DNA of 64,000 nt from an uncultured Paracoccaceae bacterium. Its GTDB lineage: Bacteria > Pseudomonadota > Alphaproteobacteria > Rhodobacterales > Rhodobacteraceae. Both the position numbers and the translations under genes were made by a program. Under the pieces are notes generated by a model that was given only the letters and a program-made list of their open reading frames with translations, ran no database searches and was not told the DNA's origin. Every line of letters starts with the position of its first letter. Positions within the stretch are counted from its first letter, which is position 1. The stretch is taken from positions 1 to 64,000 of the forward strand of contig CANNFQ010000007.1 in the NCBI GenBank assembly GCA_947503925.1, written 5' to 3'. Shown here piece by piece: positions 1 to 64,000 of the stretch.

Positions 1-69
1 GTTCACTTCCATCACCTCAAGAGGCTTGCCAGCCTCCAACGCAACCGCCGCACGTGTCCGCATTTCCAT
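1..69 (-). CDS. frmA: S-(hydroxymethyl)glutathione dehydrogenase (class III ADH), N-terminal fragment
   Basis: Only the first 23 codons lie in the window; the gene runs off the left edge. The visible protein begins MEMRTRAAVALEAGKPLEVM and continues EVN, which matches the usual N-terminus of glutathione-dependent formaldehyde dehydrogenases (zinc-dependent medium-chain alcohol dehydrogenases). These oxidise the formaldehyde-glutathione adduct in the cytoplasm. A GGGAG ribosome-binding site lies 6 nt before the first ATG (position 69) and about 12 nt before a second in-frame ATG at 63, so either start is possible. The catalytic zinc residues lie outside the window. Identification rests on this short but characteristic stretch. 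Confidence 0.7.
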   Translation of the reverse strand, partial: MEMRTRAAVALEAGKPLEVMEVN

Positions 70-176
70 CGCTCCCTTGATGTTTCAAGAAAACCATTAG
101 CCAAAGGACGGCGAATTTCAACCAAGCAATGACTTCGCCCTTGCAAACCTGCCCCGGGCAGAGAGATGATAGGTCT

Positions 177-419
177 ATGAAGCGACTATCTATATTGATG
201 GCCTTGGCTGCCTGCGGCAACACGCCTAGTGGTGGGTCCTGCAACCTTTCGCAGTTCGACGATCTGGTCGGACAAAATGTGGCAACGCTGGCACAGCGCA
301 GCGGTCCCGAATTTGTCATCATCGAAAATGGTGAGGCCTGGATGGGGTCCGATGGCGGCGGAAAAACCATCGTGTTCCTTGATGCGGATCGCAATATCCT
401 GAGCTTTGGTTGCGGGTGA
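177..419 (+). CDS. Peptidase inhibitor I78 family lipoprotein, divergent copy
   Basis: An 80-residue protein with a lipoprotein signal: a short hydrophobic stretch ends in LAAC, so Cys would be lipidated after about residue 13. The mature part has the I78 layout: a Cys early in the domain, then LVGQNVATL, a beta segment, and a terminal GCG. I78 proteins are small exported inhibitors of serine proteases related to elastase and subtilisin inhibitors. The segment that normally carries the conserved R-x-I-R-P-G-D reactive region is replaced by a G/E-rich sequence, so inhibitory activity is doubtful. I take the ATG that opens the signal peptide rather than the longer upstream reading. Its stop overlaps the start of the next gene, a second I78 protein, which indicates translational coupling and tandem duplication. 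Confidence 0.65.
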   Translation: MKRLSILMALAACGNTPSGGSCNLSQFDDLVGQNVATLAQRSGPEFVIIENGEAWMGSDGGGKTIVFLDADRNILSFGCG

Positions 420-700
420 TGGTGATGCGCCGCATTCTGCCGGCTTGTCTTCTTGGCACGATCGCGGCCTGTACGATACCGGACTCACCTCCGTCACCAC
501 CTATGCTGGAAGATACCTGCAATGCCCGCCAATATGGCAACCTCATCGGGCAGGATGCGACTACGTTGGAAAAGGTTATGCTGCTGGGGCAGGTGCGGGT
601 CATTCGGCCCGGTGATGCGGTCACGCAGGATTTCCGGCCCGAGCGGATCAACTTTGGCATCGATACCAATAACCAAATCAGCGACATCTCTTGCGGCTGA
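419..700 (+). CDS. Peptidase inhibitor I78 family lipoprotein
   Basis: A 93-residue lipoprotein with lipobox IAAC at about residues 16-19, followed by a Pro-rich linker and a full I78 domain. The domain has Cys near its start, NLIGQDATTL, the reactive-region signature R-V-I-R-P-G-D-A-V-T, then ERINFGID and a final ISCG. It is probably a membrane-tethered inhibitor that protects the envelope against secreted proteases; this is inferred from the family. The ATG overlaps the TGA of the preceding I78 gene (TGATG); an ATG two codons later is equally possible. Unlike its upstream neighbour it keeps the family reactive segment. Confidence 0.8.
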   Translation: MVMRRILPACLLGTIAACTIPDSPPSPPMLEDTCNARQYGNLIGQDATTLEKVMLLGQVRVIRPGDAVTQDFRPERINFGIDTNNQISDISCG

Positions 701-760
701 TCACGGACGGCACGATTGCGGCAAAAACCGTCTATTCACATTCAGGGAACAAGCGAAAGT

Positions 761-807
761 CTCCGGTGTCACGAACTGGGTGGGGGCTATTGACCGCGAC
801 ACCGGAG
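761..807. other. Perfect 10-bp inverted repeat, possible structured RNA element
   Basis: Ten-base arms (CTCCGGTGTC and GACACCGGAG) pair perfectly across a 27-nt loop. A smaller AGCAT/ATGCT hairpin follows at 809-824 and then an AT-rich run. There is no long T-tract, so this is not a standard terminator of the I78 pair. The rest of the 240-bp gap up to the next gene shows nothing I recognise. It could be a 3' mRNA structure or a small RNA. Confidence 0.35.
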
Positions 808-942
808 TAGCATTTCGCTATGCTTATTAATATTGCGTTCACTTGTGTCCCCAGTGCGCAACACCAAGGGCGCAGTGGTGGTGATTTTGCGGCATAACCA
901 AGGCAGTCTTGCTTTTCGCCCCGATAGAGGTGACGCTGGGGT

Positions 943-1278
943 ATGAATGTTCATTCCTCCCCCACATTTCAGGCCCCGCTTCAGGTTGCGTTCCACCGCA
1001 CCGAACTTGCCGTGATACTTGGTCTTTACGGGCGGATGGTTGCGGCTGGCGAATGGCGGGATTACGGCATTTCGAATCTGCGGGAGGTCGCGGTTTTTTC
1101 GGTGTTTCGCCACACCGCAGAGAACCCGCTTTATCGGATCGAAAAACGACCGAAACTACGCATGCGCCAGGGTCAATATGCCATTATCGGCATGGACGGG
1201 CGGATTTTGAAACGTGGCAATGACCTGCGGCAGGTGTTGCGCGTGTTGGAACGCAAGCTGATCAGGGCTGTGAAATAG
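943..1278 (+). CDS. DUF2794 domain-containing protein
   Basis: A 111-residue cytoplasmic protein matching the alphaproteobacterial DUF2794 family. The central pattern FHRTELAVILGLYGRMV, then GEWRDYGI, FSVFRHTAENPLYRIEK and a basic C-terminus (LRVLERKLIRAVK) is typical in order and length. No function is established for the family and no catalytic motif is visible. It is convergent with the NlpC/P60 gene, with only six bases between stop codons. The ATG is the only good start; the GAGG upstream is rather distant. Confidence 0.8.
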   Translation: MNVHSSPTFQAPLQVAFHRTELAVILGLYGRMVAAGEWRDYGISNLREVAVFSVFRHTAENPLYRIEKRPKLRMRQGQYAIIGMDGRILKRGNDLRQVLRVLERKLIRAVK

Positions 1279-1284
1279 CCCGGT

Positions 1285-2100
1285 TCAAAGCCGTTTCCGC
1301 GCCACCACATCCCCGTCACCCTGCGCCGCGATCCGCAAAATGGCTTTGTCTATCGCTTCGTATCGGGCCGCCATGTGATGCGCATTTGCATGGAGCAGTG
1401 TCTGTTCATCCACCATCATGCCGACATGACCTTTCCAGAAGATTAAGTCACCGCGTGCCAGCGGTCCTATCAGGTCTTGGCCCAATGCATCCTGTTGAAG
1501 ATCGCTGTCGCCTGGGCAGTCGATATCGCAGGCTCGCAGGCTGGCCGCGATTAATCCAGAACAATCAATACCGCGGGTCGAATCGCCACCCCATAGATAG
1601 GGCACCCCAAAATGTATCTGCGCGACCGTTGCGGGATCGCTAAAGGGCCGGTCCAATGCGCGCAGATGGCTTTTGGGAACAAAACCGATTTGCGTGTCAT
1701 AGAATTTGCGCCTTTCGTCCAGCACCTGCACGCAAGCCCCAAAGGGCAGGGCGCAAACCGGTTCGGATTTAAAATCGTCGCGCGTATATGCATGGGTCGC
1801 CGCCGTTGCAACCCGATGACTGATTGCCACCGGCGCGGCCAATCGCGCGGTTTCGACATAGCCGACATAGCCGTCGGTGGTCTGTACGAATGACCAGCCT
1901 GCGTGGTCTTCGAAAACGGTGACCGCCATCCCCAGCAAAAGCTGCCTGTCCCGCACTCCGCCCGGTGCCACGCAAAGGTCGTTGACTGGCCGGTCCAGCA
2001 TCATTGGCCAGCCTTCCAGGTATTTTTTGGCATCGACCCGCCCGGCCAAATTCAACGCCGCGACACGCCCATTGGCTGGTGTCAGCCGCCGGTCGGTCAC
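1285..2100 (-). CDS. NlpC/P60 family peptidoglycan hydrolase with SH3-like domains
   Basis: A 271-residue protein with two SH3-like segments (about residues 25-150) that probably bind cell-wall peptide, followed by an NlpC/P60 cysteine-peptidase domain. The catalytic Cys180 lies in GIDCSGL, His225 in KGHVGMM, and a third polar residue is His237 in LHANAH. The family cleaves D-Glu to diamino-acid bonds in murein peptides. No signal peptide is seen, so the enzyme may recycle imported muropeptides in the cytoplasm or leave by another route. Its start overlaps the end of the M17 aminopeptidase gene by 4 bp, suggesting that the two peptidases are co-translated and act on related peptides. Confidence 0.88.
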   Translation of the reverse strand: MTDRRLTPANGRVAALNLAGRVDAKKYLEGWPMMLDRPVNDLCVAPGGVRDRQLLLGMAVTVFEDHAGWSFVQTTDGYVGYVETARLAAPVAISHRVATAATHAYTRDDFKSEPVCALPFGACVQVLDERRKFYDTQIGFVPKSHLRALDRPFSDPATVAQIHFGVPYLWGGDSTRGIDCSGLIAASLRACDIDCPGDSDLQQDALGQDLIGPLARGDLIFWKGHVGMMVDEQTLLHANAHHMAARYEAIDKAILRIAAQGDGDVVARKRL

Positions 2101-3476
2101 AGGTCCAAAAGCCGAGGCAGTGCGTCGAGTATTGCGCGCGCGCCCATGCCAACCCCACCTTTGGGACGTGCCGGAGCGGTGGTCGGCTGCCAGCCATAGA
2201 TGTCAAAATGGATATAGGGGCTTTCAACAAAACGACGCAGGAACAAGGCCGCAGTGATCGAACCCGCAAACCCGCCCTTGGGCGCATTATCAAGGTCTGC
2301 GATCCCAGGTTCGATCATCGCCTCATATGGCGTATGGAAGGGCATCCGCCAAACCGGGTCCGCCACCCTTTGCGCCGCTTGCGCGATAGCATCAGCATGG
2401 TCATCGCTATCGGTATAAAACGGTGACAGGTCTGGCCCAACGGCAACCCGAGCCGCGCCGGTCAATGTGGCCATCGAGATCACCAGATCCGGGTCATCCT
2501 CATCCGACAGGGTCAGCGCATCGGCGAGCACCAGTCGCCCCTCGGCATCGGTATTGTTGATCTCTACTGTCAGGCCTTTGCGTGATGTCAGGATGTCCTG
2601 TGGCCGGAACGCATTGCCATCAATGCCGTTTTCGACCGCGGGGATCAGAACACGCAAACGCAGTGACAGACCCAACCCCATGATCATATGCGCGAGGCCC
2701 AGCACAGTCGCCGCCCCACCCATATCCTTTTTCATCAAACCCATAGAACCGCCCGGTTTGATATTCAGCCCGCCCGTGTCAAAGCAGACCCCTTTGCCAA
2801 CCAGCGTCAGCTGTGGCCCCGCATCGCCCCAGCGCAGATCCAGCAGACGCGGCGCCCGGGTTGAGGCGCGGCCCACCGTGTGAATCATCGGAAAGTTGGA
2901 GGTCAGCAGATCATCGCCTGTGATGACATTGATCGCCGCCGCCTGTTCAGAGGCGAGTGCGCGCGCCGCCGCCTCAAGCTCGTCCGGGCCCATATCGGAT
3001 GCTGGCGTATTGATGAGGTCGCGGGTCAGCGCTTCACCGGTGGCGATGGTTTCGATCCGATGGGCGTCGATCCCTTCAGGGGCCACCAGCCGCGCGCCTT
3101 CCTTGGCGGGTTTGCTATATCTGTCATAACTATAGCCGGAGAGCAGCCAGGCCAGCGCGGCCTCTTCCAATGCCAGTCCGGACAAACCGCTGGCCAGCTC
3201 ATATGTGCCCTTGGGCAACTTGGCAGCGACGGATGCGATATGGAACCTACCACGGGCGCGTTTTACTTCTGTGCCATATCCGACAAGACCCATCGCAATC
3301 TGCCCGGCATTGTCAGGGACGGTGACGACCTGCCCCAGTGCCGCGGTGAAACCCTGCGATTTGGCCCATTTCTGCGCCATGTCGGGCAGTTTAGCCAGTC
3401 GCGCCTCCAGATCGTCCCCTTCGATCACATGGACCGGTATTGTGGTATCAGTGGCTGCGGCAAAGGCAAGCGGCAT
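2097..3476 (-). CDS. M17 family leucyl aminopeptidase
   Basis: A 459-residue cytosolic metalloaminopeptidase. The family signature NTDAEGR is at residues 308-314. The metal-binding segments VGKGVCFDTGG (226-236) and MKKDMGG (248-254) precede it, with the catalytic Lys in VGKG and Arg in the signature. The N-terminal about 150 residues form the usual poorly conserved regulatory domain. AGGA lies 6 nt upstream of the chosen ATG. Downstream it overlaps the NlpC/P60 gene, so the pair may release and degrade murein or other peptides. It resembles the shorter family of leucyl aminopeptidases common in Rhodobacteraceae rather than hexameric PepA of about 500 residues. Confidence 0.92.
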   Translation of the reverse strand: MPLAFAAATDTTIPVHVIEGDDLEARLAKLPDMAQKWAKSQGFTAALGQVVTVPDNAGQIAMGLVGYGTEVKRARGRFHIASVAAKLPKGTYELASGLSGLALEEAALAWLLSGYSYDRYSKPAKEGARLVAPEGIDAHRIETIATGEALTRDLINTPASDMGPDELEAAARALASEQAAAINVITGDDLLTSNFPMIHTVGRASTRAPRLLDLRWGDAGPQLTLVGKGVCFDTGGLNIKPGGSMGLMKKDMGGAATVLGLAHMIMGLGLSLRLRVLIPAVENGIDGNAFRPQDILTSRKGLTVEINNTDAEGRLVLADALTLSDEDDPDLVISMATLTGAARVAVGPDLSPFYTDSDDHADAIAQAAQRVADPVWRMPFHTPYEAMIEPGIADLDNAPKGGFAGSITAALFLRRFVESPYIHFDIYGWQPTTAPARPKGGVGMGARAILDALPRLLDL

Positions 3477-3539
3477 AGGGCATCCTGTCAGGTTCGATTT
3501 TTCTGCCAGACTACCCTGTCGCGACCTGCCTGCAAGCGC

Positions 3540-3956
3540 TTATAATTCGCGAAAATTCCAGACCTCTGACACGGCCACATCAAAACCACGTTCCAGCCGG
3601 GCCATTGTCGCCTCCAATGCGACGCCATCATTCTGTTTGAGGCAGTTGGCCACATGTGCTGCGGACACTGCCACTTCGGTCAAACCGATCTGGTCTGCAA
3701 TACTTGCCACTCTCTGGGCGGGTTTCAGCATATTAGCGAAATCGCAGCGGGCCATCTCCGTTTGCATGATATCCAACCGCATGGCGATATCTTCCAACAC
3801 GCGGCAAACGACTTCCTCCGCCTCTTGTGCGTCCTTTTGCGCAAATAGTTGGTTCAGCGGGGCCGGGTCGAAATGCAACTGATCAGGACAGCGCAACACA
3901 ACGACGTCATGTTCGGGTTCTGCCACAAGGGGCTGGAGCGGTGTAATATTTGTCAT
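3540..3956 (-). CDS. Conserved hypothetical protein, all-helical, HPt-like
   Basis: A 138-residue acidic protein predicted to be almost entirely helical after a short N-terminal strand. No transmembrane segment or signal peptide is seen. Helices from about residue 40 to the end (EEVVCRVLEDIAMRLDIMQ, then a helix containing AHVANCLKQND) recall a phosphotransfer-domain four-helix bundle, but the HPt His motif is not clear, so I assign no function. It stands alone, divergent from the carbonic anhydrase gene and about 60 bp from the M17 gene start. Codon use looks like that of its neighbours. Confidence 0.6.
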   Translation of the reverse strand: MTNITPLQPLVAEPEHDVVVLRCPDQLHFDPAPLNQLFAQKDAQEAEEVVCRVLEDIAMRLDIMQTEMARCDFANMLKPAQRVASIADQIGLTEVAVSAAHVANCLKQNDGVALEATMARLERGFDVAVSEVWNFREL

Positions 3957-4069
3957 GCGGATGATTTAGGTCATCAAGGTTCCCAGAAGGTTGAGACGGA
4001 TCAGAAAAATCTCTCGAAATCCATGAAAATGCGACGTATTTACGGGGGAACATTTTGGGGACCAAACTT

Positions 4070-4717
4070 ATGAAACACGCACGTCCGCTGCCAAACTATC
4101 TGGTCACGCGCTATAAGGGCTGGAAGGCGACCACCTATGCAGAGAACAAGGGCTGGTATCGGCACCTGGCCGAGGATGGTCAGCATCCGCGGGCCATGGT
4201 GATATCCTGCTGCGACAGCCGGGTGCATGTCACGGCGCTGTTCGGTGCGGATCAGGGCGAGTTCTTTATCCACCGCAACATCGCCAATCTGGTGCCGCCG
4301 CATAACCCGGACGGGCATCATCATGGTACGTCCGCCGCTGTGGAATATGCTGTCCAGTCCCTGAAGGTTAGTCACTTGATCGTTCTGGGCCATTCAGGAT
4401 GTGGCGGGGTCGAGGGCTGCTATAACATGTGTTCTGGCCATGCGCCCGAGCTTGAGGCCAGTACCAGTTTTGTCGGCCGCTGGATGGATATTCTGCGCCC
4501 CGGATTTGAGTCCTTGCCTGACACTGATGAAGCTTCACGCAAACGGACGCTGGAAAAGGCGTCTGTGCTGATCTCGTTGGAAAACCTGATGAGCTTTCCA
4601 TTTGTGAAGGCCGCGGTCGAAGATGACATGCTGACCTTGCACGGGCTTTGGAATGATATTGGCGAAGGCGGGCTGGAAGTCTATGACCGCGAAGCGGATG
4701 CGTTTGTCGCAGTCTAA
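4070..4717 (+). CDS. Beta-class carbonic anhydrase
   Basis: A 215-residue cytosolic enzyme that interconverts CO2 and bicarbonate. Zinc ligands are visible: Cys47 in SCCDSR (the Asp-Arg dyad is D49/R51), His108 and Cys111 in HSGCGG. The length matches bacterial beta-carbonic anhydrases. I chose the ATG with GGGGA nine bases upstream over a TTG five codons earlier. The gene is monocistronic and is followed directly by a strong palindromic terminator. Confidence 0.93.
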   Translation: MKHARPLPNYLVTRYKGWKATTYAENKGWYRHLAEDGQHPRAMVISCCDSRVHVTALFGADQGEFFIHRNIANLVPPHNPDGHHHGTSAAVEYAVQSLKVSHLIVLGHSGCGGVEGCYNMCSGHAPELEASTSFVGRWMDILRPGFESLPDTDEASRKRTLEKASVLISLENLMSFPFVKAAVEDDMLTLHGLWNDIGEGGLEVYDREADAFVAV

Positions 4718-4725
4718 CCGGCTGG

Positions 4726-4757
4726 CGTAAGATGGGTTTAAACCCATCTTACGTTTT
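4726..4757. terminator. Bidirectional-type terminator between carbonic anhydrase and DUF4139 genes
   Basis: A perfect 28-bp palindrome (14-bp arms, CGTAAGATGGGTTT and its complement) is followed by TTTT on the plus strand. It lies between two convergent genes and probably ends both transcripts. Confidence 0.8.
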
Positions 4758-4763
4758 CATCGC

Positions 4764-6422
4764 CTAGCGCAGGACATAGCCGGTCGGCCAGGTAAGCGTG
4801 TAATCCAGCGTGACTTCTTGCTTGGCACCTGCGGCCACATCCAGTTCCCATTCTAGAATACCCCGCTGCCCATCCGGGTCGTGCCGCGTGACACTGGGGG
4901 ATGCGACAAATTTCACTTCCAGATCATCCTGTTCCGAATAGGGGACCGCGTCGCGCAACAGGACTTTCCAATCCTGCCCTGTCAAGTTCTCGACCGACAT
5001 GACAGCAGCTTCTTTGAGCTGGTTCGCGCTTGAAAACACGCCAACATCGCCTTCGCTTTTGCTGGGTGTGGTCCGTGCCAGTCGCAGCCCGTCGAGCGGG
5101 CCAAAGCCCATTTGCGTATCCGCCCCGGCGGCCAGCAATGGCAGGTTGCTGAAACCGATCATCGTACCATCGGCAAAGATCAAGGCCTGCCCCGGCAACA
5201 GGACTTCGCCTGTGACGTTGGTGAACTCTGCCATCCGGTAGGCAATGTCATCGCGGCTGGGTGCGGCCTCGGCCCAGACATCGGCATCCAGTTCCAGCGT
5301 GTCCAGCGGCAAGCGTAGATCATCGACGCCGTTACGAATGTTGACGCGGCCCGGATAGGTGTAGGTCACAGTCGCGCCACTGAAATCAGCCTGAGCCACC
5401 ACCGCGGGCGCTTCCAAGACTTCTGGCGCTAGTCCGGCAACGGAGCGGCTGATCATCTCAGTGTCGGCGGACATCATCACAACGTTGCGTTCCTTTTCCA
5501 ATTCGTCTTCCGAGATAATCCGGCGAACCGGTGCCCAGACCCCGCTTGGCGCGATCTGCTCGCCCGGGCGCGCCGTGGACAACACCAGCTTTACGTCCAG
5601 CCAGTCCTGTCCGGTTCCTTGGCTGACGACAACAGCTCTGTCTATATCGAGACCCACCGCATCGCCGGTCGTCAGCCGCATGTCATAGACGGGCGACCAG
5701 TTGGCATAACCTTCCAGCGTGTTCACATCGATTGTGACCTCGCCTGCCTCCGCGGCGTTGACGGTAAAGGTCAGGACCGACCCTTCTATCTCTGGTGCCA
5801 TCAAGGCGGCGAGCGCCTTGCGTGCGTCGTCGAGCGCCTCGGCATCATCTTCGCGGGCGCGGATCGCGGCTTGCGCCTCCTGCTCTGCGTTGAATGCAAC
5901 CTGACGGACGGCCAATGTTTCTGTGCCAACCATCTGGGAAAGTGCCTGAATATCGGCAATCGCGCTGGCGGTTAGCGTTTCACCGGCACTTGCCTGCGAC
6001 AGGCTTTGCAGGAACGCGATTTGTTCCTCGGCCGCCTGCACGCGCAGCCGGATTTGCGCAATATCAGCATCGCGTTCCCGCAACACGTCTTCCAGCCGTT
6101 CGACCTCGTCCTTGGCGGCTTGCACGGCGGGCGATGTCTGGTCAGCTGTCACCGGCAACCGATCCTTGGCGAGGTTGACGGCCCCGATCTGAACGCCTTG
6201 CGGGGCGGACAGGCGCACGCCTTCCGTGGCCAATGCCTGTGGCAGGCCAGGCACGATGATCTCGTGACTACCTGCGGGCAGATCAAGTGTTACAAGACGG
6301 CTAACGGTGGCAAGGCCGGGGTAAATCGTAACGGTGTCGACCTTGGCTTCTCCAGTGATGGTATCGGCAAAGGTGGGCGCGGCCAGTGCAAGCGTGCTGG
6401 CTGTCAAAAAAAGGCGAAGCAT
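4764..6422 (-). CDS. DUF4139 domain-containing exported protein (mucoidy inhibitor MuiA-like)
   Basis: A 552-residue protein with an N-terminal signal peptide (MLRLFLTASTLALAAPTFA, cleavage after about residue 19). A DUF4140 domain (residues ~30-130) precedes a coiled-coil stretch (about 105-210, with heptad-like EVERLEDVLRERD). The DUF4139 beta-rich domain fills the rest (WSPVYDMRL, LSTARPG, YTYPG, then EVTLDYTLTWP near the end). Related proteins are called mucoidy inhibitor MuiA, but their biochemical role is not established. The location is probably periplasmic or outer-membrane associated. A good AGGAG precedes the ATG. Confidence 0.82.
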   Translation of the reverse strand: MLRLFLTASTLALAAPTFADTITGEAKVDTVTIYPGLATVSRLVTLDLPAGSHEIIVPGLPQALATEGVRLSAPQGVQIGAVNLAKDRLPVTADQTSPAVQAAKDEVERLEDVLRERDADIAQIRLRVQAAEEQIAFLQSLSQASAGETLTASAIADIQALSQMVGTETLAVRQVAFNAEQEAQAAIRAREDDAEALDDARKALAALMAPEIEGSVLTFTVNAAEAGEVTIDVNTLEGYANWSPVYDMRLTTGDAVGLDIDRAVVVSQGTGQDWLDVKLVLSTARPGEQIAPSGVWAPVRRIISEDELEKERNVVMMSADTEMISRSVAGLAPEVLEAPAVVAQADFSGATVTYTYPGRVNIRNGVDDLRLPLDTLELDADVWAEAAPSRDDIAYRMAEFTNVTGEVLLPGQALIFADGTMIGFSNLPLLAAGADTQMGFGPLDGLRLARTTPSKSEGDVGVFSSANQLKEAAVMSVENLTGQDWKVLLRDAVPYSEQDDLEVKFVASPSVTRHDPDGQRGILEWELDVAAGAKQEVTLDYTLTWPTGYVLR

Positions 6423-6534
6423 TGGGGGTCTCCTGCAAGTTACGCATCTTAGTTATACACCTATGACGACCGTCGGGCGGCAATCCTTGGCGGAGTTCGA
6501 CATTTTTTTGGTGTAGTCCTTGCCGCCGCAAACG

Positions 6535-6558
6535 AAAAAAGGCGTCCCGCGGAACGCC
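6535..6558 (-). terminator. Rho-independent terminator of asd
   Basis: Downstream of the asd stop, on the minus strand, an 18-nt stem-loop (GGCGTTCC...GGGACGCC with one G-T wobble) is followed by six T residues. Confidence 0.8.
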
Positions 6559-6582
6559 CTTCTTTTAGAACAATGGTTTAGC

Positions 6583-7605
6583 TTAGCCTTTCTTCAGGCA
6601 TTCCCGCCCAAGAAGCTCGGCAATTTGCACCGCATTCAGTGCAGCACCCTTGCGCAGATTGTCAGACACACACCACAGGTTCAGCCCGTTATCGATCGTG
6701 CTGTCCTGACGAATGCGACTGATGAAGGTTGCAAAATCACCGACACATTCGACCGGGGTGACATAACCACCGTCTTCACGCTTATCGATCACCATGACGC
6801 CGGGTGCCTCGCGCAGGATGTCGCGCGCTTCGTCCTCATCAAGGAACTCCTCGAACTCGATATTCACGGCCTCGGAGTGACCAACAAAAACCGGCACGCG
6901 GACGCAGGTCGCGGTGATCTTGATGGCCGGATCAACGATCTTCTTCGTTTCGGCCACCATCTTCCATTCTTCTTTGGTCTCACCGCTATCCAGGAACACA
7001 TCGATATGCGGGATCACGTTGAAAGCAATCTGCTTGGTAAACTGTTTCGGTGGTTTGTCGTCGGTTGGGTTATACATCGACTTGGTCTGATCCCACAGCT
7101 CATCAATGCCGCCTTTGCCTGCGCCAGAGACGGATTGATAGGTCGAAACCACCACCCGCTTGATGGTTGCCCGATCGTGCAGCGGCTTGAGAGCCACGAC
7201 CATCTGGGCAGTCGAACAATTTGGGTTCGCGATGATGTTTTTCTTGGCATAGCCATGGACCGCGTCAGCATTCACTTCCGGTACGATCAGCGGCACATCG
7301 GGGTCATAGCGATAAAGCGATGAATTATCGATGACGACGCAACCGGCCTTCGCAGCCTTGGGCGCGTAAGTCTTTGTGGCCTCTGATCCGACGGCAAACA
7401 GGGCGATATCCCAGCCGGTGAAATCAAAGCTATCCAGATCCTTGGTGGTCAGGGTTTTTTCGCCAAAGCTGACTTTGGTGCCCAGCGATTTCCGGCTGGC
7501 AAGTACGGCAAGCTCGTCGATGGGAAAGGCACGTTCGTCGAGGATGTTCAGCATTTCGCGGCCCACATTTCCTGTGGCACCGACAACGGCGATTCGATAG
7601 CCCAT
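6583..7605 (-). CDS. asd: Aspartate-semialdehyde dehydrogenase
   Basis: A 340-residue NADPH-dependent enzyme that reduces aspartyl phosphate to aspartate semialdehyde, the branch point to lysine/diaminopimelate, threonine and methionine. The nucleotide-binding loop GATGNVG is at residues 9-15 and the active-site Cys130 lies in ANPNCST. A substrate-binding RVPVFVGHSE follows in the C-terminal half. I use the ATG with AAGGAG upstream; a longer in-frame TTG lacks a ribosome-binding site. The gene stands alone with its own terminator. The diaminopimelate pathway is completed by lysA at 57.5 kb. Confidence 0.95.
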   Translation of the reverse strand: MGYRIAVVGATGNVGREMLNILDERAFPIDELAVLASRKSLGTKVSFGEKTLTTKDLDSFDFTGWDIALFAVGSEATKTYAPKAAKAGCVVIDNSSLYRYDPDVPLIVPEVNADAVHGYAKKNIIANPNCSTAQMVVALKPLHDRATIKRVVVSTYQSVSGAGKGGIDELWDQTKSMYNPTDDKPPKQFTKQIAFNVIPHIDVFLDSGETKEEWKMVAETKKIVDPAIKITATCVRVPVFVGHSEAVNIEFEEFLDEDEARDILREAPGVMVIDKREDGGYVTPVECVGDFATFISRIRQDSTIDNGLNLWCVSDNLRKGAALNAVQIAELLGRECLKKG

Positions 7606-7770
7606 TGGCTGGCTCCTTGGTTGCAAGTGGGGCCTATTAACCTGCGAAGCGGCAAAGCGAAAGGGGGAGGGGTGCGCAACGTTCGGTGCTCTTGTCCGCT
7701 GCAGTTCACCAGATTCTGTGACGCACTGCCCACAATGAGGTTAACGCACTGATTTTGACGTAAATCCCCT

Positions 7771-7814
7771 GTCGGCAAAGCGTCGGCGATGCGTCGGCAA
7801 AACGTCGGGCACCT
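7771..7814. repeat. 11-bp tandem direct repeats (four copies, last one diverged)
   Basis: Four head-to-tail units begin GTCGGCAAAGC, GTCGGCGATGC, GTCGGCAAAAC and GTCGGGCACCT. The spacing is exactly 11 bp, about one helical turn, so all copies face the same side of the DNA. This fits an array of protein-binding sites between asd and the chemotaxis genes. I do not recognise the binding protein. Confidence 0.75.
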
Positions 7815-7856
7815 GTTTGGCAAAGTGCTAGGTAAACGGGCCGCACGCTGGAATTC

Positions 7857-7871
7857 TTAACAATTTCCTAA
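7857..7871. promoter_or_regulatory. CtrA-like binding motif
   Basis: TTAA-N7-CTAA, 7 of 8 matches to the CtrA consensus TTAA-N7-TTAA, about 205 bp upstream of the small exported protein. CtrA controls motility and chemotaxis genes in Rhodobacterales. On its own the match is weak. Confidence 0.4.
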
Positions 7872-7946
7872 GATCTGACCGCCGCCCGTTCATGCGCTGA
7901 CAATACGCATTGAACGCGTGCATCAGGTCGGTTTTGACCGGGTATG

Positions 7947-7961
7947 TTAACCTGACGTTAT
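7947..7961. promoter_or_regulatory. CtrA-like binding motif
   Basis: TTAA-N7-TTAT, 7 of 8 matches to the CtrA consensus, about 115 bp before the small exported protein gene. Two such motifs ahead of a chemoreceptor locus make CtrA control plausible but unproven. Confidence 0.45.
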
Positions 7962-8075
7962 TCAATCAATGGAAAACCTGCCTGGAAGTGCATGAGCAGA
8001 AGTGCCTCAATTTCGCCGCATCAACGTTTATAGGACGCCCATGTAAACGGTTTCAAATGGGTCATGAGGATTAAG

Positions 8076-8339
8076 ATGGATCATTATTTTCGCAAGGTTT
8101 CGGCGCTTTTCTTGGCCGTATCCACAATTGGGTCATCTACTGCGATGGCGGATCCGATCATTCTGACAACACTGGACGAACAGGTCCGTTTGCAGGGGGA
8201 ATTTCTGGGCTTTGATAAGAACGCCTACATCGTAGAGATAAACGGCAGCCCGGTGCATGTGCCCGCGATGCTGATGACCTGCGAGGGTGTTGATTGCCTC
8301 GATTTCCAGCCCGAGATCAGCGCAAGCGACAATGGCTGA
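8076..8339 (+). CDS. Small exported hypothetical protein
   Basis: An 87-residue protein with a signal peptide (about residues 1-26, cleavage near AMA/DP) and a compact beta-type domain (IILTTLDEQVRLQGEFLGF, then YIVEINGSPVHVPAML). It contains two Cys (MTCEGVDCL) that could form a disulfide. The domain resembles the short N-terminal module found before OmpA or phosphate-binding-like domains in Rhodobacterales exported proteins, but nothing follows it here. I prefer the second ATG, which has GAGGA six bases upstream; an ATG four codons earlier is the alternative. It lies about 80 bp before the chemoreceptor gene and may share its promoter. Confidence 0.65.
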   Translation: MDHYFRKVSALFLAVSTIGSSTAMADPIILTTLDEQVRLQGEFLGFDKNAYIVEINGSPVHVPAMLMTCEGVDCLDFQPEISASDNG

Positions 8340-8420
8340 CGCGGCCTCGCCCGGTTAACGCCATCGCAACACAGTCATTCTAGATTCCGATCCGACTATA
8401 ATTGAAAGATTGGGTTGCTG

Positions 8421-9833
8421 ATGTCTGCAATTGCCAACGCGGCTGACGGGCCGCGTGTAAATGCTGCTGATAATTCTGCCTTGCAGGGTTTGATTTCGGG
8501 TCTTGGCTTTGAAATTGTTGATATCGCTGGTTTTCTGGATGCTGTGCGTCAAACCGCCGGCAATCAACTGCGGACAATGGGCACCTGCCAAGAGGCGCTG
8601 CATCGGTTGAATGGCTCCAGCGACGCCGTCGTGTCATCCGTTGCCGATGTCGCCGCCTCTTCGAAAGAAGCGTTGGTCGCGGTTGAGCAATCGGCAGAGG
8701 TGATGCGCGCCTCGTTCGAGGCGTCGCGCGCCGTCTCTGGTTGGGTGGCTGGATTTGACGAACGCATCGCCAGTGTAGAGGCGTCGTTGATCAATGTGCA
8801 AACTGCCAATATCGAAATTTCAAATATCGCAACCCAAGTCAACATCTTGGCGATCAATGCCGGGATTGAGGCCGCGCGCGCCGGTGATGCCGGGCGGGGT
8901 TTTGCCATTGTGGCCAGCGCGATCAAAGAGTTGTCGCAAAACACATCGCGCGCCGCGACAGAGGTGACAGACCATATCAAACTGTTGTCTGACACGGTGC
9001 TTAAGCTGAAACATGAAGCACAGGCCGTGTCGGATGACGCCCAAAGGGTGCTTGAAAAATCAAGCGATACCGATGCTGCATTGGTGCAGATCGCCCGTTT
9101 GATTCGCCAGACAACGGATGATGCTGATGATATTGCCCGGCAGGCGGACGGGGTAGAGGAGGCGGGTAGCATCTTTGCCCCCGCTTTTGACGATCTGGCG
9201 GCCCTAGCTAAACAAACCGCAGAGGGTGTTGATCAGGCCAGCGCGCGTGGTGCTGACCTGATCGCGCGCAGTGAGGCGATTGTGCAGCATGCGGCACTGC
9301 TTGATGGTGAAAGCGTTGATTCACCCTTTATCTTCTACGTGCAGGATGCCGCCGACCGGATCCGTGATCTGTGGGAACAGGCGGTGACGGCGGGGCAGAT
9401 CAGTTTGAATGATCTGTTTGATACAAATTACGTGCCGGTCCCCAATACCGATCCGCAGCAACATATCACTCGATTCACCGATTTCACCGATGCGACATTG
9501 CCCCAGATCCAAGAGGCGGCATTGGATTTTGATCCAAAGGTCGTGTTCTGCGCGGCGGTTGATCGGTCAGGTTATCTGCCGACCCATAACCGGAAATTCG
9601 CGCATCCCCCAAGCAATGACCCTGTCTGGAATGCCAGCCATTGCCGCAATCGCCGGATATTCGATGACCGGGTTGGCCTGAAATCCGGCCAGAATCAGAA
9701 ACCGTTTCTGTTGCAGGTCTATCGTCGCGACATGGGTGGCGGCAAATTCACGATGATGAAAGATCTCTCAGCGCCTATCATGGTGCATGGTCGCCATTGG
9801 GGCGGCTTGCGTATGGCTTACACGTTTGATTGA
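8421..9833 (+). CDS. Soluble methyl-accepting chemotaxis protein
   Basis: A 470-residue cytoplasmic chemoreceptor: no transmembrane segment is seen. The N-terminal two thirds form the helical signalling domain, with the hairpin tip around ISNIATQVNILAINAGIEAA, where CheA/CheW dock, followed by RGFAIVASAIKELSQNT. The C-terminal about 130 residues (VDRSGYLPTHN, NRRIFDDRVG, VYRRDMGGG, HGRHWGGLR) form the conserved sensory-like module found in many alphaproteobacterial soluble receptors, which lies after the signalling domain. The ligand is unknown. The start is the ATG two codons after a TTG; no strong ribosome-binding site is visible. Upstream CtrA-like sites fit control with motility. Confidence 0.9.
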   Translation: MSAIANAADGPRVNAADNSALQGLISGLGFEIVDIAGFLDAVRQTAGNQLRTMGTCQEALHRLNGSSDAVVSSVADVAASSKEALVAVEQSAEVMRASFEASRAVSGWVAGFDERIASVEASLINVQTANIEISNIATQVNILAINAGIEAARAGDAGRGFAIVASAIKELSQNTSRAATEVTDHIKLLSDTVLKLKHEAQAVSDDAQRVLEKSSDTDAALVQIARLIRQTTDDADDIARQADGVEEAGSIFAPAFDDLAALAKQTAEGVDQASARGADLIARSEAIVQHAALLDGESVDSPFIFYVQDAADRIRDLWEQAVTAGQISLNDLFDTNYVPVPNTDPQQHITRFTDFTDATLPQIQEAALDFDPKVVFCAAVDRSGYLPTHNRKFAHPPSNDPVWNASHCRNRRIFDDRVGLKSGQNQKPFLLQVYRRDMGGGKFTMMKDLSAPIMVHGRHWGGLRMAYTFD

Positions 9834-9846
9834 TAGCGGCAGGGCA

Positions 9847-9871
9847 GAAAAATCTACGGCGTAGATTTTTC
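9847..9871. terminator. Palindromic hairpin downstream of the chemoreceptor gene
   Basis: GAAAAATCTAC-GGC-GTAGATTTTTC: 11-bp perfect arms, 3-nt loop and a T-rich 3' arm, 13 bp after the chemoreceptor stop. It probably terminates transcription in either direction. A second copy with the same core lies 33 bp further on. Confidence 0.6.
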
Positions 9872-9904
9872 GGTACGGGCGTGACTGTGGCTCTGATGCG
9901 GCAC

Positions 9905-9929
9905 GAAAAATCTGTGTAACAGATTTTTC
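9905..9929. repeat. Second palindrome sharing the GAAAAATCT...AGATTTTTC core
   Basis: GAAAAATCTGT-GTA-ACAGATTTTTC, perfect 11-bp arms. The outer 9 bp of each arm equal those of the palindrome at 9847, while the inner 2 bp and the loop have changed in a compensating way. This is either a tandem terminator or a small repeat family. Confidence 0.6.
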
Positions 9930-10091
9930 CTTGTCCCGATGGCAGCAATAGACACGTGCATGCTGGCCAAACTCAGCCAGCACAGCGTTAATTCCAATCT
10001 CTCGATAACCAGTCACAGGAATGCGGACTACGGTCATCGTCACGCGATGATATCCGCCTTTCGGTTATGGAGTTAATGGGTCCTGACCCTG

Positions 10092-11879
10092 TCAGGGGCA
10101 AGTGATCGCAATCTTCCCGTACTCATCAGTCTGATAATACCCGGCCAGAACCCGAAGATCATCCGCCGTCATATCCTGCGATTGCCATGCCTTGGCGCTG
10201 ACCCCAAGCATTCGGGGCATGAGCATCGGCCAAAGCTGCGTATCCTGCGTTGTGAATTCCGACCAGAACGTGCCCTGCACGCCGACGATCCTGTCCTTCA
10301 GCGTGGGGTCAGGCACGGGGTCCCAATTGATCGTATCTTCCAACCCGACAAAAGCCGCCCAGCTGGCCCCCCAGTCATCGGGATCGTCGCTATGGGCCAT
10401 GTCCAGATAAACATGTTGAGCGGGTGTCATGACCACGTCATATCCCGCCCGCGCTGCGTTCAGCCCCGGCCCCTGACCCGTCCAGCTGAACAGGATCGCG
10501 TCATGCCCGATGCCGCCCTGGCTGCCTTGCGCGGCTTCTTCCCATGCGGCGGGGCGTTTGCCGTTTTGCGTGATGGTCCCGGCGAGGCGCGCAATGGTCC
10601 AGCCTTGCAAGTCCTTGGTCGTGTCCAGACCTTTGTCGGCCATCAGCGCACGGGCTTTGGGGCTGCTCATCCATGTCTCTTCCGGCAGTTCATCGCAGCC
10701 CAGATGCAGAATTTCGAATGGGAAAAGGTCGCCCACCTCTTCTGCGATATTGTTCAGGACTTCCCATGTTTTGAGCATGGCGGGGTTCAGGGCGTTTCGC
10801 TGATAGCCCTGAACGGATCGTTCTTGCCCATTGTCGCCGGGGTCGCGCGTGTCGGGATAGATTTTGGTGATGGCCAGCGCATGGGCGGGCGCCTCAATCT
10901 CTGGCATCACCTCGATATTCAGCGCCTTGGCATGGGCGATGATGGCGCGTGCCGTGTCCTTGCTATAGCTGCCGCCTTGTTCGATCTGCCCGGCAAAGAG
11001 GCCCGGCATGACGTGCCCTTCACCACGCAACGCTGTCTTTTGCCAAAGCGCCGGGTGGCTGTCGATTTCCAGCCGAAATGCCTCATCATCGGCGAAATGC
11101 CAATGGAACCGATTGAGTTTCAACAGCGCCATCAGATCAAGCAGCGACAGGATTGTCGCGGGGTCATAATAGTGGCGCGCGGTGTCCAGATGCTGTCCGC
11201 GCCAGCCGAAACGCGGGCCGTCGGTGATGCGCCCAAGCGGCAAGGGCCCTTGCTGCAGCAAGGTCAGCAGGGTGATCCCCGCGTAAAACCGCCCGCCATA
11301 GGAGTTGGCGGTGATCGTGGTGCCATCTGGCGTGATGTCGATTGTGTAGGCGTCAGTGGCTAAATCGCTGGTTTCAATGGTCGCCTTGTGCTGCCCATCA
11401 AACGCCATCCCCTGACGTTTGGCGAGGGCGGCGACCGCTGTTAGCGCGTCGTCATCATAGTTGAACCCGTCGATTGTGATGCTGCCGCCCGTTGCCTGCC
11501 AGCTTTCGGGCTGGGGGACGATGGGCAGGCCTGCAAACCGGCCATGATTTGCGGCTGGTTGGGGCCTGCGCCCGGCTTCGGTTGGGGGCAGGGGAATGAT
11601 TTCTTTGCCAGCGCGCAAATATGGCCCCAGTGGCATCCAGGCCCGGTTTGCCGGGGTGAAGCCTCCGCTATATTTGATTTCGACCATGTGCGTCTCACCG
11701 GTCTTGAGGTCGGGCAAGCTGACTTCGGTGTAGCTGCCCAGCGCATATAGCAGTGTTCCCCCCGCAACAGGTTCGAGCGGTGCCATGCCCGAAAAACAGA
11801 ATACCGGTGCAGTGATGTCCCGATCAGCTGTGATCCGGCAGATCAGGGTATCGCCGGTGATGTCGCAAATGTAGTCCAT
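10092..11879 (-). CDS. Beta-N-acetylhexosaminidase (GH20), cytoplasmic
   Basis: A 595-residue family 20 glycoside hydrolase that removes terminal beta-linked GlcNAc or GalNAc. The (beta/alpha)8 barrel starts near GWRGQHLDTARHYY; the catalytic Asp-Glu pair is in LHLGCDELPEE, and active-site Trp residues lie in HWHFADDE, AAWEEA and TFWSE. The first about 120 residues are a beta-rich extra domain. No signal peptide is present, so it should act on imported oligosaccharides in the cytoplasm. The start is the ATG one base after the stop of the GntR gene; longer readings run into that gene. It forms a regulator-enzyme operon divergent from the sugar ABC importer. Confidence 0.9.
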   Translation of the reverse strand: MDYICDITGDTLICRITADRDITAPVFCFSGMAPLEPVAGGTLLYALGSYTEVSLPDLKTGETHMVEIKYSGGFTPANRAWMPLGPYLRAGKEIIPLPPTEAGRRPQPAANHGRFAGLPIVPQPESWQATGGSITIDGFNYDDDALTAVAALAKRQGMAFDGQHKATIETSDLATDAYTIDITPDGTTITANSYGGRFYAGITLLTLLQQGPLPLGRITDGPRFGWRGQHLDTARHYYDPATILSLLDLMALLKLNRFHWHFADDEAFRLEIDSHPALWQKTALRGEGHVMPGLFAGQIEQGGSYSKDTARAIIAHAKALNIEVMPEIEAPAHALAITKIYPDTRDPGDNGQERSVQGYQRNALNPAMLKTWEVLNNIAEEVGDLFPFEILHLGCDELPEETWMSSPKARALMADKGLDTTKDLQGWTIARLAGTITQNGKRPAAWEEAAQGSQGGIGHDAILFSWTGQGPGLNAARAGYDVVMTPAQHVYLDMAHSDDPDDWGASWAAFVGLEDTINWDPVPDPTLKDRIVGVQGTFWSEFTTQDTQLWPMLMPRMLGVSAKAWQSQDMTADDLRVLAGYYQTDEYGKIAITCP

Positions 11880-11880
11880 G

Positions 11881-12636
11881 TTAGTCCAGTCGCAGTTCAG
11901 ACACGAAGTCGTAGATGTCGGAGCGGTAAAGCCCACTTGTGAATTCAACGGGCCGCCCGGAGGCCAGATAGCCGGTGCGTTCGATTTGCAGGATTGCGGC
12001 CCCTTCGGCCAGTTCCAGCAGTTCGGCAATGGGCGCCGTGGCATTGACCGCCGTCACCCGCTGGATCGCGCGGCTTGGCGCGGTCTGCCGCTTGCGCAAC
12101 ACCTCGTAAAGCGAGACACCGACCTTGTCGGGCCGGGGCAGCACGTCTTCGGGCAATGATGAGTATTCCAGCGCCATGGGCGCGCCATCACCGATCCGTA
12201 ACCGGTGAATGCGGGCGACCTGATGGTGGGGTGCCAGCCCAAGTGTCATCGCCTCTGCCGGGTTGGGGCGGAACAATCCGCGCAGCAACAGGCGGCTGGT
12301 TGATGCAATGCCACGCGCCTGCAGGTTTTCGGTGAAGGATACCAGAGAAGATAGCGATTGTTCGAATCGCGCGCCCTGCCCGCGCACGAAGGAGCCGGCG
12401 CCCTGCCGTTGATCGATCAGCCCATCCGAGACCAGTTCCGCAATGGCCTTGCGCACGGTGACCCGGCTGACATCTGCCAGGCTGGCCATATCACGTTCGG
12501 CGGGCAGTTGATCGTCAGCTGCCAGTTCACCGGTCGAGATTAGCCCGCCAATATGGCGATAAAGCTGTTTGTATCGCGGCCCGCGTCCTTGGCGATACCA
12601 TTTCTCGGGGTGCAGTTGCGCTGTCAGTTCTGTCAT
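11881..12636 (-). CDS. GntR/HutC-family transcriptional regulator (NagR/DasR-like)
   Basis: A 251-residue repressor-type protein with an N-terminal winged helix (residues ~20-90: PRYKQLYRHI, LPAERDMASLADVSRVTVRKAI, LIDQRQGAGSFV) and a C-terminal UTRA effector domain (about 105-245, ending in the usual FTSGLYRSDIYDFV). HutC-type relatives next to nagA genes sense GlcNAc-6-P or GlcN-6-P. Here the neighbouring GH20, ABC and nag genes make an amino-sugar phosphate the likely effector; this is inference. The ATG has AAGGG six bases upstream; a TTG eight codons earlier lacks one. Matching TGGTAT half-sites in the adjacent divergent promoter region suggest that it represses both directions. Confidence 0.88.
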   Translation of the reverse strand: MTELTAQLHPEKWYRQGRGPRYKQLYRHIGGLISTGELAADDQLPAERDMASLADVSRVTVRKAIAELVSDGLIDQRQGAGSFVRGQGARFEQSLSSLVSFTENLQARGIASTSRLLLRGLFRPNPAEAMTLGLAPHHQVARIHRLRIGDGAPMALEYSSLPEDVLPRPDKVGVSLYEVLRKRQTAPSRAIQRVTAVNATAPIAELLELAEGAAILQIERTGYLASGRPVEFTSGLYRSDIYDFVSELRLD

Positions 12637-12651
12637 GGTCGCCCTTTTCGC

Positions 12652-12672
12652 TGGTATCAATATTTAATACCA
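12652..12672. promoter_or_regulatory. Candidate GntR operator (TGGTAT-N9-ATACCA)
   Basis: A perfect inverted repeat just upstream of the GntR start codon. It belongs to a set of TTGGTAT-type half-sites, with further copies at 12700-12707 (TATTGGTA, inverted against ATACCAATA at 12667-12675) and 12754-12760. The placement fits autorepression and repression of the divergent operon. Confidence 0.55.
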
Positions 12673-12753
12673 ATAGAACCAATTTTTGAAAGTCTTGATT
12701 ATTGGTACATCATTAAACTGTTGTTTTAAAGGATAAAAAATCAATAAACAAAT

Positions 12754-12766
12754 TTGGTATTATAAT
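12754..12766 (+). promoter_or_regulatory. Promoter -10 region of the ABC operon overlapped by an operator half-site
   Basis: TATAAT at 12761-12766 directly follows a TTGGTAT half-site in a very AT-rich 130-bp stretch. No clear -35 is seen at 17 bp, so the -10 assignment is tentative. A regulator bound here would block polymerase. Confidence 0.4.
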
Positions 12767-12842
12767 GGTCGCAAAAAAAACGACCCACGTTAAGATTAAG
12801 TTGTAACAGCGATTCGTGACATTGTTCCCGGGGGGAAACACA

Positions 12843-13781
12843 GTGGTAGATACAGCCCAAGCGCAGTTGGAGGCAGTACGGCAGCAACGCGCACGCGCCT
12901 TGCCCGAAAGCGTTTTTGCCTGGTTGCTGATTGGTCCCGCGATGCTGTTTATCGCCGTTATCGTGGCCTGGCCGCTTGCCGAGACCATCCGCCTTTCGTT
13001 CATGGAAGCTGATTTGGGTGGTGAGCAATATGTCGGCTTGGCCAACTACGCCGATCTGGTTGACAGCCGCAAATTTCACCAGACGATTGTCCGCACCTTT
13101 TACTGGATGTTCCTGTCGGTCAGTCTGAAACTGATCCTGGGTCTGATCGGCGCGACCTTGTTGAATGCAGCCGTGCCGGGCCGTGCCCTGTTCCGCGTGC
13201 TGGTCATGCCGCCCTGGATCATCCCGATTGCGATCGGCTGTATCGGTTGGCTATGGCTCTATAACGGCTATTTCGGTGTGTTGTCGGGCACGATGATGCA
13301 GCTTGGCATTACTGACGGCCCGTTTGAATTCCTGGCCCATAAGCAGTCGGCGTTCTATTCGGCGGTTGTCACAGATGTCTGGGTTGGCACCCCGATGGTG
13401 ACCCTGTTCTTTCTTGCCGCGATGCAGGGCGTGCCCCGTGACCTTTACGAGGCGGCCTATGTTGATGGCGCCAGCCGTTGGTATCGCTTTCGCCGCATCA
13501 CGATCCCGCAGATCATGCCGGTGATTGTGTCCATGTCCCTGCTATCTGCGATCTTTACCTTCAATTCGTTCGAGATCATCTGGATCCTGACCGAAGGTGG
13601 GCCGCGCAGCGCAACCACAACCCTGATCGTGGATACCTACAAGACCGCCATCAGCAACTTCAAATTCGGCGAAGGGTCGGCACGCGCGGTGGTTATCGTG
13701 ATCCTGCTGGGCACATTCAGCCTTATCTATCTGTTCTTCCTCAACAAGGTGAACAAGCATTACGGGAGCGGCAAGAAATGA
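12843..13781 (+). CDS. Carbohydrate ABC transporter permease, first subunit (MalF/UgpA type)
   Basis: A 312-residue inner-membrane protein with about six transmembrane helices, the first at WLLIGPAMLFIAVIVAWPL. The cytoplasmic EAA loop near residue 215 reads EAAYVDGASRWYRFRRITIP and docks the ATPase. I choose the GTG preceded by a GGGGGGA ribosome-binding site; a GTG nine codons earlier is less well placed. It is the first gene of a long operon driven from the AT-rich divergent promoter next to the GntR gene, and its stop overlaps the start of the second permease (ATGA). The context indicates uptake of an amino-sugar oligosaccharide. Confidence 0.9.
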   Translation: MVDTAQAQLEAVRQQRARALPESVFAWLLIGPAMLFIAVIVAWPLAETIRLSFMEADLGGEQYVGLANYADLVDSRKFHQTIVRTFYWMFLSVSLKLILGLIGATLLNAAVPGRALFRVLVMPPWIIPIAIGCIGWLWLYNGYFGVLSGTMMQLGITDGPFEFLAHKQSAFYSAVVTDVWVGTPMVTLFFLAAMQGVPRDLYEAAYVDGASRWYRFRRITIPQIMPVIVSMSLLSAIFTFNSFEIIWILTEGGPRSATTTLIVDTYKTAISNFKFGEGSARAVVIVILLGTFSLIYLFFLNKVNKHYGSGKK

Positions 13782-14620
13782 TGGATCGCTATTCAAAACT
13801 GCAGATGGTCGGCATCTACTTTGCCATCACCATATTCCTGATCTTCATCCTGCTGCCATTCTTTGAGATGTTCATGGCCTCCCTGCGCCCGCTGGAGCAT
13901 CTGTTCCGCAGCCCCTATCAGTTCTGGTCGGATGATTTCAGCTTTCAGGCCTATCGCGACATGTGGGTCACGGTGCCCCTGTTGGGCCGCTACATCCTGA
14001 ACTCGATCTTTATCGCGGGGATGGTGACCGGCTTGACAATGATCTTTGTGATCCCTGCCGCCTATGCCTATGCCCGCCTTGAGTTTCCTTTCAAGAACCT
14101 GACGCTGGGCATCTTTTTGGGTGTAAACATGTTCACGGGTGCGGTTCTGTTGATTCCGCTTTACCGTGTGCTGCGCACCATGGGCCTGCTGAACACCTAT
14201 TGGTCGATGATTGTGCCCGGTGTCGCCTTCCTGATCCCGACGGGTATCTGGTTGCTGCGGTCCTATCTGGAAAAGATCCCGCGCGAGCTGGAAGAGGCCG
14301 CTTTTGTTGATGGTGCCAGCCGCATGTATACCCTACGCCGCGTTGTGCTGCCGCTGGCGGTGCCGGGTCTGATCGTTGTCGGTGTCGCCGTGTTCATCGG
14401 TGCCTATGCCCAGCAGTTCCTGTTTGCCATCACGTTCAATCAGCAGCGCGAATTGCAGCCGCTGCCCGCCGGTCTGTTTGAATTTATCGGGTATCAGGAT
14501 GTGACCTGGAACCAGATGATGGCCGCCGCCCTGGTTGGTGTGCTGCCCGTCATGATCATCTTTCTGTTTTTACAAAAATACTTGGTTGCCGGGCTGACTG
14601 CCGGTGCCGTCAAAGAGTAA
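13778..14620 (+). CDS. Carbohydrate ABC transporter permease, second subunit (MalG/UgpE type)
   Basis: A 280-residue partner of the preceding permease with six predicted helices; the first is at about residues 10-32 (YFAITIFLIFILLPFFEMFM). The EAA loop is EEAAFVDGASRMYTLRRVVLP. It starts at an ATG overlapping the previous stop; a second ATG follows immediately. Together the two permeases form the membrane channel of a CUT1-type importer. Confidence 0.9.
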   Translation: MMDRYSKLQMVGIYFAITIFLIFILLPFFEMFMASLRPLEHLFRSPYQFWSDDFSFQAYRDMWVTVPLLGRYILNSIFIAGMVTGLTMIFVIPAAYAYARLEFPFKNLTLGIFLGVNMFTGAVLLIPLYRVLRTMGLLNTYWSMIVPGVAFLIPTGIWLLRSYLEKIPRELEEAAFVDGASRMYTLRRVVLPLAVPGLIVVGVAVFIGAYAQQFLFAITFNQQRELQPLPAGLFEFIGYQDVTWNQMMAAALVGVLPVMIIFLFLQKYLVAGLTAGAVKE

Positions 14621-14648
14621 TCAAACCAGTCAACAAGGGAGACTACCA

Positions 14649-15860
14649 ATGAAACTAACCAAACTGACACTTACGGCGGCGCTTTTGTCCACCGGTGCGA
14701 CCGTGGCTGTGGCCGATGGCCATGCCAAAGAGGTGCACTTCATCATGTGCGGCGGCGAAGTTCGCGAGGCTGATCAGGCTGTTGTCGATCAGTTCGAGGC
14801 CGATCATGATGGTGTGACCGTCAATCTGGAGGCTGTGCCATGGGGCACATGTCAGGACAAATCCCTGACGCTGGCTGCCGCTGGCGACCCGCCATCCATC
14901 GCCTATATGGGCAGCCGCACATTGCGTCAGCTGGCCAATAACGACCTGATTGTCCCGTCCGAGATTCAAAGCGACGTCACCTATCAGGAAGGTGTTCTGA
15001 ACACCGTCACCATCGAAGGCACCACATGGGGTTACCCACACGCGTTTTCGACCAAGGCCCTTTATATCAACTGCGACATCGTTGAAGCCTCTGGTCAGGA
15101 ATGTGTGGCCCCTGCAACTTGGGATGACATGTACACGATGGCAAAGGGCGTTGTGGACAACACGGATGCTGCTGGTGTCGGCCTTGCGGGCAAGGATTTC
15201 GACAACACCATGCACCAGTTCCTGAACTACCTTTATTCCAATGGTGGTGTGGTGATTGACCCTGCATCGGGTGAAAACATGCTGGACAGCCAGCAAACCC
15301 GCGAGACGCTGGAGTTTTATGGCAAGCTGGTTGACGTCGCCCAGGAAGGCCCAACCGCATGGGAACGTGACCAGTTGAAGGACCTGTTCAACGACGGTCA
15401 GATCGCGATGTATGTCCAAGGCCCATGGGGTTACGGACAACATAACGAAGATATCAACCAGATCGTGGCCCCAGTCCCTGCTGGCCCATCCGGCGAAAGC
15501 GGTACTATCCTGATAACGGACAGCATCGTTGTTTTCAAAGGTTCCGGTCACGAAGAACTGGCCCATGAGCTGGCACAGCGCATCACATCCGGTGACAGCC
15601 AGTATGACCTTGATTCCAGCTGGGGACTGACACCCATTTTGGACTATACCGCGATGGGTCGTGATGAAGTTTATTATACCGATGGTATCTGGCCAAATTT
15701 CACCGCCACGATTTCTACAGGTGGTCCAGAGCCGCTGGTCGAAGATTTCAAATCACTGCAGTCGGTCTTCACCAACATGGTCCAAGGCATCATCCTGAAG
15801 GATGACACTGTTGACAATCTGGTGACCATCGCCGGTGAGGAACTGGACGACGCGCTTTAA
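14649..15860 (+). CDS. Sugar ABC transporter substrate-binding protein
   Basis: A 403-residue periplasmic protein. The signal peptide occupies about residues 1-22 (MKLTKLTLTAALLSTGATVAVA); the mature two-lobe binding protein (SBP family 1) follows, with PPSIAYMGSRTLRQLA, a WGYPHAFSTKALYIN hinge region and EGPTAWERDQLKDLFNDGQIA. A strong AGGGAG lies in front of the ATG. Three Cys residues are present in the mature part (MCGG, WGTC, YINC region). The likely ligand is a beta-linked amino-sugar oligomer such as chitobiose, judged only from the neighbouring genes. Confidence 0.92.
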   Translation: MKLTKLTLTAALLSTGATVAVADGHAKEVHFIMCGGEVREADQAVVDQFEADHDGVTVNLEAVPWGTCQDKSLTLAAAGDPPSIAYMGSRTLRQLANNDLIVPSEIQSDVTYQEGVLNTVTIEGTTWGYPHAFSTKALYINCDIVEASGQECVAPATWDDMYTMAKGVVDNTDAAGVGLAGKDFDNTMHQFLNYLYSNGGVVIDPASGENMLDSQQTRETLEFYGKLVDVAQEGPTAWERDQLKDLFNDGQIAMYVQGPWGYGQHNEDINQIVAPVPAGPSGESGTILITDSIVVFKGSGHEELAHELAQRITSGDSQYDLDSSWGLTPILDYTAMGRDEVYYTDGIWPNFTATISTGGPEPLVEDFKSLQSVFTNMVQGIILKDDTVDNLVTIAGEELDDAL

Positions 15861-15880
15861 GGGCGATCCTCCCTGAGCCC

Positions 15881-15907
15881 TCGGGTGGCGGTATCGCTGC
15901 CACCCGA
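15881..15907 (+). promoter_or_regulatory. Intercistronic hairpin after the binding-protein gene
   Basis: TCGGGTGGC and GCCACCCGA pair perfectly around a 9-nt loop, without a T-tract, in the 84-bp gap before the ATPase gene. Such structures after binding-protein genes often stabilise the upstream mRNA or attenuate downstream expression, so that the binding protein is made in excess. Confidence 0.6.
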
Positions 15908-15944
15908 AATTCCCGAATGATCTTACATACGGAAACATGACGCT

Positions 15945-17045
15945 ATGGCTACGCTTGACCTTCTTTCGATCAGTAAATCCTTTGGCGCCGCGAAGGTGCT
16001 GCATGACATTAGTCTGGCCATCAATGACAAGGAATTTGTGGTGTTTGTCGGCCCATCGGGCTGTGGTAAATCCACCCTGCTGCGTATCATCGCCGGGCTG
16101 GAAGAGGCCACATCAGGTCAGATCATGATTGGCGGCGATGACGTCAGCAATGCCCATCCCGTCGATCGCGGCATTTCGATGGTTTTCCAGTCTTATGCGC
16201 TTTACCCGCATCTGAGTGTTTATGAAAACATCGCCTTTCCCCTGCGCGTTCAGAAGCTTTCGCAGCAGGACATGGATACCCGCGTGCAGCGCGCGGCCGA
16301 CATCCTGCAACTGACCGACAAGTTGCAGTTGAAGCCTGGCCAGCTATCGGGTGGTCAGCGTCAGCGTGTGGCTATTGGCCGTTCGATTGTTCGCAATCCG
16401 AAGATTTTCCTGTTTGACGAACCGTTGTCGAACCTTGACGCGGCCTTGCGCGGCGACATGCGTGTGGAGCTGAGCCAACTGCATCGCAGCCTTGATGCCA
16501 CTATGGTTTACGTCACGCATGATCAGGTCGAGGCGATGACGATGGCCGACCGGATCGTTGTGTTGAACGGTGGTCGGGTGGAGCAATTCGGCACCCCGAT
16601 GGAGCTGTACCATCATCCCAAGACGAAATTCGTCGCCTCTTTCATTGGTCAGCCGAATATGAACCTGGTCCCTGCGACCGTGACCGGTGCTGATGCATCC
16701 AGTCTTGGCGTAGAACTGCCCGGCGGTTACCGGATGACATTGCCAGTTGAGGCAAGCACCGTCGCCGTGGGCGACAAGGTCGAGGTTGGCATGCGCCCCG
16801 AACATGTCCAATTGGGCAAGGCCGGATTGGAGGTTAACGTCAACGTGCTGGAACGTCTGGGTGGTGTGTCGATCACCTACGGCACCGCCGCTGATGGCAC
16901 CCGGTTCTGCGCCTCGCTGCCTGGTGATGCGCAGATTGATGAAGGTGCGCCAATCACGTTGGGTGCAGCACCCGAGGATTGTCATGTATTTGACAAATCC
17001 GGCGATGTGTTGCGCAGGCGATCCGCCCCGGCCCTTGTCGCATGA
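15945..17045 (+). CDS. ABC transporter ATP-binding protein (UgpC/MsmK type)
   Basis: A 366-residue ATPase of the sugar importer. Walker A GPSGCGKST is at residues 36-44, the Q-loop Gln is in MVFQSYALYP, the signature is LSGGQRQRV, Walker B is FLFDEP, then D-loop SNLDAALR and switch His in YVTHDQVEAMT. The C-terminal about 120 residues form the OB-fold regulatory domain (MRPEHVQLG). One ATPase of this type can serve several importers, but its place here makes it the partner of the two permeases upstream. Its end overlaps the oxidoreductase start by 4 bp. Confidence 0.94.
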   Translation: MATLDLLSISKSFGAAKVLHDISLAINDKEFVVFVGPSGCGKSTLLRIIAGLEEATSGQIMIGGDDVSNAHPVDRGISMVFQSYALYPHLSVYENIAFPLRVQKLSQQDMDTRVQRAADILQLTDKLQLKPGQLSGGQRQRVAIGRSIVRNPKIFLFDEPLSNLDAALRGDMRVELSQLHRSLDATMVYVTHDQVEAMTMADRIVVLNGGRVEQFGTPMELYHHPKTKFVASFIGQPNMNLVPATVTGADASSLGVELPGGYRMTLPVEASTVAVGDKVEVGMRPEHVQLGKAGLEVNVNVLERLGGVSITYGTAADGTRFCASLPGDAQIDEGAPITLGAAPEDCHVFDKSGDVLRRRSAPALVA

Positions 17046-18178
17046 GGATCGTCACCGCAGGGATTGGCCTGCGTGCGGGCCATGTTTTGTCGATCATGAA
17101 AGAGGCGATGCCCGAGATCGACTTTGTTGGCTATTACGACCCGCAGCCCAGCCATCTGGACATGATTGGCATGGACACGCCGCGCTATGACGATGTGGCT
17201 GTGATGCTGGCAGAAGCGAATCCGGATCTGTTTTTCGTCGGCTCGCCCAACAGTTTTCATCTGGACCATATCAAGCTGGGTCTTGCCGCGGGCGTGCGCA
17301 TGTTCACCGAAAAGCCTGTCGTGACCACCAAGGCGGACACCATGGAGCTGGCTGCGTTGCTGGCCGAACATGGTACGGATCGGGTGATGGTGGGTCTTGT
17401 GTTGCGCTATTCGCAGCACATGGTTGACCTTCGCAAGGTGCTGGATCAGCTTGGCCCGATTACATCTTTGGAGGCGAGCGAACATATCGCCCCCTATCAC
17501 GGCGCGTTTTTCATGCGCGACTGGCGTCGCATGATCAAATGGTCGGGCGGCTTCATGCTCGAAAAATGCTGCCACGACATCGATATCTACAATATGGTAT
17601 GCCACTCACGGCCGCAGCGGGTCGCAAGCTTTGGCGGGCGCAAGTCGTTCGTACCAGAGTTTGCCCCCACGCTGAATTCCGAGAACGAGATCATGCACCG
17701 CAAGAAAAGCGTGTGGGAAAGCGTTGACGGTCCGTTCCGTTCCGACGGGGACATCATCGATTACCAGACCGCGATCCTGCAATATGAAAGCGGTGCAAGC
17801 CTGTCCTTTCACACCAATCTGAACGTCCCGGATGAACATCGCCGGTTCTGTATCATGGGTGCGCTGGGCATGGCGGAAGGCGATTTTGTGCGTGGGTCGC
17901 TGAAGGCGACCGCCCGCGATGGGTCGGTGATCGCCGATCATGATTATACCCAGATGGACACCACCAAGGCGTCGGCCCACTACGGCGCCGATCACATGAT
18001 GGTTGATGATATTCTGGCCTATCTGAAAGGCGAGACTGACGGCTTGCCCGTGGGTGTGACCGACGCGTTGGAGGCCGGACTGGCCGCAATGGCGATTGAC
18101 GAGGCCCGGATCACCGGGCGCGTCATCGATCTGACGGACATTTGGAAAGAATTTGACAGCTATGGATTACGCGCATGA
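17042..18178 (+). CDS. Gfo/Idh/MocA family oxidoreductase
   Basis: A 378-residue NAD(P)-binding protein. The N-terminal Rossmann fold has an unusual glycine motif (AGIGLRAGHV); FTEKPV carries the conserved Lys of the family, and the catalytic-type HDID follows GGFMLEKCC near residues 175-185. The C-terminal alpha/beta domain is complete. Members oxidise or epimerise sugars, cyclitols or glycosides, and some (GH109) are NAD-dependent glycosidases. Being translationally coupled to the ATPase before it and the SIS gene after it, it should act on the imported amino sugar or its disaccharide, but the reaction cannot be deduced. Confidence 0.85.
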   Translation: MRIVTAGIGLRAGHVLSIMKEAMPEIDFVGYYDPQPSHLDMIGMDTPRYDDVAVMLAEANPDLFFVGSPNSFHLDHIKLGLAAGVRMFTEKPVVTTKADTMELAALLAEHGTDRVMVGLVLRYSQHMVDLRKVLDQLGPITSLEASEHIAPYHGAFFMRDWRRMIKWSGGFMLEKCCHDIDIYNMVCHSRPQRVASFGGRKSFVPEFAPTLNSENEIMHRKKSVWESVDGPFRSDGDIIDYQTAILQYESGASLSFHTNLNVPDEHRRFCIMGALGMAEGDFVRGSLKATARDGSVIADHDYTQMDTTKASAHYGADHMMVDDILAYLKGETDGLPVGVTDALEAGLAAMAIDEARITGRVIDLTDIWKEFDSYGLRA

Positions 18179-19179
18179 CCGTTTCTGACACCAACCCTGG
18201 ACGTTTCATGGCGACGGAGGCGGCAGCAGCGATGGATGTGTTCTGTCGCACTGTGCGACAGCAGGTTGACGGCACTGGCATGCGGGCCACCCGCGCCATT
18301 TACACCATTGCGCGGGGGTCATCAGATGCTGCGGCGAACGTCCTGTCTTATGAGTTCATGCGCACGCTGGGCGCGCCGATGACATCCTTGCCCCCGTCGG
18401 TGTTTTCGCTGGGCGAAGGCGTCATGATGCAGGACTCCGTGGCCTTGGTGGTCAGCCAGTCAGGCGCCAGTGATGATCTGGTCCGGTCGGCCAAGGGGGC
18501 CGTTGCGGCAGGCGGTAAGGTGTTTGCGATCACTAATCAGCCGGACAGCCCGGTCGAAAAGGTGGCCAAGCTGACCGTGCCAATTGGCGCAGGTGAAGAG
18601 ATTGCCGTGCCTGCAACCAAAACGGTCATCGGTGCGATTGCTGCTGGTATGGCATTGCTGTCATCGGTGCAGCCCGCCTATCGCGATGCTGCCCTTGCGG
18701 CGGCCAAGGCGCTGGATGGTCTGTCGATGCAGCATCCTGATGCCGCCGCCATTCAGCCCGCCTTGCTGCGCGCGCGCAACGTTTATGTCATAGGTCGCGA
18801 CACCGGTTACGGTGCCGCGCAAGAGGTGGCGCTGAAGTTGAAGGAGTGCTGCGCGATCCACGCCGAGGCCTATTCCAGTTCAGAGGTTTTGCATGGCCCC
18901 GTCCAGCTGGCCACCAACCCGCTGATGGTGCTGATCCTTGATAACGGATCGGATATTGTGCAGGACAGCCTTGATCAGGCGGAGGCCCGTTTTCGTGCGA
19001 TTGATTGCGACGTGCATAGGATCAGCCCTGCTGATATCGGTGCCGGTGATCTGGTGCCTGCTGCTGCGGCTGCCGTATTGCTGGCGATGATGTATCCGAT
19101 CATTCTGAATACCGCATTGGCGTTGGGCCTGAACCCGGACCAACCCGAAACCCTGTCGAAAGTGACCAAGACCACATGA
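18175..19179 (+). CDS. SIS-domain protein, glucosamine-6-phosphate deaminase type (NagB-II/GlmS isomerase-like)
   Basis: A 334-residue protein made of two sugar-isomerase (SIS) domains, like the C-terminal half of glucosamine synthase without the glutaminase part. Phosphate-binding motifs are visible in VSQSGASDD and ARGSSDAA; the active-site Glu/His region is HAEAYSSSEVLHGPVQ near residue 230. NagB-II proteins convert glucosamine-6-phosphate to fructose-6-phosphate and ammonia. It overlaps both neighbours by 4 bp. A second, different SIS protein follows, so each probably takes a different amino-sugar phosphate. Confidence 0.85.
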   Translation: MTVSDTNPGRFMATEAAAAMDVFCRTVRQQVDGTGMRATRAIYTIARGSSDAAANVLSYEFMRTLGAPMTSLPPSVFSLGEGVMMQDSVALVVSQSGASDDLVRSAKGAVAAGGKVFAITNQPDSPVEKVAKLTVPIGAGEEIAVPATKTVIGAIAAGMALLSSVQPAYRDAALAAAKALDGLSMQHPDAAAIQPALLRARNVYVIGRDTGYGAAQEVALKLKECCAIHAEAYSSSEVLHGPVQLATNPLMVLILDNGSDIVQDSLDQAEARFRAIDCDVHRISPADIGAGDLVPAAAAAVLLAMMYPIILNTALALGLNPDQPETLSKVTKTT

Positions 19180-20228
19180 GCGATGACCTGACCAAATGGG
19201 CGACTTGGCGCGAATTGTCCCAGCAGCCGGATATTTGGCGTGACTGGGGCCGTATGCTCAATGTTGCCCGCTTGCGCGCATGGATTGCCGCGCAAGATTT
19301 TGATTGCGTCTGGTTCTGCGGGGCGGGCACAAGCGCCTATATCGGTGATATCGTTGCCGCCTGGGTGCCTGGTGCCCGGTCCGTGCCATCAACGGATATG
19401 GTCGCTGATCCCGCCCGCCTGTTGCAACATGTGCGCCCGCTGGTTGTCAGCTTTGGCCGGTCCGGTAACAGTGCAGAGACGATCGGCACACTGGATGCGC
19501 TGGATGCCCTTGCCCCGGATGCCCCGCGCCTGAACATCACCTGCAACAAGGATAGCGCATTGGCGACCCGTCCGTCGTCTGCCCCGACCGAAGTAATTAT
19601 CCTGCCAGATGCAACCCATGATGCGGGTTTTGCGATGACGTCGAGCTTTTCGACGATGTTACTGACGGCTCTCGCCCTGTTTGATGAAGAATGCGATTTT
19701 GCGGCCCGATGCGATGCCTTGGCCGCCGAGCTGGAAGCGATGTTGCCCGATTTGCAGGCGGGTCCAGTGCCGGGCAGGGCGGTTTATGTGGGTTCCGGCC
19801 CGCTGGCTTTTGCCGCGCGGGAGGCGGCGTTGAAGGTGATGGAACTTTCCGCAGGCCAGATTCCGGCCTTGTGGGACAGCAGCCTGGGCTTTCGCCATGG
19901 CCCGAAATCCTTTGTCACGGATGAGACGGTGGTCACTGTGTTTACCAGCCCGGCCGCGCCAACCAGCCAATATGATACCGATCTGGTGGCAGAGCTGCGC
20001 GCCCAATTTCCCGGCGTCCGTGTCATTGCCGCCGGTCCTGATGCGGATATTCCCATTCCGATGCCTTTCGGTCCGGCCTGGGCTGCGCCGCTATGCGTTG
20101 CCATTGCGCAAGTCAGTGGCGTGGTCTGGTCTGATGCGATGGGCCTGAATGTCGATGATCCTTTTGTTGGCAAAGGCACGCTGAGCCGCGTTGTGGCGGG
20201 CGTGAAACTCTATCCGGTGGCGTCATGA
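19176..20228 (+). CDS. SIS-domain protein, AgaS-like (amino-sugar-6-phosphate deaminase/isomerase)
   Basis: A 350-residue double-SIS protein closer to AgaS than to NagB-II: FCGAGTSAYIGD, SFGRSGNSAET and REAALKVMELSAGQIPALWD followed by LGFRHGPKSFV are AgaS hallmarks. AgaS converts galactosamine-6-phosphate to a tagatose phosphate and ammonia. Its presence beside NagB-II suggests that the locus handles both gluco- and galacto-configured amino sugars, or that the two form a hetero-oligomer; this is inference. The start and stop overlap the adjacent genes by 4 bp. Confidence 0.83.
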   Translation: MSDDLTKWATWRELSQQPDIWRDWGRMLNVARLRAWIAAQDFDCVWFCGAGTSAYIGDIVAAWVPGARSVPSTDMVADPARLLQHVRPLVVSFGRSGNSAETIGTLDALDALAPDAPRLNITCNKDSALATRPSSAPTEVIILPDATHDAGFAMTSSFSTMLLTALALFDEECDFAARCDALAAELEAMLPDLQAGPVPGRAVYVGSGPLAFAAREAALKVMELSAGQIPALWDSSLGFRHGPKSFVTDETVVTVFTSPAAPTSQYDTDLVAELRAQFPGVRVIAAGPDADIPIPMPFGPAWAAPLCVAIAQVSGVVWSDAMGLNVDDPFVGKGTLSRVVAGVKLYPVAS

Positions 20229-21157
20229 AGGCGGCGGGGATTGATCTGGGCGGCACCAAGATCGAGGTGCAGTTATTTGACGATGACTGGCACCCGGTTA
20301 CACGCCAGCGCAGGGATACCCCATCAGATTACGACGCGCTTGTTGCTGCCATCGCCGATCAGATTGCATGGGCAGAGGCAAAGGCCGGTGCCCCGCTTCC
20401 CGTGGGGATTGGGGCGGCGGGATTGATCAACCCCGCGACCGGGTTGGCATTGACCGCCAACCTTCCCGCCACGGGGCGCCCGTTTCCGGCTGATATCGCC
20501 ACTGCTGCCGGACGGCCAGTGACTTATGTGAATGATTGCCGTGCCCTTGCCTTGTCAGAGGCGGTTTTTGGTCTCGGTGCCGGGCATCGCACCGTGATGT
20601 CGCTGGTGCTGGGTACTGGCGTTGGCGGCGGTATTGCGGTTGATCGAGCCATTCTGCAAGGCCCGACCCTGACGGGCGGTGAATTTGGCCACACATCCGC
20701 GCCCGCGCATCTGATCGCTGCCCATGATCTGCCGATCTGGCGCTGTGGTTGTGGCCGATTGGGCTGCATCGAGACTTATGTCGCCGGTCCGGGGATGAGC
20801 CGATTGGCCGCTCATATGACCGGCCAAGCCGTGACCCCACCCGAAATCGCCGCCAGTCGTGATGGCGACATGGCGCAGGTCTGGCAGGTCTGGTGCGCGC
20901 TTTGCGCGGATATGCTGCACAGTCTGACCCTGACGGTCGATCCTGATCTGATCGTGCTGGGCGGCGGCCTAAGCCAGATCGATGGCATTGTTGCTGACTT
21001 GACGGCTGCTGCTCATGACGCCCAGATCGGCGATTTCGGGGTCGTGCCCATCGCCGTGGCACAGGGTGGTGATACCAGTGGTGCCCGGGGTGCCGCCTAT
21101 GCCGCCTGGGCTGACCAACACGCTGCCACCCCGCAACAACAAATCCGTCGAGGATGA
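20225..21157 (+). CDS. ROK family sugar kinase (probable N-acetylglucosamine kinase)
   Basis: A 310-residue cytoplasmic kinase with the ATP-binding motif DLGGTKIEV at the N-terminus, the catalytic Asp in YVNDCRALALSE, the second phosphate loop in LGTGVGGGIA, and the ROK zinc motif CGCGRLGCIE with its upstream HTSAPAH. ROK kinases of this length, without a DNA-binding domain, phosphorylate GlcNAc, ManNAc or glucose. With nagA next to it, GlcNAc (or GalNAc) to the 6-phosphate is the expected reaction. Three bases separate it from nagA. Confidence 0.88.
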   Translation: MKAAGIDLGGTKIEVQLFDDDWHPVTRQRRDTPSDYDALVAAIADQIAWAEAKAGAPLPVGIGAAGLINPATGLALTANLPATGRPFPADIATAAGRPVTYVNDCRALALSEAVFGLGAGHRTVMSLVLGTGVGGGIAVDRAILQGPTLTGGEFGHTSAPAHLIAAHDLPIWRCGCGRLGCIETYVAGPGMSRLAAHMTGQAVTPPEIAASRDGDMAQVWQVWCALCADMLHSLTLTVDPDLIVLGGGLSQIDGIVADLTAAAHDAQIGDFGVVPIAVAQGGDTSGARGAAYAAWADQHAATPQQQIRRG

Positions 21158-21160
21158 GAT

Positions 21161-22300
21161 ATGAGCCAGTTCTGGATCACCGCTGATCGCATTTTTGATG
21201 GACAGACCCTGCTGGACGGTATGGGTCTGCGGATCACGGAAGGCGCGGTGGCCGAGATCGCCGCCGCCCCGGCAGAGGCGACGCGGATCAGGGGCTGCCT
21301 GACCCCGGGATATGTGGATCTGCAGGTGAATGGTGGTGGTGGTGTGATGCTGAACACTACACCGACCCGCGACGGCATGGCCCGGATCGCTGCGGCCCAT
21401 CGCCGGTTTGGTACCGTGGCCATCATGCCCACGGTGATTACCGACAGTCCCGAGGTGATGGAGCAGGCGGCGGACGCAGCGCTGGCGGCCCAAGGGAATC
21501 TAGGCGTCGTTGGATTGCATATTGAGGGGCCGCATATCGCGCAGGTCCGGCGCGGCACTCATGATGGCCGGTTTATCCGTCCGCTGGATGGTCGGACAAT
21601 GCGGGTGGTCAGCCGCCTACGCGAAGCGGATGTGCCGGTGATGATCACATTGGCCCCCGAGACGGTCGCAGCGGAGCAAATCACCGCCCTCACCCAATTG
21701 GGAGCGGTTGTGTCCATCGGCCACACCGATGCCACTGCTGATCAGGTGGAGGATGCGATTGCTGCCGGCGCCAGCTGTGCCACCCATCTGTTTAACGCGA
21801 TGTCGCCGATGGCCACCCGTGCCCCCGGGACGGCAGGGGCCGTTTTGAATGCCGAGATTTATGCAGGCATCATTTGCGACGGGCATCATGTGGATGATCG
21901 CATGGTGCAGTTGGCCCTGCGTGGCCGTCCGTTGCCAGACCGGCTGTTCCTGGTGTCTGACGCAATGTCTACTGTAGGTGGTCCTGATCATTTCGATCTT
22001 TATGGCCAACCCGTCCATCTGGAAAATGGTAAACTGATCAACGCCGAAGGCGGGCTGGCGGGCGCGCATGTAACCCAGGCTGAGGCTGTTCAGCGCCTTG
22101 TTCGAGTGCTGGATGTGGCGCCGGAACGCGCGTTGTGCATGGCGATTACAACACCTGCCGCCGCGATTGGTCAGCCGGATCTGGCATCCCTGATTGGCCG
22201 CCCGTTAACAGATATTTTACGCTTGGCGGATGACATGCAGGTGCTTGGCACCCTTGCTGATGCTGTAACAGGACCCACAACCGTTGATGCTGCAGAGTAA
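21161..22300 (+). CDS. nagA: N-acetylglucosamine-6-phosphate deacetylase
   Basis: A 379-residue amidohydrolase-superfamily metalloenzyme that removes acetate from GlcNAc-6-P (many also take GalNAc-6-P). Visible motifs are GYVDLQVNGGGG, the metal-binding Glu in LHIEGPH, His residues in SIGHTDAT and ATHLFNAMS, CDGHHVDD, and the catalytic Asp in LVSDAMS. The product feeds the two SIS proteins. It is coupled to the ROK gene and overlaps the cutC start by 14 bp. Confidence 0.94.
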   Translation: MSQFWITADRIFDGQTLLDGMGLRITEGAVAEIAAAPAEATRIRGCLTPGYVDLQVNGGGGVMLNTTPTRDGMARIAAAHRRFGTVAIMPTVITDSPEVMEQAADAALAAQGNLGVVGLHIEGPHIAQVRRGTHDGRFIRPLDGRTMRVVSRLREADVPVMITLAPETVAAEQITALTQLGAVVSIGHTDATADQVEDAIAAGASCATHLFNAMSPMATRAPGTAGAVLNAEIYAGIICDGHHVDDRMVQLALRGRPLPDRLFLVSDAMSTVGGPDHFDLYGQPVHLENGKLINAEGGLAGAHVTQAEAVQRLVRVLDVAPERALCMAITTPAAAIGQPDLASLIGRPLTDILRLADDMQVLGTLADAVTGPTTVDAAE

Positions 22301-23015
22301 CGATTTCACGCTGGAAGTCTGTGTCGAAAGTGCCGTGGGGCTGCTGACCTGTGAAGGCCGCGCTGACCGGATCGAACTTTGCAGTGCGCTTGGTCTGGGT
22401 GGACTGACCCCAGGGCCGGGTTTGATCCGGCGGGCGCAGGCCTATACCGTGCCGGCGCATGTGCTGATCCGCCCACGCCCGGGCGACTTTATCTATGATC
22501 GCCATGATCTGGCTGCGGCGATTGCCGATATCTGCTTTGTCCGGGAATGCGGGTTGGCCGGTGTTGTTATAGGGGCGGCCCGCGATGATCGCCTTGATCT
22601 AGCCGCCATGCGCAACATGATTGATGCGGCAGAGGGGTTGCATGTCACCCTTCACCGGGTGGTCGACATCCTGCCTGATCCGATGCTGGTGTTGGATCAG
22701 GCAATTGCCCTGGGTGTCGGACGTATCCTGACTGCGGGCGGTGCGCAGGGCGCGGCCGACGGGACCGCGCAATTGACAAGGATGCAAGACGCCGCCGCTG
22801 ACCAGATTGAGATCATGGCAGGCTCCGGTGTGACGGCGGCCAATGTCGTGCAGATCGCGAATGCAACCGGGATCAGGTCCTTTCATGCCTCATGCACATC
22901 AGTCGCCCCAAAGAATGGCAGTTTGGCTGCGTTCGGCTTTGGCGAGCAGTTGGTCACCGACAAAGGCAAGATCGAAGCGTTGCGCGCGAAGCTGAATGCG
23001 TTTGCAACAACCTGA
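22287..23015 (+). CDS. cutC: CutC family protein
   Basis: A 242-residue TIM-barrel protein of the CutC family: LEVCVESAVGLLTCEGRADR, IELCSALGLGGLTPG, VLIRPRPGDFIY, HRVVDILPDP and ILTAGGAQ are all present. CutC was first described in copper homeostasis, but its biochemical activity is unresolved and several family members sit in sugar operons. Here it overlaps the 3' end of nagA and is the last gene of the tightly coupled amino-sugar operon, which argues for a carbohydrate role. The copper island starts 2 kb downstream, so a copper link by position cannot be excluded but looks accidental. Confidence 0.88.
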   Translation: MLQSNDFTLEVCVESAVGLLTCEGRADRIELCSALGLGGLTPGPGLIRRAQAYTVPAHVLIRPRPGDFIYDRHDLAAAIADICFVRECGLAGVVIGAARDDRLDLAAMRNMIDAAEGLHVTLHRVVDILPDPMLVLDQAIALGVGRILTAGGAQGAADGTAQLTRMQDAAADQIEIMAGSGVTAANVVQIANATGIRSFHASCTSVAPKNGSLAAFGFGEQLVTDKGKIEALRAKLNAFATT

Positions 23016-23064
23016 CCAGTTATTTGATCACAAGTGGTGCTGTCTAATCCTGTTGGGGGATGTA

Positions 23065-23093
23065 TTGTCGCGACAAATCACCGGCATTGCCGG
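23065..23093. promoter_or_regulatory. Two palindromes in the leader of the IlvD/Edd gene
   Basis: TTGTCGCGACAA (23065-23076) is a perfect 12-bp palindrome, followed at 23081-23093 by CCGGCA-T-TGCCGG. Both lie in the 104-bp gap between cutC and the dehydratase and could be a repressor operator and a small hairpin. If the protein started at the upstream ATG (23060) they would be coding. Confidence 0.45.
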
Positions 23094-23119
23094 GTGCCTC
23101 AGACGTGAAAGATAGCAAA

Positions 23120-24916
23120 ATGGCCAAAATGAGCAAAGAGGACCTGCGTTCGCGCCAATGGTTCGCGAATGCCGATGATTCTGAGATGACAGCGCTATAT
23201 CTGGAGCGTTACCTGAATTACGGGCTGACCCGCGAGGAACTGCAGGGCGGCAAGCCGATTATTGCAATTGCTCAGACTGGCAGCGATCTGTCGCCTTGCA
23301 ACCGCCACCATATCGAATTGGGAAAGCGCGTCCGTGACGGCATTATTGCCGCTGGGGGGACATGTATTGAGGTGCCGGTGCATCCGATCCAAGAAACCGG
23401 CAAACGTCCGACAGCCAGCCTGGACCGTAACCTGTCCTACTTGTCGCTGGTCGAGTCGCTTTATGGCTATCCGATTGACGGTGTTGTGCTGACCATTGGC
23501 TGTGACAAGACGACCCCCGCCTTGTTGATGGCTGCCGCGACCGTCAACATTCCAGCCATTGCCCTGTCCGTTGGTCCGATGCTGAATGGCTGGTGGGATG
23601 GCGAACGCGCCGGATCCGGTACAGTGATCTGGAAAGCCCGCGAGATGATGGCCAAAGGTGAGATTGATGGCGACGGTTTCATGGAAATCGCCGCATCCTC
23701 CGCCCCTTCCGTGGGCTATTGCAACACGATGGGCACGGCCACGACAATGAATTCGTTGGCCGAGGCACTGGGCATGCAATTGCCCGGCAGTGCAGCCATT
23801 CCCGCCCCTTATCGTGAGCGTGGTCAGATCAGTTATGAAACCGGCAAGCGGATCGTTGAGATGGTGTGGGACGATCTGCGTCCGTCCGACATCATGACGC
23901 GCGAGGCGTTTGAAAATGCGGTTGTCATCAACTCTGCCATTGGCGGGTCTTCGAACGCCCCGATCCATCTGAACGCGATTGCCGCCCATCTGGGCGTGCC
24001 ACTGGACAATGATGATTGGCAACGTCTGGGCCATCATATCCCGCTATTGGTGAATTTGCAGCCTGCGGGCAAATATCTGGGCGAGGATTACCATCGTGCT
24101 GGTGGGGTGCCTTCGGTCGTGGCCGCATTGCTGGATGCCGGGTTGCTGCCCTATCCGCAGGCAGTGACGGCCAATGGGCAAAGCATGGGCGACAATTGTG
24201 CCGGGCAGCAGGCCAGTAATGCCGATGTCATCCGCCCGGTTTCCGATGCGTTGGTCACAGATGCCGGGTTCTTGAACCTCAAGGGCAATCTGTTTGAAAG
24301 CGCGATCATGAAAACCAGCGTGATCAGTGCCGCGTTCCGTGCCCGCTATCTGTCCAACCCTGACGATCCCGATGCGTTCGAAGGCCGGGCTGTCGTGTTT
24401 GACGGACCAGAGGATTATCACCACAGGATTGATGATCCGGCTGAAAACATTGACGAAAACTGCGTTCTTTTCATGCGCGGTGCGGGCCCAAAGGGGTATC
24501 CCGGCGGTGCAGAGGTGGTGAATATGCGCGCCCCGTCTTACCTGCTGAAAAAAGGTGTGGATGCGTTGCCTTGCATCGGCGATGGCCGTCAATCGGGGAC
24601 GTCCGGGTCGCCTTCGATCCTGAATGCGTCGCCAGAGGCTGCAGATAGCGGTGGCCTGGCGCTGTTGCAGACCGGTGACCATGTGCGCATCGATCTGGGC
24701 AAGTGCACCGCTGATATGCTGGTCCCGCTGGATGAACTGGCCGACCGTGCCGCCAAGCTGGCGGAGGCGGGCGGCTATCACGGCCCCGATAGCCAGACAC
24801 CATGGCAGCAGTATTTCCGCGAGTTGGTGGGCGGTCTGGACAAAGGTATGACACTGCGGGATGCGCCGGGCTATCGCGATATCGCGCGCAAAGCGCATCC
24901 GCGTAACAGCCATTGA
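23120..24916 (+). CDS. IlvD/Edd family dehydratase, sugar-acid (pentonate) type
   Basis: A 598-residue iron-sulfur dehydratase. Three Cys expected to hold the cluster are in [17 protein letters not shown] and [11 protein letters not shown]; the metal and substrate region EIPVHP-like ([14 protein letters not shown]), GSGT and [10 protein letters not shown] follow. Length and motif spelling fit L-arabonate/D-xylonate dehydratases better than the biosynthetic dihydroxyacid dehydratase IlvD. It would remove water from an aldonic acid to give a 2-keto-3-deoxy acid. Together with the Gfo/Idh oxidoreductase it suggests an oxidative side route at this locus; this is inference. Start: ATG after GAAAGA; GTG five codons upstream and ATG at 23060 are alternatives. 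Confidence 0.85.
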
Positions 24917-25102
24917 CCACCGGGATCGCTGCATGCAGATACAACAGCAGAGATTTGGCAACTGACCAAACCAGAGTCGAACTGAGGTCTGCTGTGCGGA
25001 CTTAGCGCCAATTCGCTGCAACTGCGCCAATGTCCGCTATCGGAAATTGGGAGTCAGAGGCGCCGGGCTTTGGGGGCATAAAACACATACTTCGGCATCG
25101 TA

Positions 25103-25882
25103 TCACAGACTCAGACAGGGATTTGCTTTCTCATCCGCGATCAACTCTCGTAGTGAGCCTGTCTGGATTGAACCCATGAACACTGTCCGACCGACTGCGA
25201 AGGCAGGTGTGCCTATAAAGCCGAAAACAAGTGTGATGGCCGCCGTCAGTCGCCGGCGGCGGTCGATAGCATCAGACTGCATGTCTTCGAGCAGTCTGTC
25301 TGCATCGAGCTCAAGATCTTCTTCAATGGCGGCGATGAAGCGTTCATCCGTGACGGCAGGCGTTCGGATCAGGCGCGCGTGCATTTCACAATACTGGCCC
25401 TGAAGGTCCGCCGCCAGCACTGCCCGGCTGGCAACTGTCGAGGCTACGCCAAGAAGCGGGAGCTGATGACGGACAATATGAAAGGTATCCGGGTCACTTG
25501 CCTCTGGATCGGTCAGACGATCATCCATCACCCGACAGATCGGACAGGCGAAGTCGGAGAACATCGCGACCGGAACGGTATTGCTGGATCCCTCACCGAA
25601 AAAGGCAGCACAGGGGTTCTTCCTGACGAACTGTTCTAGTTCGTCATCAGCGTCGGTTTCCGGTTCACCTGTGTCGATACCCGCAAAAATTGCCGCGCCT
25701 GGCGTAGATGCCCCTGCGCCTTGCAATCGCCTGAAGGGTGGCAGATCAGGTATGTCCTCGAACGCGAAGTCCGGCTGTACATGCGATGCGAGATACGGAA
25801 CGCCTTTTACCCACCCTGCAACAGCAAGCGCACCGCCAGCCAGTAACGCCCGCCGCCTCCAGTCAGTCGTCTTTGCCGTCAA
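25103..25882 (-). CDS. DsbA/Com1-like thioredoxin-fold protein, exported
   Basis: A 259-residue protein with a twin-arginine-like basic start (DWRRRALLAGGALAVAG) and a thioredoxin-fold domain whose active site is CPIC (SDFACPICRVMDDRL, about residues 125-140), followed by the cis-Pro region FIGTPAFAVG. It probably handles disulfides or metal-binding thiols in the periplasm. The frame is open further upstream without a good start; I choose TTG, which overlaps the TGA of the glutaredoxin-MauE gene (TTGA). The two are translationally coupled and belong to the copper island. Confidence 0.8.
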   Translation of the reverse strand: MTAKTTDWRRRALLAGGALAVAGWVKGVPYLASHVQPDFAFEDIPDLPPFRRLQGAGASTPGAAIFAGIDTGEPETDADDELEQFVRKNPCAAFFGEGSSNTVPVAMFSDFACPICRVMDDRLTDPEASDPDTFHIVRHQLPLLGVASTVASRAVLAADLQGQYCEMHARLIRTPAVTDERFIAAIEEDLELDADRLLEDMQSDAIDRRRRLTAAITLVFGFIGTPAFAVGRTVFMGSIQTGSLRELIADEKANPCLSL

Positions 25883-26667
25883 CTTGCAATCCGAGCGAGC
25901 ATTACAATAGCCATCGCCATCATCATGAGGTTTTCCGTCAGGCTGACAAATCCGAGGGGCACATTCGATCCGCCGCCCACACAGGCGCATTTCAACTCAC
26001 GTTTGTCGATGTAGACGGCCTTGAACACGCTGATCGCGCCGACCGTCGCGACAAAGAGCGCCGCAGGTGCCGCGAGCGGGGTCAGCAACATGCCCGTCAT
26101 CAGAATGCCTGCCCCGGTCTCGACCCAAGGATAGACATAGGCGTAGGGCAGCCATTTTCGCGCCAGCAGATCGTAGTTAAGAAACATCGTTGTGAAACTC
26201 TCGATATCGCGAAGCTTCTGCATCCCTAGCAGGATCATTGAGACCGAAATGAACCAACCCAGCGTTTGCCATGTGATCGCTCCGAGGAAGCCGACAGACA
26301 GCGTTAGCGCCGTGGCAGCAGCTACGGCAAAGAGGTAAAGGACGGGTTTGTAAGTCTTGGTCTTCGGATCATAGTCGGTGAGTTTTTCGCGCAGGGCATC
26401 GTAGCCGCCGACCCGCTCGCCGTCGATCCATATCTGCGGGGTGGTCGGCACATTATGCGCTTCCTTGAACGCATCAACCTCGGATCGTTCGCGAAACAGA
26501 CGATCATCAACCTCGTAGCCGTGACGGTTCAAGAGCCATCGTGCCTTTTGTCCCGACGGACACAGATGGTTTGGCAAGGCCATTCGGTAGAGAACGGCTG
26601 TTTTTCCAGTCGCAGATTCCGCAGGGTCGCTCGTTACATCAGCAAAGTTGCGGGTATCTTTTGGCAT
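25879..26667 (-). CDS. Glutaredoxin-MauE fusion membrane protein
   Basis: A 262-residue protein. The N-terminal glutaredoxin-like domain (about residues 22-95) has CPSG in place of the usual CPYC and the cis-Pro segment TTPQIWIDGERVGGYDAL. The C-terminal part has four transmembrane helices of the MauE/DoxX type (VLYLFAVAAATALTLSVGF to ENLMMMAMAIVMLA), with conserved FKAVYIDKRELKCACVGG near the end. MauE proteins pass electrons or maturate disulfides. It is divergent from csoR, with a CsoR-type operator between, so it is probably copper-induced together with the DsbA-like gene downstream. Confidence 0.85.
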   Translation of the reverse strand: MPKDTRNFADVTSDPAESATGKTAVLYRMALPNHLCPSGQKARWLLNRHGYEVDDRLFRERSEVDAFKEAHNVPTTPQIWIDGERVGGYDALREKLTDYDPKTKTYKPVLYLFAVAAATALTLSVGFLGAITWQTLGWFISVSMILLGMQKLRDIESFTTMFLNYDLLARKWLPYAYVYPWVETGAGILMTGMLLTPLAAPAALFVATVGAISVFKAVYIDKRELKCACVGGGSNVPLGFVSLTENLMMMAMAIVMLARIAS

Positions 26668-26741
26668 GATAGCTCTCCTGATGCATTAAGTTTAAGGCCG
26701 GTGTATGGTTGCCACTTCATCTAATGTAGATGCTTTATATA

Positions 26742-26756
26742 TACCCCCATAGGGTA
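26742..26756. promoter_or_regulatory. CsoR-type operator (TACC-N7-GGTA) in the divergent promoter
   Basis: The 21-bp near-palindrome ATATACCC-CCATA-GGGTATAT (26739-26759) contains TACC-N7-GGTA, the same spacing as known CsoR sites of the TACCC...GGGGGTA kind. It lies 48 bp before csoR and 75 bp before the glutaredoxin-MauE gene, so one repressor could control both. The same layout recurs at 31209-31223. Confidence 0.7.
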
Positions 26757-26803
26757 TATCAAGGAGATGTATCATTGGGGATAAAAAAGAGGGAGCGCAA
26801 CTC

Positions 26804-27076
26804 GTGAAAGCCAATAGAGATAAGACACTGGACCGGCTGTCACGGCTGGAAGGGCAAGTGCGCGGTGTTGCAGGTATGGTTGAGGCCGACCGCTACTGCA
26901 TGGATATTCTGGCGCAGACAGCGGCAATACGGTCCGCCATTCTTGGTGTTGAAAAACTGATCCTCGAAAACCATGCAGAACACTGTGTCGAGACGGCTAT
27001 TCAAAGCGGTGATCCCGAGGAACAGCGCGCCAAATTTGACGAGCTGATTGGGCTTTTGCAGAAGGCATCGAAGTAG
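26804..27076 (+). CDS. csoR: CsoR-type copper-sensing repressor (DUF156)
   Basis: A 90-residue all-helical repressor. The Cu(I)-ligand triad is visible: Cys32 (RYCMDIL), His57 and Cys61 in the H-x3-C pattern NHAEHC, as in CsoR rather than the nickel sensor RcnR. The basic helix RLSRLEGQVRGVAGM contacts DNA. Copper binding releases the protein from its operator. It begins at GTG with GGGAGC upstream; an out-of-use ATG before it meets a stop at once. Divergent copper genes and two matching operators in the island support its role. Confidence 0.9.
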   Translation: MKANRDKTLDRLSRLEGQVRGVAGMVEADRYCMDILAQTAAIRSAILGVEKLILENHAEHCVETAIQSGDPEEQRAKFDELIGLLQKASK

Positions 27077-27159
27077 CTGTTCATTCGAGGGTTTTTACGA
27101 GCTGGAGCAGGTAACCGCACCACGTCGATAGTGAGACAAAACGGCCGTCAGAACATTTC

Positions 27160-28587
27160 TCAGGCAACCTCAAACCAAGCCATCATGCCCGACTTCTGGT
27201 GTGACAGCATATGGCAATGGATCATCCACTGACCGGGATTGTCAGCCACGAAGGCAACTTCGACGGTTTCGTCCGCCCCGATCAGCACGGTATCCCGGAC
27301 GTCGCCTTCCATGTTCGCTGCGCCGCTTTGGCGCAGGACGGTAAAGTGGTGACCATGCAGGTGGATTGCGTGTGGAAACATTGACTGGTTCGTCATTTCC
27401 ATACGAACGGTACGGCCCAGAGCAGCTTGGAAAATCGGCTTGTCCATGCCATTCGCAATCCCGTTGAAAGCCCAGACCATGCCGTTGGCGGCAAGTTCAC
27501 GAAAGCCCATCGCTTCGCCACCAAAGCGGGCTTCCCGCATCCCGCGCATCGCCCCACCTTCCATCAGCAATCTTTCGCGTTGAGGGTCTGACAGGTCCGG
27601 TGCGGCAAGTGTTCCCCAAGCGGGCAATGGGCGCACGTCAGACCCGCGTGAAGCTGGAGTGTCACCCGAATGATTGAACCCAGCAATTTCCACCCATTCT
27701 CCATTTCCGGGATCAAGCAACAGGCCGGCGCGTGTCTCTCCGTCTGTGCGACCGTCGATCACGACATCCGCTCTTTGCGCGGGTCCGAGGACGAGTGTTT
27801 CGCTTTCACGTGGCGTGACAGGGTGGCCGTCCAGCGCAATCAGCCGAGGCGATAGCTGCGGCAATGACAAAGGCATTATGCGGTCTGTAGCTGTATTGAT
27901 GACCCGCAGCCGCACACGCTCGCCCGGTTGGATGTCCATTTCAGGATAGGCCGCGCCGTTCACTGTTACTGTGTTTCCCATGCGCCCACCATGCGAGGCA
28001 GCGTGTAGGTCATCCCATCTGTCCTCCATAATGCCTGCATCGCGATCGAGCAGCCAGTCATCAAGAACAAGCACCAGCTCACGGGTCGCAGCACCAGCTT
28101 CCCCTAGCCAGGGTTCGCGATCCTCCACGATCAATGGACCCGCGAGGCCACGCGCCACTTGTTCCGTGCTGCGGTTGTGTGAGTGATACCAATATGTGCC
28201 GGGATCGGGAGCCAGGAAGTCATAGTCGAACCCCGCCCCGGGTGGCACCGGGGCTTGCGTCAACGGGGCCGCGCCGTCCATCGCGTTCTCAATGCGAATT
28301 CCATGCCAATGAACAGCGGTCGGTTGCGGCAGTTTGTTGACCAATCGGTAGCCGACGCGGTCACCCGCTGTCAGGCGAATTTCTGGGCCGGGAACCCTGC
28401 CTTCCGCCCCGGTCGCATAGGCCCAGACAGGTGTTGCAGGATATCCGGCCGGAGCAAGCTGCGCAGATGCCGGAGCAGCCCGCAGTACGGGCAGGCTGGA
28501 ATTGGCAAAAGAGGGAGCCGACAACAGGGATGTGCCCCCAAGCGCAGCAGCGCCTTTCAGAACAGAGCGTCGAGACAGGGAGGTCAT
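27160..28587 (-). CDS. Multicopper oxidase (CueO/CopA-like), Tat-exported
   Basis: A 475-residue periplasmic oxidase. The Tat signal is SRRSVLKG (residues 5-12). Three cupredoxin domains carry the type 2/3 copper motifs HWHG (93-96), WYHSH (133-137), HLHGHHF and the type 1 motif HCHMLSH near the C-terminus (Met or Leu axial region LSHQKSGMM). A Met-rich stretch (about residues 330-360: MEGGAMRGM, GGEAMGF, NGM) resembles the Cu(I)-binding segment of CueO. It should oxidise Cu(I) to Cu(II). It is the last gene of the CopC-CopD operon. Laccase activity is possible. Confidence 0.93.
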   Translation of the reverse strand: MTSLSRRSVLKGAAALGGTSLLSAPSFANSSLPVLRAAPASAQLAPAGYPATPVWAYATGAEGRVPGPEIRLTAGDRVGYRLVNKLPQPTAVHWHGIRIENAMDGAAPLTQAPVPPGAGFDYDFLAPDPGTYWYHSHNRSTEQVARGLAGPLIVEDREPWLGEAGAATRELVLVLDDWLLDRDAGIMEDRWDDLHAASHGGRMGNTVTVNGAAYPEMDIQPGERVRLRVINTATDRIMPLSLPQLSPRLIALDGHPVTPRESETLVLGPAQRADVVIDGRTDGETRAGLLLDPGNGEWVEIAGFNHSGDTPASRGSDVRPLPAWGTLAAPDLSDPQRERLLMEGGAMRGMREARFGGEAMGFRELAANGMVWAFNGIANGMDKPIFQAALGRTVRMEMTNQSMFPHAIHLHGHHFTVLRQSGAANMEGDVRDTVLIGADETVEVAFVADNPGQWMIHCHMLSHQKSGMMAWFEVA

Positions 28588-28600
28588 AGAAGTTTCCTCT

Positions 28601-29479
28601 TCAAAGGTTGACCGGAGGTGTGGTGATTGAGGTCAGTGTTGCCGTTGCCAGCAAGATGAGCAGAACGGCCCCGGCCTCGATCTGGATAGAGCGGCGCAGA
28701 TGGGGCACGGCTGCGGGTGCGCCGGAGGCGAGTGCCGGAACGAACCGCCATTTGTTGAGCGCGGCCAAGGCCATCAACCCCGACACAACGCCAAGCTTGG
28801 CAAGAAGTGTCCAGCCGTAAGCTGTCGAAAGCAGGTTCGAGAGTGATCCAGTCATCAGCCATGCAAAAATCAAACCAACGACGACGAGCAATGCGACTGT
28901 AAAACTGGCGACGTTTCCAAATCGATGAAGCAGCCTTGCCCCGTCCGGTTGGCCGACCGCGTGTCGCAGGGAAAGCAGGGCTCCGATCCAAAACCCCGCC
29001 GCCAGCAAATGCAGGGTCAACAATGACGCGAGCAACCAGCGGGGATCACCAAGAGAATGACCCACGAACGTGTAGGACACAGCGATCAGTAGCGCACCGA
29101 TCAGCCCGGCCGAGAGGCCGACAATACCTCTGATCAGCAATGCCACGACCAGCAGTTCGCCTGAGCCGCGCCAGATCGCAGCCGCCCCAAGTGGACTGTC
29201 CCAAACAAAGCCAAGCATCATCGGATCGACGGCACCCGGCAGACCCATCCCTGATATGCGGGCGGCCCGGATACCAAAACGCAGAGCCAACACCGCCAAC
29301 CCGACCAAAGCTGCGATAACGGCTACTTTGCGAGCCAGTTGGCGAACATCAGCGTTTGCGGCTGGAAATACGACAGCAAATAGCGGCCCGCCCATGGCAA
29401 GAAGCGCCGCGCCATAGCCCATGGCCCCTGCGATGATCGCCGCTATGACCCATCCGTCGATTGGTGCCAGACCTTCCAT
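28601..29479 (-). CDS. copD: Copper resistance protein CopD family
   Basis: A 292-residue inner-membrane protein with about eight transmembrane helices. Typical CopD features are YTFVGHSLGD, LHLLAAGFWIGALLSLR and LNKWRFVP. CopD is thought to pass copper from periplasmic CopC across the inner membrane. It is separated by five bases from copC and 13 bp from the oxidase gene, so the three form one transcript. Confidence 0.9.
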   Translation of the reverse strand: MEGLAPIDGWVIAAIIAGAMGYGAALLAMGGPLFAVVFPAANADVRQLARKVAVIAALVGLAVLALRFGIRAARISGMGLPGAVDPMMLGFVWDSPLGAAAIWRGSGELLVVALLIRGIVGLSAGLIGALLIAVSYTFVGHSLGDPRWLLASLLTLHLLAAGFWIGALLSLRHAVGQPDGARLLHRFGNVASFTVALLVVVGLIFAWLMTGSLSNLLSTAYGWTLLAKLGVVSGLMALAALNKWRFVPALASGAPAAVPHLRRSIQIEAGAVLLILLATATLTSITTPPVNL

Positions 29480-29484
29480 TTGGA

Positions 29485-29829
29485 TCAGTCGGCTATTTCA
29501 AAGCTGAAAGTGCCCTGCATTGGATGGCCGTCCGACGACAAACCTCGCCAATCAACCGTATAAGCCCCGTCCGGTAGGCCGGCAGGCGGCAGCGCCCGGA
29601 ACTCCGTCACGGCGTCTATTCCGGTTTCCCGCTCGATGCTGACGTCACCATCTGGTCCGGTCAGCGTGATTGCGGTTACGTGCATCGGATCATCAAAACG
29701 CATTTCAATGGCTTTAACCATGGCGACCGTCGCTTCATTGGCGGGCATGGTTTGTTCGGCCTTTGAGCGTGCCAAGGCTCCGGTTGCAGTTGCGGCCAGC
29801 ACGAGAAGCGCAAGGGTCATCTGTCTCAT
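29485..29829 (-). CDS. copC: CopC-type copper resistance protein lacking the N-terminal His ligand
   Basis: A 114-residue periplasmic beta-sandwich protein. The signal peptide is at about residues 1-20, and the domain contains MPANEATV, EMRFDDPM, VDWRGLSSDGHPMQGTFSFE. In typical CopC the first residue after cleavage is His, which with a later His in DGHP binds Cu(II). Here the cleavage-site sequence reads ALARSKAEQ, with Arg (CGC) where relatives have His (CAC), while the DGHP His is kept. Copper affinity may be altered. The ATG overlaps the cytochrome gene stop. Confidence 0.88.
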   Translation of the reverse strand: MRQMTLALLVLAATATGALARSKAEQTMPANEATVAMVKAIEMRFDDPMHVTAITLTGPDGDVSIERETGIDAVTEFRALPPAGLPDGAYTVDWRGLSSDGHPMQGTFSFEIAD

Positions 29830-30290
29830 TGTCTGTTTTCCATTTCAGTGTGACGGGCACGGATTTCCTCCGACCAAGTTGATTTGATGTAGCTTAGCAC
29901 GGCAATGATCTCTTCATCGCTTAGAATACCCTCGTAGATCGGCATGTTGGAGGCGTAGCCAGGATCATTGATCAACGCACCAACGCCGTATTTGGTCAGC
30001 TGGAACAGCGTGTCACCGTCATGGTGCCACGTGTGCCCAGTCTCATCATGTGGGGGTGCCGGAAGCCGTCCATCCTTACCCGGAGACCGCCAGTTGGCTT
30101 GACCTTCCAGATCGGCACCATGACAAGAGGCACAGTTTGCCCCATAGACACTGCCACCGAGCGCGACGATTGCAGGATCGTCGTCGCGCAAAACGACGCG
30201 GTCCGTTTCCGCCGAAACATTGCTAAATGCGTAGAGAGCGGCCCCAATCAGGGCCGCTCCACCAACGGCTATCAGAGCGATCCGTTTCAC
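29826..30290 (-). CDS. Exported monohaem cytochrome c
   Basis: A 154-residue protein with a membrane anchor or signal at residues 5-23, the haem motif CASCH near residue 54, and a distal Met in SNMPIYEGILSDEEI. Class I cytochromes of this form sit beside CopC/CopD and multicopper oxidases in alphaproteobacterial copper clusters and may carry electrons from the oxidase or toward an oxidase. It overlaps DUF411 and copC by 4 bp each. Confidence 0.9.
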   Translation of the reverse strand: MKRIALIAVGGAALIGAALYAFSNVSAETDRVVLRDDDPAIVALGGSVYGANCASCHGADLEGQANWRSPGKDGRLPAPPHDETGHTWHHDGDTLFQLTKYGVGALINDPGYASNMPIYEGILSDEEIIAVLSYIKSTWSEEIRARHTEMENRQ

Positions 30291-30781
30291 AGACCAGCCT
30301 GATAGAAGACCTCGCCATTGCCTACATCGCCACCAAAGGCGATCACGTCATAGCGCGCAGTCGGATCATTCCCCATGCCGGGCGAGCCACTGGGCATACC
30401 GGGGACGGCAATTCCGGTGATGCCGGGGCGTGCTTCCAGAAGCTTTGCCAGAGCTTCAAACGGAGCGTGGCCTTCAACGACGTAGCCGTGAACCGTCGCG
30501 GTATGACAGGCCCACATATTGCCGGGAATATCTGCATCCAGTTTCACGTTCGTCACATCTGCTGTGTCAGTCACTTCGATGTCGTAGCCTTCTAGGCGGG
30601 CCAGGGCGACCCATGCGCCGCAACATCCACAGGTCGGGCTCTTTGTAACGTGCATGGTGCCGTGGTAGGACATGACCCCATGGTCATCTGCATGAGCCAT
30701 GCCAGCCCAGCCGAAGGACGCCATTCCAAATGCGAGTGCGACGGCGGGTGTAAAGGCCAGAATTGTTTTGATCGGTTTCAT
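30287..30781 (-). CDS. DUF411 metal-binding exported protein
   Basis: A 164-residue protein. The signal peptide (MKPIKTILAFTPAVALAFGM) is followed by the DUF411 domain: the metal-binding CGCCGAW motif, then IPGNMWACHTATVHGYVVEGH and PGMPSGSPGM. DUF411 proteins (CopG-like) accompany copper and silver resistance genes and probably exchange Cu with partner proteins. I start at the ATG with GAGGAAC upstream; the reading frame is open ten codons further. Confidence 0.9.
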   Translation of the reverse strand: MKPIKTILAFTPAVALAFGMASFGWAGMAHADDHGVMSYHGTMHVTKSPTCGCCGAWVALARLEGYDIEVTDTADVTNVKLDADIPGNMWACHTATVHGYVVEGHAPFEALAKLLEARPGITGIAVPGMPSGSPGMGNDPTARYDVIAFGGDVGNGEVFYQAGL

Positions 30782-30887
30782 AAGATGTTCCTCTCGAAAG
30801 GGTGCGCCCAAGGGTCAGGGCATCAGGCAAAGCCCGCTTTGATGTGATTTCTAGTCTGCGCCGCACCACGGAATGGCACGGCGGGCA

Positions 30888-31202
30888 TCACACCGCGCGG
30901 GGCGGATCGAGAGGGCCGGACGGTTCAAATCCAGTCAAAAGCACACCGGATGTGCAGAACACATCCTCGCCTGTTTCGAGCGCGGTGTAACTTGATGTCA
31001 AAGCCGGAAGAAGGGCCAACAAAGCATGACAGGTCTGGGCGCGCTCTGTACTATCCTGACAGCACAAGGGTTGCCCATCAGCCATGCCTTCAACAGTTGC
31101 GTGTTCATGGTCTGAAACTGGCATATGTCCTGCGTCCAAAGCATTGGAGAGCGAGATGGAAAACGTCAATAGGACGACCAGAAGGATACGGACCACGTAC
31201 AT
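30888..31202 (-). CDS. Small exported Cys/His-containing protein of the copper operon
   Basis: A 104-residue protein with an N-terminal signal (MYVVRILLVVLLTFSISLS) and several possible metal ligands: DAGHM, DHEHAT, a CC pair (LCCQDS), TCH and a late Cys. The C-terminus LLTGFEPSGPLDPPR resembles the DPPP-type ending of small DUF2946-like proteins that stand beside copper genes; the family match is tentative. It is the first gene of the oxidase operon, with 106 bp to the DUF411 gene. A CsoR-type operator ends 7 bp before its ATG, so the transcript may have almost no leader. Confidence 0.65.
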   Translation of the reverse strand: MYVVRILLVVLLTFSISLSNALDAGHMPVSDHEHATVEGMADGQPLCCQDSTERAQTCHALLALLPALTSSYTALETGEDVFCTSGVLLTGFEPSGPLDPPRAV

Positions 31203-31208
31203 GCAACA

Positions 31209-31223
31209 TACCTACACGGGGTA
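31209..31223 (-). promoter_or_regulatory. CsoR-type operator and promoter of the copper oxidase operon
   Basis: TACC-N7-GGTA, identical in spacing to the site beside csoR. On the minus strand it lies between a -35-like TTGCCA (31238-31233) and a -10-like TAGGTA (31214-31209), 18 bp apart, so a bound CsoR would block the promoter. Transcription would start about at the ATG of the first gene. Confidence 0.6.
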
Positions 31224-31270
31224 TATGTGATTTGGCAAGTCGCAGGTCTGTTACCAGTGGTCTCGGCAGT

Positions 31271-31857
31271 TCAATGACCGTGGGCATCTTTCCCCTGTGC
31301 CATGATAAAGTGATGTTCGCGGTGATGATCCCGGCTCGCCATCAGTCCAAAAAATCCAAGACCTTTGATCCTTGCCAGAACAGCCGGAATTTCACTAGTC
31401 ACGCTCAGCTCGATCCCATCACTTGTTTCTGTTGAAGCGACCGTCCAGCGATCATCGCGGGCAAGCTGTGCGGCGTGAGCAGGAACCATGCGCCGAAGCG
31501 TGGTGATAGTGTCCGCATCGCCGGTGGCGATTGCACTGATCCCGTCCGGTAGGTCAGTTTCCATGACAATTGCGTCCATCACCAAGCGGTCCATATCGAC
31601 CAAATGAGCCCGCAGCCCGGCCAGATCAACTTGCGCCCAATCCGTGTCCGGGTCTGCTTCCAACACGCGCACGACTTCGGAAAGAGCCGCAAATGCCCCT
31701 TGGCCGGGTTCGGACAAAGCAGTGCCGGTCGCTGCCTGTTCCTGCCCTGCGCAGAATGATTCATGCCATTACCGTGCTCTGTATGACTGGTCTGCGCGAT
31801 TGCAAATACTGCGCCGCCTATTAAAGCCGTTGCAGTGAGAATTATCTTTGCTCGCAT
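31271..31857 (-). pseudogene. Frameshifted exported protein (DnrO-like/His-rich C-terminus), copper island
   Basis: Two overlapping frames make one protein. The first gives a signal peptide and His-containing start (MRAKIILTATALIGGAVFAI, then AQTSHTEHGNGMNHSAQ). The second continues GQEQAATG, then LSEPGQGAFAALSEVVRVLE to the His-rich end DHHREHHFIMAQGKDAHGH. They join at a GGG run (31745-31747): one extra G would restore a single frame of about 195 codons. It is either a true null allele or a homopolymer sequencing error. Related exported proteins occur beside copper genes in this group; their role is unknown. Confidence 0.7.
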
Positions 31858-31913
31858 GTTCGCCTGCCTTTCAATTTAAATTTACAGACTATCCGAAATG
31901 CTCTTTCATCCAT

Positions 31914-32444
31914 ATGATTTCTATCATGTCACATTGGCTTGATGTTTTCGACGGCGCACCTGTCCATAAGGTTGCGAAAGGTGGATCGTTGTTTCGTCAG
32001 GGAGATTGCGTGCAGTCCATGTATCTGGTGCGATCCGGGGCGGTAGCACTGGAGCGTCCAATGGCGGATGGCGTCCCGCTGACGCTGTATATCGCCACCG
32101 CTGATATGGCTGTAGCCGAAGCATCCTTGTTTGCCGATGCTTATCACTGTGACGCAGTTGCACGTTCAGACGCCGCCGTCGCCAGCCTGCCACGCGCCAA
32201 GTTTCTGGCCCTAGTCCGAAATCACCCGGATGCGGCACTCAGTTTAATTGAAACTCAAGCGAAGGAAGTACAAGCGCAACGAGCGCGAATTGAAATCCTG
32301 AGATTGCGGCGGGTGGCTGAGAGGCTGGACGCTTGGATGGATTTATACGGCGAACCTGACAAAGGAGAATGGATCAATGTTGCCAACCAGATCGGTGTAT
32401 CCGCTCCGGCACTCTATCGGGAACTGGCGAAGAGACGTGACTAG
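31914..32444 (+). CDS. Crp/Fnr family transcriptional regulator
   Basis: A 176-residue regulator with a cyclic-nucleotide-binding-like beta-roll (residues ~15-110: GGSLFRQGDCVQSMYLVRSG), a long dimer helix and a short C-terminal helix-turn-helix (WINVANQIGVSAPALYREL). The FNR Cys residues are missing, so it is not a simple oxygen sensor. Two ATG starts are possible (31914 or 31926); neither has a clear ribosome-binding site. It is divergent from the frameshifted copper-island gene with 56 bp between and may regulate it. Confidence 0.85.
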   Translation: MISIMSHWLDVFDGAPVHKVAKGGSLFRQGDCVQSMYLVRSGAVALERPMADGVPLTLYIATADMAVAEASLFADAYHCDAVARSDAAVASLPRAKFLALVRNHPDAALSLIETQAKEVQAQRARIEILRLRRVAERLDAWMDLYGEPDKGEWINVANQIGVSAPALYRELAKRRD

Positions 32445-32576
32445 CACGGTTATTTTCGTCCGATTGGAAAACCGGCCATTTATACATGATGCAGCATTGA
32501 TTAGTAATGGGATGGACCGGCTGCTTCACCCAGCAGGTTAGGCTTTGCCTATTTTCTGCAAACAGGAGAAGTAGCT

Positions 32577-33131
32577 ATGAAGACCAAAACCCCAGAAGGT
32601 ATCGATGAGATCGCTGTCATTGGCGTCGACATCGGCAAAGACACATTCCACCTGGTTGGCTTTGATCACTCGGGGCGGCACAAAAACGCGACAGGTCCAA
32701 TCAGCCGGTCAGAAGAAAACAGTGCCAACATCATGACCATTCCTGGGATTGGTCCGCTGATCTCAACTGCCATCGTTGCCGCCATTGACAAGGGCGATGT
32801 GTTCGACCGAGGCCGAGACTTCGCCGCGTGGGTCGGATTGGTACCACGCCAGTTTAGCACTGGCGGACGGACAATCCTTGGCCGGATCAGCAAGCGTGGA
32901 AACAACTATCTGCGGATGCTATCGGTGCAGACCGCAAATGTCATCCTCCTGCGACCGCACCGCTGGGATGTCCTGGGGTTGGGACCATGGTTGCGTGGCG
33001 TTGTGGGTCGGATGCCGCACAACAAAGCCGCGGTCGTGCTAGCCAACAAGTTAGCCCGCACCGCATGGAGCGTTCTGCGGCACGGATCGAAGTATGCGGT
33101 CCAGAGAGACGAGGCTTTGGGCGCCATCTGA
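32577..33131 (+). pseudogene. IS110-family (IS1111 group) transposase with internal deletion
   Basis: A 184-residue frame carries only the two ends of an IS110-family transposase. Residues 1-35 match the start of the DEDD domain (AVIGVDIGKDTFHLVGFDH, with the first catalytic Asp), then the sequence jumps to the C-terminal Transposase_20 domain (IMTIPGIGPLISTAIVAAI, RDFAAWVGLVPRQ, GRISKRGNNYLRML). About 150 residues with the remaining acidic residues are missing without breaking the frame, so it cannot transpose. Full family members are about 340 residues. An AGGAGAAG ribosome-binding site remains. It marks the right border of the copper island. Confidence 0.88.
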
Positions 33132-33433
33132 AGCGCCCTGAGCCCCTAAGGAGTTCGCGAAGGAGAAAAGCATGGAACGGAGACACTACGCCCCCAGAGT
33201 CTGAGAGCCCAAATGATCGTCATCGGTCTGGACAGTAATGAGACCAAGGCGCGTGCGTAGCCCAAAATGGCCACGGCCCGCGAGCCGATAAACAGGGCGG
33301 ATACATATCAGCGACTACCGCTAGCCACGCCAATATCTCACTTGCGAACAGCAGCCGATACATACATTGGGCTCATAGCAGTCATTTGGTTGCCAACCGT
33401 CGGAAGAGGGTTCGTGTTGTCTGGGGATTCCTC
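33132..33433. other. Non-coding stretch downstream of the IS110 remnant
   Basis: About 300 bp without a credible gene. It probably holds the 3' flank of the insertion sequence. A short GTCATCGGTCTGGAC segment near 33219 resembles the start of another IS110-type frame (VIGLD), which hints at a second fragment. I saw no clear inverted terminal repeat. Confidence 0.4.
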
Positions 33434-33760
33434 TCAACCCGCGTTTTGCCGTTCCAGATAGCTTCGCAGCTCTTCGGTTTCGTGCCGTGCCTCGCGTAGC
33501 CCGTCCATGGCGGCCCGCAGCTCTGCCTCGGTTTGGCTAAGCTGGTTGGTCATTTCGGCTTCGCGCTGTTGCAGATAGGTGATCGCCTGGTCGCGGGTTT
33601 CTTCGGCCTCGTGCAGCGCCTGGGCCATCTTGTCCAGCTCGCCCACCTCTGATTTCGTCACCCGGGTGAACCGGTTGACCAGCCAGCTGGCAAACCAGCC
33701 CAGAACAAATGCCACGAAAAGGATGACAGCAGTGGCGATAATGAATTCGGTTCTGTTCAC
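33434..33760 (-). CDS. Membrane-anchored coiled-coil protein
   Basis: A 108-residue protein with one N-terminal transmembrane helix (about residues 7-28, IIATAVILFVAFVLGWFASWL) and a charged coiled coil from about residue 38 to the end (ELDKMAQALHEAEETRD, REAEMTNQLSQTEAELRAAM). The function is unknown. It lies 13 bp downstream of the OmpA-family gene on the same strand and is probably co-transcribed, suggesting an envelope role. Confidence 0.75.
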   Translation of the reverse strand: MNRTEFIIATAVILFVAFVLGWFASWLVNRFTRVTKSEVGELDKMAQALHEAEETRDQAITYLQQREAEMTNQLSQTEAELRAAMDGLREARHETEELRSYLERQNAG

Positions 33761-33773
33761 GTCCTGGCCTTAT

Positions 33774-35699
33774 CTATTCGTTGGCGCCGTTGCTGTCGTC
33801 GTCATCGGTCGCTGCGTCCTCTTGGGCCGCTTCATCTTCTATCGCTTCTTCGGCCAGCGCGTCCAGCGTGCTGGTTTCTTCGGTTGTTGCTTCGGGCACG
33901 ATCAGGCTGAATTCGATCCGGCGGTTGGCTTCGCGCCCGGCCTCTGTGTCATTGTCAGCAATTGGGTCTGCTTCGCCAAAGCCGATGGCCCTGAAAGTGC
34001 CGACGGGGACCCGCCGCGCGCGCAGGGCGGTCAGCACTGATTCTGCACGTTGTTGTGACAGGTTCAGGTTCATTTCCTCGCGCCCCTGACTGTCGGTATA
34101 GCCCGCCACCTGTATCCGCAAATCGCCGCAGCGCTTGAGGATTTCGGCGATATCATCAACCACAGCCAACGCATTGGCCGAGATATCGGCAGAGCTGGGG
34201 TCGAACGTAATCTTGCGGTTTTCCGTCACGATCTTGATCTGATCAACACATTCTTCGGGCGTTGGCAGCCCGGCGATCGGGTCAAGCTGTTCGACATAGG
34301 TCACATCGATTTCAAAAATCGCGTTTTGCCCCAACTTATCGATCAAGAGGCGCGAAATGGCTGCTGACGCATCCTGATTGCCAGTATTACCCCTGATCTG
34401 GATGGTGTCGGGTTCTACCACAACGGCCCCGTTTGAAAGTTCTGACAGCGCCTCGATCCCGGCAAGGACCCGTACGGACCATCCTGCGGGCAACCCTTCG
34501 GCAATGCGCGTGCCCATGGTGATCTGGTCTTCACTGAATTTGGCGGTGGCGTAGTTTTTGGCGACTGTGTTGGTCACGTCATCCGGCACGCGCCCCCGCA
34601 GCTGAACCTGGCCTTCGGGGCTGAGTGTGGCGGTGAATTGCGGTGGCCCTTCGGTCGATACCTGCTGCGCAACGGGCAGTTCGGAAGACAGCGCGAAGGC
34701 ATCGGGCAGGGCATTTTCAAGTTCCCCGACCACATTGTCAAAGGTCCCCTGACCGGTGCCAAGCGGCGCAATCAATGTCACATCTGTATCGGACACCGTG
34801 ACCGTGCCGCCCCCCAACTCGCCAATCGCCGCAATGGAAAGGCTGACCGCCTCTGCCCAGCTGCGTGAAGGCGCGCCGAGGGCCAGCGTGCAATTGGCGC
34901 GGTCGCGAAACCCGGCCTCTGATGCCGCGGCAAAGATCATTTGCATGGCTTCTTCGGTATCGGCCGCACATGCATCGAAATGCGGTCCGGCATCATCAAT
35001 TACAAACCGCGTCGTGAAGGGCGAGATGACGGGCCGTGGCGCACTGATATTGATCGCCCTGCGCACGCCTGCGGGCGGGTTGCGTGTGAGAGCAGTTTCG
35101 AGGCGCCGTTTTTCTTCGGGGCTGTCTGAAATCGCCTCGACCGCGACGCGCTGCGCATAAACAGAAATCTTGGACCGAGGCAGCAATTCGAGCGCGCGTA
35201 GTGAATAGTTCAGCGCGTTGTCCCAGGTTTCGGGTTCGGGGTAATCGCCCACCTCAAGCAGGTCGGTGACAGGCAGTCCATCGGCGATATCAGCGATCCG
35301 GTCTGTCAGCCTTTCACGGTCGGTTGCCGCCGGGATCAGTCCAATCAGCGATACTCCGCGGTCATTCCGCAGGATTTCGATAGCAAATTCAGGTGGGGCC
35401 AGCACTTCCGAATCGGCGACGGACAGATTGTCGATCACCCGGCTTGCATCCACCATTTCCCCTGCCGCTGAGATCGCGCGGAAGCGCACGGCTTCTGTCG
35501 GGGCTTCCCCTTCGAGGATGATCTGAAGCCCATCGCCAAGCACAGATGCCCATTCATACCCCTTATCCAACAGGGTTTCTTGCACTGCGATCACTGATCT
35601 TTCTTCGACCACCGCAACGGTCGTTCGGGCCGCCGCGAAGGACCCGATTGCGGCGACGCCAAAGGCCACAAGGCGTATTAAAAGAGCAGAAAGGCGCAT
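33774..35699 (-). CDS. OmpA family protein with BON-like repeats
   Basis: A 641-residue envelope protein. The N-terminal signal or anchor (MRLSALLIRLVAFGVAAIGS) is followed by several BON-like alpha/beta segments (for example around GVSLIGLIPAATDRERL and EGQVRLRGRVPDD-type GQVQLRGRV). The C-terminal OmpA domain (about 500-610) has TFDPSSADIS, VAGYTDSQGREEMNLNLSQQRAESV and the peptidoglycan-binding NRRIEF. A terminal acidic tail (EDEAAQEDAATDDDDS) is unusual. I chose the ATG opening the signal; a TTG directly after the ubiA stop is the longer option. It probably links the outer membrane or periplasm to murein. Confidence 0.87.
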   Translation of the reverse strand: MRLSALLIRLVAFGVAAIGSFAAARTTVAVVEERSVIAVQETLLDKGYEWASVLGDGLQIILEGEAPTEAVRFRAISAAGEMVDASRVIDNLSVADSEVLAPPEFAIEILRNDRGVSLIGLIPAATDRERLTDRIADIADGLPVTDLLEVGDYPEPETWDNALNYSLRALELLPRSKISVYAQRVAVEAISDSPEEKRRLETALTRNPPAGVRRAINISAPRPVISPFTTRFVIDDAGPHFDACAADTEEAMQMIFAAASEAGFRDRANCTLALGAPSRSWAEAVSLSIAAIGELGGGTVTVSDTDVTLIAPLGTGQGTFDNVVGELENALPDAFALSSELPVAQQVSTEGPPQFTATLSPEGQVQLRGRVPDDVTNTVAKNYATAKFSEDQITMGTRIAEGLPAGWSVRVLAGIEALSELSNGAVVVEPDTIQIRGNTGNQDASAAISRLLIDKLGQNAIFEIDVTYVEQLDPIAGLPTPEECVDQIKIVTENRKITFDPSSADISANALAVVDDIAEILKRCGDLRIQVAGYTDSQGREEMNLNLSQQRAESVLTALRARRVPVGTFRAIGFGEADPIADNDTEAGREANRRIEFSLIVPEATTEETSTLDALAEEAIEDEAAQEDAATDDDDSNGANE

Positions 35700-35753
35700 C
35701 ACATACCGTCCATTAGCTGACGCCTGCATAGGCTGCTGTTTGGCGGGGTTCAA

Positions 35754-36719
35754 TCATACCAAATAGGCAATGGCAAAAAATGGCAGGGGAAGGGCGCCTG
35801 CATTTCGATTTGATTGAAAGAGCTTGAGCAGAAGCGCGTTATCGGTCGCATCGAAACGCGCCAGTTGCCATGTCATATGCCAACCCATCGCCCATGGTCC
35901 GCCCAATGCGATGACCAGCGACAAGATGGATCGGTCATGGCATGCCAGCACCACGCCGGCGCCGATCAGGATTACACTGATTGTCAGGAACATCCGCAAC
36001 CACTTTCGCGAATTGTCCCCGAACAGTCTTGCCGTGGACTTCACCCCGATCAGGGCGTCATCCTCTGCGTCCTGATGGGCATAAATTGTGTCATAGAACA
36101 GGGTCCACGCAATCCCCCCAAGATAAAGCAGCAAAGGTGCCGGCCCAACCCCGTTGGTATGCGCTGCCCAAGCCAGTAGCGCCCCCCAGTTGAACGCCAA
36201 CCCCAGAAAGACCTGCGGCCACCATGTGAACCGCTTTGCAAACGGATAGATCGCCACCGGTGCCAGCGCGATGATCCCCAGCCAGATCGCCGTTTGATAG
36301 AAGGAAATCAGGATAAAGAATGCCAGCACCGCCTGCGCGACCATCCAGATCACAGCACCACCCACGGTCACTTGCCCCGACGGGATCGGCCGTGATCGTG
36401 TGCGCGCGACAGAGCCGTCGATATGCCGGTCGGTGATGTCATTCCATGTGCAGCCTGCCCCCCGCATCAGGAACGCCCCGATGGCGCATCCGCAGATCGT
36501 CCACAGGTCATGCTGGCTACTGGAATCAGTCGCCAGAATAGCCAGGGCCAGCCCCCAGAGGCAGGGCAGATACAAAAGCCATGTTCCAATTGGCCGATCC
36601 GCACGGCTGAGCCGCAGATAAGGTCGTGTAATTGCGGGTGCGAACCTGTCTACCCAGTTGTCTTTCACCGCGTCTGCGACCTGGCCTGTTGGCTCTGGTG
36701 TCTGGGGTGTGTCGGTCAT
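35754..36719 (-). CDS. ubiA: 4-hydroxybenzoate polyprenyltransferase
   Basis: A 321-residue integral membrane enzyme that attaches the polyprenyl chain to 4-hydroxybenzoate in ubiquinone synthesis. About eight helices are predicted. The first Asp-rich motif is NDITDRHIDGSVARTRSRPI and the second is DTIYAHQDAEDDALIG. GAGGCGG precedes the chosen ATG, which is back to back with the divergent rsmE. Longer readings cross into rsmE and are rejected. Confidence 0.93.
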   Translation of the reverse strand: MTDTPQTPEPTGQVADAVKDNWVDRFAPAITRPYLRLSRADRPIGTWLLYLPCLWGLALAILATDSSSQHDLWTICGCAIGAFLMRGAGCTWNDITDRHIDGSVARTRSRPIPSGQVTVGGAVIWMVAQAVLAFFILISFYQTAIWLGIIALAPVAIYPFAKRFTWWPQVFLGLAFNWGALLAWAAHTNGVGPAPLLLYLGGIAWTLFYDTIYAHQDAEDDALIGVKSTARLFGDNSRKWLRMFLTISVILIGAGVVLACHDRSILSLVIALGGPWAMGWHMTWQLARFDATDNALLLKLFQSNRNAGALPLPFFAIAYLV

Positions 36720-36731
36720 ATGGTCCGCCTC

Positions 36732-37454
36732 ATGGCAAGCAAAGTGCGTCTTTTTGTAGATCAGCCTTTGGGTAAAGGGCAATCAGTTCTGCTGAACCGA
36801 GAGCAGGCGCATTACCTGTTTGGTGTCATGCGTCTGGCCCTGGGCACTGTTTTGTCCTTGATCAACAGCCGTGATGGCGAATGGGATGCCGAGGTCGCCG
36901 AAGCTGGCAAGAAGGCCGGTGTGCTGATCTGTCGCGCGCAGACCCGTCCGTTGCAGATGCCCCCTGACTTATGGCTGCTCTTTGCCCCTATTCGCAAGGA
37001 ACGTACCGCATTCATTGTTGAAAAAGCGGTTGAGATGGGGACGGCCCGGATTTGCCCTGTGCAGACTGCCTATACCCAGAACGCTGACCGGTTGCGCGTC
37101 GATAAGTTGCGCACCCATGCCGTTGAGGCGGCAGAGCAATGTGGCGGTACGTTTGTGCCCCCTTTGGATGATCTGGCCAAACTGGATCGCGTTCTGGCTG
37201 ATTGGCCAGCGGATCGCCAATTGATGTTTTGTGATGAAGCTTTGCTGGGCGCACCCTTGACCTTACCCGATCTGCCCGGCCCATGGGCGGTACTTATAGG
37301 CCCCGAAGGTGGGTTTTCAGATGCTGAAAGGGCGCAGCTGCGCGCCTTGCCCTTTGCACATCCTGTCAGCCTTGGTCCGCGCATCCTGCGCGCTGATACA
37401 GCCGCCGTCGCCGCCTTGACCCTATGGCAGCAGGCGTTGGGGGATTGGGCATGA
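36732..37454 (+). CDS. rsmE: 16S rRNA (uracil-1498-N3)-methyltransferase
   Basis: A 240-residue SPOUT-class methyltransferase. The N-terminal PUA-like part starts KVRLFVDQPL; the SAM-binding knot includes LIGPEGGFSDAE and LGPRILRADTAAVAAL at the end, which is diagnostic. ATG codons are at 36720 and 36732; the latter gives the usual family start. No ribosome-binding site is visible and the divergent ubiA ATG is only 12 bp away, so the mRNA may be leaderless or start inside ubiA. The stop overlaps the GNAT gene by 4 bp. Confidence 0.93.
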   Translation: MASKVRLFVDQPLGKGQSVLLNREQAHYLFGVMRLALGTVLSLINSRDGEWDAEVAEAGKKAGVLICRAQTRPLQMPPDLWLLFAPIRKERTAFIVEKAVEMGTARICPVQTAYTQNADRLRVDKLRTHAVEAAEQCGGTFVPPLDDLAKLDRVLADWPADRQLMFCDEALLGAPLTLPDLPGPWAVLIGPEGGFSDAERAQLRALPFAHPVSLGPRILRADTAAVAALTLWQQALGDWA

Positions 37455-38293
37455 TCCACGCCACTGCGGCTGACCGCCCAAGGATCGAGGCGTTTCTGGC
37501 CCAGCATGCCGAACGGGCGATGTTCCCGCTCAGCAATTTGCGCCGTCATGGCATGGATGGTGGTCATGAATACGCGGTGCAGTTCTGGTACGCGGAAGCC
37601 AGTGATCAGATCACCGATGTGATGACGCTGACCGATGGGGGCATGGCATTGCCTTTCCTGCCATCCGGTGATTTTGCTGCTGCGGTTGATGTGATCACAG
37701 GCCGTTCGTTGACCGGTATGGCCGGGCCACTTGCCGATGTGCGCGGGGTTGAAAGGTTGGGATACGCAACCTGCCCGCGCAGTTTTGATCACAATGAACC
37801 GCATTTCCTTCTGCATCTGTCCGATTTGGTGATCCCTGCGGGTGTTGGCGTTTTACGACCTTTGGCGGATGCGTCGCCTGATGTCATCAAAGGCTGGATT
37901 ACCGATTATGACACCAACACGTTGAATGCGCCCCTGGAACGCGCGGTGATCGAGGCAGAGCGCGCTTATGGTCATTACCTGTCCAGCGGCAGCCACAAGG
38001 TGCTTATGGATGGTGATACCCCACTGTCGATGACCGGGTTTAATGCCCAAATGCCCGATATCGTTCAGTTGGGTGGCGTTTATACCCCGCAAGAGCTGCG
38101 CGGGCGGGGCTTTGCCCGTCGTGCGGTTGCCCTGCATCTGGCAGAGGTTGCCGCCCTTGGCGTCACCCGTGCCACCCTGTTTTCGGCCAGCGACATGGCC
38201 GCCCGCGCCTATCGTGCGGTTGGATTTGAACGCATTGGTGAATGGTCACTGATCCTGTTTGACGGCCCCCAGCAGCGCTACCATCCGTCATGA
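37451..38293 (+). CDS. GNAT family N-acetyltransferase, first tandem copy
   Basis: A 280-residue protein with a divergent N-terminal half (RIEAFLAQHAERAMFPLSNL, HGMDGGHEYAVQFW) and a C-terminal GNAT core. The acetyl-CoA loop is in VYTPQELRGRGFARRAVALHL, followed by SASDMAARAYRAVGFERIGEW. The substrate is unknown. It is translationally coupled to rsmE and to the second copy that follows, which shows the same domain order and many identical motifs, so the two arose by duplication. Confidence 0.85.
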   Translation: MIHATAADRPRIEAFLAQHAERAMFPLSNLRRHGMDGGHEYAVQFWYAEASDQITDVMTLTDGGMALPFLPSGDFAAAVDVITGRSLTGMAGPLADVRGVERLGYATCPRSFDHNEPHFLLHLSDLVIPAGVGVLRPLADASPDVIKGWITDYDTNTLNAPLERAVIEAERAYGHYLSSGSHKVLMDGDTPLSMTGFNAQMPDIVQLGGVYTPQELRGRGFARRAVALHLAEVAALGVTRATLFSASDMAARAYRAVGFERIGEWSLILFDGPQQRYHPS

Positions 38294-39129
38294 TCCGGGC
38301 TACCAAAGCGGACCGTCCGGCGATCGAGGCGTTTTTGCGCGCCCATATCGCCACGTCGATGTTTCCCCTGACCAACCTGATCAATCACGGCATGGATGGG
38401 GGCCATCCGCGTGCTGTGCATTTCTGGTTGCGCTGGCAGGCCGGGCAGATCACCGATCTTGTGACCGTCACCGAAGAGGGCATGTTGTTTCCGCAATGTC
38501 CAACCGGCCTGTGGGGTGACGTGGCGGTGGTCCTGGCGGATCAGGGCGTAAAGGGGGTGTTGGGCGAGGCCGGGCAGGTGGCCGCCTTGCGGGCCGCACT
38601 GGGTGTCATTGCGCCTGCGCCGCTGGACACCGCAGAGCCGCTTTACGAAATGCCACTGGCGGATTTGCAGATGCCGCAGACGGACGGGTTTGTCCTGCGC
38701 CCGCTGGTAGAAGCCCCGCGCGCGCTGATGGAAGAGTGGCGCGCCGCCTATTGTGTTGAGTCCCTTGCGGTCCCAAATGAAGGGGCAATGGAACAGGCCA
38801 CCAAAGATATCAGCACCTATCTGGAACAGGACAGTCACCGGGTCTTGTTGCAAGATGGGGTTCCGGTTGCGATGACTGGTTTTAATGCGGCCCTGCCGGA
38901 CGTTGTGCAAATTGGCGGCGTCTACACCCCGCCCGCGTTGCGCAGTCATGGCTATGCCCGCACCGCGCTTGCCCTGCATCTGGTCGAGGCGCAAGCGCAC
39001 GGCGTTGCCAAAGCGGTGCTGTTTGCGGCCAACCCGGCTGCATCGCGCGCCTATGAGGCGTTGGGCTTTCGCCAGATCGGAGCATACTCAATTGTGGCTT
39101 ATGATGATCCGCAGGTGATCCGTGGCTGA
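38290..39129 (+). CDS. GNAT family N-acetyltransferase, second tandem copy
   Basis: A 279-residue paralogue of the preceding protein: AIEAFLRAHIATSMFPLTNL, HGMDGGHPRAVHFW, VYTPPALRSHGYARTALALHL and NPAASRAYEALGFRQIG line up position by position. The acetyl-CoA loop keeps only part of the R-G-x-G-x-A pattern (R-S-H-G-Y-A). The N-terminal parts differ most, suggesting different substrates. It overlaps neighbours on both sides in one short operon with rsmE and the small membrane protein. Confidence 0.85.
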   Translation: MIRATKADRPAIEAFLRAHIATSMFPLTNLINHGMDGGHPRAVHFWLRWQAGQITDLVTVTEEGMLFPQCPTGLWGDVAVVLADQGVKGVLGEAGQVAALRAALGVIAPAPLDTAEPLYEMPLADLQMPQTDGFVLRPLVEAPRALMEEWRAAYCVESLAVPNEGAMEQATKDISTYLEQDSHRVLLQDGVPVAMTGFNAALPDVVQIGGVYTPPALRSHGYARTALALHLVEAQAHGVAKAVLFAANPAASRAYEALGFRQIGAYSIVAYDDPQVIRG

Positions 39130-39640
39130 GTTTTTGCGCCCCGAAATCCGCCAGTTCCTGTTGCGCTGGCGCGAGGTGTTGCTGGCCGGTGTTGTCGGTC
39201 TGCTGGGGGTCTGGTGGGGGTTAACCGGGCTTGGCATCAATTTCTGGCTGGGTGTTGTGATGATTGCCGTGGCTGGTGGCTGGGGTTTTGCCGCTGTGCA
39301 GCGCGTGCGCTTTGCCCAAGGGGGCGATGGTCCTGGTGTCGTGCAGGTTCGCGAACGGCGGTTGGGCTATTTTGGCCCCTTGGACGGCGGTGTCATGGAT
39401 ATTGCCGATATGAACCAGCTGGAACTGGACCCCGCCACATATCCCACCCCCAGCTGGATCCTGACCGGCATGGGCGGCCAACGCGTGGCTATTCCGATCA
39501 ACGCTGTCGGGTCGGATGATTTATTCGACGTCTTTGCCGCATTGCCGGGAATTGAAACCTCTGCGGTATTGGATGTGCTGTCACACACACCAGATGCGCG
39601 CGTAACAATATGGTCCCGGACCCGCCCGCTCTTGCATTGA
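39122..39640 (+). CDS. Conserved membrane protein of unknown function
   Basis: A 172-residue protein with two N-terminal transmembrane helices (about residues 18-36, VLLAGVVGLLGVWWGLTGLG, and 40-58) and a soluble C-terminal domain (QVRERRLGYFGPLDGGVMDI, WILTGMGGQRVAIPINAVGS). It begins at GTG overlapping the GNAT gene by 8 bp. I recognise it only as a type found in Rhodobacteraceae next to gshA; no function can be assigned. Confidence 0.72.
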   Translation: MAEFLRPEIRQFLLRWREVLLAGVVGLLGVWWGLTGLGINFWLGVVMIAVAGGWGFAAVQRVRFAQGGDGPGVVQVRERRLGYFGPLDGGVMDIADMNQLELDPATYPTPSWILTGMGGQRVAIPINAVGSDDLFDVFAALPGIETSAVLDVLSHTPDARVTIWSRTRPLLH

Positions 39641-39700
39641 CAGCGGGTTTGGTTCACGTCACCGATAAAGACCTAGTTGTCGCGAAACGGAGCATCGCCC

Positions 39701-41071
39701 ATGTCTGTCCCTCAATCCGGCGGTGGCCTGATCGAAAACCACGCACAATTGGCGGAATTTTTAGCCAAGGGCTGCAAGCCCCGTGATCAGTGGCGCATTG
39801 GCACAGAGCATGAAAAATTCGGCTATTGTCAGGATACGTTGAAGCCATTGCCCTATCAGGGTGAGCGGTCGATCCGCGCCGTGCTGGAAGGCTTGCAGCA
39901 TCGGTTTCAGTGGGACCCTGTTTTTGAGGATGGCAAGATCATTGGCCTGACCAAGGATGGTGCCAACGTCAGCCTTGAACCCGGCGGCGCGTTAGAGCTG
40001 TCAGGCGCCCCGCTGGAGACAATTCACCAGACCTGTGATGAGGTGAATGTGCATCTGGCCGAGGTCAAATCAGTCTCTGACGAGATTGGGGTCAAATTCA
40101 TCGGTCTGGGCGCTGCCCCTGAATGGACCCATGACCAGATGCCGTTGATGCCCAAGGGCCGCTACAAGCTGATGAACGACTATATGCAAAAGGTCGGCAC
40201 CCATGGCACCCAGATGATGCGCCGCACTTGTACTGTGCAGGTCAATCTGGATTTCGCGTCAGAGGCTGACATGGTTCAGAAAATGCGCGTGGCACTGGCG
40301 TTGCAGCCAGTGGCGACGGCCCTGTTCGCCAACTCGCCGTTCTTTGAGGGCAAACCCAACGGCCATAAATCCTGGCGCAGCCGGATCTGGCGCAGTCTGG
40401 ATGATGACCGTACCGGCATGCTGCCTTTCGTGTTCGAAGAGGGGATGGGCTTTGAACGCTGGGCCGAATGGGTCTTGGATGTGCCGATGTATTTTGTCTA
40501 TCGCGACGGTAAATATATCGACGCGCTGGGCATGTCGTTCCGCGATTTCCTGAAAGGTGAATTGCCCGCCTTGCCCGGTGAAAAGCCGACCCTGTCTGAC
40601 TGGGCGGATCATCTGACGACGGTGTTCCCCGAAGCGCGGGTCAAGCAATATATCGAAATGCGTGGTGCGGATGGCGGGCCCTGGCGGCGCCTTTGCGCCT
40701 TGCCAGCATTCTGGGTTGGGTTGATGTATGATCAATCAGCCCTCGATGCGGCTTGGGACCTGTGCAAGGGCTGGTCTGCTGAACAGCGCGAGGCCTTGCG
40801 CGTGGGCGCGTCCGTTGATGGGTTGCAGGCGCAGGTGGACGGGATCAGCATGCATGATCTGGCCCGCGAGGTTGTCGCCATTTCCGAGGCTGGGCTGAAG
40901 TCCCGCGCGATGCCCGGTGCCGGTGGCATGGTGCCTGATGAGACTCATTTCCTGAATGCGTTGAAGGAAACCATTGAGACGGGCAAAACCCCGGCTGATG
41001 AATTGCTGGATCACTACCACGGTGATTGGGATGGCGATCTGAAACGGATTTACGCGGAATATAGTTATTGA
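39701..41071 (+). CDS. gshA: Glutamate-cysteine ligase (plant/alphaproteobacterial type)
   Basis: A 456-residue ATP-dependent enzyme that joins glutamate and cysteine in the first step of glutathione synthesis. Visible motifs are RIGTEHEKFGY, SLEPGGALELSGAP, MRRTCTVQVNLDF and SWRSRIWRSLDDDRTGM, all typical of the class related to plant GSH1. The ATG has GGAG eight bases upstream; an earlier start eight codons before is less likely. Glutathione also serves the formaldehyde dehydrogenase at the left edge. A strong terminator follows. Confidence 0.95.
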   Translation: MSVPQSGGGLIENHAQLAEFLAKGCKPRDQWRIGTEHEKFGYCQDTLKPLPYQGERSIRAVLEGLQHRFQWDPVFEDGKIIGLTKDGANVSLEPGGALELSGAPLETIHQTCDEVNVHLAEVKSVSDEIGVKFIGLGAAPEWTHDQMPLMPKGRYKLMNDYMQKVGTHGTQMMRRTCTVQVNLDFASEADMVQKMRVALALQPVATALFANSPFFEGKPNGHKSWRSRIWRSLDDDRTGMLPFVFEEGMGFERWAEWVLDVPMYFVYRDGKYIDALGMSFRDFLKGELPALPGEKPTLSDWADHLTTVFPEARVKQYIEMRGADGGPWRRLCALPAFWVGLMYDQSALDAAWDLCKGWSAEQREALRVGASVDGLQAQVDGISMHDLAREVVAISEAGLKSRAMPGAGGMVPDETHFLNALKETIETGKTPADELLDHYHGDWDGDLKRIYAEYSY

Positions 41072-41075
41072 TGTG

Positions 41076-41106
41076 TTGTATCCCGGGGCAAGGCCCCGGG
41101 ATACAA
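41076..41106. terminator. Bidirectional-type terminator after gshA
   Basis: A perfect 14-bp stem (TTGTATCCCGGGGC and complement) with a 3-nt loop, followed by GCTTTT. It lies between gshA and the convergent small membrane-protein gene. Confidence 0.8.
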
Positions 41107-41110
41107 GCTT

Positions 41111-41455
41111 TTAGGCAGCGGCTTGCTGTTTGGCGGCTTGGGCCACCACGTCGCGCAGCGTTGCGATCGCGTGGCTGAACCCCAGACCAAGGCATAGGAT
41201 CGACAGACCCAAGGCGGCCATGATGCCTTCGGGTGCCAGATCAGGCAGTGTGACGAATACCCCGGCTGCGATGATCAACACCCCGCCGCCACCGATAGCG
41301 ACGAAGCCGGTGACGATTGTCAGCGACCCTGCGCGGGCGGCCCGGCCAGTGACAGGGCAGTCGGCCAGCGCTTCACCGATCTTGAAGATCATGAAGGACA
41401 ACGCGCCAAGCGCGCAGCCGGCGAGGATGAAGTAGATTGGAAAGATGAGTAACAT
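41111..41455 (-). CDS. Small membrane protein, GbsR-linked
   Basis: A 114-residue protein with three to four predicted helices (MLLIFPIYFILAGCALGAL; TIVTGFVAIGGGGVLIIAAGV; IMAALGLSILCLGLGFS) and an Ala/Gln-rich tail. AGGAC lies just upstream of the ATG. It is 13 bp downstream of another membrane-protein gene and probably in one operon with it and the GbsR-type regulator. No family is recognised. Confidence 0.7.
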   Translation of the reverse strand: MLLIFPIYFILAGCALGALSFMIFKIGEALADCPVTGRAARAGSLTIVTGFVAIGGGGVLIIAAGVFVTLPDLAPEGIMAALGLSILCLGLGFSHAIATLRDVVAQAAKQQAAA

Positions 41456-41468
41456 CTGATGTCCTTTC

Positions 41469-41936
41469 CTAGGTTTGCAGAATACGAATGTTTGGGTGGA
41501 AGGCGGCGTAGAGCCAGCCGAAGGTTCCGGCGTAAAGCGGGGCAAAGATCATCCCGAAACAGCCAAATATGAGTATGGCACTGGTTTCATCGACACCTAT
41601 GACTGGTGGCAGGACGATCATACTGACAACGATCATGGCGGCGTTTCCGCAAAAACCGAGCCAAGCATATTCACCAAACCGCGGTTTGATCCGCCCGACC
41701 GCCCAAATCAGTGTTGGAGTGCCGATCACCAGATAGGGGATGATCCCCATCGGAAGTGCGAAGAACCCGATTGTCGTCCAGAAGCTGAGCGCGGTAACTA
41801 TCAACGGTGCGCAAATCAGTGCGAATATGAAAGCCGTGGGATTGACCGAATAACGCGTATTGGGCGGATCCTTGGGTGGTTTCCCTGGCTTCTCGGTAAT
41901 CCAAGGTGCCTTGTGATGTTCTGATATTTCTGTCAT
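41469..41936 (-). CDS. Membrane protein with GbsR-operator at its start codon
   Basis: A 155-residue protein. After a polar, Pro/Lys-rich N-terminus (about residues 1-30) it has four predicted transmembrane helices (AFIFALICAPLIVTALSFW, FFALPMGIIPYLVIGTPTLI, AAMIVVSMIVLPPVIGV, ILIFGCFGMIFAPLYAGTF). GGAG precedes the ATG. The start codon lies inside an 18-bp inverted repeat identical in arms to one upstream of the regulator gene next to it. Function unknown. Confidence 0.72.
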   Translation of the reverse strand: MTEISEHHKAPWITEKPGKPPKDPPNTRYSVNPTAFIFALICAPLIVTALSFWTTIGFFALPMGIIPYLVIGTPTLIWAVGRIKPRFGEYAWLGFCGNAAMIVVSMIVLPPVIGVDETSAILIFGCFGMIFAPLYAGTFGWLYAAFHPNIRILQT

Positions 41937-41944
41937 TTCAGAAA
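41926..41944. promoter_or_regulatory. Candidate GbsR operator, copy 1
   Basis: TTTCTG-TCATTT-CAGAAA (core 41927-41944) covers the ATG of the membrane-protein gene. Arms and spacing equal those of copy 2 at 42502-42521, and 4 of 6 spacer bases agree. A further TTCTG half-site lies directly beside it. Confidence 0.6.
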
Positions 41945-41960
41945 CTCCGTAGTAAAAAAA

Positions 41961-42488
41961 TCAGTCGGATTTGGGCAGGAACCGGGCGATCCGCCCGCCA
42001 AGTTTCAACGCGGCCATTTGGACACCGCGGGGCAGGCGGGCGATATCCATGTACCATTTGTCGAACATCTGCATGGTCTCCAAAGTCTCGGTCATGCGCG
42101 CCTTGATATGCGGTGGTGTCTTGTCGTCCTTGGCCTCTTGTGCCACCCGTTCGAGCGCTGCGATGGTTGGTGCGAATTCGCGGCTGCGCCGCCCTTCGAC
42201 CACCACATGGGCCAGTTCAAACATGTCCCGGATCGAATGGAACTTGTCCCGCCGGTCGCCAAGGTCGCGGCTGGTGCTGACAAGTTTCCAGCCTTGCAGT
42301 TCCTTCAACCCGGTTGAGACATTGGAGCGTGCGAGGTTCAGCGCCTCGCAAATCTCATCCGCAGCCATCGGTTCGGGTGCCAGATGCAGCAGCGCGTGGA
42401 TTTGCGCGACCGATCGGTTGACCCCCCATTTGGAGCCCATTTCACCCCAGTGCAGGATGAAGTCTTGCATAGCGGGTGTCAGGTGCAC
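41961..42488 (-). CDS. GbsR/MarR family transcriptional regulator
   Basis: A 175-residue winged-helix regulator. The GbsR-like start AMQDFILHWGEMGSKWGVNR is followed by the recognition region (MAADEICEALNLARSNVSTGLKEL) and a wing (LVSTSRDLGDRRDKF). GbsR-type proteins control glycine-betaine or membrane functions. No ATG suits; I propose GTG 42488 because it gives the usual family N-terminus and leaves a TTGACA promoter and an inverted repeat just upstream. The open frame extends further but without a plausible start. Confidence 0.8.
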   Translation of the reverse strand: MHLTPAMQDFILHWGEMGSKWGVNRSVAQIHALLHLAPEPMAADEICEALNLARSNVSTGLKELQGWKLVSTSRDLGDRRDKFHSIRDMFELAHVVVEGRRSREFAPTIAALERVAQEAKDDKTPPHIKARMTETLETMQMFDKWYMDIARLPRGVQMAALKLGGRIARFLPKSD

Positions 42489-42501
42489 GGCGTGTTCCCA
42501 G

Positions 42502-42544
42502 ATTTCTGTAATTTCAGAAATAACAGGATTTAATGATTTGTCAA
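42502..42544 (-). promoter_or_regulatory. Promoter of the GbsR gene with operator copy 2
   Basis: On the minus strand TTGACA (42544-42539) is followed after 16-17 bp by a weak -10 (TATTTC or ATTTCT). The -10 falls inside the inverted repeat TTTCTG-TAATTT-CAGAAA (42503-42520). A regulator bound here would block its own promoter. The site is 14 bp before the proposed GTG start. Confidence 0.6.
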
Positions 42545-42562
42545 TCGATATCGTGACATCGT

Positions 42563-43177
42563 TCAGCCGGTCTTTTTCGCGCCGATCTTCGTCTCGGTCC
42601 CTTTGCGGAGCCGTTGGATATTGCCTGCATGTCGCAGGTAGATGAGTATGGCGAGCGCGATGCCCAGCACAAACATCCCCAGAAAGCCCAGAAATACCAT
42701 AACCATCGGCATCCAACCGGCCATCAGCAAGGCGGCCAGTGACGAGTAGCGCGAGATCAGTGCGACGATCAGCCAGAACACGCAGGCAATCAGCCCGATG
42801 GGCCAGGCCAACATGCCGACGACACCCAGATAGGTTGCCACGCCCTTGCCGCCCTTGAATTTCAGCCAGACCGGGAAACAATGCCCAACCAGTGCGGTGA
42901 ATCCGGCCAGCTGCGCGACATCATTGGCCCCGAATGTACCCGCGAGATAGACCGCAAGCGCGCCTTTGCCGGCATCAAAAAGCAAGGTCAGTGCGGCGGC
43001 TTTCTTGTTCCCGGTCCGCAGCACATTGGTAGCACCGATATTGCCTGAACCGATCTCGCGCAGATTGCCCAGATTCATGACCCGGGCCAGAATCACGCCA
43101 CCGGGGATCGATCCTAGTAGATAGCCGATGACCCCCCACAGGATCAGCATTTGTGTCGTACTTTCCAGAATTGGCAT
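42563..43177 (-). CDS. plsY: Glycerol-3-phosphate acyltransferase
   Basis: A 204-residue membrane enzyme that transfers an acyl group from acyl phosphate to glycerol-3-phosphate, the first step of phospholipid synthesis. PlsY motifs GYLLGSIPGG, GSGNIGATNVLR, DAGKGALAVYLA, GHCFPVWLKFKGGKGVAT and the C-terminal RHAGNIQRLRKGTE are all present. The ATG overlaps the pyrC stop (TGATG), so the two are coupled. Confidence 0.95.
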   Translation of the reverse strand: MPILESTTQMLILWGVIGYLLGSIPGGVILARVMNLGNLREIGSGNIGATNVLRTGNKKAAALTLLFDAGKGALAVYLAGTFGANDVAQLAGFTALVGHCFPVWLKFKGGKGVATYLGVVGMLAWPIGLIACVFWLIVALISRYSSLAALLMAGWMPMVMVFLGFLGMFVLGIALAILIYLRHAGNIQRLRKGTETKIGAKKTG

Positions 43178-44457
43178 CAGCCGTCCCCCCAAATCCGGGT
43201 GCCATCGACCCAGGTTCCCAATACCTTGCCCTGCATCCGTGCTCCATCGAAAGGGGTGTTTTTTGATTTCGACAAAAGCCGTGACCGATCCAGCTGAAAT
43301 GGTGCGTCAGGGTCAAACAGGACCAGATCGGCAGGCGCACCCTTTTGCAAACGCCCGCCCGGACGCCGCAAGAGCTTGGACGGATTCAGCGACAATGCCC
43401 GGAACAGCCGGGGCAGGTCGATCTGTTCGGCATGGTAAAGCCGCAGGGCCGCAGGCAGCAGTGTTTCAAGGGCAACAGCCCCGCTCGCCGCCTCTTCAAA
43501 GGGCAGGCGTTTGCTTTCTTCGTCCTGCGGCGTGTGCATGGAACTGATGATATCGATCAGCCCGTCGGCGACAGCTTGTACGACCGCATTCCGATCCTCT
43601 TCGCTGCGCAAAGGCGGCTTGAGTTTGAAGAAGGTCCTGTAATCGGACACGTCCAGTTCATTCAACGTCAGGTGGTGTATCCCGATGCCTGCCGTGATGT
43701 GCAGCCCGTTACGTTTCGCCCGTTCCAATGCGGGCAATGCGCGGGCGGTGGTAATCTGGTCGGCGTGATAGCGTGCGCCGGTCATCTCCAGAAGGCTGAT
43801 ATCACGGTCCAGCGCCATCCGTTCCGCCATCGCCGAAACAGCCGGCAATCCACGAAGTGAGGCGAACTTGCCAGACGTCGCCGCCGCCCCATCTGACAGG
43901 ATCGGTTCCTGAACATGGGCAATCACCAGCGCGTCCAGACTGCGCGCGTAGGTCAGCGCGCGGCTGAACACCTTCGTGTTGGTTACCACCCGATCACAAT
44001 CGGTGAAGGCAATGGCGCCTGCATCCTGTAGAAAGCCGATCTCGGTCATTTCACGCCCGTCGCGGCCTTTGGTCAGTGCAGCCATTGGCAGAACATGCAC
44101 CGGCGCATCCTGCTGTGCGCGCCGTTCAACGAATTCCAGCGTCTCCGGTGTGTCGATGGCGGGCAAAGTGTCGGGGCGAGTCACAATCGTGGTGATCCCG
44201 CCCGCCGCAGCGGCCCGCCCGGCAGAGCGGAAAGATTCCTTGTGCCGTTCGCCCGGCTCGGACACCTTGACCCCGATATCAACGATCCCCGGCGCAAGGC
44301 ACATGCCGGCGCAGTCAACCACGTTGGCATCTTTGGGCCGCGCGCCGTTTTCCGTGACCTCGCTGATCTTGCCGTCCGTGACTCGGATCGCGCCTGTCTG
44401 ATCTGTCAGTGCCACCGGATCGATCAAGCGGGCATTGATGAAAATCGTGTCGGTCAT
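43177..44457 (-). CDS. pyrC: Dihydroorotase (PyrC, class I)
   Basis: A 426-residue amidohydrolase that closes carbamoyl aspartate to dihydroorotate. The usual HxH metal pair of the superfamily is missing: after CLAPGIVDIG comes VKVSEPGERHKESFRSAGRAA, as in the non-catalytic PyrC partners that associate with PyrB. Active enzymes show DxHxHxR at this point. Other segments (HVQEPILS, ITAGIGIHHLTLNE, DIISSMHTPQDEESKRLPFEEA) are family-like. It may therefore be an inactive or structural dihydroorotase homologue serving PyrB, with a true dihydroorotase elsewhere in the genome. It is coupled to plsY. Confidence 0.85.
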   Translation of the reverse strand: MTDTIFINARLIDPVALTDQTGAIRVTDGKISEVTENGARPKDANVVDCAGMCLAPGIVDIGVKVSEPGERHKESFRSAGRAAAAGGITTIVTRPDTLPAIDTPETLEFVERRAQQDAPVHVLPMAALTKGRDGREMTEIGFLQDAGAIAFTDCDRVVTNTKVFSRALTYARSLDALVIAHVQEPILSDGAAATSGKFASLRGLPAVSAMAERMALDRDISLLEMTGARYHADQITTARALPALERAKRNGLHITAGIGIHHLTLNELDVSDYRTFFKLKPPLRSEEDRNAVVQAVADGLIDIISSMHTPQDEESKRLPFEEAASGAVALETLLPAALRLYHAEQIDLPRLFRALSLNPSKLLRRPGGRLQKGAPADLVLFDPDAPFQLDRSRLLSKSKNTPFDGARMQGKVLGTWVDGTRIWGDG

Positions 44458-45008
44458 TTGGCGTCTTTCTGTATGCCACGAATCAGTTGCAGCACGGATT
44501 TCCCGTCTGCAATCCGTTCAAAGCCGATTGGCACGTTATGCGCACCGTTCTTGCCGTTTCGTTCTTCGTTTGCGAAGAAAATACTTGAGAAACGACCATC
44601 ATGATATTCGGTCACCGTGCGGCTGGTGATTGGATATGAACGGATACTGCGTCCGGCGAGTGGAAGCTTTTTTGCGATGAAGGCCCGTTTATCTGTCAGC
44701 GTGTACCATGTGCGACGCTTGACAAAGGATGTCTTGAACAGGCCGCCGAAGATGATCGCAAGCCCGGCCCCGAAATGAAGCAGACCAAACATCCAGAAGA
44801 TGCTACCGGCCTGTGATGCACCAATCATCCAGAACAGGGTGAACCCGCTGAAAAATATACCAAATATCGTTGTGAACAGCATTGATGGTTTGAAGACAAA
44901 GCTACCATCCGGGCGGCCCTGCCACAGGATCGTCTCATCATTGTCCAAAAGGCCTTGCCAGCCGTCATCCTGTGGTGCTGTGGTGCCGTCATGCAGCGCG
45001 TCCATCAT
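44454..45008 (-). CDS. Membrane protein between pyrB and pyrC (PH-like domain)
   Basis: A 184-residue protein. The N-terminal WQGLLDNDETILWQGRPDG is typical of short bacterial PH-like membrane proteins. Two transmembrane helices follow at about residues 45-65 and 70-90, then a beta-rich part (RRTWYTLTDKRAFIAKK, IPITSR-type SYPITSRTVTEY). It overlaps both neighbours, pyrC and the next small gene, by 4 bp and is thus embedded in the pyrimidine operon. Its role is unknown. Confidence 0.75.
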   Translation of the reverse strand: MMDALHDGTTAPQDDGWQGLLDNDETILWQGRPDGSFVFKPSMLFTTIFGIFFSGFTLFWMIGASQAGSIFWMFGLLHFGAGLAIIFGGLFKTSFVKRRTWYTLTDKRAFIAKKLPLAGRSIRSYPITSRTVTEYHDGRFSSIFFANEERNGKNGAHNVPIGFERIADGKSVLQLIRGIQKDAK

Positions 45009-45526
45009 GCCACCCAGATCATTAGTCCGACCAACAAAAAGAGCACGATCAGCGCGACCATGGCGACCATGCCGCCAATGCGTGCGTCAGATTTTGGTGG
45101 TTTGCCAGGTGGATCATTGATGACCCCCTTAGCGCCGTCGCTCGAGAGCGGTTCGATGATTTGTAGCTGCGCCTGTGGCACATAGGTTGTGATGTGCCGT
45201 ACCTCGGATGCTGGTTCCAGAGTGACCTCTGCCCCGCCGGCCGCGCTGGACATGATCAGGATGGCAAATCCTTCGATCCCGTTGACAGCGGCGATGTCAT
45301 GATCCGCTGCCGCCATGTCATAGCCTTGGGCGATGTAATCGGTCAGCGACATGCTGCTAAGGTCATTGATGTTGATGATGTCGATATATGTCGGATCCAG
45401 CGCGTCGGTTCCGAACAACGCCTTTAACCCTTCGGGTGTCTTTTCGATTGCATTCTGGGGCAGGGTAACCCTGACCTCAAACACTCTGATCTGGCCGAAA
45501 TCATTGGCGGGGATGTGCAGGCTCAT
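45005..45526 (-). CDS. Tail-anchored protein between pyrB and pyrC
   Basis: A 173-residue protein with a soluble N-terminal domain ([34 protein letters not shown]) and one C-terminal transmembrane helix ([19 protein letters not shown]) ending two residues before the stop. No signal peptide is seen, which gives a tail-anchored, cytoplasm-facing topology. It overlaps pyrB and the PH-like gene by 4 bp. Its function is unrecognised. Conserved placement in pyr operons of related bacteria is from memory. Confidence 0.72.
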
Positions 45527-46473
45527 GCCATCACCTCTTGCGGTTTGGCCCGCAGGTTCCGGGCAAGCAGTTCCATTGCGGCCATCCGCACGGCCACGCC
45601 CATTTCCACCTGTTCCTGAATAACCGACCGGTTGATGTCATCTGCAATATTGCCGTCGATCTCGACCCCCCGGTTCATCGGGCCGGGATGCATGACGATG
45701 GCGTCGGGCTTGGCATGGCGCAGCTTGGCTGCGTCCAGCCCGTAGCGGTGGAAATATTCCCGTTCCGACGGGATGAACCCGCCATCCATCCGTTCCTTTT
45801 GCAGGCGGAGCATCATGACGACGTCCACATCTTTGAGGCCCTCGGCCATATCCTCGAATACCTCGACCCCAAACGCCCCGATGCCTGTGGGCATCAGCGT
45901 GGGCGGCCCGATCAGCCTGATCCGGTTTTCCATCTTGCCCAAAAGCATGATGTTCGACCTTGCCACGCGGGAATGGGCGATATCCCCACATATAGCGATA
46001 GACAGGCGGTGCAACCGCCCTTTCGCCCGCCGGATCGTCAGCGCATCAAGCAGCGCTTGCGTGGGGTGTTCGTGCCGTCCATCACCTGCGTTCAGCACTG
46101 CGCAATTCACCTTTTGCGCCAGCAGGTCCACAGCACCCGAATGCGGGTGGCGCACCACCAGCAGATCGGGGTGCATGGCGTTCAGCGTCAGGGCGGTGTC
46201 GATCAGGGTTTCCCCCTTTTTGATCGACGAGGCCTGCATCCCCATATTCATCACATCCGCCCCTAACCGTTTGCCCGCCAGTTCGAAACTGGCCTGCGTC
46301 CGGGTCGAATTTTCAAAGAACATGTTGATCTGGGTCAGTCCGGCCAGCACATCCTTGTGCTGCACGCCCCGTCGGTTCTGGTCGGCGTAGCTGTCGGCAA
46401 GATCAAGCAGGGTAGCGATTTCGGACGGATGCAGCGGTTCGATGCCCAAAAGATGTCTTTGTCGGAATGTCAT
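45523..46473 (-). CDS. pyrB: Aspartate carbamoyltransferase catalytic subunit
   Basis: A 316-residue enzyme that makes carbamoyl aspartate in pyrimidine synthesis. The carbamoyl-phosphate motif [14 protein letters not shown], the HPHSGAVD and [18 protein letters not shown] segments and MLRLQKERM and [12 protein letters not shown] are diagnostic. GGAAGG lies before the ATG; longer starts run into the divergent glycosylase region. Downstream are two small membrane proteins and a dihydroorotase homologue in one overlapping operon. Confidence 0.95.
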
Positions 46474-46574
46474 GCGGGCCTTCCTTGCTGCTTGCGCGGT
46501 TATATGTGTGCCGCCTCGCCCGGGCAAGCGGAACGCGCTACCCTCTTTTGTTCATCGCAGCTATGGTCGGGGCG

Positions 46575-47360
46575 ATGGATTCTGCGGACACATATTGGCA
46601 CGATCGCGCCTTGCTGGAATGGCAGCTGGAACTAGGGGCCGTTGATGCCATCGGGGACGCCCCGGTTGACCGTTATGCATTGGAAGTGGCCAAGCCCGCA
46701 CCCAAACCGGCAGCTACCCCAGCGGCCCCGCCGCCAGTGCCGGAAGCGCCACAGGTTGATGCCGCGGCAATAGCGACCTCTGCCGCGTCGGGTGCCGGTG
46801 ATTTGGATGGCCTTTCGGGCGCAATGCAGGCGTTTGAGCATTGTGAATTGAAACGCGGTGCCCGCAGTTTCGTGTTTTGTGACGGTCAGCCAGCCGCCCG
46901 TGTGATGATCGTGGGCGAGGCACCGGGCCGGGAAGAGGATCGTGCAGGCAAACCTTTTGTCGGGCGTGCGGGTCAATTGCTGGACCGGATGTTAGACGCC
47001 ATTGATTTGGGCCGCGCGCATGATGACCCGGCCCGCGCCGTTTACATCACCAATGTGCTGCCATGGCGGCCGCCGTCAAATCGTACGCCGGATGCAGCGG
47101 AAATCGCCATGATGCTGCCCTTTCTGGAACGCCATATCGCCCTTGCGAACCCTGATCTGCTGGTGGTCATGGGCAACACGCCATGTCAGGCGCTGCTGGG
47201 CCGGACCGGGATCACCCGGATGCGCGGCCAGTGGACAGAGGCGTTGGGTAAACCCTGCCTGCCGATGTTCCACCCCGCCTATCTGTTGCGCAATCCGATC
47301 GCCAAGCGCGAGGCTTGGGCGGATTTGCTGGACCTGAATGCGCGACTGCGCAAGATATGA
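46575..47360 (+). CDS. Uracil-DNA glycosylase, family 4/5 type
   Basis: A 261-residue repair enzyme that removes uracil from DNA. A variable N-terminal part contains an Ala/Pro-rich linker (about residues 40-65). The catalytic domain has motif GEAPGREEDRAGKPFVGRAG, ITNVLPWRPPSNRTP and the C-terminal MFHPAYLLRNP. Cys residues suited to the iron-sulfur cluster lie in FEHCELKR, VFCDG, GNTPCQALLG and GKPCLPM. ATG 46563 four codons earlier is the alternative start. It is divergent from pyrB. Confidence 0.9.
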   Translation: MDSADTYWHDRALLEWQLELGAVDAIGDAPVDRYALEVAKPAPKPAATPAAPPPVPEAPQVDAAAIATSAASGAGDLDGLSGAMQAFEHCELKRGARSFVFCDGQPAARVMIVGEAPGREEDRAGKPFVGRAGQLLDRMLDAIDLGRAHDDPARAVYITNVLPWRPPSNRTPDAAEIAMMLPFLERHIALANPDLLVVMGNTPCQALLGRTGITRMRGQWTEALGKPCLPMFHPAYLLRNPIAKREAWADLLDLNARLRKI

Positions 47361-47382
47361 TCACCCGATTTGAGAGGCAGAC

Positions 47383-47925
47383 ATGAGCCGTATTGACGAC
47401 AACATGGATTTTGTTCCTGTGCGCATCGCCGTGCTGACGGTCAGCGACACAAGGCAGATGGATGACGACAAATCTGGCCAGACTCTGGTGGATCGCATTG
47501 CCGCTGCGGGTCATCATCTGGCCTATCGGAAAATTCTGCCCGATGAGCGTGAACAGATTGCAGGGCAGTTGCGCGCATGGTGCGCTGATGATGCAGTGGA
47601 TGTGGTCATCTCAACCGGTGGTACGGGGCTGACCGGCCGTGATGTGACGGTCGAGGCGCATCGCGATGTCTATGAAAAGGAAATCGATGCCTTTGGTACG
47701 GTCTTCACAATTGTCAGCATGCAAAAGATCGGCACCTCGGCAGTGCAAAGCCGGGCGACGGCGGGCGTGGCGCAAGGGACCTATCTGTTTGCACTGCCCG
47801 GCAGTCCGGGTGCCTGCAAGGATGCCTGGGATGAAATCTTGTCCAAACAGCTCGATTTTCGGCACCGCCCCTGCAACTTTGTTGAGATTATGCCGCGTCT
47901 TGACGAACATTTGCGCCGGAAATGA
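47383..47925 (+). CDS. moaB: Molybdenum cofactor biosynthesis protein B
   Basis: A 180-residue MoaB/MogA-type protein that adenylates molybdopterin. Conserved parts are RIAVLTVSDTR, DDKSGQTLVDRI, VDVVISTGGTGLTGRDVT and the nucleotide-binding FALPGSPGACKDAWDEIL. It lies 22 bp after the glycosylase gene and probably shares its transcript, though the functions are unrelated. Confidence 0.93.
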   Translation: MSRIDDNMDFVPVRIAVLTVSDTRQMDDDKSGQTLVDRIAAAGHHLAYRKILPDEREQIAGQLRAWCADDAVDVVISTGGTGLTGRDVTVEAHRDVYEKEIDAFGTVFTIVSMQKIGTSAVQSRATAGVAQGTYLFALPGSPGACKDAWDEILSKQLDFRHRPCNFVEIMPRLDEHLRRK

Positions 47926-47999
47926 TCAACAGCTGCGTTATACTGGACGACAGGTGATCTGATCCTAACTTCTATCCTGTAAAGCAGGAACAATTTTTG

Positions 48000-49454
48000 A
48001 TGCGTTTTCTACGTCGAAGCCTGACCGGCATTTTCTTGTTATCCGTGACCCTGGTGTTGATCGCCTGGGCCGCAAGCATGGTGCGCGATGCCGTGACCGC
48101 CCGGATGAGCGAGGAACCCCGCAGCTTCCCGCAGCGTGAACGTGTGTTTGCCGTCAATGTGCTGACGCTGGATGCCCAGACGATCACACCAGTATTGACC
48201 GTCTTTGGTGAATTGCGCAGCCAGCGCACGCTGGATTTGCGCAGTGCCACCGGCGGTACAGTGTTAGAGGCCAGCGATGATCTGATCGAAGGCGGCACTG
48301 TTACGGCGGGTCAGCTTTTGCTGCGCATTGACCCGGTCGAGGCTGAGGCCGCCTTGGCGCAGGTCCGTGCCGATCTTCAGGATGCAGAGGCAGAGCTGCG
48401 CGATGCCGAACGCGCATTGGTGTTGGCAGAGGATGAACTGACTGCCGCACAGTCGCAGGCGAGCTTGCGTGAACAGGCGTTGGACCGTGCCCGCGATCTG
48501 CAACAACGCGGTGTGGGGACGGCGGCGGCGGTTGAAACTGCTGAATTGAACGCCTCAACATCGCAGGCGTCGGTTCTGACAAGGCGGCAATCGCTCGCCT
48601 CGGCCCAAGCCCGGATTGATCAGGCGACCACCCGTCTGGCCCGTGTCAGGATTGATTTGGCAGAGGCCGCGCGCGATGTAACGGACACGCAGGTATTTGC
48701 CGGTTTTGACGGAACACTGGCCGATGTGACCATCAGCCTTGGCGGTCGCGTCGCGGCGAATGAGCGCTTTGCCCAATTGGTTGATCCTGATCAGCTTGAG
48801 GTCACTTTTCGTGTCTCGACCTCGCAATATGCCCGGCTGATTGATGGCAATGGCACATTGATCAATGCCCCCGTGCAGGCGGCGTTGGATGTGTCGGGCG
48901 TCAACCTGACAGCGACCGGCCAGATCACCCGCGAGGGGGCGACAGTGGGGGCCGGTCAGACCGGTCGCCTGATTTTTGCCCGTCTGGATGATCCGGCGGG
49001 GTTTCGCCCCGGTGATTTTGTCACCGTCAGCATTGATGAACCGTCTCTGGACAATGTGGCCCTTGTCCCGGCCACCGCCGTTGCCGCAGATGAAACCGTG
49101 CTGGTTCTGGGCGAAGAGGACCGTTTGCAAACTGCCGCTGTCCGGTTGCTGCGCCGTCAGGGTGATGATGTGATTATTGATGTCAGCGATGTTGCAGGGG
49201 CCACCATTGTGGCCGAACGGTCGCCGCTACTCGGTGCCGGGATCAAGGTGCGCCCGATCCGCCCCGGCGCGCCTGAAACTCTGGCAGAGCCGCAGATGAT
49301 CACGCTCGATGCGGATCGCAAGGCGAAATTGCTGGCCTTTGTCACCGATAGCCGGATGCCAGATGATGTGAAGGCCCGCATCATCAGCCAGCTTGAACAG
49401 GAAGAGGTGTCATCCGAAACCGTGGCCCGCCTGGAAAGCAGGATGGGCAGCTGA
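48000..49454 (+). CDS. RND efflux periplasmic adaptor (membrane fusion protein)
   Basis: A 484-residue HlyD/AcrA-type adaptor. One N-terminal membrane helix (about residues 8-25, GIFLLSVTLVLIAWAASM) is followed by the lipoyl half (TLDLRSATGGTVLEAS), a long alpha-hairpin coiled coil (about 120-200, rich in QVRADLQDAEAEL) and the beta-barrel part (GFDGTLADVTISLGGRVAANE). It joins the inner-membrane pump to an outer-membrane channel. The substrate is unknown. Its stop overlaps the pump gene (TGATG). Confidence 0.9.
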   Translation: MRFLRRSLTGIFLLSVTLVLIAWAASMVRDAVTARMSEEPRSFPQRERVFAVNVLTLDAQTITPVLTVFGELRSQRTLDLRSATGGTVLEASDDLIEGGTVTAGQLLLRIDPVEAEAALAQVRADLQDAEAELRDAERALVLAEDELTAAQSQASLREQALDRARDLQQRGVGTAAAVETAELNASTSQASVLTRRQSLASAQARIDQATTRLARVRIDLAEAARDVTDTQVFAGFDGTLADVTISLGGRVAANERFAQLVDPDQLEVTFRVSTSQYARLIDGNGTLINAPVQAALDVSGVNLTATGQITREGATVGAGQTGRLIFARLDDPAGFRPGDFVTVSIDEPSLDNVALVPATAVAADETVLVLGEEDRLQTAAVRLLRRQGDDVIIDVSDVAGATIVAERSPLLGAGIKVRPIRPGAPETLAEPQMITLDADRKAKLLAFVTDSRMPDDVKARIISQLEQEEVSSETVARLESRMGS

Positions 49455-52400
49455 TGGTGACCGGGGGCGCAAAACTGACGGCGAGTGCGGGCGGGGTACT
49501 GTCCTATTTCACACGACATCGGACGGCGGCCAACCTGCTTCTGGTGTTGATGATCACCGCTGGTTTGTTCGCCTTTCCCAATATGCGGGCCCAGTTTTTT
49601 CCCGATGTGGTGGTTGATGACATCGACGTGTCCGTGACCTGGCAAGGGGCAGGGGCAGAGGATGTCGATGCCGCCATCGTGCAAGTGCTGGAACCGGTAT
49701 TGTTGGGGGTTGAGGGGGTAACGTCCTCTGACGCTGTGTCAACCGAAGGCCGCGCATCGATCCGGCTGGAGTTTCAGCCTGGCTATGACATCGACAGGGC
49801 GGCGGAAGATGTGCAATTGGCCGTCGATGGCACCACCAACCTGCCCGAAGACGCCGAAGATCCCAATGTGCGGCGCGGCGGCTGGTCTGACCGGGTCACC
49901 GATGTGGTGATCACCGGGCCCGTGGGCGTTGACCAACTGGGCCGTTTTGCTGATGAGCTATCCACCCGGCTGTTTGCTGAGGGTGTCACCCGCGTCATCA
50001 TCCAAGGCGTGGCGGCGCCCCTGACCATTGTTGAAGTGCCGTCGCTTTCGCTGATCGAGTTCGATATCGGCATGTCCGACATTGCCGACCGGATCGCGCA
50101 AGAGGCGGCGGCAGACCCTGCCGGTGATGTCTCTAGCAATGCCCGCGTACGAACTGGTGTCGCCAAACGCAGTGCAGAGGCGATTGGCGCGATTGTGCTG
50201 CGGTCTAACCCGGATGGATCAAAGCTGACCATTGCTGATGTGGCGGATGTTCGGGTTGAGGGGACCGATAGGGAACGCGCATATTTCGTGGATGATGACC
50301 CGGCGATCAAACTACGCGTGCAGCGATCATCCCAAGGGGACGCAATCGGGATGCAGGAAACGGTGGAGCGTGTGGCGGGCGAGCTGAGCTCGTCCTTGCC
50401 CGCCGGGGTGGCGATTGAGCTGACAAATGCCCGTGCCGAACTGATCACCGGTCGCCTTGATATCCTGCTGGATAACGGTCTGACGGGTCTGTTGTTGGTG
50501 GTGGCGCTGCTGTTCTTGTTCCTGAACGCGCGCACGGCCTTCTGGGTCGCCTTTGGTATCCCGGTGGCCATGTTGGCCGCGATTGCGTTGATGTATCTGG
50601 TGGGGATCACGATCAACATGATCTCGCTTTTTGCGCTGATCATTACTTTGGGGATCGTCGTTGATGATGCAATTGTCGTGGGGGAACATGCGGATTTCAG
50701 GGTTCGCAAGCTGGGCGAACATCCCACGGTTGCGGCTGAAAATGCGGCAAAACGTATGTTCAGCCCGGTGTTTTCGGCCACGATCACAACCGTCATCGCC
50801 TTCTTTGGTCTGGTCATTATCGGCGGCCGTTTTGGTGATCTGATCGCCGATATTCCGTTCACTGTGATCGTTGTCCTAATCGCCAGCCTGATAGAGTGCT
50901 TCCTGATCCTGCCCAATCACCTTAGCCATGCGATTGCCCATTCGGCCAAGGATCATTGGTACGACATGCCGTCGCGCGTTGTGAACCGTGGCTTTGAATG
51001 GTTCCGCGAAAAGGCGTTTCGCCCTTTTATCGGCTTTGTGATCTGGGCGCGTTACCCTTCGTTGGCACTGGCGCTTGTGGTGCTTGCCTCCTCTGTTTCG
51101 CTATTTATCCAGCGCGACGTGAATTGGCGTTTCTTTAACGCACCAGAGCGCAGTCAGGTGACGGGCAACTTTGCTATGCTGCCTGGTGCGACGCGCGATG
51201 ACACGCTTGAGATGATGCGCGAAATGCAGCGCGCCGCCGACGCGCTGGGCGCGGAATACGAGGCCGAACATGGGCTGAATCCGTTGAAATTCGTGGTGGC
51301 CGAGGTCGGCGGCAATTCAGGTCGTGCCATTGCCGGGTCCGACACCAAGGATCCCGATCAGTTGGGCGCGATTACCATCGAACTGATCGACGCTGACAGC
51401 CGCCCCTATACCAGTTTCGCCTTTGTCAGCGCCTTGCAGGACAGCATCGTGCAGCACCCGATGGCCGAAACCGTCAGCTTTCGCAGTTGGGCCAGCGGCC
51501 CGGGTGGTGACAGCCTTGATATCCAGATGTTCGGGGCCGATAGCGATACGCTGAAGGCTGCCGCCGAGGCGCTGAAAACCGAACTGTCCCAATTCCCCGA
51601 GATTTCGGGGCTGGAGGACACGCTTGGCTATGACAAGGAAGAACTGATCCTTGAACTGACGCCGCAAGGGCAGGCGCTGGGCCTGAATATCGACGGGTTG
51701 GGTGGTGTTCTGCGCAACAGGCTGGCGGGGACCGAGGCCGCGACATATCCCGACGGTGCCCGCTCTGCCTCTATCCGCGTTGCCTTGCCAGATGGTGAGT
51801 TGTCGGCGGATTTCCTGGACCGCACCCAGATCAGGACCGGCGACGGGGTTTACGTGCCGCTTGCGGATGTCGTCACCGTGCAAAGCCGGACCGGATTTTC
51901 CACGGTGCGCCGCGAAAACGGGATACAGTTGATTTCGGTCACCGGTGATCTGGATGATGATGACGCGCAACGCGCGACGGAAATCCAGCAGTTGATCAAT
52001 GATGATATCCTGCCACGCGTGCAGTCCAATTTCGGCGTCGAAAGCCAGCTATCGGGGCAAAGCGAACAGGAACGCGCGTTTCTGAGCGATGCGCAGACCG
52101 GTCTGGTTCTGGTCCTGCTGGGGATTTACCTGACACTCAGCTGGATTTTCAGCAGTTGGACACGGCCCGTTGTGGTCATGGCGATCATCCCCTTTGGCCT
52201 GATCGGGACGATCTGGGGGCATTATGTCTGGGACGTACCGCTGAGCATGTTTTCCGTTGTTGGCATGATCGGCATGGTGGGGATCATCATCAATGACAGC
52301 ATTGTTTTGGTGACGACGGTTGATGAATATGCCGAAGAACGCGGGCTGGTGCCTGCGATTATTGACGGGGCGGTGGACCGTTTCCGTCCGGTTCTGCTGA

Positions 52401-52849
52401 CCACATTGACCACGGTGCTGGGGCTGACCCCGCTTCTATATGAAGGGTCCAATCAGGCGGAATTCCTGAAACCAACCGTGATCACGCTGGTCTTTGGGTT
52501 GGGGGCAGGCATGTTCCTTGTCCTGCTGGTGGTGCCATCGCTGATGGCGATGCAGGCCGATATCCGCAGGCAGGTACAATCGGCCAAGCGCGCCTTGCGC
52601 GGTCGCAGTTTTGGCATGTGGGCACCTGCCGCGCTGGGTGCGCTGGGCGCTGCGGGATTGTTTGCCGCGACCGTGGCCCCGATCCTGTTGACGGGGCAGC
52701 CATGGGCGGCGGCTGCAAATGCCTTGCCGATGCTCAATGGGGGCGTTGTTGCCGCAACGAGTATCTTTGCTGCCGCATTAATGGTGTGGTTGCTGCTGAT
52801 TTATGTTCTGGTAGGTGTCGTTATCGGGGCGTCGCGGGCGCGGGGCTAG
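49454..52849 (+). CDS. RND efflux transporter permease subunit
   Basis: A 1131-residue AcrB-type proton antiporter with twelve predicted helices. The first helix is near residues 20-40 and is followed by periplasmic FPDVVVDDIDVSVTWQGAGAEDVD. The helix-4 segment LFALIITLGIVVDDAIVVGEH carries the paired Asp residues of the proton relay, and VGMIGIIINDSIVLV mirrors it in the second half. The C-terminal about 80 residues add two extra hydrophobic stretches beyond the usual fold (ALGAAGLFAATVAPILL; AALMVWLLLIYVLVGVV). With the adaptor before it, it forms a tripartite pump; no outer-membrane partner is nearby. Confidence 0.93.
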   Translation: MVTGGAKLTASAGGVLSYFTRHRTAANLLLVLMITAGLFAFPNMRAQFFPDVVVDDIDVSVTWQGAGAEDVDAAIVQVLEPVLLGVEGVTSSDAVSTEGRASIRLEFQPGYDIDRAAEDVQLAVDGTTNLPEDAEDPNVRRGGWSDRVTDVVITGPVGVDQLGRFADELSTRLFAEGVTRVIIQGVAAPLTIVEVPSLSLIEFDIGMSDIADRIAQEAAADPAGDVSSNARVRTGVAKRSAEAIGAIVLRSNPDGSKLTIADVADVRVEGTDRERAYFVDDDPAIKLRVQRSSQGDAIGMQETVERVAGELSSSLPAGVAIELTNARAELITGRLDILLDNGLTGLLLVVALLFLFLNARTAFWVAFGIPVAMLAAIALMYLVGITINMISLFALIITLGIVVDDAIVVGEHADFRVRKLGEHPTVAAENAAKRMFSPVFSATITTVIAFFGLVIIGGRFGDLIADIPFTVIVVLIASLIECFLILPNHLSHAIAHSAKDHWYDMPSRVVNRGFEWFREKAFRPFIGFVIWARYPSLALALVVLASSVSLFIQRDVNWRFFNAPERSQVTGNFAMLPGATRDDTLEMMREMQRAADALGAEYEAEHGLNPLKFVVAEVGGNSGRAIAGSDTKDPDQLGAITIELIDADSRPYTSFAFVSALQDSIVQHPMAETVSFRSWASGPGGDSLDIQMFGADSDTLKAAAEALKTELSQFPEISGLEDTLGYDKEELILELTPQGQALGLNIDGLGGVLRNRLAGTEAATYPDGARSASIRVALPDGELSADFLDRTQIRTGDGVYVPLADVVTVQSRTGFSTVRRENGIQLISVTGDLDDDDAQRATEIQQLINDDILPRVQSNFGVESQLSGQSEQERAFLSDAQTGLVLVLLGIYLTLSWIFSSWTRPVVVMAIIPFGLIGTIWGHYVWDVPLSMFSVVGMIGMVGIIINDSIVLVTTVDEYAEERGLVPAIIDGAVDRFRPVLLTTLTTVLGLTPLLYEGSNQAEFLKPTVITLVFGLGAGMFLVLLVVPSLMAMQADIRRQVQSAKRALRGRSFGMWAPAALGALGAAGLFAATVAPILLTGQPWAAAANALPMLNGGVVAATSIFAAALMVWLLLIYVLVGVVIGASRARG

Positions 52850-53646
52850 CCCGCACTGCACCCATGGATATCGACGGCCTGATCGCTACCTAGAACGGTG
52901 ATGCGGACCGCCGAACGATCAAGCGCAAAGGCCGTACCGTCATAGTTCACCATGTCCACGGATGCGGTCAACTGGCCGCCCTGCCTTGTGACCTGCGCCT
53001 CGGATACCCAGACGCTGGGATCACCTGCCTCGACCACAACCACCTCACGCGCGCCGGCGCTGTCCATTTCCATTGTCGCGGTGACCCGCAGGCCATCATC
53101 AATGGGCGCAATTGCGCAGGTGACGTTGCCGACATTGGCCTCTTCCGCTGACAAGGGTTGGTCAATCATGGCGGCGGCTATTGCCCCATCGCGATCGTTC
53201 GTTGCGGGCAGAAGCGCCTCAAATTCCAGCGAAACCGGGATGCAGATTTCCTCGCAGACGCCAATGCTAAGTTGCCCGCTGACTTGTAATGGCCCTGCTG
53301 CATCGCGGCTGCCAATTGTGATCGGAACAATCACAGCGTCATGGTAGCCGATTGATCGCATGCCGTTTTGGTCAAACACCTGGGGCGTCGGCCAATGCGG
53401 CGTGATGCTGTCGATATTGGGTGATCCTGCAAAGGAAAACTGCGGTGGAATGCCCGCATCGCCGGGCGCGCGCCAATAGGTTTTCCAGCCAGGTTGCAGC
53501 GTGATGCGCAGACCGGCGATATGGTCACCTGATGCGGTGCGCCAGCCGGGCAAAACGTCGATTCGTGCAAGATCGTCAAACGGCCCCGCTGCGACAAGCG
53601 CAGGCAGGGACATCAGGAATGTAGAGACGAGCAAAAGGTTGCGCAT
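52846..53646 (-). CDS. DsbD N-terminal-domain-like exported protein
   Basis: A 266-residue periplasmic protein with a signal peptide (MRNLLLVSTFLMSLPALVAA). It resembles the immunoglobulin-like alpha domain of DsbD: LQPGWKTYWRAPGDAGIPPQF, then GVCEEICIPVS, where the two Cys give the reducible pair. There is no membrane domain, so it is a stand-alone relay, perhaps serving a CcdA-like partner. It is convergent with the RND gene; the two stop codons share a CTAG so the genes overlap by 4 bp. Confidence 0.87.
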   Translation of the reverse strand: MRNLLLVSTFLMSLPALVAAGPFDDLARIDVLPGWRTASGDHIAGLRITLQPGWKTYWRAPGDAGIPPQFSFAGSPNIDSITPHWPTPQVFDQNGMRSIGYHDAVIVPITIGSRDAAGPLQVSGQLSIGVCEEICIPVSLEFEALLPATNDRDGAIAAAMIDQPLSAEEANVGNVTCAIAPIDDGLRVTATMEMDSAGAREVVVVEAGDPSVWVSEAQVTRQGGQLTASVDMVNYDGTAFALDRSAVRITVLGSDQAVDIHGCSAG

Positions 53647-53742
53647 AAATGCTTAGTTAAGCATTGGCGTTGTAATAGAAAGTCACGTTTGGGAGAACTG
53701 ACAGGATGGTGACCCTTGCGTCACCCAAGCCAGAAGCACATT

Positions 53743-54321
53743 ATGCGCCCCATGATGACAGATACGAATGACCTGACCGGCAAGCTTTTGATCGCGATGC
53801 CCGATATGGGTGATCCGCGTTTCGCCCATACTGTGGTCTATATGTGTGCCCATGCCGATGATGGCGGGATGGGTCTGATCGTGAACAAACCCCAAAGCGA
53901 AATCCAGTTTGGTGATCTGCTTGACCAGCTTGGCATCGACCGGGACCCGAACGTGCGGGATATTCGGGTGCATTTTGGCGGCCCCGTCGATCACGCCCGT
54001 GGGTTTGTTTTGCATAGCGCCGACTACTGTTCGGACACCGGCACGCTGCAAGTTGATGACCGGATTGGAATGACCGCGACGATTGATGTGTTGGAAGATA
54101 TCGGCAAAGGACGCGGCCCGAAGACATCCATGTTGGCGTTGGGTTACGCCGGTTGGGGGCCGGGGCAGCTCGAATCAGAGATTGCACAGAATGGCTGGCT
54201 GATCTGCGATCCACGCGATGACATCGTCTTTGGTCGGGCCAATGAACATAAATGGTCCGCTGCACTGAAAGTGCTAGGAATTGATCCGATCCTGCTGTCA
54301 TCAACGGCGGGGCGGGCCTGA
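53743..54321 (+). CDS. YqgE/AlgH family protein (UPF0301)
   Basis: A 192-residue cytosolic protein of the AlgH family: LTGKLLIAMPDMGDPRFAHT, VVYMCAHADDGGMGLIVNKP, FGGPVDHARGFVLHS and LALGYAGWGPGQLESEI are all conserved. The biochemical role is unclear; some members affect alginate production. Possible starts are 53743, 53752 and 53755; only the first has a weak AGAAG in front. Its stop directly abuts that of the convergent downstream gene with no spacer. Confidence 0.9.
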   Translation: MRPMMTDTNDLTGKLLIAMPDMGDPRFAHTVVYMCAHADDGGMGLIVNKPQSEIQFGDLLDQLGIDRDPNVRDIRVHFGGPVDHARGFVLHSADYCSDTGTLQVDDRIGMTATIDVLEDIGKGRGPKTSMLALGYAGWGPGQLESEIAQNGWLICDPRDDIVFGRANEHKWSAALKVLGIDPILLSSTAGRA

Positions 54322-54909
54322 CTATTTCTTTGTATACTTCGTTTTGATCAAAGCGATCATCGACAGAAGCAAAGTAAAGATATCGATGACCCCGGGCGTT
54401 GCTGTGGCGCCACCACCGGGCATCTGTGTTTCCAACTGACGGACCATGGCCTGCACATCCTGCGGCGCGGCGCCGGTCACACCTGCATCGCTGTTCTTTG
54501 CGGCCTTGAGCCAGTTATTCAGCGCATGTTTCACCCCATCAAGCGCGCGCGTTTCGGCATTTGGGCCATCCCGCAAGGCCGCTTCCAACGCCAGCAAGGC
54601 AAGTGCGACCTTGCCCAAGGCATCAGACAGTTGCGCGACATTGTTTTCCTGGCTCATCAGTCGCTGGCCCGCAGCATAGCTGTCGCCACCAAAGCGTTGT
54701 TTTTCATGCACCATGTGGTTGAAATGGCTTTGTGATTTCAGATCGCGCTGGACGTTCTGAATTGTCTGCTGCCAGCCTTCGATCTTGCGTTCAACCTCAT
54801 TATGGCCATGCGTATCAGGCTTGGGCGGATTGCCTGTCAGCTTGATTCTTTCGCTGTCGATCTGACCGGCAAGCGTGTTCAACGCAAAAAGTTTCGCCTC
54901 GTGGCCCAT
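54322..54909 (-). CDS. Hypothetical protein with C-terminal hydrophobic segment
   Basis: A 195-residue protein of unknown family. It is mostly helical and polar, with a long Gln/Asn-rich helix (WQQTIQNVQRDLKSQ), a mid-region of NNVAQLSDALGKVALALLAL and a C-terminal hydrophobic helix (VIDIFTLLLSMIALIKTKY) after a Gly/Ala/Thr linker. No signal peptide. The ATG has AAGGAA in front. It stands alone between YqgE and the TlpA-like gene. Confidence 0.65.
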   Translation of the reverse strand: MGHEAKLFALNTLAGQIDSERIKLTGNPPKPDTHGHNEVERKIEGWQQTIQNVQRDLKSQSHFNHMVHEKQRFGGDSYAAGQRLMSQENNVAQLSDALGKVALALLALEAALRDGPNAETRALDGVKHALNNWLKAAKNSDAGVTGAAPQDVQAMVRQLETQMPGGGATATPGVIDIFTLLLSMIALIKTKYTKK

Positions 54910-55016
54910 GTCGTTTCCTTCGTTTGCGATACATGGCCACAATAGCCATCGCGTCCGCATTGGAAACAGCCATCGCGCGAAATCTTGGCGCTATGTCACA
55001 ATCATTTGGTGCGCGC

Positions 55017-55565
55017 CTATTCGGCGATCAGCGCCGCCATGATTGCCTTTGCGCTGTCGCTGGCCCAATCGGCGTCACCCTGCAGGCGGGCGATTTCGTT
55101 GCCGTCCCGGTCAAGGATCAATGTCACGGGCAGCCCCAGAATGCCCAGACTGCGCGCCACGCTTTGCCGCGCATCAGTGTGCAGCGGCAGGTTATCGACA
55201 CCAATTTCATCAAAGAATCGCTGCATCGCGGGCACTGGGTTGCGCCCGGTTGCGATGGTCACAACCTGCATATCCGGCCCGCCCATCGCTGCCTGTAAGG
55301 CAGATAGATGCGGCATTTCCTTGCGGCAGGGCGCGCACCATGTCGCCCAGAAATTCAGCACCACATATTGCCCTTTGTAGGCGGCAAGCGTCATTTCGCT
55401 ACCATCTTCGGAGGTGAACGCAACATCGGTGCCGTCCATCGGTGCGCTGTGCACGGCCAGCTTACGCATGTCACCATCCCGCAGCGCTGCAATGTCCTGC
55501 GCGGCAGCGCCGTTTGCAACGCTTGCAAGGGCCGTATAAAGCAGGGCTGTTATCAACTTCCGCAT
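55017..55565 (-). CDS. TlpA/ResA-like thioredoxin, exported
   Basis: A 182-residue periplasmic disulfide reductase with signal peptide (MRKLITALLYTALASVANGA) and a thioredoxin domain: FWATWCAPCRKEMPHL with active site CAPC and the cis-Pro segment LGLPVTLILDRDGNE. Such proteins reduce apocytochrome c or other envelope thiols. It starts only 14 bp from the divergent argH start, an arrangement I recall from other Rhodobacterales. Confidence 0.9.
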   Translation of the reverse strand: MRKLITALLYTALASVANGAAAQDIAALRDGDMRKLAVHSAPMDGTDVAFTSEDGSEMTLAAYKGQYVVLNFWATWCAPCRKEMPHLSALQAAMGGPDMQVVTIATGRNPVPAMQRFFDEIGVDNLPLHTDARQSVARSLGILGLPVTLILDRDGNEIARLQGDADWASDSAKAIMAALIAE

Positions 55566-55579
55566 GAGATGTTTCCTTT

Positions 55580-56968
55580 ATGACCAAATCCGCAAACACG
55601 ATGTGGGGCGGGCGTTTTGCCGCCGGACCAGACGCGATCATGGAGGCGATTAACGCCTCAATCGGGTATGACCGCCGACTTGCACCGCAAGACATCGCAG
55701 GTTCACGCGCCCATGCCGCCATGTTGGCCGCCACAGGCATCATTAGCGATAACGATGCTGAGGCGATCCGGGAAGGTCTGCTCACCGTATTGTCAGAGAT
55801 TGAAACCGGCGATTTCCCGTTTTCGACGGCGTTGGAAGACATCCACATGAATGTGGAGGCGCGGTTGAAGGAATTGGTCGGCGAACCGGCAGGCCGTTTG
55901 CACACCGCCCGGTCGCGCAATGATCAGGTGGCGGTCGATTTCCGCCTTTGGGTCCGTGACCAATGCGATCAGGCGGATGAGGCGCTGGGCGCCTTGCAGC
56001 AGGCACTCCTGGGTCAGGCGGAGGCGGGGGCCGATTGGGCCATGCCCGGTTTCACCCATTTGCAGACCGCCCAGCCGGTGACATGGGGCCACCATATGCT
56101 AGCCTATGTCGAAATGTTTGCCCGTGATCGGTCCCGGTTTGCTGATGCCCGCGCCCGAATGAACACATCACCGCTGGGATGTGCGGCTTTGGCAGGCACA
56201 TCATTCCCGATTGATCGGGACATGACGGCACAGGCGCTGGGCTTTGACCGCCCGATGTCCAATTCACTGGATGCGGTGGCCGACCGTGATTTCGCGCTGG
56301 AGTTTCTGGCGAGCGCCAGTATCTGCGCGATGCATCTTAGCCGCTTGGCCGAAGAGCTGGTGATCTGGTCATCTGCCCAGTTCCGGTTTGTGAAGATGTC
56401 CGACAAATGGTCCACGGGGTCATCCATCATGCCGCAAAAGCGTAATCCGGATGCCGCCGAGCTGATCCGGGCCAAGATCGGCCGCATTTTCGGGGCCAAT
56501 GTTGCGCTGATGACGGTGATGAAGGGCCTGCCGCTGACCTATTCCAAGGACATGCAAGAAGATAAGGAACAGACCTTTGACGCTGCCGACAACCTGATGC
56601 TGGCCTTGGCCGCGATGACCGGGATGGTCGCGGATATGACCGCCAATCGCGACAACCTGAAAGCTGCGGCATCAGGCGGGTTTTCGACGGCCACCGATCT
56701 GGCTGATTGGCTGGTGCGCGAATTGGGGCTGCCGTTTCGCGATGCCCATCACGTCACCGGGTCGCTGGTGGCCATGGCCGAAGGTAAGGGTTGTGATCTG
56801 CCGGAACTGACCCTGGCTGATATGCAATCTGTGCATGATGGTATCAGGCCGGACGTGTTTGATGTGCTTGGGGTTGAAAACTCTGTCGCATCGCGCACAA
56901 GCTATGGCGGCACGGCGCCGTCACAGGTCCGTGCTCAAATCGCCCAATGGAAGGACGTGTTGAAATGA
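55580..56968 (+). CDS. argH: Argininosuccinate lyase
   Basis: A 462-residue enzyme of the fumarase superfamily that splits argininosuccinate into arginine and fumarate, the last step of arginine synthesis. [20 protein letters not shown] starts the fold; the signature [12 protein letters not shown] is near residue 282 and [16 protein letters not shown] is also present. It begins at ATG 55580. Its stop overlaps the small lipoprotein gene that follows. Confidence 0.96.
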
Positions 56969-57138
56969 AGCAGATTGCCTTGTTTTTGATCCTTGTCAGC
57001 CTTGCTGCCTGTGGTGCCGATGGCGCGCCGATGCGCCCCAGCGCAAATCTGGGCCTGAGCCTGGGTTCCGGCGGTGTCAGCACGAATGCAAGCGTTGGCG
57101 CAAGCAATGGCACCGTCAGCGTTGGGGTTGGTCTGTGA
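56965..57138 (+). CDS. Small lipoprotein between argH and lysA
   Basis: A 57-residue lipoprotein: the lipobox is LAAC (residues 18-21 region, SLAACG), followed by a Gly/Ser-rich repeat-like tail ([20 protein letters not shown]). No function is known. It overlaps argH by 4 bp and the DUF2834 gene by 1 bp. The position between argH and lysA is common in Rhodobacteraceae. Confidence 0.75.
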
Positions 57139-57476
57139 TGCGGATCGTTTTTCTGCTGCTCGCCATCTGGGGCGCGATCCATCCAATGTATTATTTCATC
57201 ACGTGGTTCGATGAAAACGGCTGGGATCTCTGGCTGATGGTTGATGCCTGGCATGCCAATGCCGCCAGCAGCGGTTTGGTGTGGGATCTGACAATCGCGG
57301 CCATTGCCCTGACGTTGTGGATCATCACCGAAACGGCGCGGACCAAGAATTATCTTGGCCTGATCGCGATTCCGGCGACGTTCTGCATTGGGGTCAGTTG
57401 CGGTTTGCCGCTTTTCCTGTTTCTGCGGATGCGGGTCGTCTATACGCGTGACAAACGCGGCGTGCAGGATTTTTAG
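57138..57476 (+). CDS. DUF2834 family membrane protein
   Basis: A 112-residue protein with three predicted helices (IVFLLLAIWGAIHPMYYFI; VWDLTIAAIALTLWIITE; LIAIPATFCIGVSCGLPLFLFL), typical in length and layout of DUF2834. The function is unknown. The ATG overlaps the lipoprotein stop. Confidence 0.8.
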   Translation: MRIVFLLLAIWGAIHPMYYFITWFDENGWDLWLMVDAWHANAASSGLVWDLTIAAIALTLWIITETARTKNYLGLIAIPATFCIGVSCGLPLFLFLRMRVVYTRDKRGVQDF

Positions 57477-57544
57477 CGGCGCAGGGTTGGTCTTTCATCG
57501 CGATCTGCTATGTCCAGATTTGGTTTGGACAAAGGTAGATCACG

Positions 57545-58813
57545 GTGGATCATTTCTTGTATCAGAACGGCGCCTTATGCGCTGAGGGCGTGCCAGTCGC
57601 CGATATTGCGGCCGCTGTGGGCACGCCATTTTACGTCTATTCCACGGCAACCCTGACCCGCCATTTCACGCTGTTTGATGATGCGTTGAGCTGGGGTGAT
57701 CATCTGGTCTGCTTTGCTATGAAATCGCTTTCCAATCAGGCCGTGATCAAGGTGTTGGCCGATGCGGGCGCTGGCATGGATGTTGTGTCCGTGGGTGAAT
57801 ATCTTCGGGCCAAGGCCGCTGGCGTTCCCGGCGACCGCATCGTGTTTTCCGGTGTTGGCAAAACGGCTGCGGAAATGCGCACGGCGCTGGAAGGCGGGAT
57901 CAGGCAGTTCAACGTCGAATCTGAACCTGAAATGATTGTACTGGACCGCGTGGCACAATCGCTTGGGCTGGTGGCCCCGATCACCGTTCGGGTGAACCCC
58001 GATGTGGATGCCAAGACCCATGCCAAGATCGCAACCGGCAAGTCAGAGAATAAGTTTGGCATCCCGATCAGCCGCGCCCGCGATGTTTACGCGATGGCCG
58101 CCAAGATGCCGGGCCTGAAGGTCATTGGGATTGATGTGCATATCGGCTCGCAATTGACTGAATTGGCCCCGTTTGAGGCGGCGTATAAAAAGGTGGCCGA
58201 ACTGACTGAACAGCTGCGCGCAGACGGGCACGAGATTAGCCGTCTTGATCTGGGCGGGGGCCTTGGCATTCCTTACACCCGTTCGAACGAGGCCCCGCCG
58301 CTGCCCACTGAATATGGCGCGCTGATACAGCGTACGGTCGGCCATCTGGGTTGCGAGATTGAGATCGAGCCGGGTCGCCTTATTTCCGGCAATGCCGGGC
58401 TGCTTGTTTCTAAGGTGATCTATGTGAAATCCGGCGAAGACCGCGATTTTCTGATCATTGACGGGGCCATGAACGACCTCATCCGCCCGGCCATGTATGA
58501 GGCTTGGCATGATATCATTCCTGTGGTTGAACCCGTGCCCGGTTTGGCCCCCGCAAAATATGATATCGTTGGTCCGGTCTGCGAAAGTGGCGACACATTC
58601 GCCAAGGCACGCGAAATGCCGCCGGTTGCCGCCGATGATCTGGTCGCTTTTCGGTCCGCAGGGGCCTATGGTGCCGTTATGTCGTCGGAATATAACTCTC
58701 GCCCCTTGATCCCCGAAGTTCTGGTGGATGGGGATCAATTTGCAGTTATTCGACCACGCCCTACCTATGAAGAGATGATTGCGCGCGATAGAATGCCGGA
58801 GTGGCTGACGTAA
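57545..58813 (+). CDS. lysA: Diaminopimelate decarboxylase
   Basis: A 422-residue PLP enzyme that makes L-lysine from meso-diaminopimelate. The PLP Lys is in CFAMKSLSNQAVI; the phosphate-binding DLGGGLGIPY, HIGSQLTE, EPGRLISGNAG and the active-site Cys in GPVCESGDTFA are present. It begins at GTG. The 68-bp gap before it may hold its own promoter. The TIGR02302 gene overlaps its end. Confidence 0.96.
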   Translation: MDHFLYQNGALCAEGVPVADIAAAVGTPFYVYSTATLTRHFTLFDDALSWGDHLVCFAMKSLSNQAVIKVLADAGAGMDVVSVGEYLRAKAAGVPGDRIVFSGVGKTAAEMRTALEGGIRQFNVESEPEMIVLDRVAQSLGLVAPITVRVNPDVDAKTHAKIATGKSENKFGIPISRARDVYAMAAKMPGLKVIGIDVHIGSQLTELAPFEAAYKKVAELTEQLRADGHEISRLDLGGGLGIPYTRSNEAPPLPTEYGALIQRTVGHLGCEIEIEPGRLISGNAGLLVSKVIYVKSGEDRDFLIIDGAMNDLIRPAMYEAWHDIIPVVEPVPGLAPAKYDIVGPVCESGDTFAKAREMPPVAADDLVAFRSAGAYGAVMSSEYNSRPLIPEVLVDGDQFAVIRPRPTYEEMIARDRMPEWLT

Positions 58814-61485
58814 TCCGCCACAAAATGGGGAGAGGCCCGCTGAAAGACCATCCCGATCAGATGCAGCATTTGCGCTGGCCCGTGACCGCCACCCGGTTGG
58901 GCATGGTCGCCGAGCAGCTCGTGCGCGCCTTTTGGCCGCTTTGGACGGTTGTCTTTCTGATCTTGGCCCCACTGATGATGGGCTGGCAGGATGAATTGCA
59001 TGTTGAGTTTCTTTGGGGTGCGGCGGTTGTTTCGGTCATCGCATTTCTGGCAACCGCATTTTGGGGTGTGCGCCGCTTTCGTATCCCACCACGGGCTGCT
59101 GCCGTTAACCGCGTTGATGCGGCGATGCCGGGCCGCCCGATTGCGGCCATCACCGATACGCAGGCCATTGGTGGCGGCGATCCCGCGTCCGAGGCCGTGT
59201 GGCGTGCCCATATGGCGCGGATGGCCGAGCGCACTAAGGATGCGCAATTTGTAGAACCGGATCTGCGGATATCGGACCGCGACCCATACGGGTTGCGCTT
59301 TGTCGCATTGCTGTTTTTTGTTACAGCCCTACTTTTCGGCTCGCTTTTGCGTGTCACTTCGGTGGGTGAGATTGCCACCGGCCCGGAACCGACATTGGCC
59401 ACCGGCCCGGTCTGGGAAGGCTGGATCGAGGCACCGGCCTATACTGGAAAACCGTCGATCTATCTGAATGATGTGCCGCCCGGCCCTTTGCGTATATCCA
59501 CGGGCAGTAAGGTCACCCTGCGGCTTTATGGTGAGGTTGGTGCCTTGACCGTGGCCGAAACGATATCGGGCCGCACGGGTGAGGTTGGTGCGGCCTCTGA
59601 CGCCCAGCAAAGCTTTGAAGTCACCCAATCTGGCAGCCTGGCGATTGAGGGTGAAAACGGCACTGGCTGGCAGGTCGTGGCTATTGCTGACCAGCCGCCA
59701 ACCGTTGAGCTGACCGGTCCGATTGAATCGGATGCAGATGGTGAGCTGTCGCAACCGTTCACGGCATTTGACGACTACGGGGTCGAATCCGGCACTGCCA
59801 CAATCACCCTTGATCTGGCTGCGATTGAGCGGGCGCATGGTTTGGTCATTGATCCCGATCCGGTAGAACCGCTGATCCTTGATCTGCCGATGCCCTTCAC
59901 AGGGGATCGGTCTGATTTTGACGAATTCCTGCTCGAGAACCTCAGCGAACATGCCTTCGCCAACCTGCCTGTGACATTGCAGCTTGAGGTCACAGATGCC
60001 GCCGGTCAAACAGGATCGACCCCGGCTGAACCGCTGATCCTGCCCGGTCGTCGTTTCTTTCAACCCTTTGCCAAGGCGGTTATCGAACAGCGCCGCGACC
60101 TAATGTGGTCAAAGGCGAATGTGCGCCGGGTCAATCAGATCTTGCGCGCCATCTCTCACCGGCCCGAGGGGCTGTTTTCCAGTGAAACAACCTATCTGCG
60201 CCTGCGCACGATCATTCGCCGCTTAGATGCCTTGGCTGATTTTGGCATGGATGATGATGGGCAGGCCGAAGTGGTGCAGGCCCTGTGGGATTTGGCAATC
60301 CAGTTGGAAGATGGACGTTTGGCCGATGCCCGCGCTCGTCTGGAACGCGCGCAGGAACGGCTGGCCGAAGCGATGCGCAATGGCGCCTCTGATGAGGAAA
60401 TCGCCGAGCTGATGCAGGAATTGCGCGAGGCGACGAATGATTACATGCGCATGTTGGCGCAAGAGGCCGAGCCTGGCGAAAACGGCACGGATCAGCGCGA
60501 CACGGCTGAAAACTCGTTCCAGTTCACGCAGGATGAATTGCAGGCCCTGATGGATCGGATCGAAGAGCTGATGCAGGAAGGCCGCATGGCCGAGGCGCAA
60601 GAGCTGATGGAACAGCTTAATGAGCTGATGGAAAACATGCGTGTTACGCAAGGCGAAGGTGGAAATGGTCCGCAAACGCCCGGCCAGCAATCCATGCAGG
60701 ATCTTGCCGAAACCCTGCGTGACCAGGAAGACCTGTCTGATGAAGCGTTCCGCGACTTGCAGGAACAGTTCAACCCCGGTCAGCAAGGGCAACAAGGAGA
60801 ACAGGGCCAGCAAGGCCAACAAGGCCAAGAGGGTCAGCAAGGTCAACAGGGTCAGCAAGGTCAACAAGGCCAGAATGGTGAGCGGCAGGGTCAGGGCGGT
60901 CAATCCGGACAGGGCCAGGGCGTTGGCCGCGACGGCCAAAGCGGTGAGCGCGGTGACAATGGTGCTGGTGGCGAAGGCGATGAACGCAGCCTGGCGGACC
61001 GACAGCGCGCACTGCGCGAAGAGTTGGAGCGTCAGCGCAATGGTCTGCCAAGCCTTGATGGCGAAGCTGGAGAGATCGCGCGGCGTGCGCTGGAACGGGC
61101 TGAAGGTGCGATGGAAGGCGCTGAGGAGGCCTTGCGCGATGGTGACTTGGCCGAAGCAATTGATCAGCAGGCCGAGGCGATGGATGCCTTGCGCAACGGG
61201 ATGCGCCAATTGGGTCAGGCCTTGGCTGAAAACCAGTCCAACGAACCAGGGCAAGGCACCGAACAGGGTGAAACCGCCGGACGCCCGGTGCCGGGCCAGC
61301 GTGACCCGCTGGGCCGCGAGATTGGCAATACCGGCCAACTTGGCACCGATCAGCAGATGCTAGGCCGGGAAGAGATCAACCGCCGTGCCGAAGAATTGCT
61401 GGATGAAATCCGCCGCCGCTCCGCCGAACAGAACCGGCCAGAGATCGAACGCGACTACCTGCGCCGCTTGCTGGACCAGTTCTAA
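58801..61485 (+). CDS. TIGR02302 / DUF4175 family protein with Gln-Gln-Gly repeats
   Basis: An 894-residue alphaproteobacterial protein. Three N-terminal transmembrane helices occur (about residues 45-62, 65-85 and 165-185). A large beta-rich region follows, then a long helical section with EELMQEGRMAEAQELMEQLN-like repeats from about residue 500. A collagen-like Gln/Gly tract comes next at about 660-725, and last a helical end. The function is unknown; helical and Gln/Gly repeats suggest an envelope scaffold. Starts at GTG 58801, ATG 58825 or ATG 58861 are all possible; I use the longest, overlapping lysA. Confidence 0.82.
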   Translation: MADVIRHKMGRGPLKDHPDQMQHLRWPVTATRLGMVAEQLVRAFWPLWTVVFLILAPLMMGWQDELHVEFLWGAAVVSVIAFLATAFWGVRRFRIPPRAAAVNRVDAAMPGRPIAAITDTQAIGGGDPASEAVWRAHMARMAERTKDAQFVEPDLRISDRDPYGLRFVALLFFVTALLFGSLLRVTSVGEIATGPEPTLATGPVWEGWIEAPAYTGKPSIYLNDVPPGPLRISTGSKVTLRLYGEVGALTVAETISGRTGEVGAASDAQQSFEVTQSGSLAIEGENGTGWQVVAIADQPPTVELTGPIESDADGELSQPFTAFDDYGVESGTATITLDLAAIERAHGLVIDPDPVEPLILDLPMPFTGDRSDFDEFLLENLSEHAFANLPVTLQLEVTDAAGQTGSTPAEPLILPGRRFFQPFAKAVIEQRRDLMWSKANVRRVNQILRAISHRPEGLFSSETTYLRLRTIIRRLDALADFGMDDDGQAEVVQALWDLAIQLEDGRLADARARLERAQERLAEAMRNGASDEEIAELMQELREATNDYMRMLAQEAEPGENGTDQRDTAENSFQFTQDELQALMDRIEELMQEGRMAEAQELMEQLNELMENMRVTQGEGGNGPQTPGQQSMQDLAETLRDQEDLSDEAFRDLQEQFNPGQQGQQGEQGQQGQQGQEGQQGQQGQQGQQGQNGERQGQGGQSGQGQGVGRDGQSGERGDNGAGGEGDERSLADRQRALREELERQRNGLPSLDGEAGEIARRALERAEGAMEGAEEALRDGDLAEAIDQQAEAMDALRNGMRQLGQALAENQSNEPGQGTEQGETAGRPVPGQRDPLGREIGNTGQLGTDQQMLGREEINRRAEELLDEIRRRSAEQNRPEIERDYLRRLLDQF
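60781..60879 (+). repeat. Eleven 9-bp units encoding Gln-Gln-Gly-type triplets
   Basis: Eleven consecutive 9-bp units, mostly CAGCAAGGC or a synonymous form, encode QQG with occasional QEG, GEQ or QNG. Repeats of this kind change copy number easily by slippage without breaking the frame. Confidence 0.9.
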
Positions 61486-61591
61486 AGCGGTTTGCGAAAA
61501 ACCCGCATCACCTAACGCTGACTGAAAACCGCGATTTCAACGCGTTCGGTGATACGTGATGTTTCAGGTATTTCGTCAAACGCTAGATACC

Positions 61592-62440
61592 TTAGCCGTC
61601 GGTATCGGTCGTCTCCGTAGTGGCGGGAACGTCATCGGCGGGCGGTGCTGTTTCAGACCCGTTCATCAGATCATCAATCATCGCGCGCGCGACCTGTACC
61701 TGTTCATCCAGCCAGATCCGAAGCTGATCGACCGTCTGGACATATTGCGCCATCACACCTTCGGTCTGGGGCAAGTTTTCGGTGATCTGATCAACAAAGA
61801 AGTAAGGCGCAATCAGCACGGCCAGCAAGAGCAGCACAAGAAAAAATCCGCGCCGGAACCCGCGCCTGCGCACGACTTCCTGCTGTTCATCTTCGGTCAG
61901 GCCTGACGTATCGCTTGCCTGTGCGCGGGCGCGCAGGGTTGCGTTGATCTCGTCAATATTGGGCATGGTGCGCAGGTTTGAACCCGGTACGGCACCGGTG
62001 GCCGCGGCGGCGACAGCGGCAGGTGTGGCGGCGGCATCGCCGGTCATGGCGGCGATGCGCTTGCGCGTTTCTTCCGCCCGTTCGCCCGGCGACTGACTCT
62101 GCCGTTCAGATGGGGGTGGGCTGGCCTCTTGTGTGGCGCGGATTTCTTTTTCGCGCGCGGCTTCCTCTCGCAAGATATCGGCGATCGACGAATCAAGTGG
62201 TTTACGATCGGGTGCTTCGACCGGCTTGTGGCGCGGGCCGTCATCGTCGTCATTCGTGGTCGGGGCCGGTGTCGGACGCGGGGTGGGTCGCTGCATCAAC
62301 GGGCGTCCTGCAACCTTTGGCTTGTCCATCTGGAACCATGTATGCGCACAGCTGGAACACTGTACATCCCGGCCACCATCGGGGATCACATCATCAGAGA
62401 TGTCATATTGCGCATCACATTTGGGGCAAATCAGCCGCAT
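61592..62440 (-). CDS. Zinc-ribbon domain membrane protein (MJ0042 type)
   Basis: A 282-residue protein. The N-terminal MJ0042-type zinc ribbon is visible as CPKCDAQYDI and CSSCAHTWF. A Pro/Thr-rich, charged linker (about 40-185) precedes one transmembrane helix (FFLVLLLLAVLIAPYFFV, about 205-225) and a short C-terminal part. Found in alphaproteobacteria beside ftsE; the role is unknown. It is divergent from ftsE, with 166 bp of shared upstream DNA. Confidence 0.85.
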   Translation of the reverse strand: MRLICPKCDAQYDISDDVIPDGGRDVQCSSCAHTWFQMDKPKVAGRPLMQRPTPRPTPAPTTNDDDDGPRHKPVEAPDRKPLDSSIADILREEAAREKEIRATQEASPPPSERQSQSPGERAEETRKRIAAMTGDAAATPAAVAAAATGAVPGSNLRTMPNIDEINATLRARAQASDTSGLTEDEQQEVVRRRGFRRGFFLVLLLLAVLIAPYFFVDQITENLPQTEGVMAQYVQTVDQLRIWLDEQVQVARAMIDDLMNGSETAPPADDVPATTETTDTDG

Positions 62441-62606
62441 GTTGAGATCCTTCTGCCCGGTAACATACCGTTCTTATTGTGTTGTTACGGCGCAATCTAG
62501 CAATCGCTGCGTCAAACGCCAAGGATTTGCTGAATGGTCGGGTGCCGGAACATTGAAACCTGTTGCAGATTTGGGCAGAACGGCGCTGTGATCGAAAGGG
62601 TGCGTT

Positions 62607-63281
62607 GTGATAGAACTGGAAGATGTATCCTGCGGTTTTGGCGGCAGGCCCCTGTTTTCAGGGCTTTCGCTGTCGCTAGCACCGGGATCGTTTCATTTTC
62701 TGACAGGGCCGTCGGGGGCAGGCAAGACGACGCTTTTGCGCTTGTGTTATGCCGATTTGCGCGCCGATCAGGGCCAGGTGCGGCTGTTTGATCAGGATGC
62801 CACCAGCCTTGGGCGCGATGCCGTGGCAATGATCCGCCGACGGATTGGCGTTGTGCATCAAAACTGCGCCTTCCTGGATCATCTGAGTATTGCGGAAAAC
62901 ATCGCCTTGCCGCTGACCGTCGCCGACCGTGCGGCAGAAGCGGCCGGAAATCTGCCGGAATTGCTGGCATGGGTGGGCCTGACGGCGCAAGCCAATCAGT
63001 TGCCCCCGGAACTATCAGGTGGCGAACGACAGCGCGCCGCATTGGCCCGCGCAGTCATCATGTCGCCCGAAGTGATCATTGCCGATGAGCCGACGGGCAA
63101 TGTGGATTGGGAAATGTCGCAGCGTCTGATGACCCTGCTGGTTGAACTGCATCGGATGGGCAAGGCGGTCCTCATCGCGACTCATGACCTGACAATGATC
63201 CGGGCAATGAAGGCAGAGGTCAGCGCGCGTGTCCTGCGCCTGAAGGACGGTCAGCTGGCGCAGGCGGGGTCCGAGCTATGA
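62607..63281 (+). CDS. ftsE: Cell division ATP-binding protein
   Basis: A 224-residue ABC ATPase that with FtsX activates peptidoglycan hydrolases at the septum. Walker A GPSGAGKTT is at residues 32-40; the Q-loop is in VVHQNCAFLDHL, the signature is LSGGERQRAALARAV, Walker B is VIIADEPTGNVD and the switch His is in IATHDL. It starts at GTG with AAAGGG upstream. The stop overlaps ftsX by 4 bp. Confidence 0.93.
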   Translation: MIELEDVSCGFGGRPLFSGLSLSLAPGSFHFLTGPSGAGKTTLLRLCYADLRADQGQVRLFDQDATSLGRDAVAMIRRRIGVVHQNCAFLDHLSIAENIALPLTVADRAAEAAGNLPELLAWVGLTAQANQLPPELSGGERQRAALARAVIMSPEVIIADEPTGNVDWEMSQRLMTLLVELHRMGKAVLIATHDLTMIRAMKAEVSARVLRLKDGQLAQAGSEL

Positions 63282-64000
63282 GGGCCGTTCTTGATCTGAT
63301 CGTTGGTGATCCACAGGCCGATCGCGCTGTGCCACCCACGGGGATCACCGCCCGCCTGACTGTCTTTGCGACCGCCGTCATGGCGTTTCTGGCGGTTCTT
63401 GTTCTTGCGATGTCGACGACGGCGGGGCGCGTGGCTGATCGCTGGGCGGACGAGTTGGCACAGGCCGCCACGCTGCGCCTGCCCGCGGATGCGGGTGAGG
63501 CGACGGTCGAAAATGCGCTGGAGATATTGCGCCTGACACCCGGCGTCGCAGAGGCGCGCGCGCTGACGGATACCGAACAGCAGGCTTTGCTGGATCCATG
63601 GTTTGGACCAGATCTGGCACTCGATACGCTGCCCGTCCCGCAACTGATCGAAATCATCGCCGATGACCCACCCTATGATGCGGATGGGTTGCGGGCACGG
63701 TTGACGGCCGAACTGCCCGCAGCGGTGCTGGATGACCACGCCCGCTGGCGTGAACCGCTGATCGTGGCGGCTGGCCGTCTGCGGTTCGTGGCCAGCGTGG
63801 TGACCTTGCTGATTGGTGCTGCATTGGCAGCAACGGTTGTTTTGGCCGCGCAGGCATCGCTTGCCGCCAATGTGCAGGTCATTCATGTGTTGCGGCTTGT
63901 CGGTGCGCGCGACATCTATATCGCTCGCGCCTTTGTCCGTCGATTCACCCTGCGCGCGGGGCTTGGCGCCGCGCTGGGTGCACTTATCGGGGTTATCACC
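63278..64000 (+). CDS. ftsX: Cell division protein FtsX, 5' part
   Basis: The first 241 codons, still open at the window edge. Translation from ATG 63278 gives MRAVLDLIVGDPQADRAVPP, a first transmembrane helix (about residues 30-48, TVFATAVMAFLAVLVLAMS), a periplasmic domain (about 50-165) and a second helix near 170-190 (FVASVVTLLIGAALAATVVL). Then comes the FtsX motif VIHVLRLVGARDIYIARAFVRRF, which is diagnostic, and the start of a third helix. It forms a membrane complex with FtsE encoded immediately upstream with a 4-bp overlap. It has no stop in the window. Confidence 0.92.
   Translation, partial: MRAVLDLIVGDPQADRAVPPTGITARLTVFATAVMAFLAVLVLAMSTTAGRVADRWADELAQAATLRLPADAGEATVENALEILRLTPGVAEARALTDTEQQALLDPWFGPDLALDTLPVPQLIEIIADDPPYDADGLRARLTAELPAAVLDDHARWREPLIVAAGRLRFVASVVTLLIGAALAATVVLAAQASLAANVQVIHVLRLVGARDIYIARAFVRRFTLRAGLGAALGALIGVIT

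Follow-up and report, generated by a model that had tools for sequence, protein, structure and literature searches.

The window analysed here comprises 64,000 nucleotides of genomic DNA from an uncultured marine Paracoccaceae bacterium. Within it, a GH20 gene and a gntR gene face an oppositely oriented series encoding an ABC importer, a Gfo/Idh/MocA protein, two SIS proteins, a ROK kinase, NagA, CutC and an IlvD/Edd protein. Each gene named in an earlier sequence-only reading corresponds to an open reading frame where it had been placed, and the families assigned there were borne out by profile scans of ten proteins (GntR-UTRA, GH20, solute-binding protein, Gfo/Idh/MocA, NagB-II-like SIS, AgaS-like SIS, ROK kinase, NagA, CutC and IlvD/Edd); both permeases and the ATPase are identified here from visual inspection and synteny.

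10092..11879, minus strand: GH20 beta-N-acetylhexosaminidase (PF00728, 4e-88; start codons; GH20 in 62/80 related loci)
11881..12660, minus strand: predicted GntR/UTRA repressor (PF07702, 6e-35; PF00392, 2e-16)
12754..12770, plus strand: conserved direct repeat TGGTA-N6-TGGTM, probable operator in the divergent promoter
12816..13781, plus strand: ABC permease 1 (open reading frame; conserved synteny)
13778..14620, plus strand: ABC permease 2 (ATG at 13778 read in the sequence; synteny)
14649..15860, plus strand: solute-binding protein (PF01547, 2e-31; N-terminus)
15945..17045, plus strand: ABC ATPase (open reading frame; synteny)
17042..18178, plus strand: Gfo/Idh/MocA protein, proposed NAD-dependent glycosidase (PF01408/PF02894; model pLDDT 93.5)
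18175..19179, plus strand: SIS1, predicted NagB-II-like glucosamine-6-phosphate deaminase (NF046059, 183 bits; matches to 7kqa and 8eol)
19176..20228, plus strand: SIS2, predicted AgaS-like galactosamine-6-phosphate deaminase/isomerase (TIGR02815, 245 bits; 3c3j, 1e-59)
20225..21157, plus strand: predicted ROK kinase for N-acetylhexosamine (PF00480, 3e-54; NF009835)
21161..22300, plus strand: NagA, predicted GlcNAc-6-phosphate deacetylase (NF008371, 250 bits; TIGR00221, 209 bits)
22287..23015, plus strand: CutC-family TIM-barrel protein (PF03932, 200 bits, cut-off 23.3; co-occurrence with Gfo)
23060..24916, plus strand: IlvD/Edd sugar-acid dehydratase (NF009560/PRK13017, 989 bits; likely start 23120)

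The listed GH20 frame begins at 12044, and an ATG at 11879 lies directly after gntR; from this ATG no obvious signal peptide was seen by eye, so the enzyme is probably cytoplasmic. For the solute-binding protein, whose frame opens at 14604, the start was set at an internal Met ahead of a signal-peptide-like stretch (by eye). Overlaps of 4 bp occur at the permease 1/permease 2, ATPase/Gfo, Gfo/SIS1, SIS1/SIS2 and SIS2/ROK junctions, ROK and nagA are separated by 3 bp, and nagA and cutC overlap by 14 bp counted from ATG (17 from TTG); the earlier statement that nearly all junctions from gfo to cutC overlap by 4–14 bp is correct. Between cutC and ilvD lie 44 bp if the first ATG is taken as the ilvD start, and approximately 104 bp with the start indicated by alignment with 7m3k. 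Rfam and tRNA scans found nothing, and promoter and terminator matches were no more numerous than in shuffles. The ROK match to N-acetylglucosamine kinase (NF009835, 196 bits) does not reach the cut-off of 380, and NagA lies under the cut-offs of both of its models.

The predicted GntR repressor would act through TGGTA direct repeats. TGGTA-N6-TGGTM was found exactly in 39 of 56 intergenic regions and with at most one substitution in 54 of 56 (block-shuffle means 0.12 and 1.74, respectively), and its only exact copy in the own genome is that at 12754..12770. A regulon search of the own genome returned 34 one-mismatch repeat sites, close to the 24 of a backwards control. A search for an inverted-repeat operator was unproductive, the best spacing occurring in 14/56 intergenic regions.

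Related loci were collected for comparison (n=80, part of them incomplete; 52 complete). The order GH20-gntR//importer-Gfo-SIS1-SIS2-ROK-(AgaZ)-NagA(-CutC) was found again in dozens of genomes and is therefore more than chance; the terminal ilvD does not recur in this way. An importer gene adjoins gfo in 74/80 loci, two of the other six lying at contig ends, as would be expected if Gfo catalysed the first intracellular step. A comparable known system is nagTUVW, described in PMC10130141 as the GlcNAc importer of Ruegeria pomeroyi, a case of GlcNAc import in a roseobacter. No published description of a Gfo/SIS/SIS/CutC locus was recognised among the titles and abstract beginnings covered, which took in few subscription papers and no preprints.

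Beyond the standard GlcNAc route, the sequence-only reading had suggested an oxidative or galacto-configured branch. Comparison of the 80 gene neighbourhoods upheld the galacto-configured part and spoke against the oxidative, ilvD-dependent part. SIS1 matches NagB-II type glucosamine-6-phosphate deaminases (8eol, 8eym, 8fdb) at 139 bits over residues 41–333 of 334, and scores under the equivalog cut-off of NF046059 (183 versus 430 bits). Its sequence, read directly, carries KLKECCAIHAEAYSSSEVLHGP and ETLSKVTKT, in agreement with a GlmS-isomerase-like catalytic Lys/Glu/His plus a C-terminal Lys, which we take to be the NagB-II residue set. SIS2 resembles AgaS of GalNAc pathways, matching TIGR02815 over residues 10–347 (under cut-off, 245 versus 529 bits) and 3c3j over residues 45–347 of 350; it differs from the AgaS family in being partnered with a lone AgaZ located elsewhere in the own genome. 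AgaZ/GatZ was present in 39/46 complete loci with AgaS versus 0/6 without (Fisher 8e-5), which leaves AgaS without AgaZ in 7/52. In all eight genomes tested whose loci have SIS2 and no AgaZ between ROK and nagA, AgaZ was found at another place, and in one locus (L068) it lies immediately past cutC. The window itself has no AgaZ, and the own genome encodes a GatZ at G000:C10:153255 (508 bits); the combination of AgaS with AgaZ/GatZ in one genome, taken here to indicate a GalNAc pathway, is therefore present. These comparisons support a predicted galacto-configured branch. The neighbourhood of the own-genome GatZ looks polyol-related by eye.

Gene content also bears on whether Gfo might be an oxidoreductive epimerase, changing the configuration of HexNAc, at C4 or C3 for instance, ahead of its phosphorylation. 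Transient use of NAD is possible for Gfo/Idh proteins, and gluco- and galacto-modules stand together in most complete loci (SIS1 and SIS2 both in 45/52, neither in 2/52). However, an epimerase would be superfluous given two separate deaminases, and Gfo is kept where only a gluco-type deaminase occurs (L094, L098, L103, L106 and the gammaproteobacterial L124, L128 and L131), so we consider this quite unlikely. The three gammaproteobacterial loci combine Gfo with GH20, NagA and NagB-I and have no SIS genes; Gfo is thus not tied to GalNAc. Among other Gfo loci, the second Gfo copy of the own genome included, some contain an importer yet lack amino-sugar genes (L047, L127, L129).

By sequence and by fold, the solved structures closest to Gfo are those of NAD-dependent glycosidases, followed closely by inositol dehydrogenases. 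A single-sequence structure model was useless (pLDDT 32.5). With the model of pLDDT 93.5, ranks 1–11 of a Foldseek search of the PDB were oxidoreductive sulfoquinovosidases (TM-scores 0.75–0.82, identity 21–23%), ranks 1–7 being SqgA chains with a Rossmann plus C-terminal alpha/beta fold; inositol dehydrogenases follow from rank 12 (TM 0.69–0.77), and in the profile search they score 85 bits versus 88 for the sulfoquinovosidases. The best matches by both sequence and fold are GH188 SqgA (8qc2, 8qc3, 8qc5, 8qc6, 8qc8) and the sulfoquinovosidase 8zn9. Residues Lys107, Glu189 and His193 of ArSqgA, with roles as given in PMC10755693, align with K91, E174 and H178 of Gfo. This active-site set is invariant in an alignment of 44 sequences. 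Lys/Glu(Asp)/His sets of such a kind are common to Gfo/Idh dehydrogenases, so the aligned residues alone are no proof of a glycosidase. ArSqgA His321, which lies near the leaving group, is aligned with Gfo H313, part of an invariant HYG motif in the 44 sequences, only in a 3.3-bit stretch of the match with the other SqgA chain. In contrast to GH188, Gfo has L121 in place of the C2 residue Tyr136 and I149, again invariant in the 44 sequences, in place of the sulfonate-binding Arg166, and its gene context is that of amino sugars, not sulfosugars. A GH188 sulfoquinovosidase was ruled out as an identity for Gfo on the replacement of Arg166 by I149. The GH109 NAD-dependent N-acetylgalactosaminidases share with Gfo the Gfo/Idh-type fold and act on HexNAc, the substrate proposed here; the GH109-type 2ixa matches the N-terminal part of Gfo at only 34 bits, and the loop of the window protein reads AHYGAD, the GGHGG string that we take to be the GH109 motif being absent. 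From homology and predicted fold we propose that Gfo works alongside GH20 in the cytoplasm as an NAD-dependent glycosidase, with imported HexNAc glycosides as its substrates.

The oxidative branch would instead have Gfo as an ordinary sugar dehydrogenase supplying an aldonate to the IlvD dehydratase. Such a role fits the Gfo fold, the nearest solved relative of IlvD bears the name galactonate dehydratase, and adjacency is retained in L061, L062 and L063. These three are, however, the only loci of the 80 (3/52 complete ones) with ilvD at the locus end, those of Yoonia and Shimia lacking it, some 104 bp precede its likely start, no lactonase or keto-acid aldolase was recognised within the locus, and the glycosidases nearest to Gfo are redox-neutral. 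Strong IlvD homologues occur in 30/61 family genomes; among nine other Gfo-bearing genomes examined, five have one, on another contig or megabases away from Gfo. On the locus count and these separate homologues the Gfo-IlvD branch was rejected and is regarded as very unlikely; ilvD is probably a lineage-specific neighbour outside the system.

The window CutC matches PF03932 at 200 bits and 3iwp at 4e-37, and lies under the cut-off of the equivalog NF008603 (158 versus 311 bits); 3iwp and 1twd are presumably the human-type and E. coli-type CutC, respectively. The family is annotated as copper homeostasis, a label that has been doubted, whereas this cutC stands within an amino-sugar operon. Unexpectedly, CutC was found in 18/20 Gfo-bearing family genomes versus 10/129 others (Fisher 3e-14), at times distant from the locus, and, among NagA-bearing family genomes only, in 18/20 with Gfo versus 9/68 others. 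Another collection gave CutC in 38/50 Gfo genomes, and in 34 of the 46 whose fetched stretch had none; at least two of the 50, L114 and L115, repeat the family genomes G032 and G065. In the ten family genomes with CutC and no Gfo, NagA lies beside CutC in L149 and L153, and ROK-CutC pairs are repeated (L141, L142, L146, L151, L152, L153, L157, L160).

This co-occurrence favours a two-protein route in which Gfo would be a C3 dehydrogenase and CutC, a TIM-barrel protein, the eliminase or hydratase, imported amino-sugar glycosides being oxidised, eliminated, hydrated and reduced. Also in its favour, cutC immediately precedes gfo in L050, L053, L054, L055 and L057, and the CutC tree needs seven changes of locus membership, at least two of them forced by well-supported branches. 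Analogous dehydrogenase/eliminase/hydratase routes exist for plant glycosides; in Agrobacterium, a Gfo oxidoreductase together with a TIM-barrel eliminase and a putative hydratase serves for a 3-keto-glucoside, according to PMC10628242. Against this route, eliminases of the Agrobacterium type belong to a different, Mn-using TIM-barrel family, and 12/50 Gfo genomes, several of them small or draft, have no CutC. We know of no CutC chemistry. In a class-wide sample the own genus is the only one where Gfo and CutC are found together (four Gfo-only and six CutC-only genomes), and across the phylum CutC is mostly found apart from these genes: NagA, SIS or GH20 was nearby in only one of 35 neighbourhoods (L178, itself a Gfo locus), and a ROK gene in L185 and L195. 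The two-protein route is judged unlikely. CutC as a general amino-sugar gene was not upheld by the 35 neighbourhoods; it may act in or alongside the pathway, at an unspecified step.

We give about even weight to a single regulated locus that imports short N-acetylhexosamine glycosides, with both GlcNAc and GalNAc among their sugars, and degrades them fully in the cytoplasm, its activities and substrate being proposed from gene content, homology, synteny, co-occurrence and predicted fold. The glycoside would be taken up by the ABC importer; GH20 would cut beta-linked HexNAc, and Gfo, by an NAD-dependent mechanism, HexNAc glycosides resistant to GH20. Bound NAD would oxidise C3, the aglycone would be eliminated, water added and C3 reduced back; since C3 is oxidised only transiently, no net oxidation would result. 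The ROK kinase would yield HexNAc-6-phosphate for deacetylation by NagA, after which SIS1 would convert GlcN-6-phosphate to fructose-6-phosphate and SIS2 GalN-6-phosphate to tagatose-6-phosphate, which may enter central metabolism via GatZ/AgaZ encoded elsewhere in the own genome.

If true, this would extend sulfoquinovosidase-type NAD-dependent glycosidases to amino sugars in marine bacteria, in a setting where amino sugars from chitin and glycoproteins are abundant, and would account for a gene annotated merely as 'oxidoreductase'. The locus would be a modular gluco/galacto one, AgaZ occurring only alongside AgaS in complete related loci. The Gfo/Idh-CutC link offers a proposal for CutC that is concrete and can be tested, in a widespread family whose function is unsettled; should the two act as a pair, CutC would gain its first metabolic role, and amino-sugar deglycosylation a new route.

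Open frames and family scans bore out the gene content proposed in the sequence-only reading: gntR and a GH20 gene are read leftward in the window, and two permeases, a solute-binding protein, an ATPase, the Gfo/Idh protein (Gfo; 17042..18178, plus strand), a NagB-II-like and an AgaS-like SIS protein (SIS1 and SIS2), a ROK-type sugar kinase, nagA, cutC and ilvD rightward. The tight junctions noted there were also recovered, with 4-bp overlaps at five junctions and a 14-bp overlap of nagA and cutC; ROK and nagA lie 3 bp apart. The genes for GH20 and the solute-binding protein, and ilvD, probably begin downstream of their listed starts. Downstream of the locus, the following genes were named by eye:

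25103-29479, minus strand, thioredoxin-like/MauE-like pair, multicopper oxidase and CopD-like membrane protein

Gfo was searched for in 149 family genomes, own genome included; 20 (own counted) have a relative that is nearly full length and scores above 300 bits, the presence threshold being placed post hoc at a score gap from 333 to 66 bits. The first neighbourhood set (n=20) comprised 19 family relatives and the second Gfo copy of the own genome; three were short (4.4, 12 and 13 kb). A wider contig scan gave the best 80 Gfo loci among the matches listed, including same-contig pairs (L061/L129 and L062/L127) and some repeats of family genomes. Loci of at least 14 kb with both ROK and NagA were taken as complete (52 of the best 80; the remaining 28 are short or do not contain both genes). 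This comparison of gene neighbourhoods, suggested in the sequence-only reading, located SIS1 in 49, SIS2 in 46, AgaZ (AgaZ/GatZ/KbaZ family) in 39, GH20 in 49, CutC in 20 and IlvD in three of the 52 by profile searches.

In relatives, ROK and nagA are separated by an additional gene in 7 of the 20 first-set loci; this gene was identified by eye as AgaZ. Among complete loci of the best 80 it is present in 39 of 46 with SIS2 versus none of six without (Fisher 8e-5, shared ancestry ignored), a restriction that supports the proposed galacto-configured branch; L068 was scored positive because its AgaZ gene follows closely after cutC, on the opposite strand. Seven loci have SIS2 without AgaZ (L061, L062, L063, L066, L073, L087 and L136). 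PF08013 searches, which locate AgaZ-type proteins in genomes and in L068 matched the gene recognised by eye, were positive in 15 of 21 genomes, including all eight that represent six of these seven loci (L062 lies outside the set), L068 and L069. Beside the own-genome protein (G000:C10:153255), genes named by eye encode an ABC transporter and a mannitol-dehydrogenase-like protein. The genomes of L094, L098 and L103, loci with SIS1 but no SIS2, likewise encode AgaZ, as does that of the short locus L102 of this kind (partial match); no PF08013 protein was found in those of L106 (SIS1 without SIS2) or L110 and L111 (neither SIS gene). Lone GatZ proteins can act as tagatose-6-phosphate 4-epimerases; a literature search on this activity returned nothing decisive.

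The intergenic region between gntR and the first permease gene contains TTGGTATTATAATGGTC. The pattern TGGTA-N6-TGGT[AC], derived from the same 56 related intergenic regions of this type in which it was counted, is exact in 39 (block-shuffle mean 0.12) and present with at most one change in 54 (mean 1.74; 50 shuffles each). Since the pattern was drawn from related sequences and includes a TATAAT-like stretch, its conservation may partly reflect ancestry or a promoter. No further exact copy was found in the own genome, and no copy with up to two mismatches precedes ilvD.

The oxidative branch, with the dehydratase as part of the pathway, did not hold up: IlvD stands at the locus end only in L061, L062 and L063 of the best 80 loci. 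Strong IlvD relatives (E below 1e-150) occur in 30 of 61 family genomes and Gfo in 10, six of which have both (own, G013, G018, G032, G056 and G057); the two genes occur together in the own genome and apart in the other five, on separate contigs in the drafts G032 and G056. The dehydratase is most likely incidental to the locus.

CutC, found in 28 of the 149 family genomes, is linked to Gfo within the family. With shared ancestry ignored and multiple comparisons uncorrected throughout, it occurs in 18 of 20 Gfo genomes versus 10 of 129 others (Fisher 3e-14); within the 88 genomes with NagA-like proteins (E up to 1e-20), which include all 20 with Gfo, in 18 of 20 versus 9 of 68 without Gfo (3e-10); and within Gfo-lacking genomes in 9 of 68 with NagA versus 1 of 61 without (0.019). 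Of 50 Gfo genomes taken from a second collection, picked mainly for a fetched locus without CutC, 38 have it (34 of 46 once the four with CutC in the locus are set aside); L114 and L115 are the family genomes G032 and G065 again. Some of these loci stop at a contig edge, and there CutC may sit just past the edge. In a class sample (n=289) CutC occurs in eight genomes and Gfo in six, and they coincide in only two (own and one congener); the link is therefore shown for the family only. On a tree of 88 CutC proteins the label 'in a Gfo locus' requires seven changes, at least two being forced by well-supported branches.

A ROK-type kinase gene borders cutC or stands close to it, with no Gfo in the fetched stretch, in alphaproteobacteria and in one other proteobacterium (L141, L142, L146, L151, L152, L153, L157, L160, L185 and L195). 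CutC matches in two pieces inside one open frame (G447, G456 and G460; genomes of L088, L099 and L104) look as if the domain were split by an insertion. Proteins that we take to be MlrC-like recur near Gfo or CutC (L041, L049, L051, L053, L054, L057, L132, L135, L139 and L163-L165), and an alanine-racemase-like protein (by eye) is present in L048, L051, L052 and L057.

The own genome has a second Gfo/Idh copy (56% identity; L047, G000:C2:357501-377400, positions 9798-10967), which adjoins another ABC importer; amino-sugar genes are absent there, and L127 and L129 are arranged alike.

The closest solved relatives of the window Gfo are the GH188 (SqgA) structures 8qc3 and 8qc2 in single-sequence and profile searches alike; 8qc2 is top by profile, with the inositol dehydrogenase 4n54 almost level. 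An alignment-based model (44 sequences, pLDDT 93.5, pTM 0.92) retrieved sulfoquinovosidase chains at Foldseek ranks 1-11 (8qc2, 8qc8, 8qc5, 8qc6, 8qc3 and 8zn9; 21-23% identity), followed mostly by inositol dehydrogenases and other Gfo/Idh oxidoreductases. GH188 enzymes are described as metal-independent, acting through transient C3 oxidation and cleaving alpha- and beta-glycosides (PMC10755693). By the numbering of that paper, Lys107, Glu189 and His193 of the GH188 sulfoquinovosidase ArSqgA align with window K91, E174 and H178, whereas the sulfonate Arg166 corresponds to I149 and Tyr136 to L121. PDB chain and published numbering were reconciled by a 13-residue shift deduced from the EKCCH motif; with this shift, Glu163 comes to lie one residue away from a Glu (window E147).

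An importer gene adjoins Gfo in 74 of the best 80 loci, and this adjacency, together with the sulfoquinovosidase-like fold, suggests that Gfo would act on an imported glycoside in a redox-neutral manner. It is a candidate NAD-dependent HexNAc glycosidase, and our verdict on the whole is a conserved dual GlcNAc/GalNAc salvage locus.
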